Shown one piece after another: positions 1 through 64,000 of a stretch of 64,000 nt of DNA. The stretch comes from Argentina anserina (taxonomy: Eukaryota > Streptophyta > Magnoliopsida > Rosales > Rosaceae), in NCBI RefSeq assembly GCF_933775445.1, contig NC_065873.1, forward strand, positions 16,616,001 to 16,680,000, read 5' to 3'. The translations under genes were made by a program, and so were the position numbers. Position 1 is the stretch's first letter. Each line of letters opens with the position of its first letter. The notes under the pieces are model-generated. The model made no database searches. It had not been told where the DNA came from and saw nothing but the letters and a program-made list of their open reading frames with translations.

Positions 1-436
1 TCTAGCTTTTGGTCTCTAGCTACGTTATTAGATTTTCGTTTATGTATTTGATTCTGCATGATATGCTATTTTTTTGTTGACTTATCCATTCGGTTTGTGC
101 AGTTTGAAATTATTTACTGTTTTTGTTATTTGATATTAGCTGTTTGGTTATTTGTTTCAGTCCAAATAATAATTTGTATATAATTTGTCTTACTGGTAGT
201 CTTCTTGGTCATGAAAGTTAATATTATATGTTTCTTAGTTTAGTTTACCAAAAGCCTGTGGAAATTTACTGTGTGGAAGTTATGAGACATTTTCCAGTGA
301 TGAACATAATCTGAGGTTGTTTCTAATTTTAACCTATTTTTGCCTGTTTATTATTTAGAAGAATCCGTTTCAATATGTTATTAAGTCTTGCTCCGTGTTG
401 ATTCGTTTTATATACTGTGCTTTGTTTATTGACCAG

Positions 437-701
437 GTTGAAGACTAAGAAGAACAGTGCCTTTCAATTGGTCTCTGAGGATGATGTTGAGGCTGTGATC
501 AAGAAGGTTGTGGCTGCTGGAGGGACTACTGAGAGTGGTGTGACTGAGGACCAGGCTTGCTTCCCTGGGAAGCACATCTCCGGCAAAGTCACGGATTCGT
601 TCGGAGTTTCCTGGACAATTGTTGGCAAGAAGAGCACTACTGAGAATGGAGCAAACAGCCCTGCTGCCGAGACTGTGGCGAACAACACCACCGTTGCTTA
701 G
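437..701 (+). CDS. VOC/glyoxalase-fold protein, last exon
   Basis: This is the 3' terminal exon of a gene whose earlier exons lie outside the window. A splice acceptor (gaccag) precedes position 437, and the frame runs to TAG at 699-701. The roughly 87 residues include a segment reading EDDVEAVIKKVVAAGG, followed by GKHISGKVTDSFGVSWTIV. This is the typical end of vicinal-oxygen-chelate (glyoxalase I-like) proteins of the At5g48480 type, where a 'G-V-T-D-P-F-G-x-x-W' strand closes the second beta-alpha-beta-beta-beta unit. The usual P after D is S here. A low-complexity tail rich in N, A and T follows. The substrate of this plant subfamily is not established, so I do not assign a reaction. Bases 1-436 read as intron. 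Confidence 0.75.
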
Positions 702-1510
702 GTCTAGGCTTCTCGGCTATGATGATCCGGTTTTAATCTAATGTCTAATCTAGTAGTAGTAGGGTGAATCAGCTAGGCTTATTCTGGGTTGTGTCTTGCC
801 GTTGGTGCTTAATCCGTGCGTTTATTTTGAGGATATGAACTAGTTTTTGCTATGATATTGTGGCATTGAACTCAGTTTCTATGTTTTCTTCGTTTTGCTA
901 TGCATTGGATAAAGGCTCTCATACTTATTTCCCAAATTGCCCTAAATTTTCTCATCGTCTCCCTTCTGCACCTTCTGCCTGCATCGTTCTTGACCGAGCC
1001 AAATTCAGCCTCAGACTCTCCATTTCGATTTTCTTCTCGGACGCTGTCATGGCTTCCCGCCGTCATATCTCATGAAAACGGCCACATCTTATTCCTTACT
1101 TCCCCCGTCCTTGGATTGTACATGCGCAAGATGTAGACAACAAATTGACGATGATTACATCTAGGTATTTTCTGCAATTTATGGCAACGACTTGGGCTAC
1201 TTCTGGGTGAAAGAATATCAAAATATCATGCCTTTTCTTGTTTGAGTGAGTGGCTCTTCAATTCGATTTCATTTCAAGGAATTCTGCTCCCTCGACTTCA
1301 TAGTAGAACCATTCCTTGTTCACTTCGAAGAATCGAATCTGATTTGTGGTATATATATGGGTTAATTTCAGATTTTAGTGAAGATGTGGTCAAGAAGAAC
1401 AACCTTAGCAGCTATATTTGGGTTGTTGGGTGCAGCCTTGAAATTGAGATTATGCTTTCTAGTTCATTCCAAAGTTAGTTGGAATTGAAAGTGTGACTTC
1501 GTAGAGAGAA
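702..1510. other. Intergenic/3' UTR stretch
   Basis: This holds the presumed 3' UTR of the VOC gene and unremarkable intergenic DNA. Short open frames near 860-1136 and 1242-1478 show no family resemblance. The last nine bases (1502-1510, tagagagaa) are the left target-site duplication of the foldback element that follows. Confidence 0.5.
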
Positions 1511-2585
1511 GAGTTTTTTTCACCAACAGTCCCTCAATTCTGGTGTACTTACCAATGTGATACCTCAACTCTTAATCGTATCAATGTGATACCCAGACTC
1601 TAGTATTGCTATCATTGAAGTACTTCCGTCAGTTTTATTTCAACTTCTCTGTCATCTTGGTGACGTGGCAAGTACGTGAGGCCCACAAAGAGGGTTAAAA
1701 GACAAAATTAACCCCATCTGAGAGGAGCAATGTTTTTCCTGCCCTTTACCTTGAGAAAGACACCCAATAATTCCAATTTTGGCGCCAATTTTCCCTCTCT
1801 ACTCCTTAATTTGTGTCTCTTATCTAAACTAAAGAACTACCGCCAACCAGTCGACCACAATCTGATAAAATCTAGATCAAGCTCATTTTCTATTTTTTAC
1901 CCTAGCACTTCTTAAACTAACAGAATAAATATAGAAATTTATATGGAACATCTCATTTCCACAATCTCATAAGAATATAGAAACACATAACTTAACGAAA
2001 TTCAAATACATGTTTAAGTCATTAGTTCTTACAAGCAAAAATCATGGCAGATCAACATAAAATGTGGCAACTAATGGTACTTAAACATGTATTTGAATTT
2101 CGTTAAATTATGTGTTTCTATATTTTTATGAGATTGTGGAAATGAGATGTTCCATATAAATTTGTATATTTATTCTGTTAGTTTAACAAGTGATAGGGTA
2201 AAAATAGAAAATGAGATTGATCTAAGTTTTATCAGATTGTAGTCGACTGGTTGGCGGTAGTTCTTTAGTTTAGATAAGAGACACAAATTAAGGAGTAGGG
2301 AGGGAAAATTGGCGCCAAAATTGGAATTGTTGGGTGTCTTTCTCAAGGTAAAGGGCAGGAAAAACATTGCTCCTCTCAGATGGGGTTAATTTTGTCTTTT
2401 AACCCTCTTTGTGGGTCTCACGTACTTGCCACGTCACCAAGATGACGGAGAAGTTGAAAAAAACTGACGGAAGTACTTCAATGATAGCAATACTAGAGTC
2501 TGGGTATCACATTGGTACGATTAAGAGTTTAGGTATCACATTAGTAGGTACACCAGAGTTGAGGCACTGTTGGTGAAAAAAACTC
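1511..2585. mobile_element. Long-TIR foldback element, Mutator-like (MULE MITE)
   Basis: Two arms of about 506-508 bp (1511-2018 and 2080-2585) are near-perfect reverse complements around a 61-bp loop. The element begins gagttttttttcaccaac, and its other end is the complement of this. It is flanked by a perfect 9-bp direct repeat, tagagagaa, at 1502-1510 and 2586-2594. Nine-base duplications and long terminal inverted repeats are the hallmark of Mutator-like elements. Each arm contains diverged direct repeats of about 30-40 bp built on a 'caatgtgatacc...actc' motif. The matching 61-65 residue open frames in both arms are the same sequence read on opposite strands and are not genes. No transposase is present, so it is non-autonomous. 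Confidence 0.9.
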
Positions 2586-2594
2586 TAGAGAGAA

Positions 2595-3586
2595 TGAAGA
2601 GAAGTATTGGAATAAACATATTGTGAATGTTAAAAGAGTATTAAAAAAATGTGAGGGTGCGCAAATTGTAAAAGGGTGCCAAAATCAGCACTCTTAATTT
2701 AATTTAATGGTGGTGTCGGAATGTTGGTACAGGGGATGACTGACCTTGACAGTAGTCGGGCGGCCACCATGTGTGGTTGGATACGTGTCGAGGTTGTGCG
2801 TTTAACCCTTTTACTGTGGGTGGCCCTAGTTAGAAATTTGGGGAACCGAATGGACCAAATGGTTAAACTTGCTAGAATTTGCGGGTCGGGTCCCAATTAG
2901 ATCCATCATTGAAAGTGACGACCCCGTTGGGGTTTTTATATGTGATCACATAATTATGCGGTCCTTAGTTCTAATTATTCAGTTAATTGGTGTCTGGTAA
3001 CTTTCTATAGAAAATGACTTACCGCAATTTGTCATTGCATTTCTGCCCCCTGTTTGGTGGAGTAACAAAGTTCTTACTCAGCTAATATGGCTTTATTTTT
3101 AGATCCGTCTTCTGTTGGGTGTGTTGTAAATTTTCTCTAAGAAAATAACCTCGGTGATTTCTTATTTTGTATGTAAGCTATATATTTTCTCCATAATCCA
3201 CGTATATAAGGTTTATTCGTGACCAATTCCATCAAGAAACTGTTTCAAAGGAATTGTAAACACAACTTTTAGATGAGTGAATATCAATTGTGGTGCTAAA
3301 CCTCATACATTATATATTCCTGCCTCTAAATCATATTATTGCACACAACTAAGGATGATGATCCAAATTAAGACAGAAGTCTGATGATAAAAAAAAAGGT
3401 GCAACGAGGGTTTGCTAAAATGTGATCAGCACCCTGGAAATAAAATTCATGACTGGAGTTCCCTTTACACTCGTTTTATTAACCCCAACACAAGTATTCC
3501 AAAGCATGGTGCTTGAACATAGCACAACTATCATGACAGAAGTGAACAAACACGATCTACTATATTGGATAGAGCTAACCCTTTGC
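2595..3586. other. Intergenic DNA with no recognised feature
   Basis: AT-rich sequence lies between the foldback element and the stop codon of the first lipid transfer protein gene. It should include the 3' UTR and polyadenylation region of that minus-strand gene at its right end. I see no coding signal, tRNA or structured repeat. Confidence 0.5.
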
Positions 3587-3898
3587 TTAGCAATTGGCAG
3601 GAGGGGTGAGGCCGCACTTAGCCGGAAGTCCCATGGCGAGCTCGGGATCGATTCCGAGAGTAGGCAGAACTGGCGAGGTCTTGTAACTGCAAAGGCAGTT
3701 CAAGTCAGCCACAGAAAGATCCTTGCAACACTCGGCAGTCGGATCAGACGGGTTCGGCTTCATCACCGATGGCTTGCAAGCAGTTAGAGCATCCTCACTC
3801 ATATTGCAGAAGCTGAAAGCTCTTGACCCTTCCAAAGACACAAGCATTGCCACCACCATGATCGCCATTAGCTTATTGAAACTACCCATCGTCACCAT
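3587..3898 (-). CDS. DIR1-like non-specific lipid transfer protein
   Basis: An intact single-exon gene encodes 103 residues, the size of DIR1-type proteins. Residues 1-27 form a hydrophobic signal peptide ending near SRAFS, so the product is secreted. The mature part has the eight-cysteine lipid-transfer pattern C-x-C-CC-CxC-C-C (CNM, ACK, ECCKDL, CLC, KCG, NC). Wording such as [14 protein letters not shown] closely matches the DIR1 family. DIR1 relatives bind long-chain lipids in the apoplast and take part in systemic acquired resistance signalling; that role is inferred here. Start: Met1 at 3898, with Met4 as an alternative that keeps the signal peptide. A paralogue in the same orientation lies about 1.7 kb upstream at 5635-5943, and the pair looks like a tandem duplication. 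Confidence 0.92.
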   Translation of the reverse strand: MVTMGSFNKLMAIMVVAMLVSLEGSRAFSFCNMSEDALTACKPSVMKPNPSDPTAECCKDLSVADLNCLCSYKTSPVLPTLGIDPELAMGLPAKCGLTPPANC

Positions 3899-3980
3899 TT
3901 TGATCAGATAAATGGAAACTGGCTAGTAGAAGTTGTATGATCAGTTGTGAATGTGTGACATTGTTGAATGTGAGAGCTTG

Positions 3981-3990
3981 CTTATATAGG
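3981..3990 (-). promoter_or_regulatory. TATA box of DIR1-like gene 1
   Basis: On the minus strand this reads cctatataag, 83 bases upstream of the start codon. The paralogous gene has the same motif about 100 bases upstream of its start. Confidence 0.65.
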
Positions 3991-5065
3991 GAAGGAGAGG
4001 GAGTTTTGGAGCCACAAGTATGAAGCCCGTGAATGAGGAGAATATTTTGGCTGTATTCTCACAGTCACGGGGTGCTTTCTCTTCCACGAATGATATTTTA
4101 TGCTTTGTTTTCGGTGTCATTTTTGGATTGAAGGAGCACACAGGAAGGTCATGCTTTGTTTTGGTTGTCAATTTTGGATTAGACGAGCATACAGATAGAG
4201 GTTAAGACGTTACGTGAGTTAATGACCGCGTGACCAAAATGGATTCATAATTTTAGAATTAGAGGAATAACTTGGGTTGCATGTCTTTTTTCGCGTTTGT
4301 GTTCAAACCTAATTCTAGATGTGCCTAGGCAACCAACTATAGCTACCACAAAGGTAAAGCAAAAGCCGTAGATGATTTATAAGATGGAATCATGGAAAAC
4401 ATAAAACTCAAGCAAATCCGACCAGCTAGTGCGCCATGCATGATGCATCGGAACAGTGATACTTGCAATTTAGTTATATCGCGCGCGGCATTAGCCCTTG
4501 CGACGTACAGATGTGCCCCTTGCTAGTTTGCTCAAGTACCACTGCTTAGGTGGAGTAATTGCTGTGAAATATATATAATCTTTTTCACGTAATGCATGCA
4601 TTTGATTCACTAATTAGAACTTGAAAATTAAATTTATAATTGTGTAACCAGAATAAAAATTAAGGATAATGCATGTTTCGTATATGCCGCAGATCGTGAT
4701 GAAACTATGAAAGGAGAGGGGGCTCTCTTATATATATGTATTTTGTTCCTCAGGCATGCATTGCGCACACTTGCTCGATTATATAAAAAATCCATTGGTT
4801 GATTAATTTCCAAGTAAGTCCGTGACGTGATCGATATATCTTGTATTCTTGTTCCTTTGCCTTTTGCATTTGGATTAGTCCTTGTTATTAAGTTTATCTA
4901 ATACAAATTCAAGCAGTTGCTCGTCCTTAGTTGGCTCGATATCAATGAGGCTACGATAACAAGCTATGTATCATGAAATTGTCATTGAAAAACAAGTTAT
5001 CTAGATCCAGTTGTTCATCTAAAATCTAGCAGTCCGTGATATATATCACACGCGCGCGCGCAATT
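3991..5065. other. Upstream region of DIR1-like gene 1
   Basis: The first ~200 bases upstream of the TATA box share wording with the upstream region of the second gene (tcacgggg, a following tccac, then a tttgttttgg-like stretch), so the duplication included the promoter. The rest is AT-rich, with a short alternating (CG)n run at about 5050-5060. No other gene is visible. Confidence 0.5.
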
Positions 5066-5195
5066 CACTACAAAAAAATTGAGCAAAGGCCACAAAAATT
5101 TACCACATTTGTATGAGTTTTGTGGGATTTTAAGCAATAGCCACCTCACTAAAGGCCACAAATTGACCACAAACTTTGCTCAACTTTTTGTAGTG
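5066..5195. mobile_element. CACTA-type MITE, 130 bp
   Basis: The element starts CACTACAAAAAAATTGAGCA and ends with the near-exact reverse complement, tgctcaactttttgtagtg, giving TIRs of about 21 bp. It is bounded by the 3-bp direct repeat ATT (5063-5065 and 5196-5198), the target duplication size of CACTA/En-Spm transposons. Internal sub-terminal copies of 'ggccacaaa' occur in both orientations, as expected for transposase-binding repeats. It is non-autonomous and far too short to encode a transposase. Confidence 0.92.
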
Positions 5196-5634
5196 ATTAT
5201 GCATGATTTCATCAGCCTTTAAAAAAATGCATGATTTCATTAGTTAGTTGTTATCGTGGAATTGATTAGTAAGCTTACGGTTTAAAATTTGGTGTAATAT
5301 GTTTGTGGTATGTGACTATAAACTGATCGATCCATAAGTTAAACTGTTTTAAAATAAAGATGCATGCATTAATCATCTGAACCTTCTCTGATAGTTTCAG
5401 ATCGAAGGAATAACGATACAACGTATAATTCACGAAGCAAATACAAACCATTGTAAAACAAAACATTGCATGGAACAAGCCCTAAACCCTCGACATGATC
5501 ACAAAACACGACGTAAAAGATCACCACACAAAAGTTAATCAACGACTCGATATGAAAACGAAGAACATATTCTTGAGCATCACTCGCCATGCATATACGT
5601 ACTGTGATGCTCCGCCCCATGTTTTGAAGACAAC

Positions 5635-5943
5635 TTAGGCGCAATTGGCAGGAGGGGCGATGCCACACTTAGCTGGTAGTCCCATGGCAAGATCGGGAGA
5701 GATTCCGAGAGAAGGCAACACCGGCGAGGCCTTGTAAGAACAAAGACACCCCAAGTCAGCGCCAGAAAGAGCCTTGCAACACTTTTCGGACGGATCTACA
5801 GGGTTTGGCTTCGTCACCGATGGCTTGCAAGCAGTTAGACCATCGTCATTCATCTTGCAGAAGGTGAAAGCTGATGAGCCTTCGAAAAACACCAGCATTA
5901 CCACGACCAAGATCACAGCCAACTTGATGCCCATCTTCACCAT
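5635..5943 (-). CDS. DIR1-like non-specific lipid transfer protein (tandem paralogue)
   Basis: An intact single exon of 102 residues. A hydrophobic signal peptide (about residues 1-26, ending EGSSAF) precedes the eight-cysteine lipid-transfer motif: FCKM, ACKP, KCCKAL, CLC, KCG, NCA. It aligns without gaps over almost its whole length with the product of 3587-3898. The conserved core includes [23 protein letters not shown] and SPVLP. Differences concentrate in the signal peptide and at exposed positions. Likely secreted to the apoplast and lipid-binding, with a possible role in systemic immunity by analogy with DIR1. A TATA box sits about 100 bases upstream. The two genes may have diverged in expression; the sequence alone does not say how. 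Confidence 0.92.
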
Positions 5944-6040
5944 TCTGATCCCTAGTTCTATGGATTTGGAAGACAGTGTTCTTTAGCTAGTTAAAGTAGT
6001 AGAACTTGTGAGTATGTAGTATGGTTCAGCCTACTGCATC

Positions 6041-6048
6041 TTATATAG
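6041..6048 (-). promoter_or_regulatory. TATA box of DIR1-like gene 2
   Basis: The minus strand reads ctatataag here, about 100 bases upstream of the start at 5943. It is equivalent in position and wording to the box of the neighbouring paralogue. Confidence 0.65.
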
Positions 6049-6249
6049 GAACAAGAGGAAGTTTAGGAGCCACTAATGTGAAATCCGTGAATGACAATTG
6101 GCAGTATTTCCGGTCACGGGGAGCATCTCCGTCCACATACTCGATTCTTTTGTTTTGGAACTCATGGCCAGTGGCCAGGTTGGGAGAGAGGGATGAGGAG
6201 CACATGCATAGAATTGTTAACAAATTAAAGAAACTCATTAAAGAATGAC

Positions 6250-9200
6250 TTTGGTTTTCATCCGTGACTTGATTTTTCAGATTGAGTCTTGCTTATGTGC
6301 GCTGAAAATGATCACTTCAGTCATCGAATTGGCTAGGGTTTATCATACTTAATTATAGCGTGGCATGTTCCAAAATTCCAAATACTCAAGTTTAACAACA
6401 GCAGTAGACTTTTGTTCAGAAAGAACGTACATACACTCAATAATCCCACAAGGAAAAGCAAACTACCTAGCTAGGCAAAACACAGTACTGTCTAGCTATT
6501 CCATGCATAACTAGGACTCTAATTCGTTGATTTGCATTTCAGGCTTCAAATCGTTGTTCTCAATTCTTATTTATCATTTATCTACAAGAAGACTAGAGTG
6601 AAAGCACCAATTGAGCCCAATTTCGTTTGATTTTGATACCGTCGATCATATTTATACTTATTTCGAGCCCTTTATGTTCCGAATTGTTTTCGATGTTTGA
6701 TTTATGTTTTTAAACGTGAAATTTCAATGTTGGTCGGTAAAAGTATTGTGGAATATATGAATGAATAGGTTATTATGGTGTGTATATATATACAGACCGT
6801 TTCAGGTGCGGACGTTTCAATCCGGCAACAGTTATTATGGTGTGTGAAATATGTAAAAATCAAGTTTTTGAACAGATTATGGCGATTTCGCGATTCCGGC
6901 CGCCGTGGGTTGCCGATGGAACTCCGACTGGCACAAACGGGACCGTCGGGAGGTGGGGAGTATGGCTGTCGTGGTCCGCCCCACCGTTGCGGCACGCCGT
7001 CGCTAGAATTGGCGAATTTGTACCTTACGTAAGATACAGACTTTCGCATCTGAAAATCCTCCTAATTGGTGGACTAATTGTAAAATCGTGTATGACCGAG
7101 CCGCTGCGCATGACGTCTGGTGCACTACATATTGCTCCCATGGGTGTAGTCTATATATGTATCCGCCTAACAATTACCGTTGCGAGATCATGCAAGTTCT
7201 AGATCTTGACATGGGGTATTTACAGTTAGATTCTTGCACAAGGTGTCACAATATCTGCTTCACCAGCAACATAATTGAGGATCTCCATCGAGTATTCCTT
7301 GCTTTTCATGATTGACCACATTTTGCTCTTCGTCTCCTTGAGAATATCATCTTCGTGTTGAGCAGCTCGATGAACAAATCAACATCTTTTGTCTCTTGTG
7401 AGTTGCACACTCGAGGCAAATCTAATACAACCAATGTATATATGAGCTACAACATTACTCCCATCAAGTAATGCCAACATGGCGTTGAATTGAGGAGAGT
7501 GATGCATTTCTGCTTTAAACAGTTCCTACTACAATCTTAGCAACATTAAGCTGACTCTTAGGGGTAATATACTTTTGGTTATGATTGATTATGACTTATG
7601 AGCCTTTTATTTCAAAATGATAGGTTCAATGGTATGTCGTAAATGATGATATGCCTTTCTAATTCTTACTTGAAAATGTTTAAAAAGAATATGCTAGGAT
7701 GTTCAAGGGTTCAGGTGTGTGGGATATATCCCCATTTCCATTTGGGTAGGACCTCATATTTCTTTTTCTTTTCATGCAAAACAAAACTTCATTATGCATA
7801 CAACAAATTATAGAAGGTAAAAATAGAATCAGTTTGACCCAATGGCCAAGCAAAGAGGTTCTTTTCCTCAATTCCAATACATACATACAGAGACAATACA
7901 TGCAGTGATCTAACCCTAATTCTGAGCCATGTTGAATTGGTCAAATTGGCTCATAGACATATTCAATGGGATACCAAACTCCCATCTAATGCATTCAATG
8001 ATGAAGATCAATACAGAATTTGAAAATATAATTGCATCTGGGTTCCGGTAGCTGCTGGTTTAAATGGAATTTGAAAACACAGAATAGGGAAGGGGCTCAA
8101 GGGAGCAAGAAAGCATTTTGCTTTAATTTCTTAGACCAGTACGCACTGCCAAAACTACTTTCTTTGATAGAGGATTCAGGTATCTTAAGAGAAAGGGCCC
8201 TCTCTGCTCATCTCCTTTTGCTCTACTCTGTATTCCCTGGTGATTCTTGTAGGGTAAGTTAACAGGTTGGCCAGAATCTCCATGAATGAAGAAAGTGGAG
8301 TTAGATAGTTTCTTCACTTATTTTGAAGGAAGAGGATGCTATGCACCGTAACCGACCCTTAAAATAATACTTAATACCCAATCATATATTTTATCCCAAG
8401 AGTGACGCCGTTAGCATAAAATAAAACCTACAATAAAGCAAGTCAACACTCAACACACTAACACAGTCGAAAACTATGGAAGGATATCTAACACAAATAC
8501 ATATTTGAATAAATAAGCAACGTATTATATAGTAATTAACATAACTAACATTCTAAAATAAGAGATACTTGGCGGATGACACATTATTGAGGAAGAAGAG
8601 TAAAGTTTGTAAGAGAAAAAATGAGTACCGTTAGTTATTTGGAGATGTTTGGCTTAGGTCATTAGGAGAATCCCAAAAATAAAAGATTTAAAACCTAATT
8701 TTTTTTCCTTGTCTTAAGCTTAGAGATGCTTGAGTCACCCAAAAAATAGGCTAGATCGGCCCCTAGTTGGATTTCCATATTTGAGGTCTTGACGCATTGC
8801 TTTTCTAGCGGATTGAGGTGTGGTTTTTGGGAAAGGGGTGTGCAGCATAAGGGGTTGCTCGGATTTGTTCACGTCATTGGAGTTTTGTTCTCTCATTTGG
8901 GCGTTTGCTAATGGATGATGGTTGGTGCGTTTCTCGGTTGGCGACATTGACGACGGTAACATGCACGGTTTGGGTGAATGCATATCTTTTTTTGGGTGGA
9001 TGGTAGGGATGACAAAAATACTCAGCGGACAGGATACCCCACGGGTATTCGACCATAATGGGTGAGTGTTTCGGGTAAAATAGAGTAACGGATATGAGGA
9101 TTCCCACTATCTGAATTAACGGAAACAGGTAAGGGACAAAGACGGTATTTCGATCTCCATCCACATACCTACCCAATAATATATTATATTTTTAATATAT

Positions 9201-10590
9201 ATGATTAATATATATTTACTAAAAAAATTAGTATACAAATTAAATAAATAGAAAAATATCAAAATACATTTTGTGATTATTTGCACGTATAACAATTTTT
9301 GATGTAAGAAGATAATTTTATCATTATATTCCGTATAGTTTACTGGATTTTTTTAATATTAAAAGAAATTACTATTAACGAGTATTGAGACATGTATGAG
9401 AATTTAATCCCCCTAAGGGTATGAGTGCGGAGAATACCTAGTATCCTACGATGAGAATCAGGCAGGCAGGTACGGGGATGCAAACAAAATTGAGTATGAG
9501 TATTATTTATCAATTCTCTAATCCTACCCTCTCCATTGCCATCCCCAATAGATGAGGAGGTTAACACTTAACAGAGTTTAAAAGCAAATCACATGTTTAG
9601 GTACGTACTTAGGCACGTGCTGCTGGTTGTGATCCACCGCTGGAGTTGTGATAGGCTCCCTATTTGGAATAATGAACAAAACCCATCAGCCGGATCAAGA
9701 CCAAGAACTAATTAGAATTTTAGAACAGTCAAAATCAAATACAACCAAAACCATGAAAGTCCAAATTTCTTAGAGACCAGAGCTTGAAAAGCCTGATATA
9801 AGCCACACCCTCTAACTTATACAACCAGTTTCCCAATGCTGTCTTCCTCTTATTTTATGCAAATAGAATTCTTTATCCTGAGAGCAACCTTGTCTTCTGC
9901 AGCAAGTTTGAAACTTTTAACTGCAATTCTAACATGCTGCTCTTCTGATGCTCACTGCTTCATTGTGTTTGACCTCATAGGAAAAAAAAAACTGACAACC
10001 TACAACCTACTATGACTTGTCCTAAATCAACTATTTAACCTCGATTAGATTACTCATGCTTTAAACTTTGCACAGAGCACCAAGCCCTCGCTGCTCTGGG
10101 TAGGCGTGTGGGGTTTGAGAAAGAAAGCAAAATCTGCATATGTGCCAAAGGTCCAAGTTCACATGCTCTGCCTTCAGATATTGAATACAGCGACACACAC
10201 TTACCCTCCTCAAGTATGAAAACTTGAAGAGCCAGGCCAAGGCATGAAGGCAAAGAAAGACCCTTTTCCAGGCTTTGGCATATGCAATATCTTATGTTAG
10301 GTCACAGCAGAGACAAGCCAGGCAAAAAGCAAAAATTTAAGGCCCTGAGAAAAGCCAAAGAGCCAGAATTTGAAAAAGAAACCAAAAGGGTATTAAAACT
10401 TACTCCTTCTCTTGCAATTCTCTTCCTGCCTCACCTCTCTGTCTCCTCTATGAGACTTCGTTATCTATAGTATAGGGTATTCACTTTTCTTTCTTTTCAC
10501 TAATACCATACCCTAAATTTTAATTGCATTGCTTTGGATCCCATACCCCTCCATTGCTTTTACTACGTACCCACACTCCACCCAATTCTT
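6250..10590. other. Gene-poor intergenic region
   Basis: I find no convincing gene here. A GC-rich patch at about 6880-7010 stands out from AT-rich surroundings. It is preceded by cagaccgtttcaggtgcgga and followed by actttcgcatctgaaaat, which are weakly inverted to each other and might be degenerate ends of an old insertion. On the minus strand near 7200-7400 there is a 40-codon open stretch with mixed composition and no recognised family. Probable remnants of transposons make up the 8.7-9.6 kb part. Confidence 0.4.
9008..9546. mobile_element. Probable degenerate TIR element (hAT-like ends)
   Basis: The left edge reads gggatgacaaaaata and the right edge reads attgccatcccc, the complement of ggggatggcaat. 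This pair resembles the 'GGGATGGCAA' termini of plant hAT-type non-autonomous elements. The interior is AT-rich with scattered 'gggtat' and 'tacccac' words. I could not find a convincing 8-bp target duplication, so the borders are approximate and the class is uncertain. Confidence 0.35.
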
Positions 10591-10602
10591 CTTTATATAG
10601 CC

Positions 10603-10610
10603 TATATAAA
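10603..10610 (+). promoter_or_regulatory. TATA box of RIN4-type gene
   Basis: The sequence tatataaa is about 137 bases before the ATG at 10740. The intervening leader is purine-rich (gaagaaagaaagaaag), as is common in plant 5' UTRs. Confidence 0.65.
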
Positions 10611-10739
10611 CCCACGCTCGCATTCACCAACAGAACAGCAAAAGAGGGAAGAAAGAAAGAAAGCAAAGAGTAAGAAAAGGAAGAAACTTTGAAGCACCCT
10701 TTGAGGTTTTGAGGTCAAATATCTCCAAGTTCAAGCTCA

Positions 10740-11667
10740 ATGGATCAAGTAAGTTTGTTCTTTCACATAAACACTCCGATGGGTATTGTTTATCGCAGAT
10801 GTTAATGGGATGTGATGTTTAACTTGTAGTGTTTTGTGAATATAGGACTACTTCAGGAGGAGTCATCAAGTTCCTGCCTTTGGGAGCTGGGATTGGAACC
10901 AAGACCTTCCCTTCACTCAGTGCTTTGAGTCTGCAAGACAAGCTGGGTTTCTACGATACGCTACTTACTCTGATGAACATAGTCAGGATCGCGATTTGTA
11001 CGTCACCGGTGACTTGTACCAGAACGACATCGTCACTCCCGCCATGATCGTTGTTCCTCGTCGAAGGGTAACCAAATTTGAATTCTTCCATTCATGAAGC
11101 ACTTCATTTTCCGTATTATGCAAAAAATAGCCCAAAATTTTGGTTTTTATTTTATTTTAGAAATAGCTATCCCAGAGTCCCATGTTAATTTTAAGTCCAA
11201 ATTTGGGTTCTTTTTGGGAAATTAACTATGGATTGAGCTATATTTAGGGTATGAATTTAGTTCTGATGAGTGAATTTGGTGAAAAATGCAGAACAAGATG
11301 CGTCACCCGCAAGTGAAAGGAGCTAAAGAGGACCCTTGGGTCATAGGTGAGGTGAAGGAGCCACCAAGCCCACCTCCAAGGTCCAGGCCCAATCCCAAGC
11401 CAGTGGATGAAGATTTGTACAAAATCTCACCAGAGCTACTCTATGCTAAAGCCAAAAAGGTAATGTGATGTGATAATTTACAGTACCTTCAATTAACAAA
11501 ATTGCTTTTTTACCTCTTTTGTTTACTGCTGCTACCTGTTCTTTTTGACCTTTGCCCTGCATTGAAAGTAAAAGTTTCTACTTTTGATATGTTTTCTTCT
11601 TCTACGTTTGCAGAAGAGAGGATTGGGTTTCTTTTCAAGCTGCTTGCTGCCAACATGTGTGGCATGA
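10740..11667 (+). CDS. RIN4/NOI-type protein with AvrRpt2-cleavage motif
   Basis: Four exons give an uninterrupted 150-residue protein: 10740-10748, 10846-11067, 11292-11459 and 11614-11667. All junctions are GT-AG and phase 0. Exon 1 encodes only M-D-Q. Exon 2 opens with DYFRRSHQVPAFGSWDWNQ. The VPAFGSWD core is the cleavage-site motif recognised by the bacterial protease AvrRpt2 in RIN4 and NOI proteins. It continues LPFTQCFESARQAG and ends TPAMIVVPRRR. Exon 3 is proline-rich (KEPPSPPPRSRPNPKP). The last exon ends SSCLLPTCVA, with two cysteines near the C-terminus. RIN4 is anchored to the plasma membrane by acylated C-terminal cysteines, and the same is likely here. The family ('AvrRpt2-cleavage site protein') is linked to immunity, but the function of these small members is unknown. 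Confidence 0.88.
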
Positions 11668-12193
11668 AACAATGAGCAAGTTTATGTGGGAGTATTAGTG
11701 AATATATGACTAAATATGAGGAAAGAGTAAAAATATGTGTTCTCACTTTGAGATTGTGAGCATTTGTAATATACTTTGGTCCCAAATTTCCTGTAATCCT
11801 TCATGTGGGTTATGAGGAGAGACTAGGTTCATATTATTAGGCCTACTAGCTTCTCCTTTGGCAATGGATTGGAAATGTATAACTTTATATATCTATGGAT
11901 CTTTATATTTTTCACTGTGATTTGGATAGGAGATGCTAGCTTGCTAGGTTTTGTAAAAAGATAAAAAGGGTACTTGAATGTGGGATATAATTTGAATATT
12001 CGATCAATTTCATGGATGGCTTCAAAAGAAAAGATTATAGTTGTGTGGATATTTCTTTGTCATGCAAAGAACAAAAGAAGAAGGCACTATAGAATACCTA
12101 GACAAGTAGTTGGTTAGTTTTTATGTGGGAAATTGAGCATAACCTAACATAATTTGATGGACTGATGGACATGGTTTTTGTAATTATGGATGC
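11668..12193. other. 3' flank of RIN4-type gene
   Basis: AT-rich 3' UTR and spacer with no further feature. It runs up to the left target duplication (tttacaac, 12194-12201) of the hAT-like element. Confidence 0.5.
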
Positions 12194-12201
12194 TTTACAA
12201 C

Positions 12202-15200
12202 TAGGGGTGGACACGGGTCTATCCGGTTCGGTTTTGGACAAAACCCATAACTCAACCCAAATTTTAAATTCAGTTCGGTTCGGTTCGGTTTTTCTATTTT
12301 AGAGACTGTGACCCACAACCCAACCCAACCCGTACGGTTCGGTTCGGTTCGGGTTCTTTTTCGGTTTTACCCGTATGTAAAATACGTAATATTATATATT
12401 AATTTTAAAAGTACAAAATTTAACATAAAGATGAAAAATTAATATTCTAATGATTATTTCATACCTAATTGACTTATGCCTCATCATTTAGCCCGTGAAT
12501 CTGAAAAGCTCGCCGAGGCCCGCAAGCCCGATGGGCTTTTATCCGAAAACAACACTAATATGTCATAAGGGAATACCCATTACGAAAATGCGAACACTTA
12601 AAGCCGTTTGCATATATGAAATCACCTAATTTTTGTCACCGATTGTGTGCGGTCACACAAAAAAAACTCATTTGGCAAAGCCCCGGTCAATGAGGATTTT
12701 AATATGTCAAAACGCCTTTTTTTTTACCATAAGTATGGACGGTCAATCAATATCCAAATCGGACGAAATTTTTATGGGTTCCAAAAATATATATACTGAT
12801 CACATCTGCTGGTGTTGATCGACCATATTTCAAACTGAAGTTATCGATTGCCGAAGTGTCCACTAATGTATCATACATTTATATTAGGTTTAAAATAAAA
12901 CTATCGCATTATGAAGCGACTATATGAAGGAAACTTATAGGGATCGATCGACACCATCCGATGTGATCGGTATATATATTTAGTAACCCTATAAAAATTT
13001 CATCCAATTCGGACATCATTTGACCGTCGGAATTTTCGGTACATCGAAAACACCACTATTATGCTATAAGGGAGGACATATTACAAATATGCGAAAGCCG
13101 AAAGCCGAAAGCCGTTTGCATATCTGAAATCACCTAATTTTTGTTACCTATCATGCGCGGTCGCACTAAAGAAATCTATTTGGCAAAGCCCCAGTCAATG
13201 GGGTTTCAATATGTCAAAACGCCTTTTTTTTTTGTTGACCGTAGGTACGAACGGTCAAACCATGTCCAAAATGGACGAAATTTTTACGGGGTCCCTAAAT
13301 AAATATACCAATCACATCTGCTGGTGTTGATCGAACATATTTCGAATTAGAGTTGACGATCACCTAAGGGTCAACTAATGTATCATAACCTTTATATTAG
13401 GTTTAAAATAAAACTATCGCATTACGTAGCGACTATATGAAGGAAACTTATAGGGATCGATCGACACCAGCCGATGTGATCGGTATATATATTTAGTAAC
13501 CATACAAAAATTTCATCCAATTCTAACCTCATTTAACCGTCGGAATTTTCGGTACATCGAAAACACCACTATTATGCTATAAGGGAGGGCGTATTACAAA
13601 TATGCGAACGCCGAAAGCCGTTTGCATATCTGAAATCACCTAATTTTTGTTACCTATCATGCGCGGTCGCACTAAAGAAATCTATTTGGCAAAGCCCCGG
13701 TCAATGGGGTTTCAATATGTCAAAACGCTTTTTTTTGTTGACCATATGTACGAACGGTCAAACCATGTCCAAAATGGACAAAATTTTTACGGGGTCCCTA
13801 AATAAATATACCAATCACATCTGCTGGTGTTGATCGACCATATTTCGAATTAGAGTTGACGATCACCTAAGGGTAAACTAATGTATCATAACCTTTATAT
13901 TAGGTTTAAAATAAAACTATCGCATTATGAAGCGACTATATGAAGGAAACTTATAGGGATCGATCGACACCAGCCGATGTGATCGGTATATATATTTAGT
14001 AACCCTACAAAAATTTCATCCAATTCTGACCTCATTTGACCGTCGGAATTTTCGGTACATCGAAAACACCACTATTATGCTATAAGGGAGGGCGTATTAC
14101 AAATATGCGAACGCCGAAAGCCGTTTGCATATCTGAAATCACCTAATTTGTGTTACCTATCATGCGCGGTCGCACTAAAGAAATCTATTTGGCAAAGCCC
14201 CGGTCCATGGGGTTTCAATATGTCAAAACGCCTCTTTTTTTTATTGACCATAGGTACGAACGGTCAAACCATGTCCAAAATGGACGAAATTTTTACGGGG
14301 TCCCTAAATAAATATACCAATCACATCTGCTGGTGTCGATCGACCATATGTCGAATTAGAGCTGACGATCACCTAAGTGTCAACTAATGTATCATAACCT
14401 TTATATTAGGTTTAAAATAAAACTATTGCATTATGAAGCGACTATATGAAGGAAACTTATAGGAATCGATCGACATCGGCCGATGTGATCGGTATATATA
14501 TTTAGTAACCCTATAAAAATTTCATCCAATTCGGACCTCATTTGACCGTCGGAATTTTCGGTACATCGAAAACACTACTATTATGCTATAAGGGAGGGCA
14601 TATTACAAATATGCGAACGCCGAAAGCCGTTTGCATATCTGAAATCACCTAATTTTTGTTACCTATCATGCGCAGTCGCACTAAAGAAATCTATTTGGCA
14701 AAACCCCGGTCAATGGAGTTTCAATATGTCAAAACACATTTTTTTTCGTTGACCATAGGTACGAACGGTCAAACCATGTCCAAAATGGACGAAATTTTTA
14801 CGGGGTCCCTAAATAAATATACCAATCACATCTGCTGGTGTCGATCGACCATATGTCGAATTAGAGTTGACGATCACCTAAGTGTCAACTAATGTATCAT
14901 AACCTTTATATTAGGTTTAAAATAAAACTATCGCATTATGAAGCGACTATATGAAGGAAACTCATAGGGATCGATCGACACCAGCCGATGTGATCGGTAT
15001 ATATATTTAGTAACCCTATAAAAATTTCATCCAATTCGGACCTCATTTGACCGTCGGAATTTTCGGTACATCGAAAACACCACTATTATGCTATAAGGGA
15101 GGACATATTACAAATATGTGAACGCCGAAAGTCGTTTGCATATCTGAAATCACCTAATTTTTGTTACCTATCATGCGCGGTCGCACTAAAGAAATCTATT

Positions 15201-15798
15201 TGGCAAAGCCCCGATCAATGGGCTTCAATATGTCAAAACACATTTTTTTGTTGTTGACCATAGGTACGAACGGTCAAACCATGTCCAAAATGGACCAATT
15301 TTTTACGGGGTCCCTAAATAAATATACCAATCAAATCTGCTGGTGTCGATCGACCATATTTCGAATTAGAGTTGACGATCACCTAACTGTCAACTAATGT
15401 ATCATAACCTTTATATTAAGTTTAAAATAAAACTATCGCATTATGAAAGAAGCAAGACGGCTAAATAATGCGCCTCTTATACATTAGGTCAATTAGGTTA
15501 GAAATTAGGTGCGGTTGTGAGGTCGACTACACTATTTTTTTTATTAAAAAAATAATAATAATATAAAATTATAAATATGACAAAATGATGTCGTTTTGTA
15601 ACGTTGACCATTGACTTCGGGTTGTTCGGGTCGGTTCGGTTTCTAAAGGACTGAACCCAAAACCGAACCCAAATAGAATCGGTTCGGTTCGGTTTTTTTA
15701 TTTTCGGTTCGGTTTGATTCGGATTTCAGTTTTTTCGGATTCAGTTTGAGTTCGGATCCGGTTTTTTTCCGGTTTTCGGGTCAGTTTGTCCACCCTTA
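12202..15798. mobile_element. hAT-like non-autonomous element carrying a satellite array
   Basis: The terminal inverted repeats are TAGGGGTGGACA on the left and, read inward from the right, TAAGGGTGGACA. They are flanked by a perfect 8-bp direct repeat, tttacaac (12194-12201 and 15799-15806), the duplication size of hAT transposons. The sub-terminal 150-200 bases at both ends are crowded with ggttcggttcgg words. No transposase is encoded. The interior (about 12544-15447) is a tandem array of a ~505-bp unit, so an entire satellite-like block sits inside a single transposon 3,597 bp long. Confidence 0.9.
12544..15447. repeat. Tandem array of ~505-bp unit, 5.7 copies
   Basis: Units begin near 12544, 13047, 13558, 14061, 14567 and 15072 (spacing 503-511). 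The last is partial, about 375 bp. Landmarks in each unit are cgaaaac-cactattatgc, agccgtttgcatatctgaaa, cggtcaatggggtttcaata, a T-run, tgctggtgt-gatcga, and tgatcggtatatatatttag. The first unit is the most diverged and the inner units are very similar to each other. The 78-79 residue open frames that recur at 14148, 14656 and 15161 are by-products of the repetition: they shift or close in other units and look like no known protein. Confidence 0.92.
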
Positions 15799-15806
15799 TT
15801 TACAAC

Positions 15807-16649
15807 AATCCTTCATTTTCTTTCTTTTGCTAAAGTAGAATGCATGTGGGTTTAGAGAGATATATAAGAATTTGATGTGTTTTAAAGTCTAATAGCACAT
15901 ATGCATCTACTGTATATGAATTTGTGAAAGGAAAGGAAAATCAGAGAAAGATTTATACAGGTTTCCTTTGATAGCCAATAAAGAACTACTCAAGAATCCA
16001 TTAATTCAGTAGCACTTGACTACACTTCAACAACACTAGCATACAGTAGGAAGAACCAAGGAACCATATAGATGACCATGTAATGTGACATATGAGGACC
16101 TGAAATATATTAAGAGTTCTGAAATTCTGATTGAGTGATTAAAAGAGTAACAACTCACAACCAGTCTTCAACAATGAAAACAGTAAACAAATTATAATTA
16201 TTACACCTTATCGGACGATGGAATCACCAATCATCATATGATTCCAAGCTGGGGCAGGAAGCCCTTATGTTGCGGTGATTTATTGGACCATGTCATCACA
16301 AGACTGGTCATGACTGAGACTTTCACCATATCCCTGACTCCCAGGTGGGGAAGTTGTATTTTTGAGACAACAAGTGTTGCGTCTCTATGCGTTCCATGCA
16401 TGGGCGTGTTGCTCTCCCATTGGATTTCAATCTTTCACCACATTTTCTCTCGTCCTGTATTGGGGGATATTGCAGCACATCTATCTTCATCGTATTCAAT
16501 TTATTATCCTTGATCAGTCATATGACTCATATCCATTAAATCAAGCCGATCTCGATCTACAAGATCGTAGGATCTACAGTGTCCTAGAACCCTTCAGTGT
16601 TCGTTTTATAAAGATAGAGAGAGAGAAAGCTGTCGACTTCTAAATCTTT

Positions 16650-16692
<43 letters not shown>

Positions 16693-17064
16693 TGTTCCAT
16701 TTGTTCATCAAGTCGATCGATATATATGCAATAACAATGCCGATCAACTGAGTTTACACAACCAGCCAGATCATGACTCCAAACCCATGAGTGGTACTAC
16801 TTTTTGGTACGTAAGTTTTCTTTTCATTCCTTGTCATTTGATTGTGTAATCTTGATAACTATATATTGGCATCTATGATTTTGTTCTGTGATTGGAAGTT
16901 GATTGGATCCTAATAAACATCGAGCTAGCATGGGTATGGTAGCATCATCTTGATGCATTTTAATTGGGGAGCATAATTCAAGAATGTTTCGTGCATGGTT
17001 CTACACGGTTGGGAGTGGATCCTCTTCCACATAGGATAAGGTTTAGTTGAATCATTTTGATTGC
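15807..17064. other. Intergenic DNA with (AT)n microsatellite
   Basis: No gene is supported. An (AT)n tract of about 37 bp lies at 16653-16689. Open frames of 91-93 codons at 16238-16643 overlap in different frames and match nothing I recognise. Confidence 0.5.
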
Positions 17065-20000
17065 TGTTGGTTTCTGAATCCGTAACCCCACCTAGGATAA
17101 GGATTAGTTAAATCTTATAGTTTCCTATGTGCAGCTTACAGACTCCTACTTAGAGATAGTTGTTTGGGCCTAAAATAATACTCCGGTATTATCTAGACTA
17201 TTTAGGCTTGTGGACCGGTTATTTGGGAAAAGTATATCACAAAGCGAGATTACCTACCGTATTAGAATAGATTTAGGGGACTATCGCCGTATAGAATCTG
17301 AGTTGATTAAGGAAGGTAAATCTAAATTAACTAGGAGGTTCTTAAGACTTGATTCGCAAGAAAGAACAAGTTGCGTTCTCTATATAAGGGGGTTGAATGC
17401 ACAGAATAACACACGCAACGTCAAAAAAAACTATCGCGCAACCGCATAGTCAAAATCTCCCCATGGAGTAAAAGTCCGATTCGCTTCAGCAACCAAGTCT
17501 CCCATCGGAGCGGAGCTACCCAGATGGACGCCTCGCGCTGCATGTAGCAACAAGTCCGGTTAGCTTCGGCAATTCGAGTCAAGGCCATCGAGTCGCTAGC
17601 CTAGCTTCTAGCAAACACAAAGTCTGCACTAGTCAGCAAATCCCATTCGCGAGAGAGTCCTGCTATTAACGACACAGTATAAGCTCTGCTTTTCCCCAAG
17701 AGGTCAAAAGTAAGATCGGCCATCTACTTGAGGTGGAGTGAAAGGTACCTAGCAACTCCGGTTGTGTATAGGTCATTCAAACTTCAGCGGTTTATTAGCA
17801 ACTGCGGAGCAATCATTTGAGAAGAAGACAGTACGTGGAGCGCAATCATCATCAAATAAAGCAAGAGTTGTACCTAACTCAAAGGTACTGGCACGCTAGC
17901 AGCAACGGAGAACGAAGGGTCGAACCGTCTAGGGTTCGACACCGGGGCTTGCTGATTGTTCTCTGAGGAGGATCCGTTTTTCCAGCTCGAACATTAATGT
18001 TTGGGCCTAAAATAATACTCCGGTATTATCTAGACTATTTAGGCTCGTGGACCGGTTATTTGGGGAAAGTATATCACAAAGCGAGATTACCTACCGTATT
18101 GGAATAGATTTAGGGGACTATCGCCGTATAGAATCTGAGTTGATTAAGGAAGGTAAATCTAAATCAGCTTGGAGGTTCTCAAGACTTGATTCGCAAGAAA
18201 GAACAAGTTGTGTTCTCTATATAAGGGGGTTGAATGCACATAATAACACACGCAACGTCAAACAAACTATCGCGCAACCGCATAGTCAAAATCTCCCCAC
18301 GGAGTAAAAGTACGATTCGCTTCGGCAACCAAGTCTCCTATGGGAGCGGAGCTACCCAGATGCACGCTTCGCGCTGCATGTAGCAACAAGTCCGGTTAGC
18401 TTCGGCAATTCGAGTCAAGTCCATCGAGTCGCTAGCCTAGCTTCTAGCAAACACAAAGTCTGCACTAGTCAGCAAATCCCATTCCCGAGAGAGTCGTGCT
18501 ATTAACGACACAGTATAAGCTCTGCTTTTCCCCAAGCGGTCAAAAGTAAGATCGGCCATCTACTTGAGGTGGAGTGAAAGGTACCTAGCAACTCCGGTTG
18601 TGTATAGGTCATTCGAACTTGAGCGGTTTATCAGCAATTGCGGAGCAATCGTTTGAGAAGAAGACAGTACGTGGAGCGCAATCATCATCAAACAAAGCAA
18701 GAGTTGTACCTAACTCAAAGGAACTGGCACGCCAGGAACAACAGAGAACGAAGGGTCGAACCGTCTAGGGTTCGACACCGGGGCTTGCTGATTGTTCTCT
18801 GAGAAGGATCCGTTTTCCCAGCTCGAACATTAATGTTTGGGCCTAAAATAATACTCCGGTATTATCTAGACTATTTAGGCTCGTGGACCGGTTATTTGGG
18901 GAAAGTATATCACAAAGCGAGATTACCTACCGTATTGGAATAGATTTAGGGGACTATCGCCGTATAGAATGTGAGTTGATTAAGGAAGGTAAATCTAAAT
19001 CAACTAGGACGTTTTCAAGACTTGATTCGCAAGAAAGAACAAGTTGTGTTCTCTATACAAGGGGGCTAAATGCACATAATAACACACGCAACGTCAAACA
19101 AACTATCGCGCAACCGCATAGTCAAAATCTCCCCACGGAGTAAAAGTTCGATTCGCTTCGGCAACCAAGTCTCCCATCGGAGCGGAGCTACCCAGATGCA
19201 CACCTCGCGCTGCATGTAGCAACAAGTCCGGTTAGCTTCGGCAATTCGAGTCAAGTCCATCGAGTCGCTAGCCTAGCTTCTAGCAAACACAAAGTCTGCA
19301 CTAGTCAGCAAGTCTCATTCGCGAGAGAGTCCTGCTATTAACGATACAGTATAAGCTCTGCTTTTCCCCAAGCGGTCAAAAGTAAGATCGGCCATCTACT
19401 TGAGGTGGAGTGAAAGGTACCTAGCAACTCTGGTTGTGTATAGGTCATTCGAACTTGAGCGGTTTATCAGCAATTGCGGAGCAATCGTTTGAGAAGAAGA
19501 CAGTACGTGGAGCGCAATCATCATCAAACAAAGCAAGAGTTGTACCTAACTCAAAGGTACTGGCACGCCAGCAACAACAGAGAACGAAGGGTCGAACCCG
19601 TCTAGGGTTCGACACCGGGGCTTGCTGATTGTTCTCTGAGGAGGATCCGTTTTCCCAGCTCGAACATTAATGTTTGGGCCTAAAATAATACTCCGGTATT
19701 ATCTAGACTATTTAGGCTCGTGGACCGGTTATTTGGGAAAAGTATATCACAAAGCGAGATTACCTACCGTATTGGAATAGATTTAGGGGACTATCGCCGT
19801 ATAGAATCTGAGTTGATTAAGGAAGAGAAATCTAAATCAACTAAGAGATTCTCAAGACTTGATTCGCAAGAAAGAACAAGTTGTGTTCTCTATATAAGGG
19901 GGTTAAATGCACAGAATAATACACGCAACGTCAAACAAACTATCGCGCAACCGCATAGTCAAAATCTCCCCATGGAGTAAAAGTCCAATTCGCTTCGGCA

Positions 20001-22411
20001 ACCAAGTCTCCCATCGGAGCGGGGCTACCCAGATGCACGCCTCGCGCTGCATGTAACAAAAAGTCCGGTTAGCTTCGGCAATTCGAGTCAAGGCCATCGA
20101 GTCGCTAGCCTAGCTTCTAACAAACACAAAGTCTGCACTAGTCAGCAAATCCCATTCGCGAGAGAGTCCTGCTATTAACGACACATTATAAGCTCTGCTT
20201 TTCCCCAAGCGGTCAAAAGTAAGATCGGCCATCTACTTGAGGTGGATGAAAGGTACCTAGGAACTCCGGTTGTGTATAGGTCATTCGAACTTCAGCGGTT
20301 TATCAGCAACTGCGGAGCAATCGTTTGAGAAGAAGACAGTACGTGGAGCGCAATCATCATCAAACAAAGCAAGAGTTGTACCTAACTCAAAGGTACTGGC
20401 ACACCAGCAACAAGAGAGAACGAAGGGTCGAACCGTCTAGGGTTCGACACCGGGGCTTGCTGATTGTTCTCTGAGGAGGATCCGTTTTCCCAGCTCGAAC
20501 ATTAATGTTTGGGCTTAAAATAATACTCCGGTATTATCTAGGCTATTTAGGCTCGTGGACTGGTTATTTGGGGAAAGTATATCACAAAGCGAGATTACCT
20601 ACCGTATTGGAATAGATTTAGGGGACTATCGCCGTATAGAATCTGAGTTGATTAAGGAAGGTAAATCTAAATCAACTAGGACGTTTTCAAGACTTGATTC
20701 GCAAGAAAGAACAAGTTGTGTTGTCTATAGAAGGGGGTTGAATGCACAGAATAACACACGCAACGTCAAACAAACTATCGCGCAACCGCATAGTCAAAAT
20801 CTCCCCACGGAGTAAAAGTCCGATTCGCTTCGGCAACCAAGTCTCCCATCGGAGCGGAGCTACCCAGATGAACGTCTCGCGCTGCATGTAGCAACAAGTC
20901 CGGTTAGCTTCGGCAATTCGAGTCAAGTACATCGAGTCGCTAGCCTAGCTTCTAGCAAACACAAAGTGTGCACTAGTCAGCAAATCCCACTCGCGAGTGA
21001 GTCCTACTATTAACGACACAGTTTAAGCTCTGCTTTTCTCCAAGTGGTCAAAAGTAAGATCGGTCATCTACTTTAGGTGGAGTGAAAGGTACCTAGCAAC
21101 TCCGGTTGTGTATAGGTCATTCGAACTTCAGCGGTTTATCAGCAACTGCGGAGCAATCGTTTGAGAAGAAGACAGTACGTGGAGCGCAATCATCATCAAA
21201 TAAAGCAAGAGTTGTACCTAACTCAAAGGTACTGGCACGCTAGCAGCAACAGAGAACGAAGGGTCGAACCGTCTAGGGTTCGACACCGGGGCTTGCTGAT
21301 TGTTCTCTGAGGAGGATCCGTTTTCCCAGCTCGAACATTAATGTTTGGGCCTAAAATAATACTCCGGTATTATCTAGACTATTTAGGCTCGTGGACCGGT
21401 TATTTGGGGAAAGTATATCACAAAGCGAGATTACCTACCGTATTGGAATAGATTTAGGGGACTATCGCCGTATAGAATCTGAGTTGATTAAGGAAGGTAA
21501 ATCTAAATCAGCTTGGAGGTTCTCAAGACTTGATTCGCAAGAAAGAACAAGTTGTGTTCTCTATATAAGGGGGTTGAATGCACATAATAACACACGCAAC
21601 GTCAAACAAACTATCGCGCAACCGCATAGTCAAAATCTCCCCACGGAGTAAAAGTACGATTCGCTTCGGCAACCAAGTCTCCTATGGGAGCGGAGCTACC
21701 CAGATGCACGCTTCGCGCTGCATGTAGCAACAAGTCCGGTTAGCTTCGGCAATTCGAGTCAAGTCCATCGAGTCGCTAGCCTAGCTTCTAGCAAACACAA
21801 AGTCTGCACTAGTCAGCAAATCCCATTCCCGAGAGAGTCGTGCTATTAACGACACAGTATAAGCTCTGCTTTTCCCCAAGCGGTCAAAAGTAAGATCGGC
21901 CATCTACTTGAGGTGGAGTGAAAGGTACCTAGCAACTCCGGTTGTGTATAGGTCATTCGAACTTCAGCGGTTTATTAGCAACTGCGGAGCAATCGTTTGA
22001 GAAGAAGACAGTACTTGGAGCGCAATCATCATCAAACAAAGCAAGAGTTGTACCCAACTCAAAGGTACTGGCACGCCAGCAACAACAGAGAACGAAGGGT
22101 CGAACCGTCTAGGGTTCGACACCGGGACTTGCTGATTGATCTCTGAGCAGGATCCGTTTTCCCAGCTCGAACAATAGTCTCTATTTCCACAGTAAATGTT
22201 ACAGGCTCAGATCACATATGTATATAAATATGGGCATAGTGTAGATCATTTGATCAAGTCTTGAAACAGTAAACTTAGAGAGCTAGTGAGTCTTGAGTTT
22301 TGGTGAGAATTTTATGAGAATTCCTTGTATTCTTGTTTTTGTGCTCTTCTCTTTTTGTAGTGAAACCCAAGCGGTCTTCACAAGAGGGAATTCTAGGTCA
22401 AATTTCTAACA
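17065..22411 (+). mobile_element. Probable old copia-type solo LTR split by the array below
   Basis: If the 17161-22173 array and one target duplication are removed, the flanks join into a ~330-bp sequence. It starts tgttggtttctgaatcc and ends caaatttctaaca. It contains a TATA-like tatataaatatggg at about 22213 and a downstream run like ttgtattcttgtttttgtgc, which resembles the R/U5 part of a plant LTR. I could not find matching target duplications (attgc on the left, tatag on the right). The call therefore rests on the TG...CA ends and internal order only. Confidence 0.4.
17161..22173 (+). mobile_element. Concatemer of six LTR-like units joined by TTAA
   Basis: Six head-to-tail units of 831-833 bp: 17161-17993, 17998-18829, 18834-19666, 19671-20501, 20506-21337 and 21342-22173. 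Each starts TGTTTGGGCC, ends AGCTCGAACA and is separated from the next by exactly TTAA, so every junction reads CATTAATG. The whole array has one perfect 5-bp direct repeat, ATAGT, at 17156-17160 and 22174-22178. TG...CA ends and a 5-bp duplication are retroviral-type integration marks. A TATA box (ctctatataaggggg, 17381 in unit 1) lies about 220 bases into the unit; it is intact in units 1, 2, 4 and 6 and mutated in 3 and 5. A perfect 8-bp hairpin (gtcgaacc/ggttcgac) sits near the 3' end. No primer-binding site, polypurine tract or retroelement protein is present. The shared 79-86 residue open frame spans the TATA region and is probably not translated. Confidence 0.88.
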
Positions 22412-22745
22412 TATAGCACATTGTTGGTATAATATATCTGATTTCAACACTCACCCCTTATGCTGAACAAATCCGAACAAATTTCCAGATGATTGATATT
22501 ATTCCAACAATGTGGTATATGTTAGAAATTGATACCTGAGTAGAACGAGGTGTTTTCACATGTCACTTCATACTCCTCGTCGGATACAATTGATCGAAAA
22601 TATTACTCTATTATATACATTTATATCCTTCAGTGTACATCTCGTGTATATATCATTATATCTCTGTAATTAATTTCATAGTTCCGTAAATAAAACGCCA
22701 TCTTTGGCCTATATACATACTTGATACTTGTATGTTGCCGTCACT

Positions 22746-22790
<45 letters not shown>

Positions 22791-22851
22791 CAAAGCTATC
22801 ATTCTTCATCAGTACGATTATACTACCAGTAAGCGACCTTAAGGCTTAAGC
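22412..22851. other. Upstream region of the RING-H2 gene
   Basis: AT-rich DNA containing one copy of a 19-bp inverted repeat (22534-22552) whose partner lies beyond the gene at 23726-23744. A (TC)19 microsatellite at 22750-22787 is followed by the short leader and start codon. Confidence 0.5.
22750..22787. repeat. (TC)n microsatellite in probable 5' UTR
   Basis: Nineteen TC repeats end 64 bases before the RING-H2 start codon. CT-rich leaders are common in plant genes. Length changes here could affect expression, but that is not shown. Confidence 0.85.
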
Positions 22852-23373
22852 ATGTCTAATTTTCCTACTCACAATCTCAATACGGTCATCATGTCCCAAT
22901 CAATCTCTTCCACCACAGAGGAAGAGACAACGGAATATGACGATCATTGCACTATTTGTTTGGATGACTTGGTTTCCAAGGTGAGGGTGATGCCTTGTAA
23001 GCATAGGTTTCACTCGCCTTGTATCGAGTCTTGGCTGCTCAGAAGTGAATCCTGCCCTCTTTGCAGGAGGCCTTTTCTGAGCGGCAGAAATCTCAGTCGT
23101 CGACTCTGGCGATTAGTATATGCATATTTTGCTAAACTTTTCTTTGTTTTTTGTTGGGTTACAGGTTGGTTGGGCGCATGGTTGATTTATTTGAATCTAT
23201 CTATTTGCCCAGTATTCTCTTCTGTTTGCCCTCTTTACCCGTTTGCGAAATCAACTTGGATCCTCTCGTCCTTTGTTTTAGGTGTCATTGTCCCCCTTGT
23301 GATCATTCACCCATGTCGTGATGATCGCCATGGCGTTCAAGTGATCGATGAACTTGAAAGAACCCAGTTATGA
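22852..23373 (+). CDS. Membrane-anchored RING-H2 finger protein
   Basis: A single-exon gene of 173 residues. Residues about 33-72 form a RING-H2 domain with the C3H2C3 order: CTIC, CKHRFHSPC, then CPLC. WLL lies between the second and third parts, including the Trp common at the E2-binding face. It is therefore probably an E3 ubiquitin ligase. Downstream are two or three hydrophobic segments (about 88-111, 115-125 and 137-153), so it is likely an integral membrane protein with the RING facing the cytosol. The N-terminus is acidic and Ser/Thr-rich. Met1 at 22852 is chosen; Met14 is a possible alternative. It lacks introns and is bracketed by a 19-bp inverted repeat. I do not recognise a specific family name, and the substrate is unknown. 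Confidence 0.85.
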   Translation: MSNFPTHNLNTVIMSQSISSTTEEETTEYDDHCTICLDDLVSKVRVMPCKHRFHSPCIESWLLRSESCPLCRRPFLSGRNLSRRLWRLVYAYFAKLFFVFCWVTGWLGAWLIYLNLSICPVFSSVCPLYPFAKSTWILSSFVLGVIVPLVIIHPCRDDRHGVQVIDELERTQL

Positions 23374-23430
23374 TCATGATGACCGTAACAAGTGATGGAA
23401 TTCTGCAGCTAAGTTGCGCAACTGCATAGC

Positions 23431-23560
23431 TTTGATTTTACGCAGACCAACCCTAAAGCCTTGATTTTACGCAGACCAACCCTAAAGCCTTGATTTTACG
23501 CAGACCAACCCCTAAGCTTTGATTTTACGCCCTAAAAAAAGATTTGATTTTACGCAGAGA
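23431..23560. repeat. ~29-bp tandem repeat, 3 full plus 2 partial copies
   Basis: The unit ttgattttacgcagaccaac plus cctaaagcc repeats at 23432, 23461 and 23490, then degrades into two shortened copies (23519 onwards). It lies 60 bases after the RING-H2 stop codon, so it may be transcribed as part of the 3' UTR. Confidence 0.8.
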
Positions 23561-24536
23561 CAAAGCCGCTAAAGCTTCCATTATTACAAAGACCAAACCC
23601 CTAATAATGTGATTTGAGTTATTTCCTTCCAAAAAAGACTGCAATATTCTAGGTTTCCGGCAGCGAAGACGGCGAGGTGGTGGCGGATGAGTGGTGCGCA
23701 CCAAAATGGAAAATGAACATCAAATCACCTCGTTCTACTCAGGTGCCTCCCTTTTAAGCCTCCTCTATTTTACTACTGTTTTACTTCTTTCCGTATTTCA
23801 TCTTCAATACCTATTTTACTGGAATGATGTAAAATGGTAAAGGAATACTTTATCTCTGTTTTTTTCATCACAGTCTTGGTTGTTTAGGCATTCGAATTTC
23901 TTGCGCTTTGTACATCTTTGTTGTGAATTTACGTACTTTGTGTCGCACCATGTATTTTCTAATGCATTTTATTGTTTTTCAATGCATGGTACTTGGTGAT
24001 CGCACTATGGCTGAGTTCGTTGGTCAGAGAAATATTGTTGTGGACATAGCAGTTCTTGAAGGAGTGTTTATCAGTAGTTTTAACATTAGATAACATAGTG
24101 GTCTGTCATATATGATGTTGGATAACAAGTACCACATCTTATATATTCAATAAAGATATATAAGCTGAAGTTGTTTTGTCCCATAATTTTTTGGCCGATT
24201 GAAATCGGATAACTTAACTTCATTTATTTATGAGCGTTATGCACCCTACTATTAATATTGAGAGGTGACCTCCATGCAAATAAGCTATTTTGTTCCAACT
24301 TGGTTATTTTGATAGCACATCCCGGAACTCTTTCTATTCGTCAGTATTCAAGACAATATTTACTTCATCGGCCGACAGTAAAAAGGAGCCGGCGACGGGA
24401 ACTGTAAAAGTAAAATTTATGTTTCCACTCAAAAACGACAAAAAAAGAAAAGAAGAAGAAGGTAAAAATGAAGTCAATTTACTAGCCCTCTCTGCCCTCA
24501 CCGAACCAAATCAAGAGATCCGAGCTCCGATCGGGA
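23561..24536. other. Intergenic region upstream of AUG3
   Basis: Contains the right copy of the 19-bp inverted repeat (23726-23744) and otherwise AT-rich DNA. The last ~150 bases are the presumed AUG3 promoter and leader (agagatccgagctccgatcg just before the start). I see no clear TATA box. Confidence 0.45.
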
Positions 24537-27500
24537 ATGAGCGGAGGCACACTGTGCGCGCTGCTGGGCGAGTTAGGTTACGAAGGCGCCGACGCATTAG
24601 ACCCCGACAGTTTCGAATGGCCTTTCCAATACGACGACGCCCGCCCCATCCTCGATTGGGTCTGCTCCAGCCTCCGCCCCTCCAACGTTCTCTCCCTCTC
24701 TGAGCTCTCCCGGTACCAGCAGTTGTTACAGGAGGGGAAGCTTTTGGAGGTACAATTCGAGTGATTTGAGGTCTTTGGTGTGATGCATTGGTTGGTTGAT
24801 GATTGTTGGAATTTTGCAGGGAGAGGATTTGGACTTCGCTTATGATAGCATTTCGGCGTTTTCGTCCAGCCGGGATAACCAGGAGGCGGTTTTCGCAGCC
24901 GAGGAGGGACTCAAAGATATTCGGTAATGTTTCCTGGTTGTAGAATTTGAAAAATTATGATTGACAATTGCAACTGTAATAGACTGTGAAATTATGTTGT
25001 GAGTTTGCATCACCGTTAGTTTTGTTTGCTTTGCCGCTATCCTTTTGGTTTGCATATGAAGCTGTAGCTTTTCCGGCAACAGGTGCTTTGTGTTATCCTG
25101 CTCCCAGTATTCATGGACTTTCTTTTATTCTTTAGGGATGCAACTCTGGCATATAAATCTGAAGCTCTACAGTTGCAGAAGCAGCTCGGACATCTGCATT
25201 CTCAATATGACATGCTTACGGGTCAAGCGTCTGCTCTGATCCAAGGTAGACGGGCTCGAGTTGCTGCAACATCGACTATTAATGGACATCTTACAACCAT
25301 AGATGACACCCTTTCTGCAAAAAATTTGCAGGTATGTATAGCTAGAATAGCTACATTGTTCCAATATGTTCCGACTAATGTGCAACCGATCTTGAAATGG
25401 ATCTGACTAATGTGCACATTGTTGTTGTCGCACATTATGTGAAATCTGCTACTGATAGGTCTGATAGCATGTAATTTCGTAATGTTATATGAATTTGTTT
25501 CCTTAGGTTTGGTTTTTCAATACACAGACATCAATACAGTAGTAGGTGGCATAAACATCAAGATGTTTTCAATAATAGTCCTTTTGATGCTTGCAAAGTT
25601 TTTATTTTTTTATCATCTTTTGAGACAAGTATGTATCTACATATATTCACTTAAACGTTTGTGAAGTTTTATAAATGTGCCATTGTAATTTAGATGAATG
25701 CAGTTCTTGGAAGAATCGCGTCTACGACACAGGAATTGGCTCATTATCACTCTGGGGATGGTACTAATACCTTCTGCCTTATACTTGCGTTGTCTATCTA
25801 ATTTTACTTTGAAATTCTCTGCTATTTCCTTCCTACTTATTTTATATTGCCTTGTATTTCAATACGCAAATGATTGTGGATACTATTCACTGATGGGAGA
25901 AGAAATTAAGACCATTATCTCTGTAGTTAGGGTTTCATACTGTTTCTGTTCTATTCTTTTGCTGATGTGTTAGCACTACTGAAATTGCAGGGGATGGAAT
26001 CTATTTAGCGTATTCAGACTTTCATTCCTACTTGCTTGGAGACACATCTTGCGTAAAGGAGCTCAATCAGTGGTTTGCTAAGCAGTTGGACACGGTATGT
26101 GGATAATTTATTTCCATTCAAAGAACTGCTAATCTAATGTCTATCGGTGTATGGATGTGCCTTATAAAGCTCTTTAAAGTCCTGCTACTCTGCTTTTCAC
26201 AACCTTCCTTTTTGAAAATTCAACACAATCTGTGCCACATTTTACTTTTAGAATCATGTCCAATGAAAAGTCGAAAATTCTGACATTGCTCACCTCGTCA
26301 ATGTAATAAAAGAAAAATGGTTAAATATCAAGCATGTGTTTTGACATTGCTCACCTTGTCAATTTATCCTGTAAGTGCTGATATTGTCTTTTGCTAGCAC
26401 TATATTATCTGAATGCATGCTAAACTATGAATCCTTCGCATCTTGTACATATAACTTTACTTCCTATTTCTTCAGTTTTCTATCTTTGGTATTTTTTTCT
26501 CCGCTTCTCCAGTGATTCTTTGAATCTTATGTACACTCCTCATGTATGATGTAGTGTACACTTTGTCTAGTTATTGGAAAAAAGGGTCTTATTAAAGGAT
26601 ATGAACAGGGCCCATTTCGTTTAGTTGCTGAAGATGGAAAGTCGAAATGTTCATGGGTGAGTCTTGAAGACATCTCAAATATCATTGTGAGAGGTAATCA
26701 TTCCTGGCTGCAGCTTGTGTTTTCACTTTTCGCTCGTTGAGATTTTTTGCATTCTCTTTGCATTTTCGTTGCACATTGAGTTTGGTTGTCGGGATTGCAT
26801 AGGGATTCTGTTATCTGTGTCAATGGTACCATAAGCTATGCTCCCTTTGAAAATGTTTCTACAATAGTCAATGAATTTAATGAACTGATGAAAGGAGTGG
26901 TATACAGTATACACATTGGTTCAGAGTTAATAGTGTAACACACTCATTCATTCATTTTGTATGCCATAATAGAATTTTACCCTCATAGCCATACTTTCAA
27001 ATAACAATAATAGGTTTTTAAGTTTTAACTTGTTCTGTTTCCTTCCTCTACTTCTTTGTCATTTTTGTGTTTAATACATGCTCACTATGGGTGCGATGTA
27101 ATTTGTTGATGGCTATGAATACGTGTGATTCTCTGGTTATATTCTCTTAGCATTGTGATGTCTTATGTTGTTTTACTTACGATGAGTCACAGATATTCAC
27201 TCCCATTTCTGGGTCTTTTTTGTTGCAGCAGATTTAGAAAAGTCCCAGCATCAACGTGTCTCAGAATTGCAACGACTGCGTTCTATGTACGTAATGAATT
27301 TTTAAAAGAAATTATATGCTTAAGCTATTTGGTATAGATAATGCCTACTTATTTCCAGAGACATGTTTCTGATACATCCTCTATGGGTGGCAATTCAAAG
27401 TAGGGGCAAAGCTACTTGGCAATAGATGGGTTTGCCACTTTGTATAAACTAGAACTGTGGTTTTAATGCCTTGAGAAACAAAGAATTCACAAGTAATTGA

Positions 27501-30222
27501 TAGTTAATTTGAATTATTGTGGCAGTTAGAGGATTACAGTATTATTAATTACTTGGTGGCTTCTGACGTGTACAACTTAAAATATTTTGATTGTATTTTA
27601 GGTTCTTTGTTTGCATTTCTGTGTCTCTGTTCATGCTGGAATTTTTTTTATTAATGTTACAATTCTTGAAGATGTTGCAACTGTCTAATTTATGCAGTTT
27701 TGGGACGAGTGAAAGACAATGGGTGGAAGCTCAAGTTGACAATGCTAAGCAACAAGCTATTTTAATGTCACTTAAATCTCAAGTTTCATCAGATGAAGCA
27801 CACATTCATCTTGATCTTCATTCCCTAAGGTGTTACCATATTTTCAAGCCATTACTGTTTCTGAATTGACTGTTTCCTGTTAACTATTTTATGAAGTGTA
27901 TGTTTGACACTATTTGATGTACGTGACCAGGAGAAAACATTCAGAACTTGTAGGAGAATTATCGAATTCTTATAACAAGGAAGAAAAATTGTTGTCTGAG
28001 GTTCGTATATGGCCTGGTTCCCATGTTTCCTGCACTGTACTGGCTATGTCCAAATCTTCTTTCAAATATTAATGCCATTTGGAGCCATAGTTTCGATTAA
28101 AGATTTTTTGGAAGATTATGTATGTATTGAGAAAAGGATCAAAGAACTGAAACTTACTAGTCATGTTGCATATGATTAATCATCAATAATTTCCCTGGTA
28201 GCTTTGCATTCTTCACTTTAAGGATTAGATCTTCTTTGCATGGCTCTGTCCTGTCTCACTTTCTAGGTTTTATCTGTGTCTATGGGGATGGGTGCATGCT
28301 TAGATACTTCTTCTATTTTTTTTTTGTTCTAGTTCTTTCCACCATCAACATAGGTTCACTCATTAAACATAAAAAGCTCATGCATTTAGGTTGACTTTTT
28401 TTTTTGGTATTAACTGTGTCCTCTTGTTTATTCAATCTCTTTCTAGACTATTCCGGATCTTTGTTGGGAGCTGGCTCAACTCCAAGACACATACATATTG
28501 CAAGGTATTAGCAGCTATACCAGAAATCTAAGATGAATAAAGTTGCAAATACTTTCCTTTTATGCGTAAATAGTTATTTTCTTATCTGGTCAATTAACTT
28601 TGCTATATAAATTTGTAGGTGATTATGACTTAAAGGTCATGCGACAGGAGTACTATATCAATCAACAAAAAGCGGTAGGGTGACCTATTAAGATTTCAAT
28701 TATCTCTGTCTTCTTTGATCTTGTAGATGCTTTTCTGGCTGAATATCCAAATCCTGCAAATAATTATCTGCCGTATCTGCAAAGCATGAGAATGAATTTG
28801 AGTCGTATATTATTCTTTTGTAGCTTCAATTGAAAGAGAAGTGAGTTAATAACACCAAGTATTCTGATCTTCTAACATTTTTTTTCTGAAACTTTTTGGC
28901 AGTTTATAAATCATCTTGTCAATCAACTTGCAAGGCACCAACTCTTAAAACTAGCATGCCAGTTCGAAAAGAAACATATGCTCGGAGCATATTCATTGCT
29001 GAAAGTTATTGAATCAGAGATGCAAGCCTACCTGTCGGCAACCGAAGGCCGTGTGGTATAAGATAAATCTGTCAATAGCCTCTCTCTCTCTCTCTCTCTC
29101 TCCCAACTCTTTTTCTTACAGTGAATCTTCTCAATCATTTATCCATTTCCTTTTCTTTTCTATATGGCTGACGTTGCTTTGCTATTGTTCCAGGGTCGTT
29201 GCCTAGCCCTAATTCAAGCTGCATCTGATGTACAAGAACAAGGAGGAGTGGATGATCAAGATCACTTTTTGCATGGCGTCAGAGATCTTTTGAGTATCCA
29301 TTCAAGTAATGACATTGCAATCCTCTTGCATAAGCTTATTTATGCATAAAATGATTGTTAGATTTTCTTTTGATTGATATTAATCAGTTTTTGTTGTTCT
29401 CTTTTGGCAGATGCTCAAACGGGGTTGTCAACATATGTATCAGCTCCAGGTATTGTGCAGCAAATAGCTAGTCTTCATTCAGACTTGATGACCCTTGAGT
29501 CAGATCTTGAGACTTCTCTTCCAGAGGACAGAAGCAGATGTGTCAACGAGCTGTAAGTCAACCCACTATTTCATAAAATATTCATACTGCTATCATACAA
29601 TCATTGACTCAGACTAGCTATAATCTGTTTGGTTTGTGTATTAGGTGCACTCTAATTCAGAGTTTGCAGAAATTGCTTTTTGCATCATCAACAACCGCGC
29701 AACCAATACTGACATCTCGGGTATGAATCTCACTTTTAAACTCGTGTAACAATTCTATTGAAGCTCTTTATGGTAATTTGTCTTATTTGTTATTATTGTC
29801 TATGATCGTGTGCCAATGTATGTTTTCTTCTTTCCAGCCTTTGATGAAGGAGCTTGATGAAATGGAGAAGATAAATGCAAAACTCTCGGCTGCAGTTGAA
29901 GAGGTGACATTAGAGCACCGTAAGAAAAATGAGGTAATGTTTTTTGTTTGTTTTACCTTCTTTCTCCTCATTAGTAAGATTGCATTGTGAAGCACAACTT
30001 TTAGTTTAAGAGATTGAGTATAGTACTAGACATGTGAAAAACTAATGTTATGTTTCTAATTTTATATTCTTTTACGTAATTGGCAAGCAGATTGTTAAAC
30101 ACCACTCCCAAGAAGTTAGGCTTCAACGGGGTGTGTTTGTTGATTTCTTCTGCAATTCTGAGCGTTTGAGGAGTCAAGTCCGGGAGCTAACTGCGCGAGT
30201 CAGAGCTATGCAGGTTTCATAA
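24537..30222 (+). CDS. AUG3: HAUS augmin-like complex subunit 3
   Basis: Seventeen exons splice to an intact frame of 616 residues, the expected family length. Exons: 24537-24749, 24820-24923, 25136-25331, 25694-25760, 25991-26094, 26609-26693, 27232-27286, 27698-27829, 27931-28000, 28447-28504, 28619-28674, 28903-29055, 29194-29305, 29411-29552, 29645-29720, 29838-29933 and 30091-30222. Augmin binds existing microtubules and recruits gamma-tubulin for branching nucleation in the spindle and phragmoplast; AUG3 is one of its eight subunits. The protein starts [18 protein letters not shown] and is rich in long coiled coils. Recognisable blocks include [49 protein letters not shown] and, at the end, [16 protein letters not shown]. 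Exon 7 has a NAGNAG acceptor that could add one residue. A (TC)n tract at 29081-29102 lies in intron 12. The gene converges on the minus-strand gene ending at 31405. Confidence 0.95.
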
Positions 30223-31404
30223 TTCTTTTAATGGTTTGTGAGTGAGTGAGTGAGAGCTGATCATTTTGTTTTTGCTTGTATTTATCAAGCAATCTGAGGA
30301 CTAATGATGTTTACGAGTGTAAAGTGGTGTACCAGCAAATGACAACTGAATCCATAAATTCAAAATGTATATTGGGCAAGGAACCTGCTAGTTCAGAGTT
30401 GTGGTACATAGAACCAAAATTCCGGGCTAGATGTGCTGACTAAAATCAGCAGTCTCTTACACCCAAACCTCATCACCGAAGCAAGGTGTGACAATAACTG
30501 AGCGACACTGTTTTTGGGTGACAACCATTTGCCTCTAATAAAAATTAATTTGCTTGTATATACTGCTTGCAATCATCAAGATTAGGATCCTACCTCGGAC
30601 AAGCCATCGCCCGCTCTTGACACAGCAGCCACATTGCAACAGGCACATTCAAGTTCCACTACGCTCCACTATTAAACTTAATGAATGGGAAACAAAACAT
30701 GCGCCTATGTATGCTGAATGCGGAATGCGCATGCAGAGAATTTGGCTAGAGCTGCAACGCACTGCCCTTTGTTGTCCCTCGCAAATTCCCTATACACATT
30801 CACTTTGAATCCACCGCGTGGAAGAAGTGTCATCTTCCTTCCGTTGGATTTAGCCGCTTGGTTTGCTTTTTAATGGTATGATAATTTCTCAGCCATGCTT
30901 ATTGCACTGCACTCCAACCCCTTATTCCATACGTTACATAATAACGTTCAAGTAGACAGACACCAAAACCATATCCTAAAGGTCTGCGTTCAAGTTCTCC
31001 GATACCCAACTCAGCTACTCGTTTGACGCCTGAAACGCCGAGCCAAAAAGAAGGGAACATCGGACTGTTTAGAGAACAGATGGAGAGATGTTTCAACCCC
31101 AAAATGTCAAAGTATCAATGAAGGGTCCAATCGGATAATGTCAATGACTATTTTGTACAAGATCTTGCGAAAGTGCTTGGTAATGCTACAAAAGTTGTAG
31201 GATACAAAGAAATTAGTAACAGACGACCTCAATTTCATGTGGAGAATTCTAGGATATGGAAAAACCTAGAGAGCACCAGAGCTTTGAGAAACTTTGAAGT
31301 CCATTAAAAGTGCCAAAAGCCCTCTTTAATTCTACAAGGATCAGTTCAAATGTAATTCTACTCGGCTCTTTAGCAATACCCAGGAGACGGATACCACCAA
31401 AACT
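30223..31404. other. Convergent spacer between AUG3 and the 31.4-34.9 kb gene
   Basis: Should contain both 3' UTRs. No additional gene is supported; the open frames at 30554-30808 and 30899-31102 lack any family resemblance. Confidence 0.5.
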
Positions 31405-34400
31405 TCACTCTTTGTCGCTGTCAGAGAAGTATCTCTGGCTATCAAATGGCTGTCCTCTGGAGGATATGTCATGCAAGCTTGAAGAAACTTCTCCACGCAT
31501 AGGTGCAAATGCTGCAGCTCAAACAAAGAAACCTAATTAATACTGCACAATTTAACAATTTCTCAATTGAAGTACAGTCACTCTGTAAAATTTGTACAGC
31601 TTTGGCAATTGATTTAGTTGGCAGTAGTGGGATTGTGGAGAATTCAGATCCCTTTCAAAATGAAAGAAGTCATTGCGGCATCAGTTTGATCTCAAGGGAT
31701 ACAAAATCTACTTTCACAACACAAAGCTTGTACTAGTTTTCTAAAACTCTGACTCTAAACATACTAGGCTATATCAAAGACAGAAAATTAGAGGTTTTAC
31801 TCCAGTCCCTTGAGTCCTTTACAACAAAACTAGCAAAATAGCTAATAATCAGATCAGGCAACCGACTATTAAGTAACACCAATACTAGGAATGTCTATGT
31901 AAACGATCATTCTTCAATTAATGATTATCCAGACGGAACCAACTCAATCTATGACATCATAGGGGAAAATAATAATAATAAAAGCACACATGTTTCATAG
32001 CAGAAATGTGTAAATTTTTTTATTTATGAAACTAACCTTTTTCTTTCATCCTCCTTTCCCTGTCATACTCAAATTTATCCCTAATTTGGTTAACTTTTTC
32101 CCATGTATCACCTTGCCTATTCCCAAAGCCATGCTCCTGCAACAACACCAAGTGCATGACAATGATGACACTAAAATAGAACCAATGCAGAAAGATAAAG
32201 TAGCACAATGCACCTGAACTTGTACCATTAACTCATCGTAAAATAGAAAGAGAGTTGTAGAACAAAGAAAGTGAAGTCGTACGGGTATGGCAACTTAAAA
32301 TCTTAGCTTAACAGTAATAAGATTTGGCCACAATCTATACGGCCGTTTGTTTCAAATTTCTCAGTCTGCTTGAGATGCTGTTCATTAATGATACGAACCC
32401 CTAATTTTTCTGTTGTAAGACATGAAATAACAAAGTACACCACAGAGGATAAGAAAGTCCAAATATTACAATAGTCACAGTCAACAAGCAATACACAGAA
32501 GCAGCCCCCAATCATAAAGAGCCATCATAAACTTTTTAATGAATTCTGCAGCAACCCCATGGACAGAGAGATGTCCTAAATTCAACCCTTTCCCACAAAA
32601 TACCTTCCGCCCTCATCCTCCAATTTCATGCCACCAAAGCACTGCAATAACAGTAGATGGTTGCAGCATCTTACCACCCCAAAGTACTTAAAGTAACTTT
32701 CACAGTAGATCATAACATGACAGGAAAATCCCCGCTCACAATAGCCTCCCAAAGTTCCAAACAAATCAAAGCACATGGAAGCAGCAAATGATTCAAACTT
32801 TCTATATTATTGTACATTTCACAGAAATTAGGTGAAACACAACAAGAACTTCTGAATCATATCACAAGTAATCAAACTAACACCAGCAACACTCCAGACT
32901 AGCACTCACATCCTTCTGGGTACCTCAAAACTAAGAGTCGTCCTTACAAATGAAAGAATCATGACGACTCCCGCTTGCATACCCTCCTATCCGAAATTGA
33001 TAAAAGCAGAAAATATTTCTACCCACAGTCAATTCCCTCAACTCCTGAACATTAATGATTTCTCTATAAACCCAAATCCCAGAAAAATATTGAGAATCAG
33101 AAACAGAACTATCACAGAATCTCACAAGTGGAGAAATCTGAAAAAGAGTGTCTGTATAACGGAAAAAGGTTACAGAAAGCTGTTTTCCCACCCAATGATC
33201 CACACAGAATTGAAAAATGGAATAAAACAATATATATTCCTTTAGATATCCTTCCAAGGACAACGACTGGAACCTCTTGTCACAATGCAAAAATGCCACC
33301 CTTCTCACAAACCCATAATTTCAATTTGGGACAGCATACCAAGTCATTTCTATTAGGGACAGCATACCAAGTCATTTTTGTCAGTGACAGCCTATTCAAA
33401 ACACTCCCACTCAAGCAACAGATCATTTCTCCCTTTGTACTCTGTTCCCACAAAAACTTCTGATTCCACTTTCAGTCCTATCAGCCGGTATCAAATATCT
33501 GATAGACATTAACTTGCTTACGGTGATATTGACTCTTTCAGAATGGACATATTGATTAACAAAGAGTCAGAATCACCTTAGTTATGCTCTTTTCCTCCCC
33601 TCCATCCTTAACAACCCCAAAGTGAATTTTTTGGGTTGTTTCCATGTTGGCACTCCAACCTCACACCTAGAATATCCGTGATATGTAGAAAAACATGCAT
33701 CTGTATAGAAACATATATTTGACCTATCGAAACTCATACATTGTGACATCACTTGCAACTTTATTATCCCTTTCTATTACATACTAATGGAATACATGAG
33801 CTACTTAGCAACCAGGTCACTGATCAAATCAACCAAACTCGCTTGTACTTGATTTCACAACAACTTTCAAAAATGAAGAGGTAGAAAAAAAAAATCTCGG
33901 TTAACTAGGTGCTCAGGATCAGACTTGAACAAATTAATAAGAAGATCAGAAATGAGAGTTTAAAATTATATACACTTTTATCTGAAGCACAATTGATTTA
34001 TTTCCGTTTAACCCAGAGCAGCAGCTCTTGAAGATTAAATGAGAAGATGCTAGATGTCATTATAGCTGATAAAAACCTTTGTGAAATGCAGGTCAAAGTT
34101 AACTATATCAGTGTGACAGAACGAACCTTAAATTGCTCAAAATTGGATTGCTTGCTCCTGAAACAGAAGAAAAATAATGAAAACAGTTCCTGGGTGCTGT
34201 TATACATCAGACTATGACATTTTTTTTTAAATTTAGGTACAGAAACTGATAATGTTGATCACACTTCCATCTAGTATACACCTATAAACATTACTGTGCT
34301 TGTTAAGATCAAACATACATACCGGTATGGATTGAAATCTTGATCATCATCTTCAGCAGACTCGTAATTGGCATGATCCTGCGCAATCTTCTTCGAGTAA

Positions 34401-34940
34401 CCTTCGTCCCAGTAGAGCCTTTCCCAATTCTCTCTAAGCTCCTGGTACAGCTCCATGTACTTTTTGCACCAAGGCTCATGCTCCTATTCAGTTCAACACA
34501 TTCACTAACATCACATCACTATTAACATTCAATTCAAAACCTCCAATCACCAATTTCACCATTACACAATCTAAAACCCTCTACAAAGTTCATGATTTAC
34601 CATAACCCTAGCTAAGAGTGAGAGCTAAAGTTACCGTTTCCTTGAGGACGAGGCGAGTGCGGCGCATGAACTGTTCCCGGAGCTGCTTCCGGCGCTTGTT
34701 GGGGACGTTCTCTCTCGGAATCACGAACCGCTCACGCGGCGGCACGTTGTCGCCGATTTCGTGCATTTCGCCGTCGACTATCCACCACTCCGACTTCTCC
34801 TCCGCCTTCCTCATCGCCATCGCCGGCGACCTAGACCTCCGCCTCGGCGACCGCGCCTCCGTTCTCACTCCCCTAACCTGGCTCCCGGCGGCCTCCAACC
34901 ACCGCGCCACCGTCTTCGCTCTTTTCGCAACCGAAAGCAT
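31405..34940 (-). CDS. Conserved protein of unknown function, possibly organellar
   Basis: Five exons give an intact 234-residue frame. In transcript order: 34940-34635, 34483-34323, 34157-34127, 32136-32037 and 31511-31405; all are GT-AG and frame-consistent. The N-terminus (MLSVAKRAKTVARWLEAAG, then many Arg and Ser, almost no acid) looks like a mitochondrial presequence. The body has WWIVDGEMHEIGDNVPPRER, then MRRTRLVLKE, HEPWCKKYMELYQELRENWE, an acidic patch ESAEDDDQDF, a charged helix (NQIRDKFEYDRERRMKEK), and the C-terminus QPFDSQRYFSDSDKE. The regular charged pattern suggests a helical scaffold or complex subunit. I recognise it as a conserved plant type but cannot name a function. Its ATG is 223 bases from the divergent HMCES-like start, so the promoter is shared. 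Intron 3 is about 2 kb and holds nothing notable. Confidence 0.75.
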
Positions 34941-35163
34941 TTCGGGGAACGCACAAAAGACTCGCGACTGGAATGGCCAAGCAGTAAATTTAGTAGCAGA
35001 AAACCGGGTCGGGTCGGGTCGGACCCGGTTCAGAGGTGGGAAAGGACACGTGTCGAGGTTAATTTGCTGACGATTTAGGGAGAGCCACGTAAGAAGAAAT
35101 CAGACGGTTATAAGGAAGGCGGTGGCGGGCATTGGGTTCCCGCCTTGTTTGAGATGTTCGAGG
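34941..35163. promoter_or_regulatory. Shared divergent promoter with G-box
   Basis: A 223-bp gap separates the start codons of two head-to-head genes. It contains a palindromic G-box, GACACGTGTC, at 35045-35054, and a second ACGT core (gccacgtaag) at about 35082-35091. There is also a short gggtc tandem run (about 35007-35030) and no clear TATA box. Bidirectional control is inferred from the spacing alone. Confidence 0.55.
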
Positions 35164-36167
35164 ATGTGTGGGAGGGCGAGGTGTACTCTGAGAGCCGACG
35201 ACATCTCTAGGGCTTGCTGTCGGAAGCATGGGCCGATTCGTACTGTTAATATGGACCGGTGATTACTCAACATAAATTCTTTTCTTTCTTATTTTTTAAA
35301 GATTTTTTTGCTTCTTCAATTGATTTATTTGACTGATTTTCAACGGATTATCAGGTATCGGCCGTCGTATAATGTATCGCCGGGAGCGAATTCGCCGGTT
35401 GTGCGGAGAGGAGATGGGGCTGATGGTGGAGAAGACGGCGTCGTTATTCAGTGTATGAAATGGGGACTGATTCTGAGTTTCACCAAGAGAACGGAGAAGC
35501 TTGATCATTACAGGATGGTAATTAATTCAAACCCTAGTTGTGAACTTGTGATTCAGTTTGAAATTGTAGTTGTCTTAAGGAGTTGATGTTATGGCTTTGT
35601 GCAGTTCAATGCTCGGTCTGAATCCATTTGTGAGAAGGCCTCTTTTCGGCGTCTGGTTCCTAAGAATTGCTGTGTCGTTGCAGTAGAAGGGTATGCTTTA
35701 CAGTCTCATTGCTACTGTTCCACAAATATTTCTTTACATTTGGTAATGTCATTCCCATTTTTAAGTTCCCAGAGACTAATGAACCTAGAATGAGATTAGT
35801 TATGCTATTTTATATTATCCTTCTCCAAGGTGTAGGCACGTTGGCACCACATCATAATTCATGAAAACAATTATGTCAAATGTAAATGTAAATGTATGTG
35901 CAGCAGTGATCGTATGATAGTTGACAATTGTTAGAACTAGAGTGAACTCATCATCATGATTCAGTAAAGTATTAATCTGAACAAGAATCGAATTGTAGGA
36001 GATATAATCTTTGTTCGTACTGGTTTGTTTTAGGATTAAGTATATCTAGTCCTAAAAGGTAAGTGAATCTGTAATCTACATGTAATAAGATAATTGCATC
36101 ATGAAATCTAATAAGAGTTAACTTAGGAATCATGTCGTTTCTTTATGGGAGAACCATGATGCTTAGT

Positions 36168-36204
<37 letters not shown>

Positions 36205-36597
36205 ATCCAGAGTGAAGCTTTACTCTGAAATTACAGAGTGAAGTTCCAATTTTGGCACACTTTTTCGGTCAAATGTTTTCACCATAAGCGATTCAATATT
36301 AAGGTATGCTATTCAAGATCATCTCTACAAAATTTCATCTAATTCGGATATCGTTAAGGTATTGAAATTAGATTAAACTAATGAATGAATTAAAACTGTA
36401 CAACGTGAACCATTCGTGTAAATCTCAATTTTGAAAGTTCAAACCATTGTCAAATTGGATGAAACTTTGTAGAGATGATCTTGAATAACATACCTAAATA
36501 TTGAATCGCTTATGGTGAAAACATTTGACCGAAAAGTGTGCCAAAATTGGAACTTTACTCTGTAATTTTAGAGTGAGTGAAGCTTCACTCTGGATAA

Positions 36598-36628
<31 letters not shown>

Positions 36629-37809
36629 GATTGTTAGTCCATGTTCCCTCTACAACAAGATATTTAGTTTGCTTGCCCCATAGAAGGTATCTAAGTCTAG
36701 AGGTGAACAGAAGATCAACACAGCTGCTGCTTTCGGAGAGTTTTTCAGACAATGTCTTGATAGTTTTGATCATATGGAAGGACACGAGTTTTTTCCATAT
36801 GTTCTTGTTACTAGTAAATATCTAAAAGTGAATTGGCGGGAAATTTGCATTTGCAGGTTTTATGAATGGAAAAAAGATGGTTCTAAGAAACAGCCTTACT
36901 ATGTCCATTTTAACGATGGTCGGCCTCTTCTGTTTGCTGCTCTTTTGATTCGTGGGAGAAATCTGAAGGTAGTGTATGTACAAACATACTGTTATAAAAC
37001 CGTCTTCCTAAAACCACAATTGTTAGAATGTTATAAAACATTCTGTATTTCATTGAATCAACTTGAGCTGAAAAGTGTTGGTCACTAGATATGGATCGGA
37101 GTATAATGTTCTTTACATATAGGTACTAATTTATATACTAAATGTTGGACTGCAGGTGTGAAACTTTATACCTTCACAATCATCACTGCTTCTTCATCTT
37201 CAGCTTTGGGTTGGCTCCATGGTGAGTCCTGCTCATTCTTTTCATATATGTTTATGTTTCATACACTTCTGTCTCTGGATGGATACAGCTTTAGACTAAG
37301 CATTACGTGCTCAGTGTGTATTTTTTGTGTGAGGTTACTACTTACTAGCAGTGATACTAGCAGAGTACCAGTACATTTTCCGTTTTTAATCGTTTGACTT
37401 ACTATATGTTTAATCCTTGTTTAGTGTGAAATGTGGTTCTTTCCTCCATTGATCTATACCCTAACATTTTTGTTGATCTTTTTCCTTTATAGACATGATG
37501 CCAGTAGTTTTGGGTGACAAGGAATCCGTTGATACATGGCTAGATGGTTCTTCGCCTTCCGATTTTGATAAATTATTCAAACCATATGAAGGGACTGATC
37601 TGGTAAGTTGTTCTTAAACTTCCACATGGAGAAATATAAACTATTATTTCTTGGATCCTAAATTTTTTGATCACCAGGTATGGTACCCAGTAACACCAGC
37701 AATGGGTAAGGTGTCTTTTGATGGGCCAGAGTGCAGCAATGAGGTTATTGTGTATTCCTTTACACCTGATGCATATCATAATTATCATTTGCTAATAGGA
37801 AGGTTTTAG
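35164..37809 (+). pseudogene. HMCES/YedK-type SRAP-domain gene with a frameshift
   Basis: Seven exons: 35164-35258, 35355-35517, 35605-35690, 36857-36968, 37156-37221, 37493-37602 and 37678-37809. SRAP proteins shield abasic sites in single-stranded DNA by a covalent link through Cys2. The catalytic Cys (MCGRARCTLRADD), Asn in FNARSES, Glu in GFYEWKKDG and His in WLHD are all present. However, codon 36945-36946 has lost one base: the frame must change between AAL and DSWEKSEG for the remainder (KLYTFTIITASSSSALGWLH, VVLGDKESVDTWLDG, VWYPVTPAMGKVSF) to be read. As written, translation stops in exon 5 (tga just after gtg at its start). Two usually conserved positions also differ (GLILSFTK for GLIPSFTK; HDMMP for HDRMP), and the C-terminus after PECSNE is short and unlike the family. 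Decay is the likely explanation; a sequencing error could explain only the frameshift. Confidence 0.75.
36199..36601. mobile_element. Foldback MITE inserted in a TA repeat
   Basis: This is a 403-bp inverted repeat within intron 3 of the SRAP gene. It starts gtctctatccagagtgaagc and ends with the complement gcttcactctggataaagac. The arms continue inward (tgccaaaattggaac, tttgaccgaaaa, atattgaatcgctta, atgatcttgaata). Perfect (TA)n tracts of about 25-30 bp flank both sides, so the target duplication is TA, as for Tc1/mariner-type MITEs, although the TA runs hide its exact extent. A half copy lies at 38016-38209. Confidence 0.8.
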
Positions 37810-38208
37810 ACTTTTAGGTGAATTACGCAATAATTTTGACCTGTATCCCCTAGTCAGAGTATAATGAGAAGTTTTGACTTGTAGGAGTTGTAGCTTTGAA
37901 TGTCAGGAATGATTTTTCACCTATGCATTTCCTTAAGTTGGTTCTCCTTTAGCAAGTTTCCATGGACAAGATAAAGTTATAAAGATGGTTTTGCCAAGAA
38001 TATAAAGTTATAAAGTTAATTCATTCATTGATTTAATCTAATTTCAATACATTAACGATGTCCGAATTAGATGAATTTTTGTATAGATGATCTTGAATAA
38101 CATACCTAAATATTGAATAGCTTATGTTGAAAAAATTTGACCGAAAAGTGTGCCAAAATTGGAACTTCACTCTGAAATTTCAGAGTGAAGCTTCACTCTG
38201 GATAGAGA

Positions 38209-38250
<42 letters not shown>

Positions 38251-40341
38251 AGATATCCAGGTTCTGAACCCAAATAATATTAAGATGCTCTCCTTGAGAA
38301 CTTTTTTAAAAGGGAGATTGTGCTGTACCATTCCCTGTTAAAGTTGTTAAAGACTGGCTTTTGATACCTTTCCGCTTACATGATGAATAATAAGCCACAA
38401 AGCCTGATGTATGAATCTAGATTGATTGCTGCAGGTGAAACAATTTAATTCCCAGATTGAAAAAATTTAATGTGCACTCATGTTATCAGAACAAGTGATT
38501 TTCCACATTGAAATTCTTGAATCACCAATGTGCATAAAAATTCTGTCATGTCAACAATAGGGTTGCTGCAGCACCCATACATATTATAGAGTTGAAATGA
38601 AAACAAGCCAAAAGAAGTTGCAGTTGGCAATTAACACATGGGAAATATCTGTGGACGTAAGATTGGCAAAGACCAGTTATAAGCTTCTGACCACTTTCCA
38701 TTAGGGACCATCTCCATAATGATCTTCCTTACCATCCGAATAGGACCAGCCATTGCCCCCCATTGTAGCACTGGACGTGAGCCTAGGCAGAACCGCCGCC
38801 GCTTATTCCCGAGCCATAATGTGCTACCCCTCCGCCTTCTAATCCGCCTCCGTGGCCGGCACCACCCAATCAACATTGTGGAGTCTGACAAAATAGATAT
38901 GGTGATAGAACCTCTCCGCAACATTGCCACTCGTAGTTTTATTAAGTTTTGCAAAGTGGTTTGTGATGTTCATTACAAAGCTATTTCTTATATAGTGTGA
39001 TTAAAGATGAAAATTTATTGTTAGTGATGATAATCATAATGGGATCAATCATTACAATCATGGTTTTTAAAGGCCTGATGCTGGAGTGGAATAAAGTGAT
39101 GCCTAAGGATGAGCTTTTGTAATTTTCTTTTTTGATGGGGTTGTGGTAGTCATGATCAAAACAGAACTTTATGATGCAAAGACAATCAGTTCAAATTTGA
39201 GCTTTCAGGATAGATCTAGTAGTTACCAAAGACATAAAGCTCTGAGTATCCTTGATTAGCTCGAAGTTAAACATAATCACTCACTCTTATTGCTTTGTGA
39301 AACTCTCTCTCTTTCTCTTGATATAAACTCTGTTTCCATATTCACTAAAGTCAGCAATACCGACACTTGATTAACCAGCACTGGTGTGAAATATTTATCT
39401 GGAGAAAAGGCAGAACAAAAACTATATGCTTATGGAATTAGGAACTCTGATAATTGCCCATGGGAAATGATATATCAGAACAAGTGGGTAGTATTATTCC
39501 ATTAGTTTCGAGTTGGCATGCGGCCCCTGATCAGTGATCACCAAACTATAGATAAACTACTAAGATGAGTGCATAAATTCAACTACTTTTCAGATTCACT
39601 ACCTTCATTCTTCAATAATCAATATAGACTATTCATTACTGAAGTACCAAAGCTACAGAAACAACTAACAAATTACCACATAAAGCCCCATCCGATGAAT
39701 CACACCAGAAGGAGGTGTTCAATTTATCCTCAGAACTTTGACAAAAAACAGATGGGAGTGTTCAGTTTCCAAGATACATTTTCCGTTTGGCATGGCTTGC
39801 CTGGCAAGCAAACCAGCTGCAGCAATGAACTCCTTTTTTCTTCTATGTGAGTATGCTAATCATCTATTTTCTTTGCTGAGAGGGTAAATATCCTACACAT
39901 TCTTTGGGAAGAAATTAAGGCACAGCAGGCAAATCTCCATTAAAAAAAATCTTGAAAATCATGAATCTTTCGTAGCTTCAAACCTCCTTCAGCATCCATA
40001 CAGAATTCAAGTATGAGAAGTAGATATGACCAAAATCTAATGATCTCTAACGATAACAATGGTCACTGCCATCACAGTTGATCTTGATTGTGCTTGGGGA
40101 ATGCCAAACATCCCATTTCAGAATTGATATCAGCTTGAGGGAAACCTGTATATGGAACCACTAAGAAACTGCCAAAAAAACAGCTGTATAATGGAGCAAC
40201 AGCTGCTCCAATACCGTGCAATTTACCAACAGGTTAAAAGACGGATGCTCATAGACAACTATCGCTGTTGCACATACAATGGCGATGTTTTACATACTGC
40301 ACATCAAATTTTGCCATTTCTAACAATAAGCATGCCAGCAA
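37810..40341. other. Intergenic region with half MITE
   Basis: Apart from the half MITE at 38016-38209 and its (TA)n tract (38212-38246), I see no supported gene. A GC-richer patch at about 38740-38890 gives glycine-rich reading on the minus strand but has stops and no family match. The right end should hold the 3' UTR of the disrupted F-box gene. Confidence 0.45.
38016..38209. mobile_element. Half copy of the TA-flanked foldback MITE
   Basis: It matches one arm of the 36199-36601 element from the centre outward. It ends cagagtgaagcttcactctggatagagac and is then followed by a long (TA)n tract. The other arm is missing, so it is a truncated relic. Confidence 0.8.
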
Positions 40342-40518
40342 CTAGTTAAATTTCCAGGTTCTGATGTAGTCCCTATCGTGAGCGGTGATAATTTTCTTCA
40401 TCCCCACTGCCAAGTAGGTGATCGGAGGTGAAGGAATGCCGACAATGTCAGCATCTGGTGCAGTCCTTTTTCCTCTTAGTCTCTGAATTACCATGTTTCG
40501 GTAACAACCACCCGTTAT
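40342..40518 (-). pseudogene. Displaced 3' coding end of the F-box/WD40 gene
   Basis: Read on the minus strand from 40518, this continues the F-box/WD40 frame that breaks off at 48122. Counting the 5-bp gttat duplication once, the codon for Thr (ac + g) is restored and about 58 further codons follow, ending at TAG in 40342-40344. The peptide has CYRNMVIQRLRGKRTAPDAD, then ITYLAVGMKKIITAHD and the terminal TWKFN. This matches the end of the At3g52030-type F-box/WD40 proteins (a final WD-like blade with GMKK..TAH and WKFN). It is cut off from its gene by the 7.6-kb retrotransposon at 40519-48121. Confidence 0.88.
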
Positions 40519-42976
40519 TGTAATAACCCGATTTTTCGGGACGATTTATTAGATTATATTCTAAAGTTATAAGTTTGTGAAAAAATTATAAATCATGTTT
40601 GTTCCGATTTGTGACGTCGGAAGTCGAAAACGGAAACGTTATCGGAACGTTTATTAGAAAAATGTTACGTTTCCGCGACATGAGTATCGACTTTTATTTC
40701 ATCGCTCGTTTGCAAAAACTTCCTTCACGAAAGTTGTAGAGCTCGTCGATACGAGTTCGTGGACATGTCACGCGTTCGAATCGGACGTCGGACGTGAAAG
40801 TTATTAACGTCGGAAGTTAGTTTCCGATTTTGGAAACTAGTATAAAAATGACTTTTTTTATTAGGGTTTCCAGAGATGGAAACCCCTCTCTCTCTCCTCT
40901 CACCCGCCTCCCTCAGCTCTCTCTCCCCCGATTCGCTCTCTCTCCCTCTCTCAAAAACCCAGCTTCGGCGATCTCATCCTCCGATCGTCCGTGTCGCAAA
41001 CCGCCGGCCTAAGAAGCTTCGCGCGACCCTCCGCAGCCGACCCCGAGCTCGACACGCCGTCCCACGCCGCGCCGGAGCTCCACCAGCAACCCCAAGATTC
41101 GGTAGAAATCGTCTCCTTCCTAGGCGCATCTCCGGCGACTCCCTGGTGGTTCTAGAGCTTCGTTGAGGTAAGGGTTTTACTTGATTGATGGATTGGTGTG
41201 GTTGTTTGTCATTTTGGTGAGGTTTTGGTGGTGGATTGGAGGAGGAGGAGCGGAGGCGGAGGGGGGAGAGATACCATCGCCTTAGGCGGCGCGTGAAGGG
41301 CAGTGGAGTGGCCTAGAGATGGCGTGAGGCCGTGGGGAGGAAGAGGAGGAGGAGAGGAAGGTTTTGGGGGCGGCGGTGGCGTGCTACGCGCCGGCCTTAG
41401 GCTCGGCGCGTGTGCCCCACGCCGGCCTTAGGCTCGGCGCGTGTGCCCCACGCACTGCCACAGTGAGTGGTGCGTGAGCGCCACGCGCGGCCTGCCGGAG
41501 GTGGCGCGTGGGGTCACTTGAAATACGTACAGAAATATGTAAACCGTATGTAAACAGTATGTATACGTACGTGGATACGTAATTGATGTATATTTATACA
41601 TAAATACGTGAATAGTAAATATGTGAATAGTAACTCCGAGAACAGTAATTTCGTAAAACCAGAAATTGCTGAACAGTAACTTATTATTACTGTTTCGGTA
41701 TTTAAGGTTTACGAAACGATTCTAAATTCTTTTCTTATCTTTTCAAGGTGATCGATAAATCAAGGAAATGAATTACCTTCGGAAATTGTGGAATTACGCT
41801 CGAGTTGATAAGGTGAGTAAAATCTCACATATTTACGAATCTACCCTTGTGGAGATTCAAGATTTTGCAGAGTTTTAAAGATTGAAATACGACATGTATA
41901 TGATATAGTGGAATATATATATATTTGTATAAATGGTAAATAAGTACATATATATAGTTTGCTATATTATATATTGTTATGATTTCATTGTGAATATGTC
42001 ATTTTGATGACGAGAATTATATATTGAGCATGTCGAGTTAATTTGTACAATATGAGGTGATGATTATTGTATGTGGTTTTAACATGGAGTTTGTTAAAAC
42101 GTTTTGTCTTCGGACGAGTTTTATGTCTTCGGACGGTCTTCAGACGTGTTTTGTCTTCGGACGTGTTTTGTCTTCGGACGAGTTTTATGTCTTCGGACGG
42201 TTTTCAGACGTGTTGGCATGTCGGAACCTAGCCTTTGGCCGGGCGAAAGTTACGATACAGTTAGAGCTCTAGTCTCTCTGTCGGAGTACTGCATGTGAGG
42301 TATCAGATGGGTTATCGGCTCATGAGTACTCATATTTTTGGATGTTGGGTAGCAGAAGGTTGCCCAATATCGACAGTGTACTACGTGAGGGGTAACAGAT
42401 GTGTTCCAGCGTTCATTAGTACCCGTATTATAAATGCATTTGGGTAAACAGAGGGGTTGCCCAATTTCTCATGAGGACTTTCATTTTCATATTTTTGGGA
42501 CAACCAGACGGGCTGTCCATTGACTCATGAGTGCATTTATATTTGATGTTTTTGTGGATTTCCGTATATATTGATATGCGAGTTTTATTGTTGTTTTTAC
42601 TCATACGAGCTGTAAATCTTACCGGGTTTGTGTTTACAATCCCGGTGCACCAATTCGATGGTGTAGTGGATAACTCCGCATGTGTGGATTAGCTGGAATT
42701 GACGGACCGCTCAGAGGACTTCAAGTTATTTATTCCAGCTTGTGTGAGGATTTTGTGTGACTATCTTGTAAGGTTGTTGTGAGGAATATACATTTCTATT
42801 TGTTATAATGTCGAATTATAATTTGGTTTGTAATAATCGGTTTGACTGAGTTGTATTTTGAACTCAGAGATGATCCGCTGTAGCATTTAAAATGATTTCG
42901 ATCCATTGAGATTGTTTTAGTGTTTTGCATGACTTCAAAATTTGAGTTTTATGCTTGAAATTTCGGGGTCGTGACA
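40519..42976 (+). repeat. 5' LTR of the Tekay-type element (2,458 bp)
   Basis: It is longer than its 3' partner because it alone contains a GC-rich block of about 640 bp (roughly 40873-41530). In that block lies a direct duplication of a ~34-bp unit (cgccggccttaggctcggcg...) at about 41388-41455. Further in (42104-42215) is a minisatellite of 'tcttcggacg(a/t)gtttt' words. Confidence 0.9.
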
Positions 42977-42978
42977 GT

Positions 42979-42990
42979 TGGTATCAGAGC
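42979..42990 (+). other. Primer-binding site (initiator tRNA-Met)
   Basis: tggtatcagagc lies two bases after the LTR end. It is the standard complement of the 3' end of initiator tRNA-Met used by plant LTR elements. Confidence 0.9.
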
Positions 42991-45979
42991 CTAAGTGTGT
43001 ATTTGGCGATTATCAATATCATCCGGGAGCGATGATCCGACTGCAGCGGGCACCCATCACATGCTCCTCGGTATTGATATGTCGTCGGGTACGCGAGAGT
43101 GTTAGGAGCCATACCTTACGGTTTGGTCCTCTAGGGAGTATTGTGATAATACTTTGATGATTCACATTCTTCTGAAATTTCATGTTGGACCTCTTTATTC
43201 AGATTCGAGACTTCACCTGTAGTGACTAAGTGTTTCAAAGTGATGAATTTAGAAAAGGGCCGTGGACAGAGCCGAGGATGGGTGAGAGGTCGCAGCCGAG
43301 GTAGGGTTGCAGGCCGAGTCCGCTATGTGGAGAACCTTTACGAGGAGCTGCTCCACGGGCAGAACAGGATGACCCTGCTGCTGCCGTTAGAGACGACATT
43401 CGTGTGCTAAAAGTTGATTAAAGACATTAGTGGTCTGTCAATGCGTTATTTCATGGAAACCTATTTGGTGATGATTTAGTGCTCTAAGATAGAGAAGAGG
43501 ATGATAGCCATTCATTTATTGCTAGTTCGGTAGTGGAGATGTTAGGATTTATTCCTACACCTCTAGGGAACTCTTATGTGTCACTTCGCTTTTGGAATGT
43601 TCCTCGAATGTGAGACAATTTGCAAGGCTTGTCCTATTGTGATTGGAAGAAGAGAGTTCTCTGCTTATTTGATAGTGATTCCGGACCACACCTATGATGT
43701 GATCTTAGAAATTGGTTGGTTGAGGCCGCAGTACGCGGTGAATGATTGTTGTGACATGGTGGGTTCTTTCATAGACCCAGGAAACCAGAGTTTCGTATCT
43801 TTGCCTCGAGTCGGATAATGCCATGAGACCTTGAGTCTTGGCAAATGTGGAGTCTGTGGATCTGGAAGTAGCTATCACAAACATTGGTGTGATATCCGAG
43901 TATAGTGAGACGGTTCAGGAGATACTTAGTTTACCTTCTTGGAGAGTTGTCGATTCTTTATTGACGGTGTAACTGTTATAGCACCTATATCGAAGGCGCC
44001 TTACGGGATTGGGACAAAACGAGTGTAAAGAATTGAAAGCGCAGATAGATGACCTATTAGACCTATGGTTCATCAGACCTAGTGTCTCACTTGAGTTGTG
44101 CCGGTGTTATTCGTGAATAAGAACAGTGGTCTCATGCGGTTGTGTGTGGATTATAGGGAAATGATTAAGGTGACCATCAAGACTATGTATCATTTGCCTA
44201 GGATTGATGACTTGTGTGATATGTCCTTAAAGTGGTAATACAATTATTGAATTGAGATTCACATTTTGTCGTCGTGGCATTCCAACTTGTTTTGGTTCGG
44301 CCATAGACAATTGATGTTACACATTGTTCTTGGCTGAGCAAGAAATCTAAGGTGATGGAGAAATCTCAACATGGCGTCATGAATTAATTATTTTCTAGAT
44401 GAGCATTTAATTGAGAACGCTGATCTTTCAGGATTTAATCATTTTGGTGTTGGGGATTGGAACTTCACAATGCCACATGTCCAAATGAGACGCAATGGCG
44501 GTGAAGTAACTCTATTGAAGGTAAGGTATGAGATGACCTTAGCTTAGTGGTGTTTTAATGAATTTTTCGTGACAAGTACCTTCCAACTGGTAAAGAAATG
44601 GTTGATGACCAAATTTTCTTTTCAAGTACAAGTGGTGTTAGTGTTGGAGACTTAGTGGCTCTTTTCCCTTTATGCATCAGATTGTTTATTGTTGGATAAG
44701 ACGATGTTGATTGAAGTGTTCAACAAGGGATAAATTTGACGATAAAAGGGTAATCAATTATATTGCTGCTTGCAAATAAGTTATTTTGGCCGAATGCGTT
44801 GGCCATGAGGGTTCTTAATGAAAGTAAAGAAACAACTGTTTAAAGTGGTGGTGTAACGATCATTTTGGGTTAGTTTTGAGGAGATGATGGACCCAATATC
44901 GGGTTCTGTTGAAGTAATTACTAAACTTATTAGTACTAAAACGGTGGGGGAAACCAATACTTTAGATGATGCCACTGAGGCATTTGTGTGGGACCGTATG
45001 TCATGCATTTGAGGCATGTATGAACCAGGGGGTAAAGTATATCTCAGTTGTGGTCATGATGGATTTTGCGCTGTAAAGTTCACCTAATTTTCACGTTCCA
45101 CCGTTGGGAGATAAATACCTTCTTTGTCTGACCCGTAAATTGTGGCATACCACTCATGAAGACAACATGCTATAATTAATTTTCGACAGTAAGTTTTGGT
45201 GAGGGTGGTAGGATGCGTGATGCGTCACTCTTGTGGTGGCGGTAGAGGTTCTCTACTGCCTTGTGTGTATATTAGTTGATTCTTTGGTGAACTGTTTGAG
45301 AGTAATTCTTTGTCCAAGGTGGTGTTCTGTGGTGGTTGTGAACTTAATGAGTTAAGACTTCTTTATCGTGTTGCCGATACAAATATGGTACTTGGGTGGG
45401 TATCATGCACGACAACTTTTTATGGTTATAATAAGATGATCATGAACGGAGATTGTTTTGTGGTTTGAAAGGAATGGTAGGTTCATGGTTCTAGCGATGG
45501 GTTGAGGTGAAGTCATAACGGTAATGATGTGGATAAAAGTACGATTTCCTTGAAAACCGATGTGTGTTATGCAAGTAGTAGGCATGTGTTAAACATTGAT
45601 TTTGACTCGTGTTAGATGTCGAGAATTTTTTACCATGCTTAGTGGTGGGGGCAAGCTCATGACGCGAGAATTGTCTGATAACCGCAAGGGAGTGGTGAAT
45701 TAGACAAAGGGGTATGTTGACGTCTCTACCGAGAACATCATTATAGTTTGGTGACTCACATGTGGCTGTTAATGTTAGAACACGTGACAAATTGTCTGTT
45801 TGGAAGAAATTTGAGGCAATGGAGGATATGCTGAGAGCTTATATGCTGGATATTAAAGATAGCTGGGAAGATCATTTGAGGATCGATTGAGTTGCTTACA
45901 ACAACAGTTACCATTCTAGCATTGACATGACACCTTTGAGATTCTTGAGAAGGTGGGAAAACCAGCATATTGACTAGCC

Positions 45980-46264
45980 TTGCCTACTAGCCTGTCGGAC
46001 GTTCACAACGTCTTCTACATTTCCATGTTGAGGAAGTATGAATCTGATGAGTCGCATGTGTTTGATCATAGCACCATTGAGGTGAAGAAAAATGCCACCT
46101 TTGTTATTGAGCCGGTTCGTATTCTGGATAGATCCACAAAGAAGCTTCGTAGGAAAGAAGTATACCTAGTGAAGGTATTGTGGAGCCATCATGATGAGGG
46201 TGATGTATCTTGGGAGCTAGAGTCGGATATGAAGTCAAGATATCCACAATTGTTTGTTGTGTGA
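45980..46264 (+). pseudogene. C-terminal polyprotein remnant (integrase tail/chromodomain-like)
   Basis: An open stretch of 94 codons reads LSDVHNVFYISMLRKYESDE, then IEPVRILDRSTKKLRRKEVY and VLWSHHDEGDVSWELESDMK. This is the C-terminal end of Tekay/Del-type pol polyproteins, where a chromodomain-like fold follows the integrase. The normal upstream pol frame is destroyed by stops and frameshifts, so this is a relic. The TGA at 46262-46264 precedes the polypurine tract. Confidence 0.8.
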
Positions 46265-46304
46265 ACTTGAATTTCGGGACGAAATTCTTTTAAGGGGGGT
46301 AGAA

Positions 46305-47026
46305 TGTAATAACCCGATTTTTCGAGACGATTTATTAGATTATATTATAAAGTTATAAGTCTGTGAAAAAAATTATAAATCGTGTTTGTTCCTCTTTGTG
46401 ACGTCAGAAGTCGAAAACGGAAACGTTATCGGAACGTTTATTAGAAAAACGTTACGTTTCCGCGACGTGAGTACTGACTTTTATTTCGTCGCTCGTTTGC
46501 GAAAACTTCCTTCACGAAAGTTGTAGAGCTCGTCGATACGAGTTCGTGGACATGTCAGGCGTTCGAATCGGACGTCGGACATGAAAGTTATTAACGTCGA
46601 AAGTTAGTTTCCGATTTTGGAAACTATTATAAAAATGACTTTTTTTATTAGGGTTTACAGAAATACATAAACAGTATTATACGTACGTGGATACGTAATT
46701 GATGTGTATTTATACATAAATACATGAATAGTAAATATGTGAATAGTAACTCCGAGAACAGTAATTTCGTAAAACCAGAAATTGCTGAACAATAACTTAT
46801 TATTACTGTTTCGATATTTAAGGTTTACGAAATGATTCTAAATTTTTTTCTTATCTTTTCAAGGTGATCGATAAATCAAGGAAATGAATTACCTTCGGAA
46901 ATTGTGAAATTACGCTCGAGTTGATAAGGTGAGTAAAATCTCACATATTTACGAATCTACCCTTGCGGAGATTCAAGATTTTGCAGTTTTAAAGATTGAA
47001 ATACGACATGTATATGCTATAGTGGA

Positions 47027-47058
<32 letters not shown>

Positions 47059-48121
47059 ATAAATGGTAAATAAGTACATATATATATATATAGTTTGCTA
47101 TATTATATACTGTTATGATTTCATTGTGAATATGTCATTTTGATGACGAGAATTATATATTGAGCATGTCGAGTTAATTTGTACAATATGAGGTGATGAT
47201 TATTGTATGTGGTTTTAACATGGAGTTTGTTAAAACTTTTTGTCTTCGGATGAGTTTTATGTCTTCAGACGTGTTTTGTCTTCGGACGAGTTTTGTCTTC
47301 GGACGAGTTTTGTCTTCGGACGAGTTTTATGTCTTCAGACGTGTTTTGTCTTCGGACGTGTTGGCATGTCGGAACCTACCTTTTGGCCGGGCGAAAGTTA
47401 CGATACAGTTAGAGCTCTAGTCTGTCTACCGGAGTACTGCATGTGAGGTATCAGATGGGTTATCGGCTCATGAGTACTCATATTTTTGGATGTTGGGTAG
47501 CAAAAGGTTGCCCAATATCGGCGGTGTACTACGTGAGGGGTAACATATGTGTACCAACGTTCATTAGTATCCGTATTATAAATGCATTTGGGTAAACAGA
47601 GTTGCCTAATTTCTCATGAGGACTTTCATTTTCATATTTTTGGGACAACCAGATGGGCTGTCCATTGACTCATTAGTGCATTTATATTTGATGTTTTTGT
47701 GGATTTCAGTATATATTGATATGCGAGTTTTATTGTTGTTTTTACTCATACGAGCTGTAAAGCTTACCGGGTTTGTGTTTACAATTCCGGTGCACCAATT
47801 CGATGGTGTAGTGGATAACTCCGCAAGTGTGGATTAGCTGGAATTGACGGACCGCTCAGAGGACTTGAAGTTATTTATTTCAGCTTGTGTGAGGATTTTG
47901 TGTGACTATCTTGTGAGGTTGTTGTGAGGATTATACATTTCCATTTGTTATAATATCGAATTATAATTTGGTTTGTAATAATCGGTTTGACTGAGTTGTA
48001 TTTTAAACTCAGAGATGATCCCCTATGGTATTTAAAATGATTTCGATCCATTGAGATTGTTTTAGTGTTTTTCATGAATTCGAAATTTAAGTTTCATATT
48101 TGAAATTTCGGGATCGTGACA
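46305..48121 (+). repeat. 3' LTR of the Tekay-type element (1,817 bp)
   Basis: Aligns with the 5' LTR from end to end except for the missing ~640-bp block: the sequence passes directly from tttttattagggttt to acagaaatacataaac. About a dozen differences occur in the first ~200 bases, mostly transitions, so the two copies have aged together. It adds a short tail of unrelated codons to the truncated F-box frame. Confidence 0.9.
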
Positions 48122-49266
48122 GTTATACTTGAAGCAGGTCTAGTGCTTGGCAGAACACAGTAGCTGGTGTCCAAGACAAATTGCGTAACCACATTCCCTG
48201 TGTCCTGATCCAGCATATGAAGCACACAATCCATTCCACCCACAACCAAAGTTGATGCTTTATTCTGTGATGAACACACAGCACTCCTACTCACTCTTGT
48301 TTCCCACAGAAGTCTACATGTCCTCAGGTCCCAACTGAAAACATATCCATTCCTTGATCCAGCGAACACTGTCTTAGCATTGCCACAAGGGTTGTAACTC
48401 AAAGTCTTAATCTCATCTGCCATATGAAATTTTGCTGCGTACTCATGATCAGGTAAAAGTACAGAAGAAACTGTGATAGAACAATTACCACCAGCACGAA
48501 TAGACAACCAACTATCTTCATCACTCAACCCTAAGCATTTCACTGGGACCTCAGGATTGTGCATTCTAAGAGTACGAGAACATTTACTACTGTACATGTA
48601 AACCACTCGAGCAGTCCCGTCAGCACATCCAACCACTGCCTCTGGATCACAGTAGCTCATGCATAAACCCTTCAGAAACATACCCTTGCACTTAAAGGGG
48701 TTCAATATGCTAGTCAAACCACTATGCCTCCATATGCAAATTCCAGTATTCTTGGAGCCAACCAAACCAACAAACTTGCTCTCATCAAAATCAAAATCAA
48801 AACCAACCAAAGGGCCATATTCTTCAGGAAATCGATATTCTCCTTGAAACTTATATTCAAATTTACGGCCATTTTCCAGGGACCACAGACGCATGAACTT
48901 ACCCCTTGTGCTACCAGTAAGAAGCAACCCGTCCTTCATCCAGCATTAATCAATATTAGCAGAATGACCCTTCCATTGGTCAACAATAATCCGAGGGCTC
49001 TGAAGTAATGCATCTCTATGGGCCATCCTGGCCAACTCATCCAAACAAACACAATTAAAGACAGCCGTCCTCCAGGTTTTGCAAACCAGGGAACAACTGG
49101 CCAGGTCTGGGTAGCAGTCAAGAAAAGAGAGCACGACCGAAAGCCCATCTTGGTCAAGAGCATTGTTAGCCGGCGGTCCTCTTCTCGGCCTCTTCTTCAT
49201 GCTGCTGGCCGGAGCGAAATCCCTCCCGTATAGGATTGAATGTGATTTGTATCTCAAACAAGACAT
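48122..49266 (-). pseudogene. F-box/WD-40 repeat protein (At3g52030 type), disrupted
   Basis: A single exon reads from 49266. Residues about 40-75 form an F-box (LDQDGLSVVLSFLDCYPDLA, then CSLVCKTWR). After GHSANID an in-frame TAA at 48946-48948 interrupts the protein. The same frame then resumes (CWMKDGLLLTGSTRG, FMRLWSLENG) with WD-like blades: FDFDFDESKFVGLVG, DPEAVVGCADGTARVV, FSWDLRTCRLLWE, VVGGMDCVLHMLDQDTG. It breaks at the retrotransposon border after PASSI. Proteins of this class are substrate adaptors of SCF ubiquitin ligases; the target of this one is not known. With both breaks the allele cannot make the full protein. An alternative start is the next Met (residue 23, MKKRPRRG). 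The gene lies between two retrotransposons, with only 529 bases of upstream DNA. Confidence 0.88.
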
Positions 49267-49795
49267 CCAAACAGGGTCTCAACTATCAACACAGACGACT
49301 TTCAGATAATTGTTGTTTGTTCCTATGTTAATTTGGATCAATGTATATGTAAGCGTAGAACAACCTAGTAATATAAGATAAGATCACAATTCCTAATTGC
49401 ACTAGGATTCCTATAATCTAGTTCAAGAAGGACTGAGAGATCGATGACTAACCTCTGTACAATTTGTGATTCGGTGCAGCTCCTCCATGGTTGATAAGCT
49501 GTGGATCAGCTCTTCACTCCTGAACCTGCACGAAAAGTACACAAGTTTGTAATGAGTAGTGGAAAATTTGAATGATTGCACAATTGGGTGTTCCCCAAAG
49601 TCAGAGGAGATTAATGGGTCCTACGAATCTCTCTGTTCTTCGTTGTTGCTGAAACGGGTGTTCTGTTTTGTTGTCGTTGTCGTTGTCGCTGGAGAGAGTG
49701 AGATATACTGGGAATGGGACCAATCGGTTTGATACGTCCTAAGTGAGGCCATTATTAGGCCATTATTAGGAGAGCGTATCAGCACACACCTGGTA
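49267..49795. other. Upstream region of the F-box gene
   Basis: 529 bp between the F-box start and the Tork-type LTR. It is presumed promoter and leader DNA of the minus-strand gene. It contains small duplications such as ttgttgtcgttgtcgttgtc (about 49668) and ggccattattaggccattat (about 49746). Confidence 0.45.
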
Positions 49796-50469
49796 TGTTG
49801 GGGAATGCGGAAAAATGAATTGTCGAATAGAAATCAAAATAACTCACAACCACAAGCGAAAAATATAAATGATAGAGAACACTTGAATTTAACGTGGTTC
49901 GGCAAAGTGCCTACGTCCACGGGTAGCAACAATAAAGAACCTCCACTATACGAAGAAATGTTATACCGAGAGAAACACTACTTCAAGACTCACACTTGAA
50001 GGGATACACTCTCACACTTTATTTTGCTACACACACAAAACTCTCTACTCTCTATCTCTCACTCTTGATCACACACAAGATGCTCTCTCCCTTATTGTTC
50101 TTATATGTTTATTGCACCATTTCTCATGCCTTTATATAGGCAAACATCTTTATGCAATTCATGCATTTGCATGTAACATGCATTAAAGCAAAGTTAATAT
50201 TCTTCCTTGATTCATGCTCAATATTGGCATGCTCATCAATGCATTCTTCTTTTTTTGTCAAACAAATCAGCCACCTACCACCATAAGGTTGTAGATTTGT
50301 TTCTTACATTCAACAAAGGTTGCTCCAAGTTTCAACAAAGGTTACTCTAAGTTTCAACAAAATCAACTCCATCAATTAATGGGTCACCAAAGCAATAGGT
50401 GTGTTTTATTTACTCATGTGAATATCACATAGTTTTCTCACCTCCATTAAGGAGGGATTGACTCTATCA
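49796..50469 (-). repeat. 3' LTR of the Tork-type element
   Basis: 674 bp. It shares long identical runs (aacgtggttcggcaaagtgc, gggtagcaacaataaagaac) with the split 5' LTR at 56143-56780, but differs by small indels and substitutions. Confidence 0.9.
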
Positions 50470-50485
50470 ATCTTCCCCTCCCGAC

Positions 50486-53400
50486 TTAGATGGAGGGATG
50501 CGTCATTCCAGACGCGCTTCTGCAGAACTTGAACTTCTCATTCGGTAGAGACTTCGTCATCATATCCGAACTGTTCTTGTCTGTATGAATTTTCTTCAGT
50601 AGCATTTCCTTAGCTTCCAACACATCACGTATCCAGTGATACCTCACATCAATGTGCTTTGACCTCGAGTGAAAACTCAAATTTATGCTCAAGTGAATCA
50701 CGCTTTGACTATCACAATACAAGAGAAACTCTTGTTGTGTATGACCCAGTTCCTGTAGAAATCTCTTCAACCATATCTACATCTGTGTAGCCAACTAGTT
50801 TAGACTTGCCACTTCCAAATCATAGACTCCTCTTTGAAGTTCCTCGGAAGTATCTCATAATCCACTTGACAGCATTCCAGTACTCTTTGCCTAGATTAGA
50901 TAATAATCTGTTAACAACACTAACTGCATGTGTTATGTCTGGTCTAGTACAAACCATCGCGTACATCAAGCTCCGTACTGCTGAAGCATATGACATTGTT
51001 GTCATTTATTCCTCCTCCTTCTGACTCGTATGACTCTGCTTTGAACTTAGCTTCATGTGACTAGCAAGTGGAGTAGCAACTGGTTTTGCTTTCTCCATAT
51101 GGAAACGCTCTAGTACATTCTCAATGTACTTTTCTTGTGATAACCACAATTTCTTGTTCCCACGATCACGGGCAATCTCCATGCCCAAAATCTGTTTGGC
51201 TGGTCTCAAATTCTTCATATCAAAAAACTTTGATAAATCTGTCTTTAACTGCTGAATCATAGCAGTAGCTTTATCAACAATTAACATATCATCTACATAA
51301 AGTAGTAAGATGATAAAATTACCTCCAGCGGGTTATTGAATATAAACACACGGATCTGCTGACGTTCTCTTATACCCATGACTCACCATGAAAGAGTCAA
51401 ACTTCTTATACCATTGCTTGGTGCTTGCTTCAATCTATACATGTTGTTCTTCAACTTGCAAACCATATGCTCTTTTCCATTAACTTCGAAGCCTTCTGGT
51501 TGCTCCATATATATTTCTTCATCTAAATCACCATGAAAAAATACAGTTTTCACGTCCATCTGCTCCACCTTTAGATCCATGCTCGCAGCCATGCCCAAAA
51601 TGACTCTAATCAAAGTCATCTTGACAACAGGTGAGAAAATCTCATCAAAATCAATTCATTTTTTCTGGCTGAATCCTTTGACAACTAAGTGAGCCTTGAA
51701 CTTTGTTAGTTTCTCATTCTCATCTCGCTTTAACTTGAACACCCACTTGTTCTTGAGTGTTTTTCGGCCTTTAAGAAGCTGCACCAACTCATAGGTGTCG
51801 TTCTTTAGTAAAGACTCAATCTCAGACTCCATGGCTAGTCTCCATTTGTCGTGGTCTTGATGCATCTTTGCTTCCCTGTAACTTTCAGGCTCTCCGTCAC
51901 TGGTCAAAATGATGTAATTTGCATAAGGATCATCTCCATCATTAGTCACCAAAATATATTGAGATGATGGATACTTAGTAGATGGAATCTGCCTCTTGGT
52001 GCTTCTACGAACAACTACTTGATTATTCACATGTTGCTCCCCCTAATCAAGCTCCCCTTCATCTTTGACTTCAGCATATCCCGTGTCAGGTACATTTTCA
52101 ACTCTCTCACCTTGCAGCCCAACATTGGATTCCTGCTGCAACAATGAATCATAAATGCGACTATCACTTGTTGCATTTGGTAGTACCTCTTTGTCGATAT
52201 CTGTAATAGATTGGTCTTCATGGAACACCACATCTCTGCTTCTTATGAATTTCTTCGTCTTTGACTTCCACAACCGGTAGCCAAACTCTTCTTCACCATA
52301 GCCGACAAATATGCATGGTGTCGCCTTGTCATCCAGCTTTTTCCTCTGCTCCTTGGATACAAGTGCGAATGCTTTACATCCAAATACTCTTAAATGTGAG
52401 TAGGATGCATCTTTCCCAGTCCAGACTTCATTTGGAGTCTTAAATTCCAAAGGTACACACGGTGCTCTGTTGATTAGGCAGCACGCAGTTTTCACAGCTT
52501 CTCCCAAAAATTCTTTTGATAATTTTTCCATCTTCAACATGCATCTGACTTTCTCCATAATGGTACGGTTCATCCGCTCTGCTACGCCATTATGTTGAGG
52601 GGTACCAGGAACTGTCTTCTCATGTCTGATGCCATGTTTTGCACAATAATCTCTAAATTCGTGCGCTATGTACTCTCCGCCATTATCACTACGAAGGCAC
52701 TTCAATTTTCTTCCAGTCTCCCTTTCCACCATTGCGTGGAAAATTGTAAACGTCTGGAATACCTGGTATTTGGATTTCAACAAATAAACCCAAATCTTTC
52801 GTGAAGCATTATCAATATAAGTAACAAAATACTTATGCATACCTAATGATTCTTCTTCCATCGGGCCACACACATCTGAATGTACAAGATCTAGAATATT
52901 TTCTTTCCTAGTGAAAGTCTTTGAAAAACTAATTTTCTTATGCTAACCAAATAAACAATAATCACAAGAGTCTAGTGAGTTACCTTTGACAACATGATTT
53001 AACGACCTCTTTGCCAAAAACTGCAGTCATTTCACACTCATATGGCCGAGACTTCTATTCCACAAACTTAGAGAAGATTCATCGACTGCATTCAGCTCAC
53101 TCTTGCATATATTTCCATAGGTCTTGTAGAGTGTGTAACACATTTTTCCTCTGGCAACTACAAGAGATCCATTGGTAAGCTTCCACTTTCCATCACCACC
53201 ATGATGATGAAAGCCTTGTCGATCAAGTACATCAGTTGACATAAGATTGAGACGTAGACCAGGAACATGTCTCACATATTTCAACAATAATTGACAGCCC
53301 ACATCTGTCTGTAAGAAGATATCTCCAATCCAGCAATATTGGAGTAGCTGTCGTTGTCCATCTTCACTTTACCAAAGTCACCTTCTTTGTACGTAGTGAA

Positions 53401-53682
53401 TAACTCTACGTGAGAGGTGGCATGAAACGAGACTCCGAAATCAACGATCCATTGAACTCCAGGATTATCTACTAGTAGACATTCACCTCCAAGTGACAGG
53501 AACTCACACTCATCATGAGACACCGCAATATCAACATTGTTTGTGTCCTCCTTTTGTTGATGAGTAGCATCTTCTCTCGCTTCTTTGAATCTCCGCTTCA
53601 ATTTGTTACAATTTTTCTTCATGTGGCCTGGAAGATCACAATGATGACACTTTCTGTTGAACCTTGTTCTGGATTTGCTCAT
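50486..53682 (-). pseudogene. Copia pol relic: protease, integrase, reverse transcriptase, RNase H
   Basis: Domains in transcript order. Zinc knuckle CHHCDLPGHMKKNC and protease segment QWIVDFGVSFHATS (53682-53281). Gag-pre-integrase block LWNRSLGHMS (53302-53027). Integrase core (52873-52043) with YFVTYIDNASRK, LRSDNGGEY and PGTPQHNGVAERMNR, i.e. the D,D,E residues retained. Reverse transcriptase start NKWVFKLKRDENE (52030-51656), then QMDVKTVFFHGDLDEEIYME (51619-51383) and the palm motif YVDDMLIVDK just before 51287. RNase H segments CTRPDITHAV (51005-50820) and LLYCDSQSVIHL...SKHIDVRYHWIRD (50770-50486). At least six frameshifts or stops separate the pieces. The protease motif D-S/T-G has become D-F-G, which would kill the enzyme. 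Confidence 0.9.
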
Positions 53683-53703
53683 ACTCCTTTCGTGACCTCT
53701 GTG

Positions 53704-54351
53704 TCATTTGCTCGTGCTCCTTCCTCTCATTTCCGCAATGAAGAATTGACTATTTTCTGAACTTGATGAAGAACTCCTTCTTGTTTCTTCGTTCAACATA
53801 TTATCTTTAATTTTTTCCATAGATAATACACCATTAGGAGCAGAGTTACTTACAGTGACAACAAATGTCTCCAAGCTATCTGGTAACGACCCGAGCAGCA
53901 GCAACGCTTGTAACTCGTCATCAATCTTCATGCTCATCATAGCTAATTGATTGAGTACACTTTGAAAGTTGTTGAGATGCTCGGTCACTAGAACGCCTCC
54001 CCGATACTTCATGTTGACGAGCTCTTTAATGAGAAAATCTTTCTTGACAGTAGTCTTTTTCTCAAATAAGGACTCAAGCTTCAACCAAAGCTCATGCGCG
54101 CTGGTTTCATTGGCAACATGGTGAAACACACTATCGTCCACCCATTCATGAATATGACTGATGGCTTTGCTGTTCATCTTCGTCCAAATTACTGGTGAAA
54201 TCTCACTTGGCTTGGCATCATCTCCCTCGATCGGCTCATGCAAATCTTTGCAATAGAGAATATCCTCCATTCTCGGCTTCCAGGTAATCCAGGTAGAGTG
54301 GTTGAGTCTGATTATGGTACTATGTGATCCTTCCATTCTAGCAGCTCCCAA
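53704..54351 (-). CDS. Copia gag (UBN2-type) of the Tork-type element
   Basis: An open frame of 215 codons starts 13 bases after the primer-binding site. It contains STWITWKPRMEDILYCKDLH, ELWLKLESLFEKKTTVKKDF, HLNNFQSVLNQLAMM and LLLGSLPDSLETFVV, the typical gag capsid helices of copia elements. Gag would build the virus-like particle. It ends at TAG after GRSTSK, about 20 bases before the zinc-knuckle frame reopens, so the normal continuous gag-pol frame is cut here. The UBN2-type capsid region itself is intact. Confidence 0.85.
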   Translation of the reverse strand: MGAARMEGSHSTIIRLNHSTWITWKPRMEDILYCKDLHEPIEGDDAKPSEISPVIWTKMNSKAISHIHEWVDDSVFHHVANETSAHELWLKLESLFEKKTTVKKDFLIKELVNMKYRGGVLVTEHLNNFQSVLNQLAMMSMKIDDELQALLLLGSLPDSLETFVVTVSNSAPNGVLSMEKIKDNMLNEETRRSSSSSSENSQFFIAEMRGRSTSK

Positions 54352-54400
54352 TCAGAACCAGGAGCTCTGATACCACTGTTGGGGAATGCGGAAGAATGAA

Positions 54401-56142
54401 TGATAGAGCGTTTTTTAAAACGTCTATAAAATACTCTGAAAAACATCATCGTTAGTATAGAATAAGCAAGGATCGTTCAGTCCGGGGAATCAAAAGGGCC
54501 TCAATAGTTATCATGTTATTGGGGGATTTGATTTGGATTCTAAAACTACAACTTAAAATAAATCCTAAATTACTTATATACAGTTGATCAACCACTCATC
54601 ACATAACCAAAACACGAATTCTACTCAAGAGACATATGACACGCATAGAACAACATATAGGCAGCGAATTATTTCGATTCTTTCTAAGTCCATTTCAATT
54701 CCAATTCTAATTAGAGTCCGAAGCGGTTCATCTAATCATTAAGACTTCTTATTTATTTAGAATCAACGAAGCGTTCAATCCTAAACATATGCTAAAAAGA
54801 GTTCAACATAACGAAGCGTTCTAGTTAAACAACAAAGTAGCACATAAGCACATTAAGTCGAATTGGAGACATGTAAGCAAGCATGGCGTCACTCATCTTG
54901 ATTAAGCATGCAAATTCCTAGAACTATCACAACCCTAAACAAGTATCAATAATTGAAACACGAAGCGCATATTCAATCAATGAACACTTTGGTGAATTAA
55001 ATCGCAACCCTAGGAGAACCATGGCCTTGGCTTCCTCAAGCATTGATTTAGATGTACGAATTCAAGGAATTAATTGAAATAAAACCTAAATTAATTTCGA
55101 AAATCCTACTGCCCATAGCTATTACACATGACATACACACATATTTCATGAGTTCATGCAATCAAAACATAAAACCAAAGAAGTCTGAATTTATGTTCTT
55201 CATATATGAAACCGAAAATAACATCCAATGATTCATACAATAAATTCAAAATTTGCAGAAAACCAAAAGAAAATTTACAAGTCATGGATGAATCACACAT
55301 TAGAAACCTTGAAGGATGGAGGAAGATGAATTCGGTGGTGGAAGAGGCAAGAGAATGGCACGGCAAAGATGGAGATGGATGAAGATTTTGGCTCGAATTT
55401 TTCTGGGTATTTTTGGGCAGCAATTCGGCTGTGATTGTGAGAGAATGGGGATGATGAATTGTGAGGGAGGCCATGCCTTTTATAGAGGAAGGAGGAGAGG
55501 ATGGGCTGCTAGGGTTTTGAATGGGCTGATCCATGTATTTCCTTTTTTTTCTTTTCTTTCCTTTTCGATTGAATGATGATCATCTTTGTTGGTCACATAC
55601 ATTCTCCCTTCTTCTAGACCACATGCATTCTTCAGAATTATCTCTTTGTTCTCTCCTTCCTTTTTCTTCTTTTGTTTCCTTCTTTTCTTATTTTTTCCAT
55701 TTAATGGCTGGATGAACCTTCCCTCCTTTAAGGCTGCATACTTCTTCCTTTTCATCTTATTCAGAAACTAAATTACTTCTTTCCTTTTTCTCCTTTTGTT
55801 TCCTTCTTCTCCTCTTTCTTTCCATAATTTCCAAGTCATTATCTCACATTTAATTCTGAAAATAAGGAAAGGAAATAATAAATATAAATCACATATGTTA
55901 CAGAAATATCGAATAATAAAAATCCTAACCAAACTAGGTTTTCCTAGTTCGACAAGGAATACTACTCTATAGCACTCTCGACAATTTCTGCATTTTACAC
56001 CCGTTTTAGCACCAAAAGGGAACAAACGTCACTAAAGACTCCTAACTCGACTCAATGACTCTATACTACAATAATAAGGGCTAAGTAAAGTACGAATGGA
56101 GGTAAAAACATGTTAAGAACGTCGCACAAAGTGCTCCTATCA
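54401..56142 (-). mobile_element. Solo LTR (1,742 bp) nested in the Tork-type 5' LTR
   Basis: It starts TGATAGAGCG and ends GTGCTCCTATCA, with TGATAG and CTATCA as inverted ends. It is bounded by a perfect 5-bp repeat, atgaa (54396-54400 and 56143-56147), that lies inside the Tork-type LTR. There is no primer site, polypurine tract or coding region, so it is a solo LTR left by recombination between the two LTRs of a full element. Read on the minus strand it begins tgataggagcactttgtgcg, which resembles Ty3/gypsy Tat/Ogre-type LTRs; the lineage and orientation are tentative. The 126-codon open frame at 55154-55534 is simple-sequence Ser/Pro and unlikely to be a gene. Confidence 0.85.
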
Positions 56143-56785
56143 ATGAACTGTACAATGAAAATCGAAATAATTCACAACAACAAGCGGAAAATAAAAATGC
56201 TAGAGAACACCTGGATTTAACGTGGTTCGGCAAAGTGCCTACGTCCACGGGTAGCAACAATAAAGAACCTCCACTATACGAAGAAATGTTACACCGAGAG
56301 AAACACTACTTCAAGACTCACACTTGAAGGGATACACTCTCACACACTTTATTTTGCTACACACACAAAACTCTCTACTTGGAGTTTTATCTCTATCTCT
56401 CACTCTTGATCACACACAAGATGATCTCTCCCTTATTGTTCTTCTATATTTATTGCACCACCCTTTATATAGGCAAACATCTTTGTCCAATGCATGCATT
56501 TTCATGTAACATGCATATAAGCAAAGTCAATATTCTTTCTTGATTCATGCTCAATGTTGGCATGCTCATCAATGCATTCTTCTTTTTTTGTCAAACAAAT
56601 CAGCCACCTACCACCATAAGGTTGTAGATTTGTTTCTTACCTTCAACAAAGGTTGCTCTAAGTTTCAACAAAATCAACTCCATCAATTAATGGGTCACCA
56701 AAGCAATAGGTGTGTTTTATTTACTCATGTGAACATCACAAAGTTTTCTCACCTCCACTAAGGAGGGATTAACCCTATCATGGTC

Positions 56786-58054
56786 TCCTCTAAAAAAATA
56801 ACACGCTTGGTCTAAAGCGACGTCGTTCGATTCCCCTAAACTATTTTTTTTTTCAGACCAAAATTGAAAATGTTGAGGTTGTACAATATACAAAACATGA
56901 TCTTCCGGATCGTAGCTCTAGATTTTTATATCATGTGACATTGGCTAAAGAAATTAAACAAGTGAATAAGTTTTATAATCTTCAATACTATCAGAAGCGT
57001 TTTTGTATAGAAAAGAGACTAATTAATACTTGTAAACGCGGATACGATAATCTAATCCAAATTTATTATTAAATTCATTACAAAACTACAACATAATCCA
57101 TCTCAGCAATAAAAATCATAACGTTTTGCCTCACAAAGTGAATCTCCCTACTATATTGCAACAAAATATGATTGCAAAAAAGCCAATAGTGCCCTCCAAT
57201 ATCGGAGTGTAGTTTCCTTAGACCCTAGGGTTTGCAATAGGGCGGCAGAGAGATCCGGTTGCTTGTTTCTTTTGAGGCGTAGTGGCATCTAGCGGCTTTT
57301 GCAGGTTGTGTAAGTGGCATTTCAGGCATTGAGGTGGGACGTTTGCAAACAAGGGGTTGGGTCTCTTTGATTGTTGGATCGGTGTGCGTATAACAGTTGG
57401 TTGTGGATTGGAGGCTGGCGACAATAACCTTGAGCAACGTTGGTGGTGGTCGGCGGATTCTCTCGGCTAGACCTTATGGCGGGCCTAGGTGAGTTTTATA
57501 TATGGGCTTGACAATGGATCAGCCTATTGGGCTTTGCACTTAAGCCTACTAGGTTTGGGTCGTCTCTTCTCCTATCTACTTCACTTCGGTAGCACGACTA
57601 TCCACAATCTATTAAAAATATTGGTCATTATTCAAAATGAAGATAAAGAAAATTGACTTAATATATATAACTTTACATGAGTGATCTATACATTATATTC
57701 TAAGATATGTACAAGTGGAGATATGAAAATGTGACCGAAAGGTGAGTTAAGTAATGAATTTCATTATGTAATTTCAAAACAGATCTTCGCTATGAATAGA
57801 AACTATATATATACACAAAAATAAAAATAAAGGCATTTTCATAAATGAAATAGTACTGAATTTCCAGATTTAACTACCTTGCTTGTAGTTACATTCCTGC
57901 ATACATGGGGCCATTGAGGGGTGTATGGAGACTAGAAACCAGACAATGGCTAGTGATACAAGCTGGTGTGTAACATGCTTGGTGCCTTCCACAATCCTAA
58001 TCTCAACAATAGGTTTGTTGATTGTGTGATTATTATTGCATGCATAGCAATTTC
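56786..58054. other. Intergenic region with no supported gene
   Basis: A GC-richer patch at about 57190-57560 has several short open frames but no recognisable protein. Near 57740-57815 a very diverged stretch (tgaccgaaaggtgagtt...gctatgaatagaaactatata) faintly recalls the TA-flanked MITE, too weakly to call. Confidence 0.4.
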
Positions 58055-58062
58055 CAGATACC

Positions 58063-58468
58063 CATGGGCGTAGCTACATTGACACCGGAAGGGTCAATTG
58101 CCCATTCTGACTAGGTTGACAATTATGGTATGCCTTCAATTTTTACTGTGATATGAAAGTAATATAAGCCATTTGATTCATTTTACCCCTTCTAATGTTA
58201 TAACATATAAATTAACTTTTGACTATGTTATAAAATTGAAGCAAATCAATGTATTTCTCTCTAGATTTTTCTCACCATTATCTTTCTCTCCTTCATTTGG
58301 TTTATTTCATACATACTATAGTGTTTTTCCTATTCTTAATTTCTTATTTTTAATAATATTCAGCAATAATAATTAATTTGTAACTACATAGTTTGGTCAC
58401 TTAATTTGTAGAATCGTAACTATATATAAGTTTGACCCCTCTTACCAAAGTTCCTTGCTACGCCACTG
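58063..58468. mobile_element. hAT-type MITE, 406 bp
   Basis: The ends read catgggcgtagc and gctacgccactg, i.e. inverted repeats of CA(T/G)(G/T)GGCGTAGC. A perfect 8-bp direct repeat, cagatacc, flanks it (58055-58062 and 58469-58476). Sub-terminal words ggaagggtcaa and gacccctctt are partly inverted to each other. No coding capacity. Confidence 0.88.
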
Positions 58469-58643
58469 CAGATACCTAACTACCTTATCCTGAATAGAAG
58501 CATAAACTTATTCTAACTCATAGTCATCATTCTTTTACAATACTTTGTACAAAAGTCACGATTCACATTCATCTTTCTAAGGTTACAACTTGGTCCCACC
58601 AGTATATGCATATATCATTGTCTAGGTTGAAAGATTTTATGAT

Positions 58644-59771
58644 AGAATTTTTTTTACATCAAGTCTTAAACTATTGTGGCAAGGTCAATGTAGTACTTAG
58701 ATTCAGAAAGCTACCAATGTAGTACTCAAACTCATATTTCACTACCAATGTGACGCTTGAAACCATTTTCTATTACTGCGCCGTTCTGTTGGCCACGTGT
58801 CGTCTACGTGCCCAAATATTGAAATTGCTTTAACAAAAAGTTTTAGCATCAGTCCCCAAATTCTTGTGACATAGTCAAAGTAGTATCCAAACTTGAAAAA
58901 TTACCAATGTAGTACTTAAACTTAGAATTCTTTATCAACATGTCATCAAAGACAATTTTCCTCAGGGCACTGTCTCATCCTCGAATCTTCCATTATTCAC
59001 CAAGATTAGTTTGCGTCAATCTTAAGTTCGAGCTCTCCTAGGGGAAAAAGTCTGACGCCGACCTCTCTCGCTCTTCAAGTAGTACGTGATCATTACCATT
59101 GACGAGGTCGAACATCAACGAAGTTTGGTGGCGAAGGCAGTGCTGTTGGCGATAAGTGAGCCATACGGGAAGAAGAGAATAGAGAAGATTGAGGCAAGCG
59201 AAGAAGATGAAAATGTAGAGCGTCAGGGTCAATTCTCAGACGGAGGTATTAATCACAATTTTCGTTGGTTCCAGTTCTATTTTTAATCAAAACCGGAGCT
59301 TCTAAAATTTTTCTCTCAAAGATTGGGAGCCACAATTTGGTTTCAAATCTCAAAATTAGAAGGAAAGAAATTTTTTTGAGATGTGAACATTTCAATTGCA
59401 ACAGAACTTCCGCTTTCATTAACATTAAGGTCATTGTATTAATTACTTTTTCTCGGAGCATGGGAACAAAACGTGACCAAAATAAGGCTTTGTGATATAA
59501 AATGGTCTTTGGCGTCACATTGATAGGAAATTGTGAGTTTGGGTACTACTTTGACATTACCACAAAAAGTTTAGGAACTGATGCGGAAACTTTTTGTTAA
59601 TATAATTTCAGCATTACCTTTTATTTAAAGACATGTGATGTGACACTTAACCAAAATGACGGTGCCGTAACGGAAAATGGTTTCAAGCGTCACGTTGATA
59701 GCGAAATCTGAGTTTGGGTACTAAATTGACATTGCCTTCATAATTTAGGAAATGATGCAGAAATTTTTTTC
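58644..59771. mobile_element. Second long-TIR foldback element (MULE-like) with doubled ends
   Basis: 1,128 bp with a 9-bp direct repeat, ttttatgat, at 58635-58643 and 59772-59780. The inverted arms are imperfect, and each contains two successive TIR-like blocks. Outer: caatgtagtac...cactaccaatgtgacgcttg. Inner: tttagcatcagtccccaaat...ttatcaacatgtc. The arms carry 'accaatgtagtac...aaact' repeats like those of the 1511-2585 element, so the two are distant relatives. The core (about 59030-59250) is less AT-rich and gives a 66-codon frame (VEHQRSLVAKAVLLAIS, EEDENVERQG) that could be a captured gene piece; I do not recognise it. Confidence 0.78.
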
Positions 59772-59780
59772 TTTTATGAT

Positions 59781-60986
59781 ATATGTAGACACCTTTTTAG
59801 CATCTTGTATCATGTCTAGCTACATGACATATCTACAACTATGCATGCAGTTTCCCAGTCTTCCAAGACTCCCAAGTCTCCCCAACCCAACCACTACCCG
59901 ACCAGCCATGATTGCATTACACAACGTAGAGTTTGATCTGGTTTTCCTCAAAGGGGAAGAGTAATTGGCTTCCTAGTTCCTATCCTCTTTCTCACCAGTT
60001 CTCAATTCTGAATTCTCACCTACTGCATGTCCTTGACGGATAGGAGGGCAAACATGCTCTATAATGATATGGAAGGGCTAGGGCCCGTAGTTAGGTGTGC
60101 CTCCACATATATATAAATAATATAATCCATGGCGCTCCCATCTATAATTTTTTTCTTTTAGTTTCATTTTGATCATCATATATCTCTTCCTGGTCAGATG
60201 TATAACCAATATGCCTCACTTGTTCCTTCTCTATGTTAGAACTTAGAAACTGTGATAGAACTGTGCACAAGGATGGACCGAACGCAATCAAAGGGGAGAC
60301 GGGTGACTTCTGAATGTGTTTGCCAGATTAGGTTATGATATTTGGTTAATTAAGTGGCTTGATTAAGTATAAGATACTGCTTAAGTAAGCCAGGAGAGGA
60401 GTTCGATCTCGTCTTCCGTGAACTTCATAACATACTTGTGGGTATGGTACCAATTTTGCTAGTTTGGAGTCGCTTCTTTACAATTCGGAAGGAGATGAGC
60501 AAACCCATGTGCAGTTGTGTGCAATCAAGATGAAAGTCATGGCTCCATGAATATGATTGTTTGCCAACCTCAGTTATTAAGTTGATATTTGACTTATCAA
60601 GTTATTTAAGTCATTCATCTTAATTCCAATGAATAGTAACCTTCTTAAGTGCAATGTTCAAAATCATATTCCTGGTTAAGGAAACCAAACGAACAGGATA
60701 ACACAAACAGTGGTGGAGGAAGAAAACAAAACTGGATATGTAAAAGAGGAAGTCAGCAATGAACTAGAAAAGGAAAGGGAAATATTATAGTATCTGCACC
60801 GTATCTCACAACTGTCAGAGGGATTCGATTCAGAAGCCAAAAACGTGAGAATAAATGCCCAAAAACACCTCCTATGCCCCAACCCAGCATAGCCCTTACA
60901 TAACCTAATGCACCCAAATATAGTACTAGTATTAACATGAACCCTGCAGAAAGCAAAAGATGTGGTGGCCCTTTCTGCCACTGAAA
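59781..60986. other. Intergenic region, 3' flank of the MazG gene
   Basis: No gene is supported. The right end should contain the 3' UTR of the minus-strand MazG-type gene. The open frame at 60676-60990 overlaps that gene's 3' end in another frame and is not a separate gene. Confidence 0.5.
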
Positions 60987-61966
60987 TCAACCGATGATCT
61001 CCTCTGGGTGATTATTACCATTGCTGGTGTTAATGGTGGTGGTTGTGTTGAGGCTGTTGGAACCATTGGTCTGGTTCTGTTTCTGTGAAACTGGGTACTT
61101 GATGGCATTGAGTTCAACTTTGCGCAGAGCAGCTTTGCCAAGATCAACACCACAAATGTCAGAGAGCCTGACAAGGTAGAGAAGAACATCAGAGAGCTCT
61201 TCACCCAGGTGTTGCTTTTCCTTTTCTTCCCAACCAGGAAGACCCTTTGGAACCTCTCCTTTCCATTGAAATATCTCAGAGAGCTCCCCCACCTCACCCA
61301 CCTGAGATTTCACAGAAAAGACCAAACCCTTGACATCAAAACCCATCATCCAAAGGAAGACACAGAACAAAGCTTTTGTCTTGGAAGATTTTTCCATGAC
61401 AAAGATCAGAAAAGGAAGATCTGATTGCACTGAAGTCAATTTTGACTCCCTGGTGAAAAAGTTAAAATCTTCAACTGTTTAAGCTATGAAATGGTGAAAT
61501 GGAATTTAAATACCAACTTCGAACGCAGGGAGCGCATGCAATAGAATAAATCAAAGCCAACACACCATAATTTGTTTATAGAGTTGTGCAGTCTATGTGT
61601 TTGGTCAAATCTTCAAAACTCCAAGAAGAAAGCGAAAGCAGAATAAGATGAATAAACAAAGAGAAACCCAGCTTATATTTAGATCCTCCCCATATCATGG
61701 ATCACAAGATCAAACCAAACAACTGATCACGAGCATTAATTTAACAAACCAAACCATCAAACACGTTCTGGGCACAACAAGAATGACACGAAACAAAAAC
61801 AAAGACTTAAAAGCTTTCATGGGTTTGGGAGAGGTGCACAAACCAGAGCCAAGAGCAAGTTTCTGGGGCTGTGGAACTGGTCCCAGTTCCTCTCTTTAGC
61901 AAAATCCGCCATCTTCTTCTTAAGCAAGTCAAGCGTGACGCTTTCGGCTTCTGAAAACCCAGTCAT
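60987..61966 (-). CDS. MazG-type nucleotide pyrophosphohydrolase (dCTP pyrophosphatase 1-like)
   Basis: Two exons, 61966-61844 and 61301-60987 (GT-AG, phase 0), give 145 residues. The protein starts MTGFSEAESVTLDLLKKKMA, then ERNWDQFHSPRNLLLAL; exon 2 opens VGEVGELSEIFQWKGEV. The metal-binding pattern of all-alpha NTP pyrophosphatases is complete: E-x-x-E in GELSEIFQW, and E-E-L-S-D in HLGEELSDVLLYLVRLSD. Family members hydrolyse dCTP and modified dCTPs to monophosphate plus pyrophosphate, cleaning the nucleotide pool. The length fits the plant type. The tail after KYPVSQ is Asn/Thr-rich and ends EEIIG. Reading the intron through to upstream ATG codons would give a longer but wrong N-terminus. 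Confidence 0.93.
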
Positions 61967-62818
61967 ATCTCTCTCTCAAAGTCTCAAACACAAAAACAAA
62001 CAGAGAGAAAAGGAGGAAGACTGAGAAAATAAATAAGGGACTTTTGAAGAGGATAAGAAGGAGAGGAGTGTTAGCTAGAGACACAAAGCTTTAAACCCGA
62101 AACAGGCTCCTCTCTCTCTCTGTCTCTGTGAAGCGCAATTACTCGATGGGTCAGGGACTCTCAGCTCTGGGGATTTAAATAAAACTTGGGACTCTCCGTG
62201 GGGGAAAATAAAAGCTTCCAAATCTCTAAAAAGAAAAAATCATCTATTTTATAATAAAATTAAATACAAATCTATATAATTAAATAAAAATTAAATTAAC
62301 ATTTATAATGCCATTAAACGTTCATTTTTTGGATTATTTTTTTGGATAGACAGTGAGTTTAAAAAAAAATGTAGAGATTGTTTTCAAATATAAATTTTTT
62401 GAAAATTCCACAAATTTAGAAATTTTATTTCTCTTTCTTTCTATTTTCTCTATGGGAGCTTCTATACATACCTCATACATCTTTTCCCAAGTTCATTTTA
62501 ACTTTTTCAACACATGTGAAATTACAAAAAAAAAACATATAATAGGAAAAAAAACAAGAGAATTATCAACCTGCCTATTTTAAAATAGTAAATATAATTT
62601 TTCCATTTTCGTCAATCAATTATTTATGTATTTATTTCAAGAAAACCTCAATTTGGAATAATTAATTAAATAATATGATTTTAATTACTTTTATTTTTAT
62701 TTTTTTAAAAAAATAATAAATAACATTATTAATCTTCATGTATCAATTGAAAAGTTACATAGAATTTTTTATAAACGTCGATTAGGACCGGAAAGAAAAA
62801 ATTGTTCAATAGATTTTA
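61967..62818. other. Promoter side of the MazG gene and AT-rich spacer
   Basis: The first ~200 bases hold the CT-rich leader and a likely TATA element (minus-strand tttatttaaatc at about 62174-62185). From 62220 to 62760 the DNA is extremely AT-rich with T and A runs and no coding signal. Confidence 0.5.
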
Positions 62819-63036
62819 TGTTCCGAGAGAATTACTATTCTACCCTTGTGTGTCTCTTAACCTTATTAGGTTTCCTGTTAGAGATAGATTCGCATCTCTA
62901 TAATAGATTATGACTATGAATCCTACGAGATTGTGGTTATGTAATGTCTATATATAGACCCCATTATCAATCAATAAATGGTTACGTTCTGTTCCATTAC
63001 GTCGTTATTATTCTCGTTTCGTTCCTCTTCCAACAC
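62819..63036 (+). mobile_element. Probable 5' LTR of a copia-type element
   Basis: A 218-bp block starts tgttccgagag and ends ctcttccaaca. It contains a TATA box (tctatatatagacc, about 62949) and a downstream caatcaataaatgg element. It is directly followed by cgttatcatgcac, close to the 'acacgttatcagcac' primer-binding sequence of many plant copia elements. The size and layout fit a short copia LTR. The 3' LTR lies outside the window, so the pair and the target duplication cannot be tested. Confidence 0.6.
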
Positions 63037-64000
63037 GTTATCATGCACTTTGTTCTAAAGTGTCTGAGCGACAAGTGCACCACTAAAAAAAATTAACCCT
63101 AGCCCATAGATCTTGTCCCCCGGTGACTTATTTTCCTTGTATCGCCGGAAAATTAGATCATCCGCCGACAAATTGTTGTCGGAAAAGAAAGAAAAAGAAA
63201 CAACATAAATCGTTTCTGCTCTGGGCACCCATACAATTGCTATGGGCACTCATCCTCTTCTTTCGCATCTGGTTTTGGTAGCACAACGCCGCAACAGCCT
63301 CCTTGGCTGCTCGCCCAACGTCGTCTTGTCGTCGTCGAGGGACCACAGACCAGCGTCGTCGTGCGCCCTCTGCCCAGAATCCGTACGTCCTCCGCCCTGG
63401 ACTAGTGTCACCGCATGGCGGGTTTCCCGATCCGCAATCACGACTTTCTTCACGTCCCAACAACGACGCCTATTCTGGGTCGTCGACAACCCAGGTAGCA
63501 TCACATCGCCGACGCCTTGAGCTTCCGACAACGATGTCTTTCTCCATTCGGTGACCCAGGACTGTATCTCCAAACTGGCATCGACCCAGATTTGTAGAGT
63601 TCGACCCGTCTGACCCGATCTCAATCCTAACCCAACCCGTCTCGGATTTGGGCCTATGGCCTGACGAGCCCGACAACCCTTTGGGCCTTTAAACTATTTT
63701 TTTCCTTTTCTTTTCCTATTGATTTATTACATCGTTTATTTGCATGGTTTAGTTTTCTAATTATGTTTCACGTGCTTGCATAGGAAAAGTGATCACTCGT
63801 CGTACTATGGTGTTGACATTCATGCCGAGATGGACGATACTTTTATCATCTACATGCGATTTCGATCGTATCCTCGCAAGATATTTATGTCATCGGGCGA
63901 AGATCGAAAAGGAATTCATCAAGTAGCTTTCTGTATGATGATCGAATTACAGAGAAATTTAATTATATGCGGTCTATTTGGCCGACCAACAAGTATGTTT
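63037..64000 (+). other. Interior start of the copia-type element (truncated by window end)
   Basis: The ~960 bases after the LTR contain GC-rich sequence at about 63240-63670, with open frames on both strands that overlap and match nothing I know. No gag signature appears before the window ends. It reads as an untranslated leader or a degenerate element, so no protein is called. Confidence 0.4.

Follow-up and report, generated by a model that had tools for sequence, protein, structure and literature searches.

DNA in which two LTR ends have been joined (2-LTR DNA) is usually regarded as a dead end. For PFV, 36 of 40 sequenced junctions retained the full end-to-end joint (accessible part of PMC1180852), and LTR-LTR junction reads are taken as a sign of active elements in a study that, in its available sections, included a genomic-DNA control (PMC10959353). 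Tandem LTR-retrotransposons, as far as an excerpt of PMC11899658 covers them, are in some cases framed by 5-bp duplications, with Gypsy elements being more prone to this arrangement. The 'LTR concatemers' of PMC8577360 are, in the portion available, joined whole HIV proviruses.

The window analysed here (64,000 nucleotides of Argentina anserina contig NC_065873.1) contains, at positions 17161-22173, six head-to-tail LTR units of 831-833 bp each, joined by five TTAA linkers. All units are complete LTRs on the forward strand: U1 (17161-17993, 833 bp), U2 (17998-18829, 832 bp), U3 (18834-19666, 833 bp), U4 (19671-20501, 831 bp), U5 (20506-21337, 832 bp) and U6 (21342-22173, 832 bp). Each begins with TGTTTGGGC and ends with CTCGAACA (6/6), and pairwise identity ranges from 95.2 to 98.8% (15 unit pairs). 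The linker is TTAA at all five junctions (17994-17997, 18830-18833, 19667-19670, 20502-20505 and 21338-21341), and all joins are identical, loss-free and in the same direction. The array junction lies in a 12-bp perfect palindrome, given for junction 1, with TTAA at its centre, as AACATTAATGTT. Nothing but TTAA stands between the LTRs; an internal domain, and with it the alternation LTR-int-LTR-int-LTR of tandem elements, is absent. The outer left end of U1 is TG without AA, the outer right end of U6 is CA without TT, and a perfect 5-bp duplication, ATAGT (17156-17160 and 22174-22178), frames the whole row. The initial annotation, which had described six units of about 832 bp, five TTAA linkers and a single ATAGT duplication, was thus accurate to the base. 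A second tandem array, at 12.5-15.5 kb of the window, was considered as a possible sister case; its units of about 505 bp are also found as short tandems in many further locations.

Judged by sequence comparison, the units are the LTRs of a Ty3/Gypsy family resident in the same genome. Elements of this family measure about 9.5-15.4 kb, contain gag and pol domains and carry TG...CA LTRs with a tRNA-complementary primer-binding site (PBS) and a polypurine tract (PPT). The full elements with matching cDNA ends that the initial annotation had proposed to look for were therefore recovered, as Ty3/Gypsy elements with TT and AA spacers, whereas its suggestion of a very small LTR-like element did not hold. 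The domain order gag, protease, RT-RNase H, integrase was pieced together from two elements: gag was found 3' of the 5' LTR in L032, and in an element on C7 Pfam searches identified protease-like, RT and RNase H domains (L060), followed by integrase (L042), with the protease-like match (E 1.8e-5) lying below Pfam's cut-off. The best match of the C7 integrase among solved structures was Ty3; a 668-aa frame in the 5' part of the same element (L041) matched no Pfam family. A second RNase H after the Gypsy RNase H is a hallmark of the Tat lineage (Ogre/Retand-like), and a single L060 frame contained RT_RNaseH at 293-397 followed by RVT_3 at 444-562. Among 29 independent family insertions, ten were solo-like LTRs with neither a PBS nor a PPT beside them; the 5-bp repeats around these were identical in five cases and differed by one mismatch in four and by two in one. 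The 5-bp duplications of ten LTR pairs were identical in six and differed by one mismatch in four.

The same ten fetched pairs were used to define the ends of the family's cDNA. Nine of the ten left LTRs read CA-TT-PBS, i.e. CA-TT-TG(G/A)CACGCC, the exception (L014) ending three bases short and continuing with other sequence, and AA was found between the PPT and the right LTR in 10/10. The TT lies outside the PBS, because the 18-nt L032 PBS is complementary to the 3' end of a tRNA-Arg(tct) gene followed by CCA; ARAGORN agrees with this gene end for L061 but sets it one base further on for L062 and L063. Since LTR pairs show CA-TT-PBS and PPT-AA, CATTAATG is what two unprocessed cDNA ends would be expected to give when joined. 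TTAA corresponds to the TT before the PBS plus the AA after the PPT at 5/5 junctions, so that the joint retains precisely those bases which integrase takes off. The proposal that the junctions are joined, unprocessed cDNA ends is supported in this way. Among the chromosomal outer ends listed for family LTRs, AA preceded TG in 0/22 left ends and TT followed CA in 1/27 right ends (L046; counted by eye), so that TTAA is not part of the unit itself. TT and AA being the first and last internal bases, the junction could also have been produced by a chance break that removed everything between them, with subsequent tandem duplication of the product; by our reasoning, both breaks would need to hit the exact cDNA end positions, which makes this course very improbable. 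Auto-integration was rejected by reasoning, since 5-bp duplications, and no TTAA, would be its trace. A transposon targeting TTAA was likewise rejected, as the duplicated sequence is ATAGT and the units have been identified as LTRs.

Trimmed outer ends, as in the family, together with the 5-bp target duplication correspond to an insertion of the integrase type. Both flanks of the array match one other place in the assembly, C2:14084123-14084399 and C2:14084395-14084659; no gap separates the two matches where the array would lie, and the joined flanks align with this paralogous empty site across the insertion point at 77%; the duplicated pentamer is present there in a single copy, as ATGGT. Because of this site, the data support entry of the whole row into the chromosome as one block, in line with the single insertion claimed initially. 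Unit-specific substitutions were detected in six of six units (3-17 singletons each). Together with the one perfect framing duplication and the paralogous empty site, they render an assembly artefact extremely improbable; the count of six units is that of the assembly.

A search of the 237-Mb assembly with the junction 22-mer (up to 3 mismatches) returned five forward and no reverse matches, all inside the array. Its control, the pattern read backwards, is no measure of chance here, because it gave 90 and 69 matches. A pattern consisting of the LTR end, 0-30 free bases and the LTR start, without mismatches, returned the same five matches, with 0 and 0 in the control. Thus, no second locus with an LTR-LTR junction, and none of the further TTAA-linked arrays envisaged initially, was found in the assembly, either with up to 3 mismatches allowed or with exact ends and a 0-30-nt linker, searches that would miss strongly decayed copies. 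With one locus found in the assembly, a novel mobile architecture is not supported, and we read the array as a fossil of end-joined cDNA that integrated once, not as a mobile element.

For 122 of the 468 differences between units (26%), each of the two alleles also occurs in two or more external copies. The same measure gave 78 of 293 (27%) for LTR pairs and a mean of 56% for 200 random external pairs. Several source elements are therefore disfavoured: the unit differences resemble those between the LTRs of one element and are unlike those between random copies. Of the 77 standing polymorphic sites, eight segregate in the array, as against 57.8 on average in random sixes; this test favours the random sixes, because they come from the 29 insertions defining the sites, a bias that does not affect the comparison of 26, 27 and 56%. 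Position 402 is G in 6/6 units and A in 39/39 external LTRs. On these sequence grounds the six units vary as copies of a single parental sequence would; to the allele-sharing test, one cDNA and several cDNAs made from one parental copy look alike. In 82% of 200 bootstrap trees a branch set the array apart from the other LTRs, but its support was weak (79/43).

Mean unit divergence is 3.75%, compared with 1.9-4.7% for the ten LTR pairs, and at least 27 differences separate the members of 13 of the 15 unit pairs. The units having diverged as much as LTR pairs, the array is old, and its growth probably took place early. Growth simulated from two units gave P=0.59 when confined to the first 30% of the lifetime, 0.35 for the first half and 0.107 for the whole; growth from one unit over the whole lifetime (P=0.033) was the only start disfavoured by the simulation, which ignores conversion. 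U2 and U6 are identical over their first 623 aligned positions and show ten differences in the last 209, the tail of U6 being its own; from the alignment, this is a later exchange of about 623 bp between the two, as the initial annotation had foreseen for units of the row. An order test for mosaicism on 20 informative sites, with the U2-U6 block set apart, gave no significant result (P=0.11 and 0.25), and smaller shared tracts outside the block may therefore be repeat mutation. Unit divergence is near-star and as deep as that of LTR pairs. Near-star ages without early growth would also result if six full-length cDNAs had been joined and integrated as a molecule of about 80-90 kb, each later collapsing to one LTR. 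This would demand six separate collapses and five perfect same-direction joins (by reasoning, 1 in 32 with random orientation), and the assembly search yielded no further LTR-LTR joint of this family; we consider it very improbable. The five identical, loss-free, same-direction junctions favour one founding join.

We thus regard it as probable that the row is a fossil of end-joined Ty3/Gypsy cDNA that integrated once and multiplied from one junction. Briefly, cDNA of an element of about 14 kb, with unprocessed AA-TG...CA-TT ends, would have been joined end to end to LTR-TTAA-LTR, in a form like a 2-LTR circle or a joined dimer. The junction-bearing molecule would have entered the chromosome once via the element's integrase, which would have trimmed nothing but the outermost ends and generated the ATAGT duplication. 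LTR-LTR recombination would have removed the internal domain, and the 836-bp period of LTR plus TTAA would have been amplified head to tail from that single junction, either during integration or soon afterwards, while the LTRs were still identical. The row would then have aged by point mutation and at least one exchange between units. Our inferences concern the enzyme that joined the ends, the part played by integrase, the disappearance of the internal domain, and when and how the units multiplied; an internal-domain remnant showing the nature of the incoming molecule was not found at the locus.

Multiplication could have followed integration. A joined form with one TTAA junction (e.g. LTR-int-LTR=LTR-int-LTR) would have integrated once, its internal domains leaving by LTR recombination, and early unequal exchange between identical neighbouring LTRs would have raised the number to six, a course to which we assign a little less than an even chance. 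It is favoured by the frequency of solo-like LTRs in the family and by the U2-U6 tract; identical repeats, moreover, exchange best when young, and deep unit divergence is therefore predicted. However, it requires the loss of internal domains of which no remnant is left, and the growth simulations suit it best when the majority of the units formed early in the history of the row. Alternatively, LTR recombination in a 2-LTR circle could have yielded a small circle of LTR plus TTAA and, by copying of this circle, a head-to-tail concatemer that integrated near its present length, the integrase using two palindromic CATTAATG junctions or the outer ends; both the route and this integrase step are possible, at clearly below even chances. 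We know of no integrase cleavage at an LTR-LTR junction for a plant element. The uniform direction of the five identical joins, the near-star divergence at the depth of LTR pairs and the perfect palindrome favour this route, as does the cutting of palindromic LTR-LTR junctions by PFV and HIV-1 integrases (accessible parts of PMC1180852 and PMC1905944); against it, no second such locus was found in the assembly and replicating LTR-only circles are unreported among the best-ranked 15 of 453 papers. Its stricter form, in which an LTR-plus-scar-only circle or concatemer multiplied extrachromosomally and was integrated by the integrase of the element cutting the palindromic junction, making 2-LTR-junction DNA an integration precursor in a plant, appears rather unlikely. 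The concatemer before integration proposed initially is thus compatible with the data, but early unequal exchange after integration explains them equally, and we hold the two to be about level.

Under the favoured reading of a once-integrated fossil, the locus points to a way in which a retrotransposon could give rise to a short satellite-like array. What is known are tandem LTR-retrotransposons; an integrated LTR-only array with a 2-LTR junction was not met in the literature searched, i.e. among the best-ranked open-access papers. The tandem LTR-retrotransposons of rice and other plants share with the array tandem repetition and a presumed single insertion, but their LTRs are shared and alternate with internal domains, and neither end-joined LTRs nor LTR-only rows are met in the excerpt consulted (PMC11899658). 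Cassandra TRIMs likewise form long tandem arrays of an LTR element, for which growth by unequal exchange is proposed, but they have a small internal domain of their own between the LTRs where the present array has only a 4-bp scar (available part of PMC7215508). A solo LTR has the same TG...CA ends, 5-bp duplication and lack of an internal domain, yet it is one LTR, not six with five end-joining scars. The 2-LTR circle junction of retroviruses and LTR-retrotransposons resembles the array junction in passing from LTR to LTR via unprocessed terminal bases and in being palindromic, whereas the latter is fixed in a chromosome, five in a row and without an internal domain. The locus shows 2-LTR-junction DNA residing in a chromosome and bordered by a footprint of the integrase type. 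It provides a testable case for whether junction-bearing DNA can integrate, and it is a warning that reads across LTR-LTR junctions, which serve as an indicator of active elements, can derive from a chromosome.

The six units of 831-833 bp at 17161-22173 (U1-U6) and the five TTAA linkers between them were found exactly where the initial annotation had placed them when the window was re-examined, and the 5-bp repeat ATAGT lies at both outer edges of the array. The containing assembly comprises 236.8 Mb in 146 contigs; the seven that feature here, C1-C7, each span 24-37 Mb. An assembly-wide search for the 22-base array junction (up to 3 mismatches) returned five forward and zero reverse matches, every one within the array; its control, the reversed pattern, gave 90 and 69 matches and is thus uninformative on significance. 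When exact LTR ends separated by a free linker of 0-30 bases were searched for in the assembly, the same five junctions were recovered (control 0 and 0). Both searches are blind to strongly decayed LTR-LTR junctions.

With U1 as query, at least 45 places were identified, comprising the six array units and 39 external LTRs, a lower bound as 40 of 290 candidates were scored. All 39 external LTRs were retrieved with 2.5-kb flanks. Judged from coordinates, 20 of them form ten pairs enclosing elements of ~9.5-15.4 kb. A G-rich polypurine tract (PPT) plus AA directly precedes the right LTR in 10/10 pairs, and TT plus a primer binding site (PBS; TG(G/A)CACGCC...) directly follows the left LTR in 9/10. 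The exception is L014 (2501-3329), which bounds the element at C6:6160139-6174939 on its left: it stops three bases early and runs into non-PBS sequence. This element, whose outer 5-bp repeat is AATGG/AATAG (one mismatch), is broken where LTR and PBS meet. Among the 19 unpaired external LTRs, a PBS lies beside two, a PPT beside seven and neither beside ten. The outer 5-base repeats are identical in six of the ten pairs and carry one mismatch in four; around ten solo-like LTRs they match perfectly in five cases, with a single mismatch in four and two mismatches in one.

The 18-nt PBS of family member L032 is complementary to the 3' end of tRNA-Arg(tct) with CCA added. Genes for this tRNA were located at three places; ARAGORN puts the gene end where expected in L061 and a base further on in L062 and L063. 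Domain scans detected gag in L032; in the C7 element of the family they found, in this order, a protease-like stretch (scoring below the Pfam cut-off), RT with RNase H, an additional RNase H-like domain (RVT_3) and integrase. The source family is accordingly classified from its predicted domains as Ty3/Gypsy. It probably belongs to the Tat lineage, for which a second RNase H is characteristic. Within its 5' part, the C7 element also contains a 668-aa open frame (L041, 3292-5298) with no Pfam match.

Because the PBS starts right after TT, as placed by the tRNA-Arg match, minus-strand synthesis would begin directly before the TT, and the cDNA is expected to end CA-TT. The plus strand should begin after the PPT, leaving AA-TG. 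TT from the left LTR side and AA from the right LTR side add up to TTAA, so that CATTAATG is what end-to-end joining of a pair of unprocessed ends should yield, in agreement with the origin initially proposed for the array junctions. These extra bases are missing from the outer ends of chromosomal family members, where by-eye counts of the flanks examined gave AA before TG at 0/22 left and TT after CA at 1/27 right ends (L046).

The 261 bp upstream of the array align with C2:14084123-14084399 (70% identity) and the 327 bp downstream of it with C2:14084395-14084659 (85%); the two matches overlap by five bases because each flank query includes one duplication copy. Joined, the flanks align to the C2 locus at 77% over 582 columns (71 of them gap columns), and ATGGT occurs there once versus ATAGT twice in the window. 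The alignment across this empty site bears out the proposed single insertion with one 5-bp duplication and indicates that the array was inserted as one block at the matching point. The C2 locus (L054, 14.08 Mb) is a diverged duplicate of the target region, ~77% identical and without the insertion.

Other repeats were observed in the window. A second tandem array of about six ~505-bp units lies 1.6 kb upstream (12544-15544), flanked on both sides by CGGTTCGGTT-rich stretches; such units form short tandems at many places genome-wide (at least 448 matches), and the array probably represents a dispersed element that carries tandem repeats internally. A long inverted repeat at 1510-2586 (arms ~510 bp, 95-97% complementary, centre 59 nt) could form a hairpin and is possibly a small-RNA source or fold-back element. 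Direct repeats at 40580-47900 (5.1-5.8 kb apart, 94-97% identity, GTCTTCGGACG tandem motifs in both copies) and at 49814-56672 (6.3 kb apart, 89-95% identity) probably mark another and a further LTR element, respectively. A 29-bp tandem repeat (3.6 copies, 94% match) is located at 23428-23530.

The two LTRs of one element start out identical. Unit-unit differences with both alleles present in at least two external LTRs made up 122/468 (26%, summed over 15 pairs), compared to 78/293 (27%) in the ten LTR pairs and a mean of 56% in 200 random pairs of external insertions; sites gapped in any unit were omitted from the shared-allele and singleton counts. Standing polymorphic sites (77) were defined by a minor allele in at least 3 of 29 independent external insertions, a set in which each of the ten pairs is represented by its left LTR. 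The array segregates at 8/77 and single LTR pairs at 1-7, random sets of six from the 29 at a mean of 57.8 (minimum 37 in 2000 draws) and six hand-picked near relatives at 35, the latter two groups being drawn, to their advantage, from the site-defining 29. Under stricter cut-offs, the array segregates at 5/56, 2/40 and 1/31 sites. Position 402 is G in 6/6 units and A in 39/39 external LTRs. These patterns indicate that the units derive from one parental sequence; a single cDNA and several cDNAs of the same parent would give the same result.

Later exchange between units, a process initially suggested for further growth of the array, is seen in U2 and U6, which are identical across aligned positions 1-623 but differ at ten of the final 209. 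Further derived alleles absent from the 39 external LTRs are shared by conflicting pairs (U3-U5, U3-U4, U1-U4, U2-U3, U1-U5); a site-order permutation test for unit mosaicism did not reach significance (P=0.11 and 0.25), and therefore only the U2-U6 exchange counts as firm. The mean difference between units is 3.75% (LTR pairs, 1.9-4.7%), which at plant substitution rates of 0.7-1.3e-8 per site per year would give a rough age of ~1.5-2.8 million years. In the tree, a single branch separates the array from the other sequences in 82% of 200 bootstrap replicates (branch support weak, 79/43), with terminal branches of the units of 0.016-0.025 except for U2 and U6. Thirteen of the 15 unit pairs show at least 27 differences; U2-U6 (10) and U2-U3 (22) fall below this. 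In a simple growth simulation without conversion, scored for runs with at least 13 pairs at 27 or more differences, the share of such runs with one and two starting units, respectively, was 3.3% and 10.7% when growth was spread evenly over the whole life, 23% and 35% when it was confined to the first half, and 47% and 59% when confined to the first 30%; with all six units present at the outset it was ~82-84%. These percentages favour, but do not prove, growth early in the life of the array.

The five joins are most plausibly copies of a single end-joining event, rather than five events, because they are identical, have lost no base and all point in the same direction. End joining most likely took place on unintegrated cDNA, after which one join-carrying molecule would have integrated into the chromosome and the LTR+TTAA period would have multiplied at integration or soon afterwards. 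Two routes to this multiplication stand about level. A concatemer may already have existed when integration took place, perhaps derived from an LTR+TTAA circle freed by recombination within a 2-LTR circle. Integrase would then possibly act at the LTR-LTR junction, whose 12 bp AACATTAATGTT form a perfect palindrome; PFV and HIV-1 integrases are reported to act at such junctions (PMC1180852, PMC1905944). Alternatively, a shorter joined form may have integrated first and expanded by unequal exchange, for which the solo-like LTRs of the family (10/29 insertions) and the U2-U6 exchange provide precedents.

Among the literature matches listed, there was no report of an LTR-only, TTAA-joined integrated array. 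Active plant elements yield 2-LTR circles (PMC10959353), Cassandra forms long tandem arrays (PMC7215508), and in plant tandem LTR-retrotransposons the LTRs alternate with internal domains (PMC11899658), whereas the present array consists of LTRs and TTAA only.
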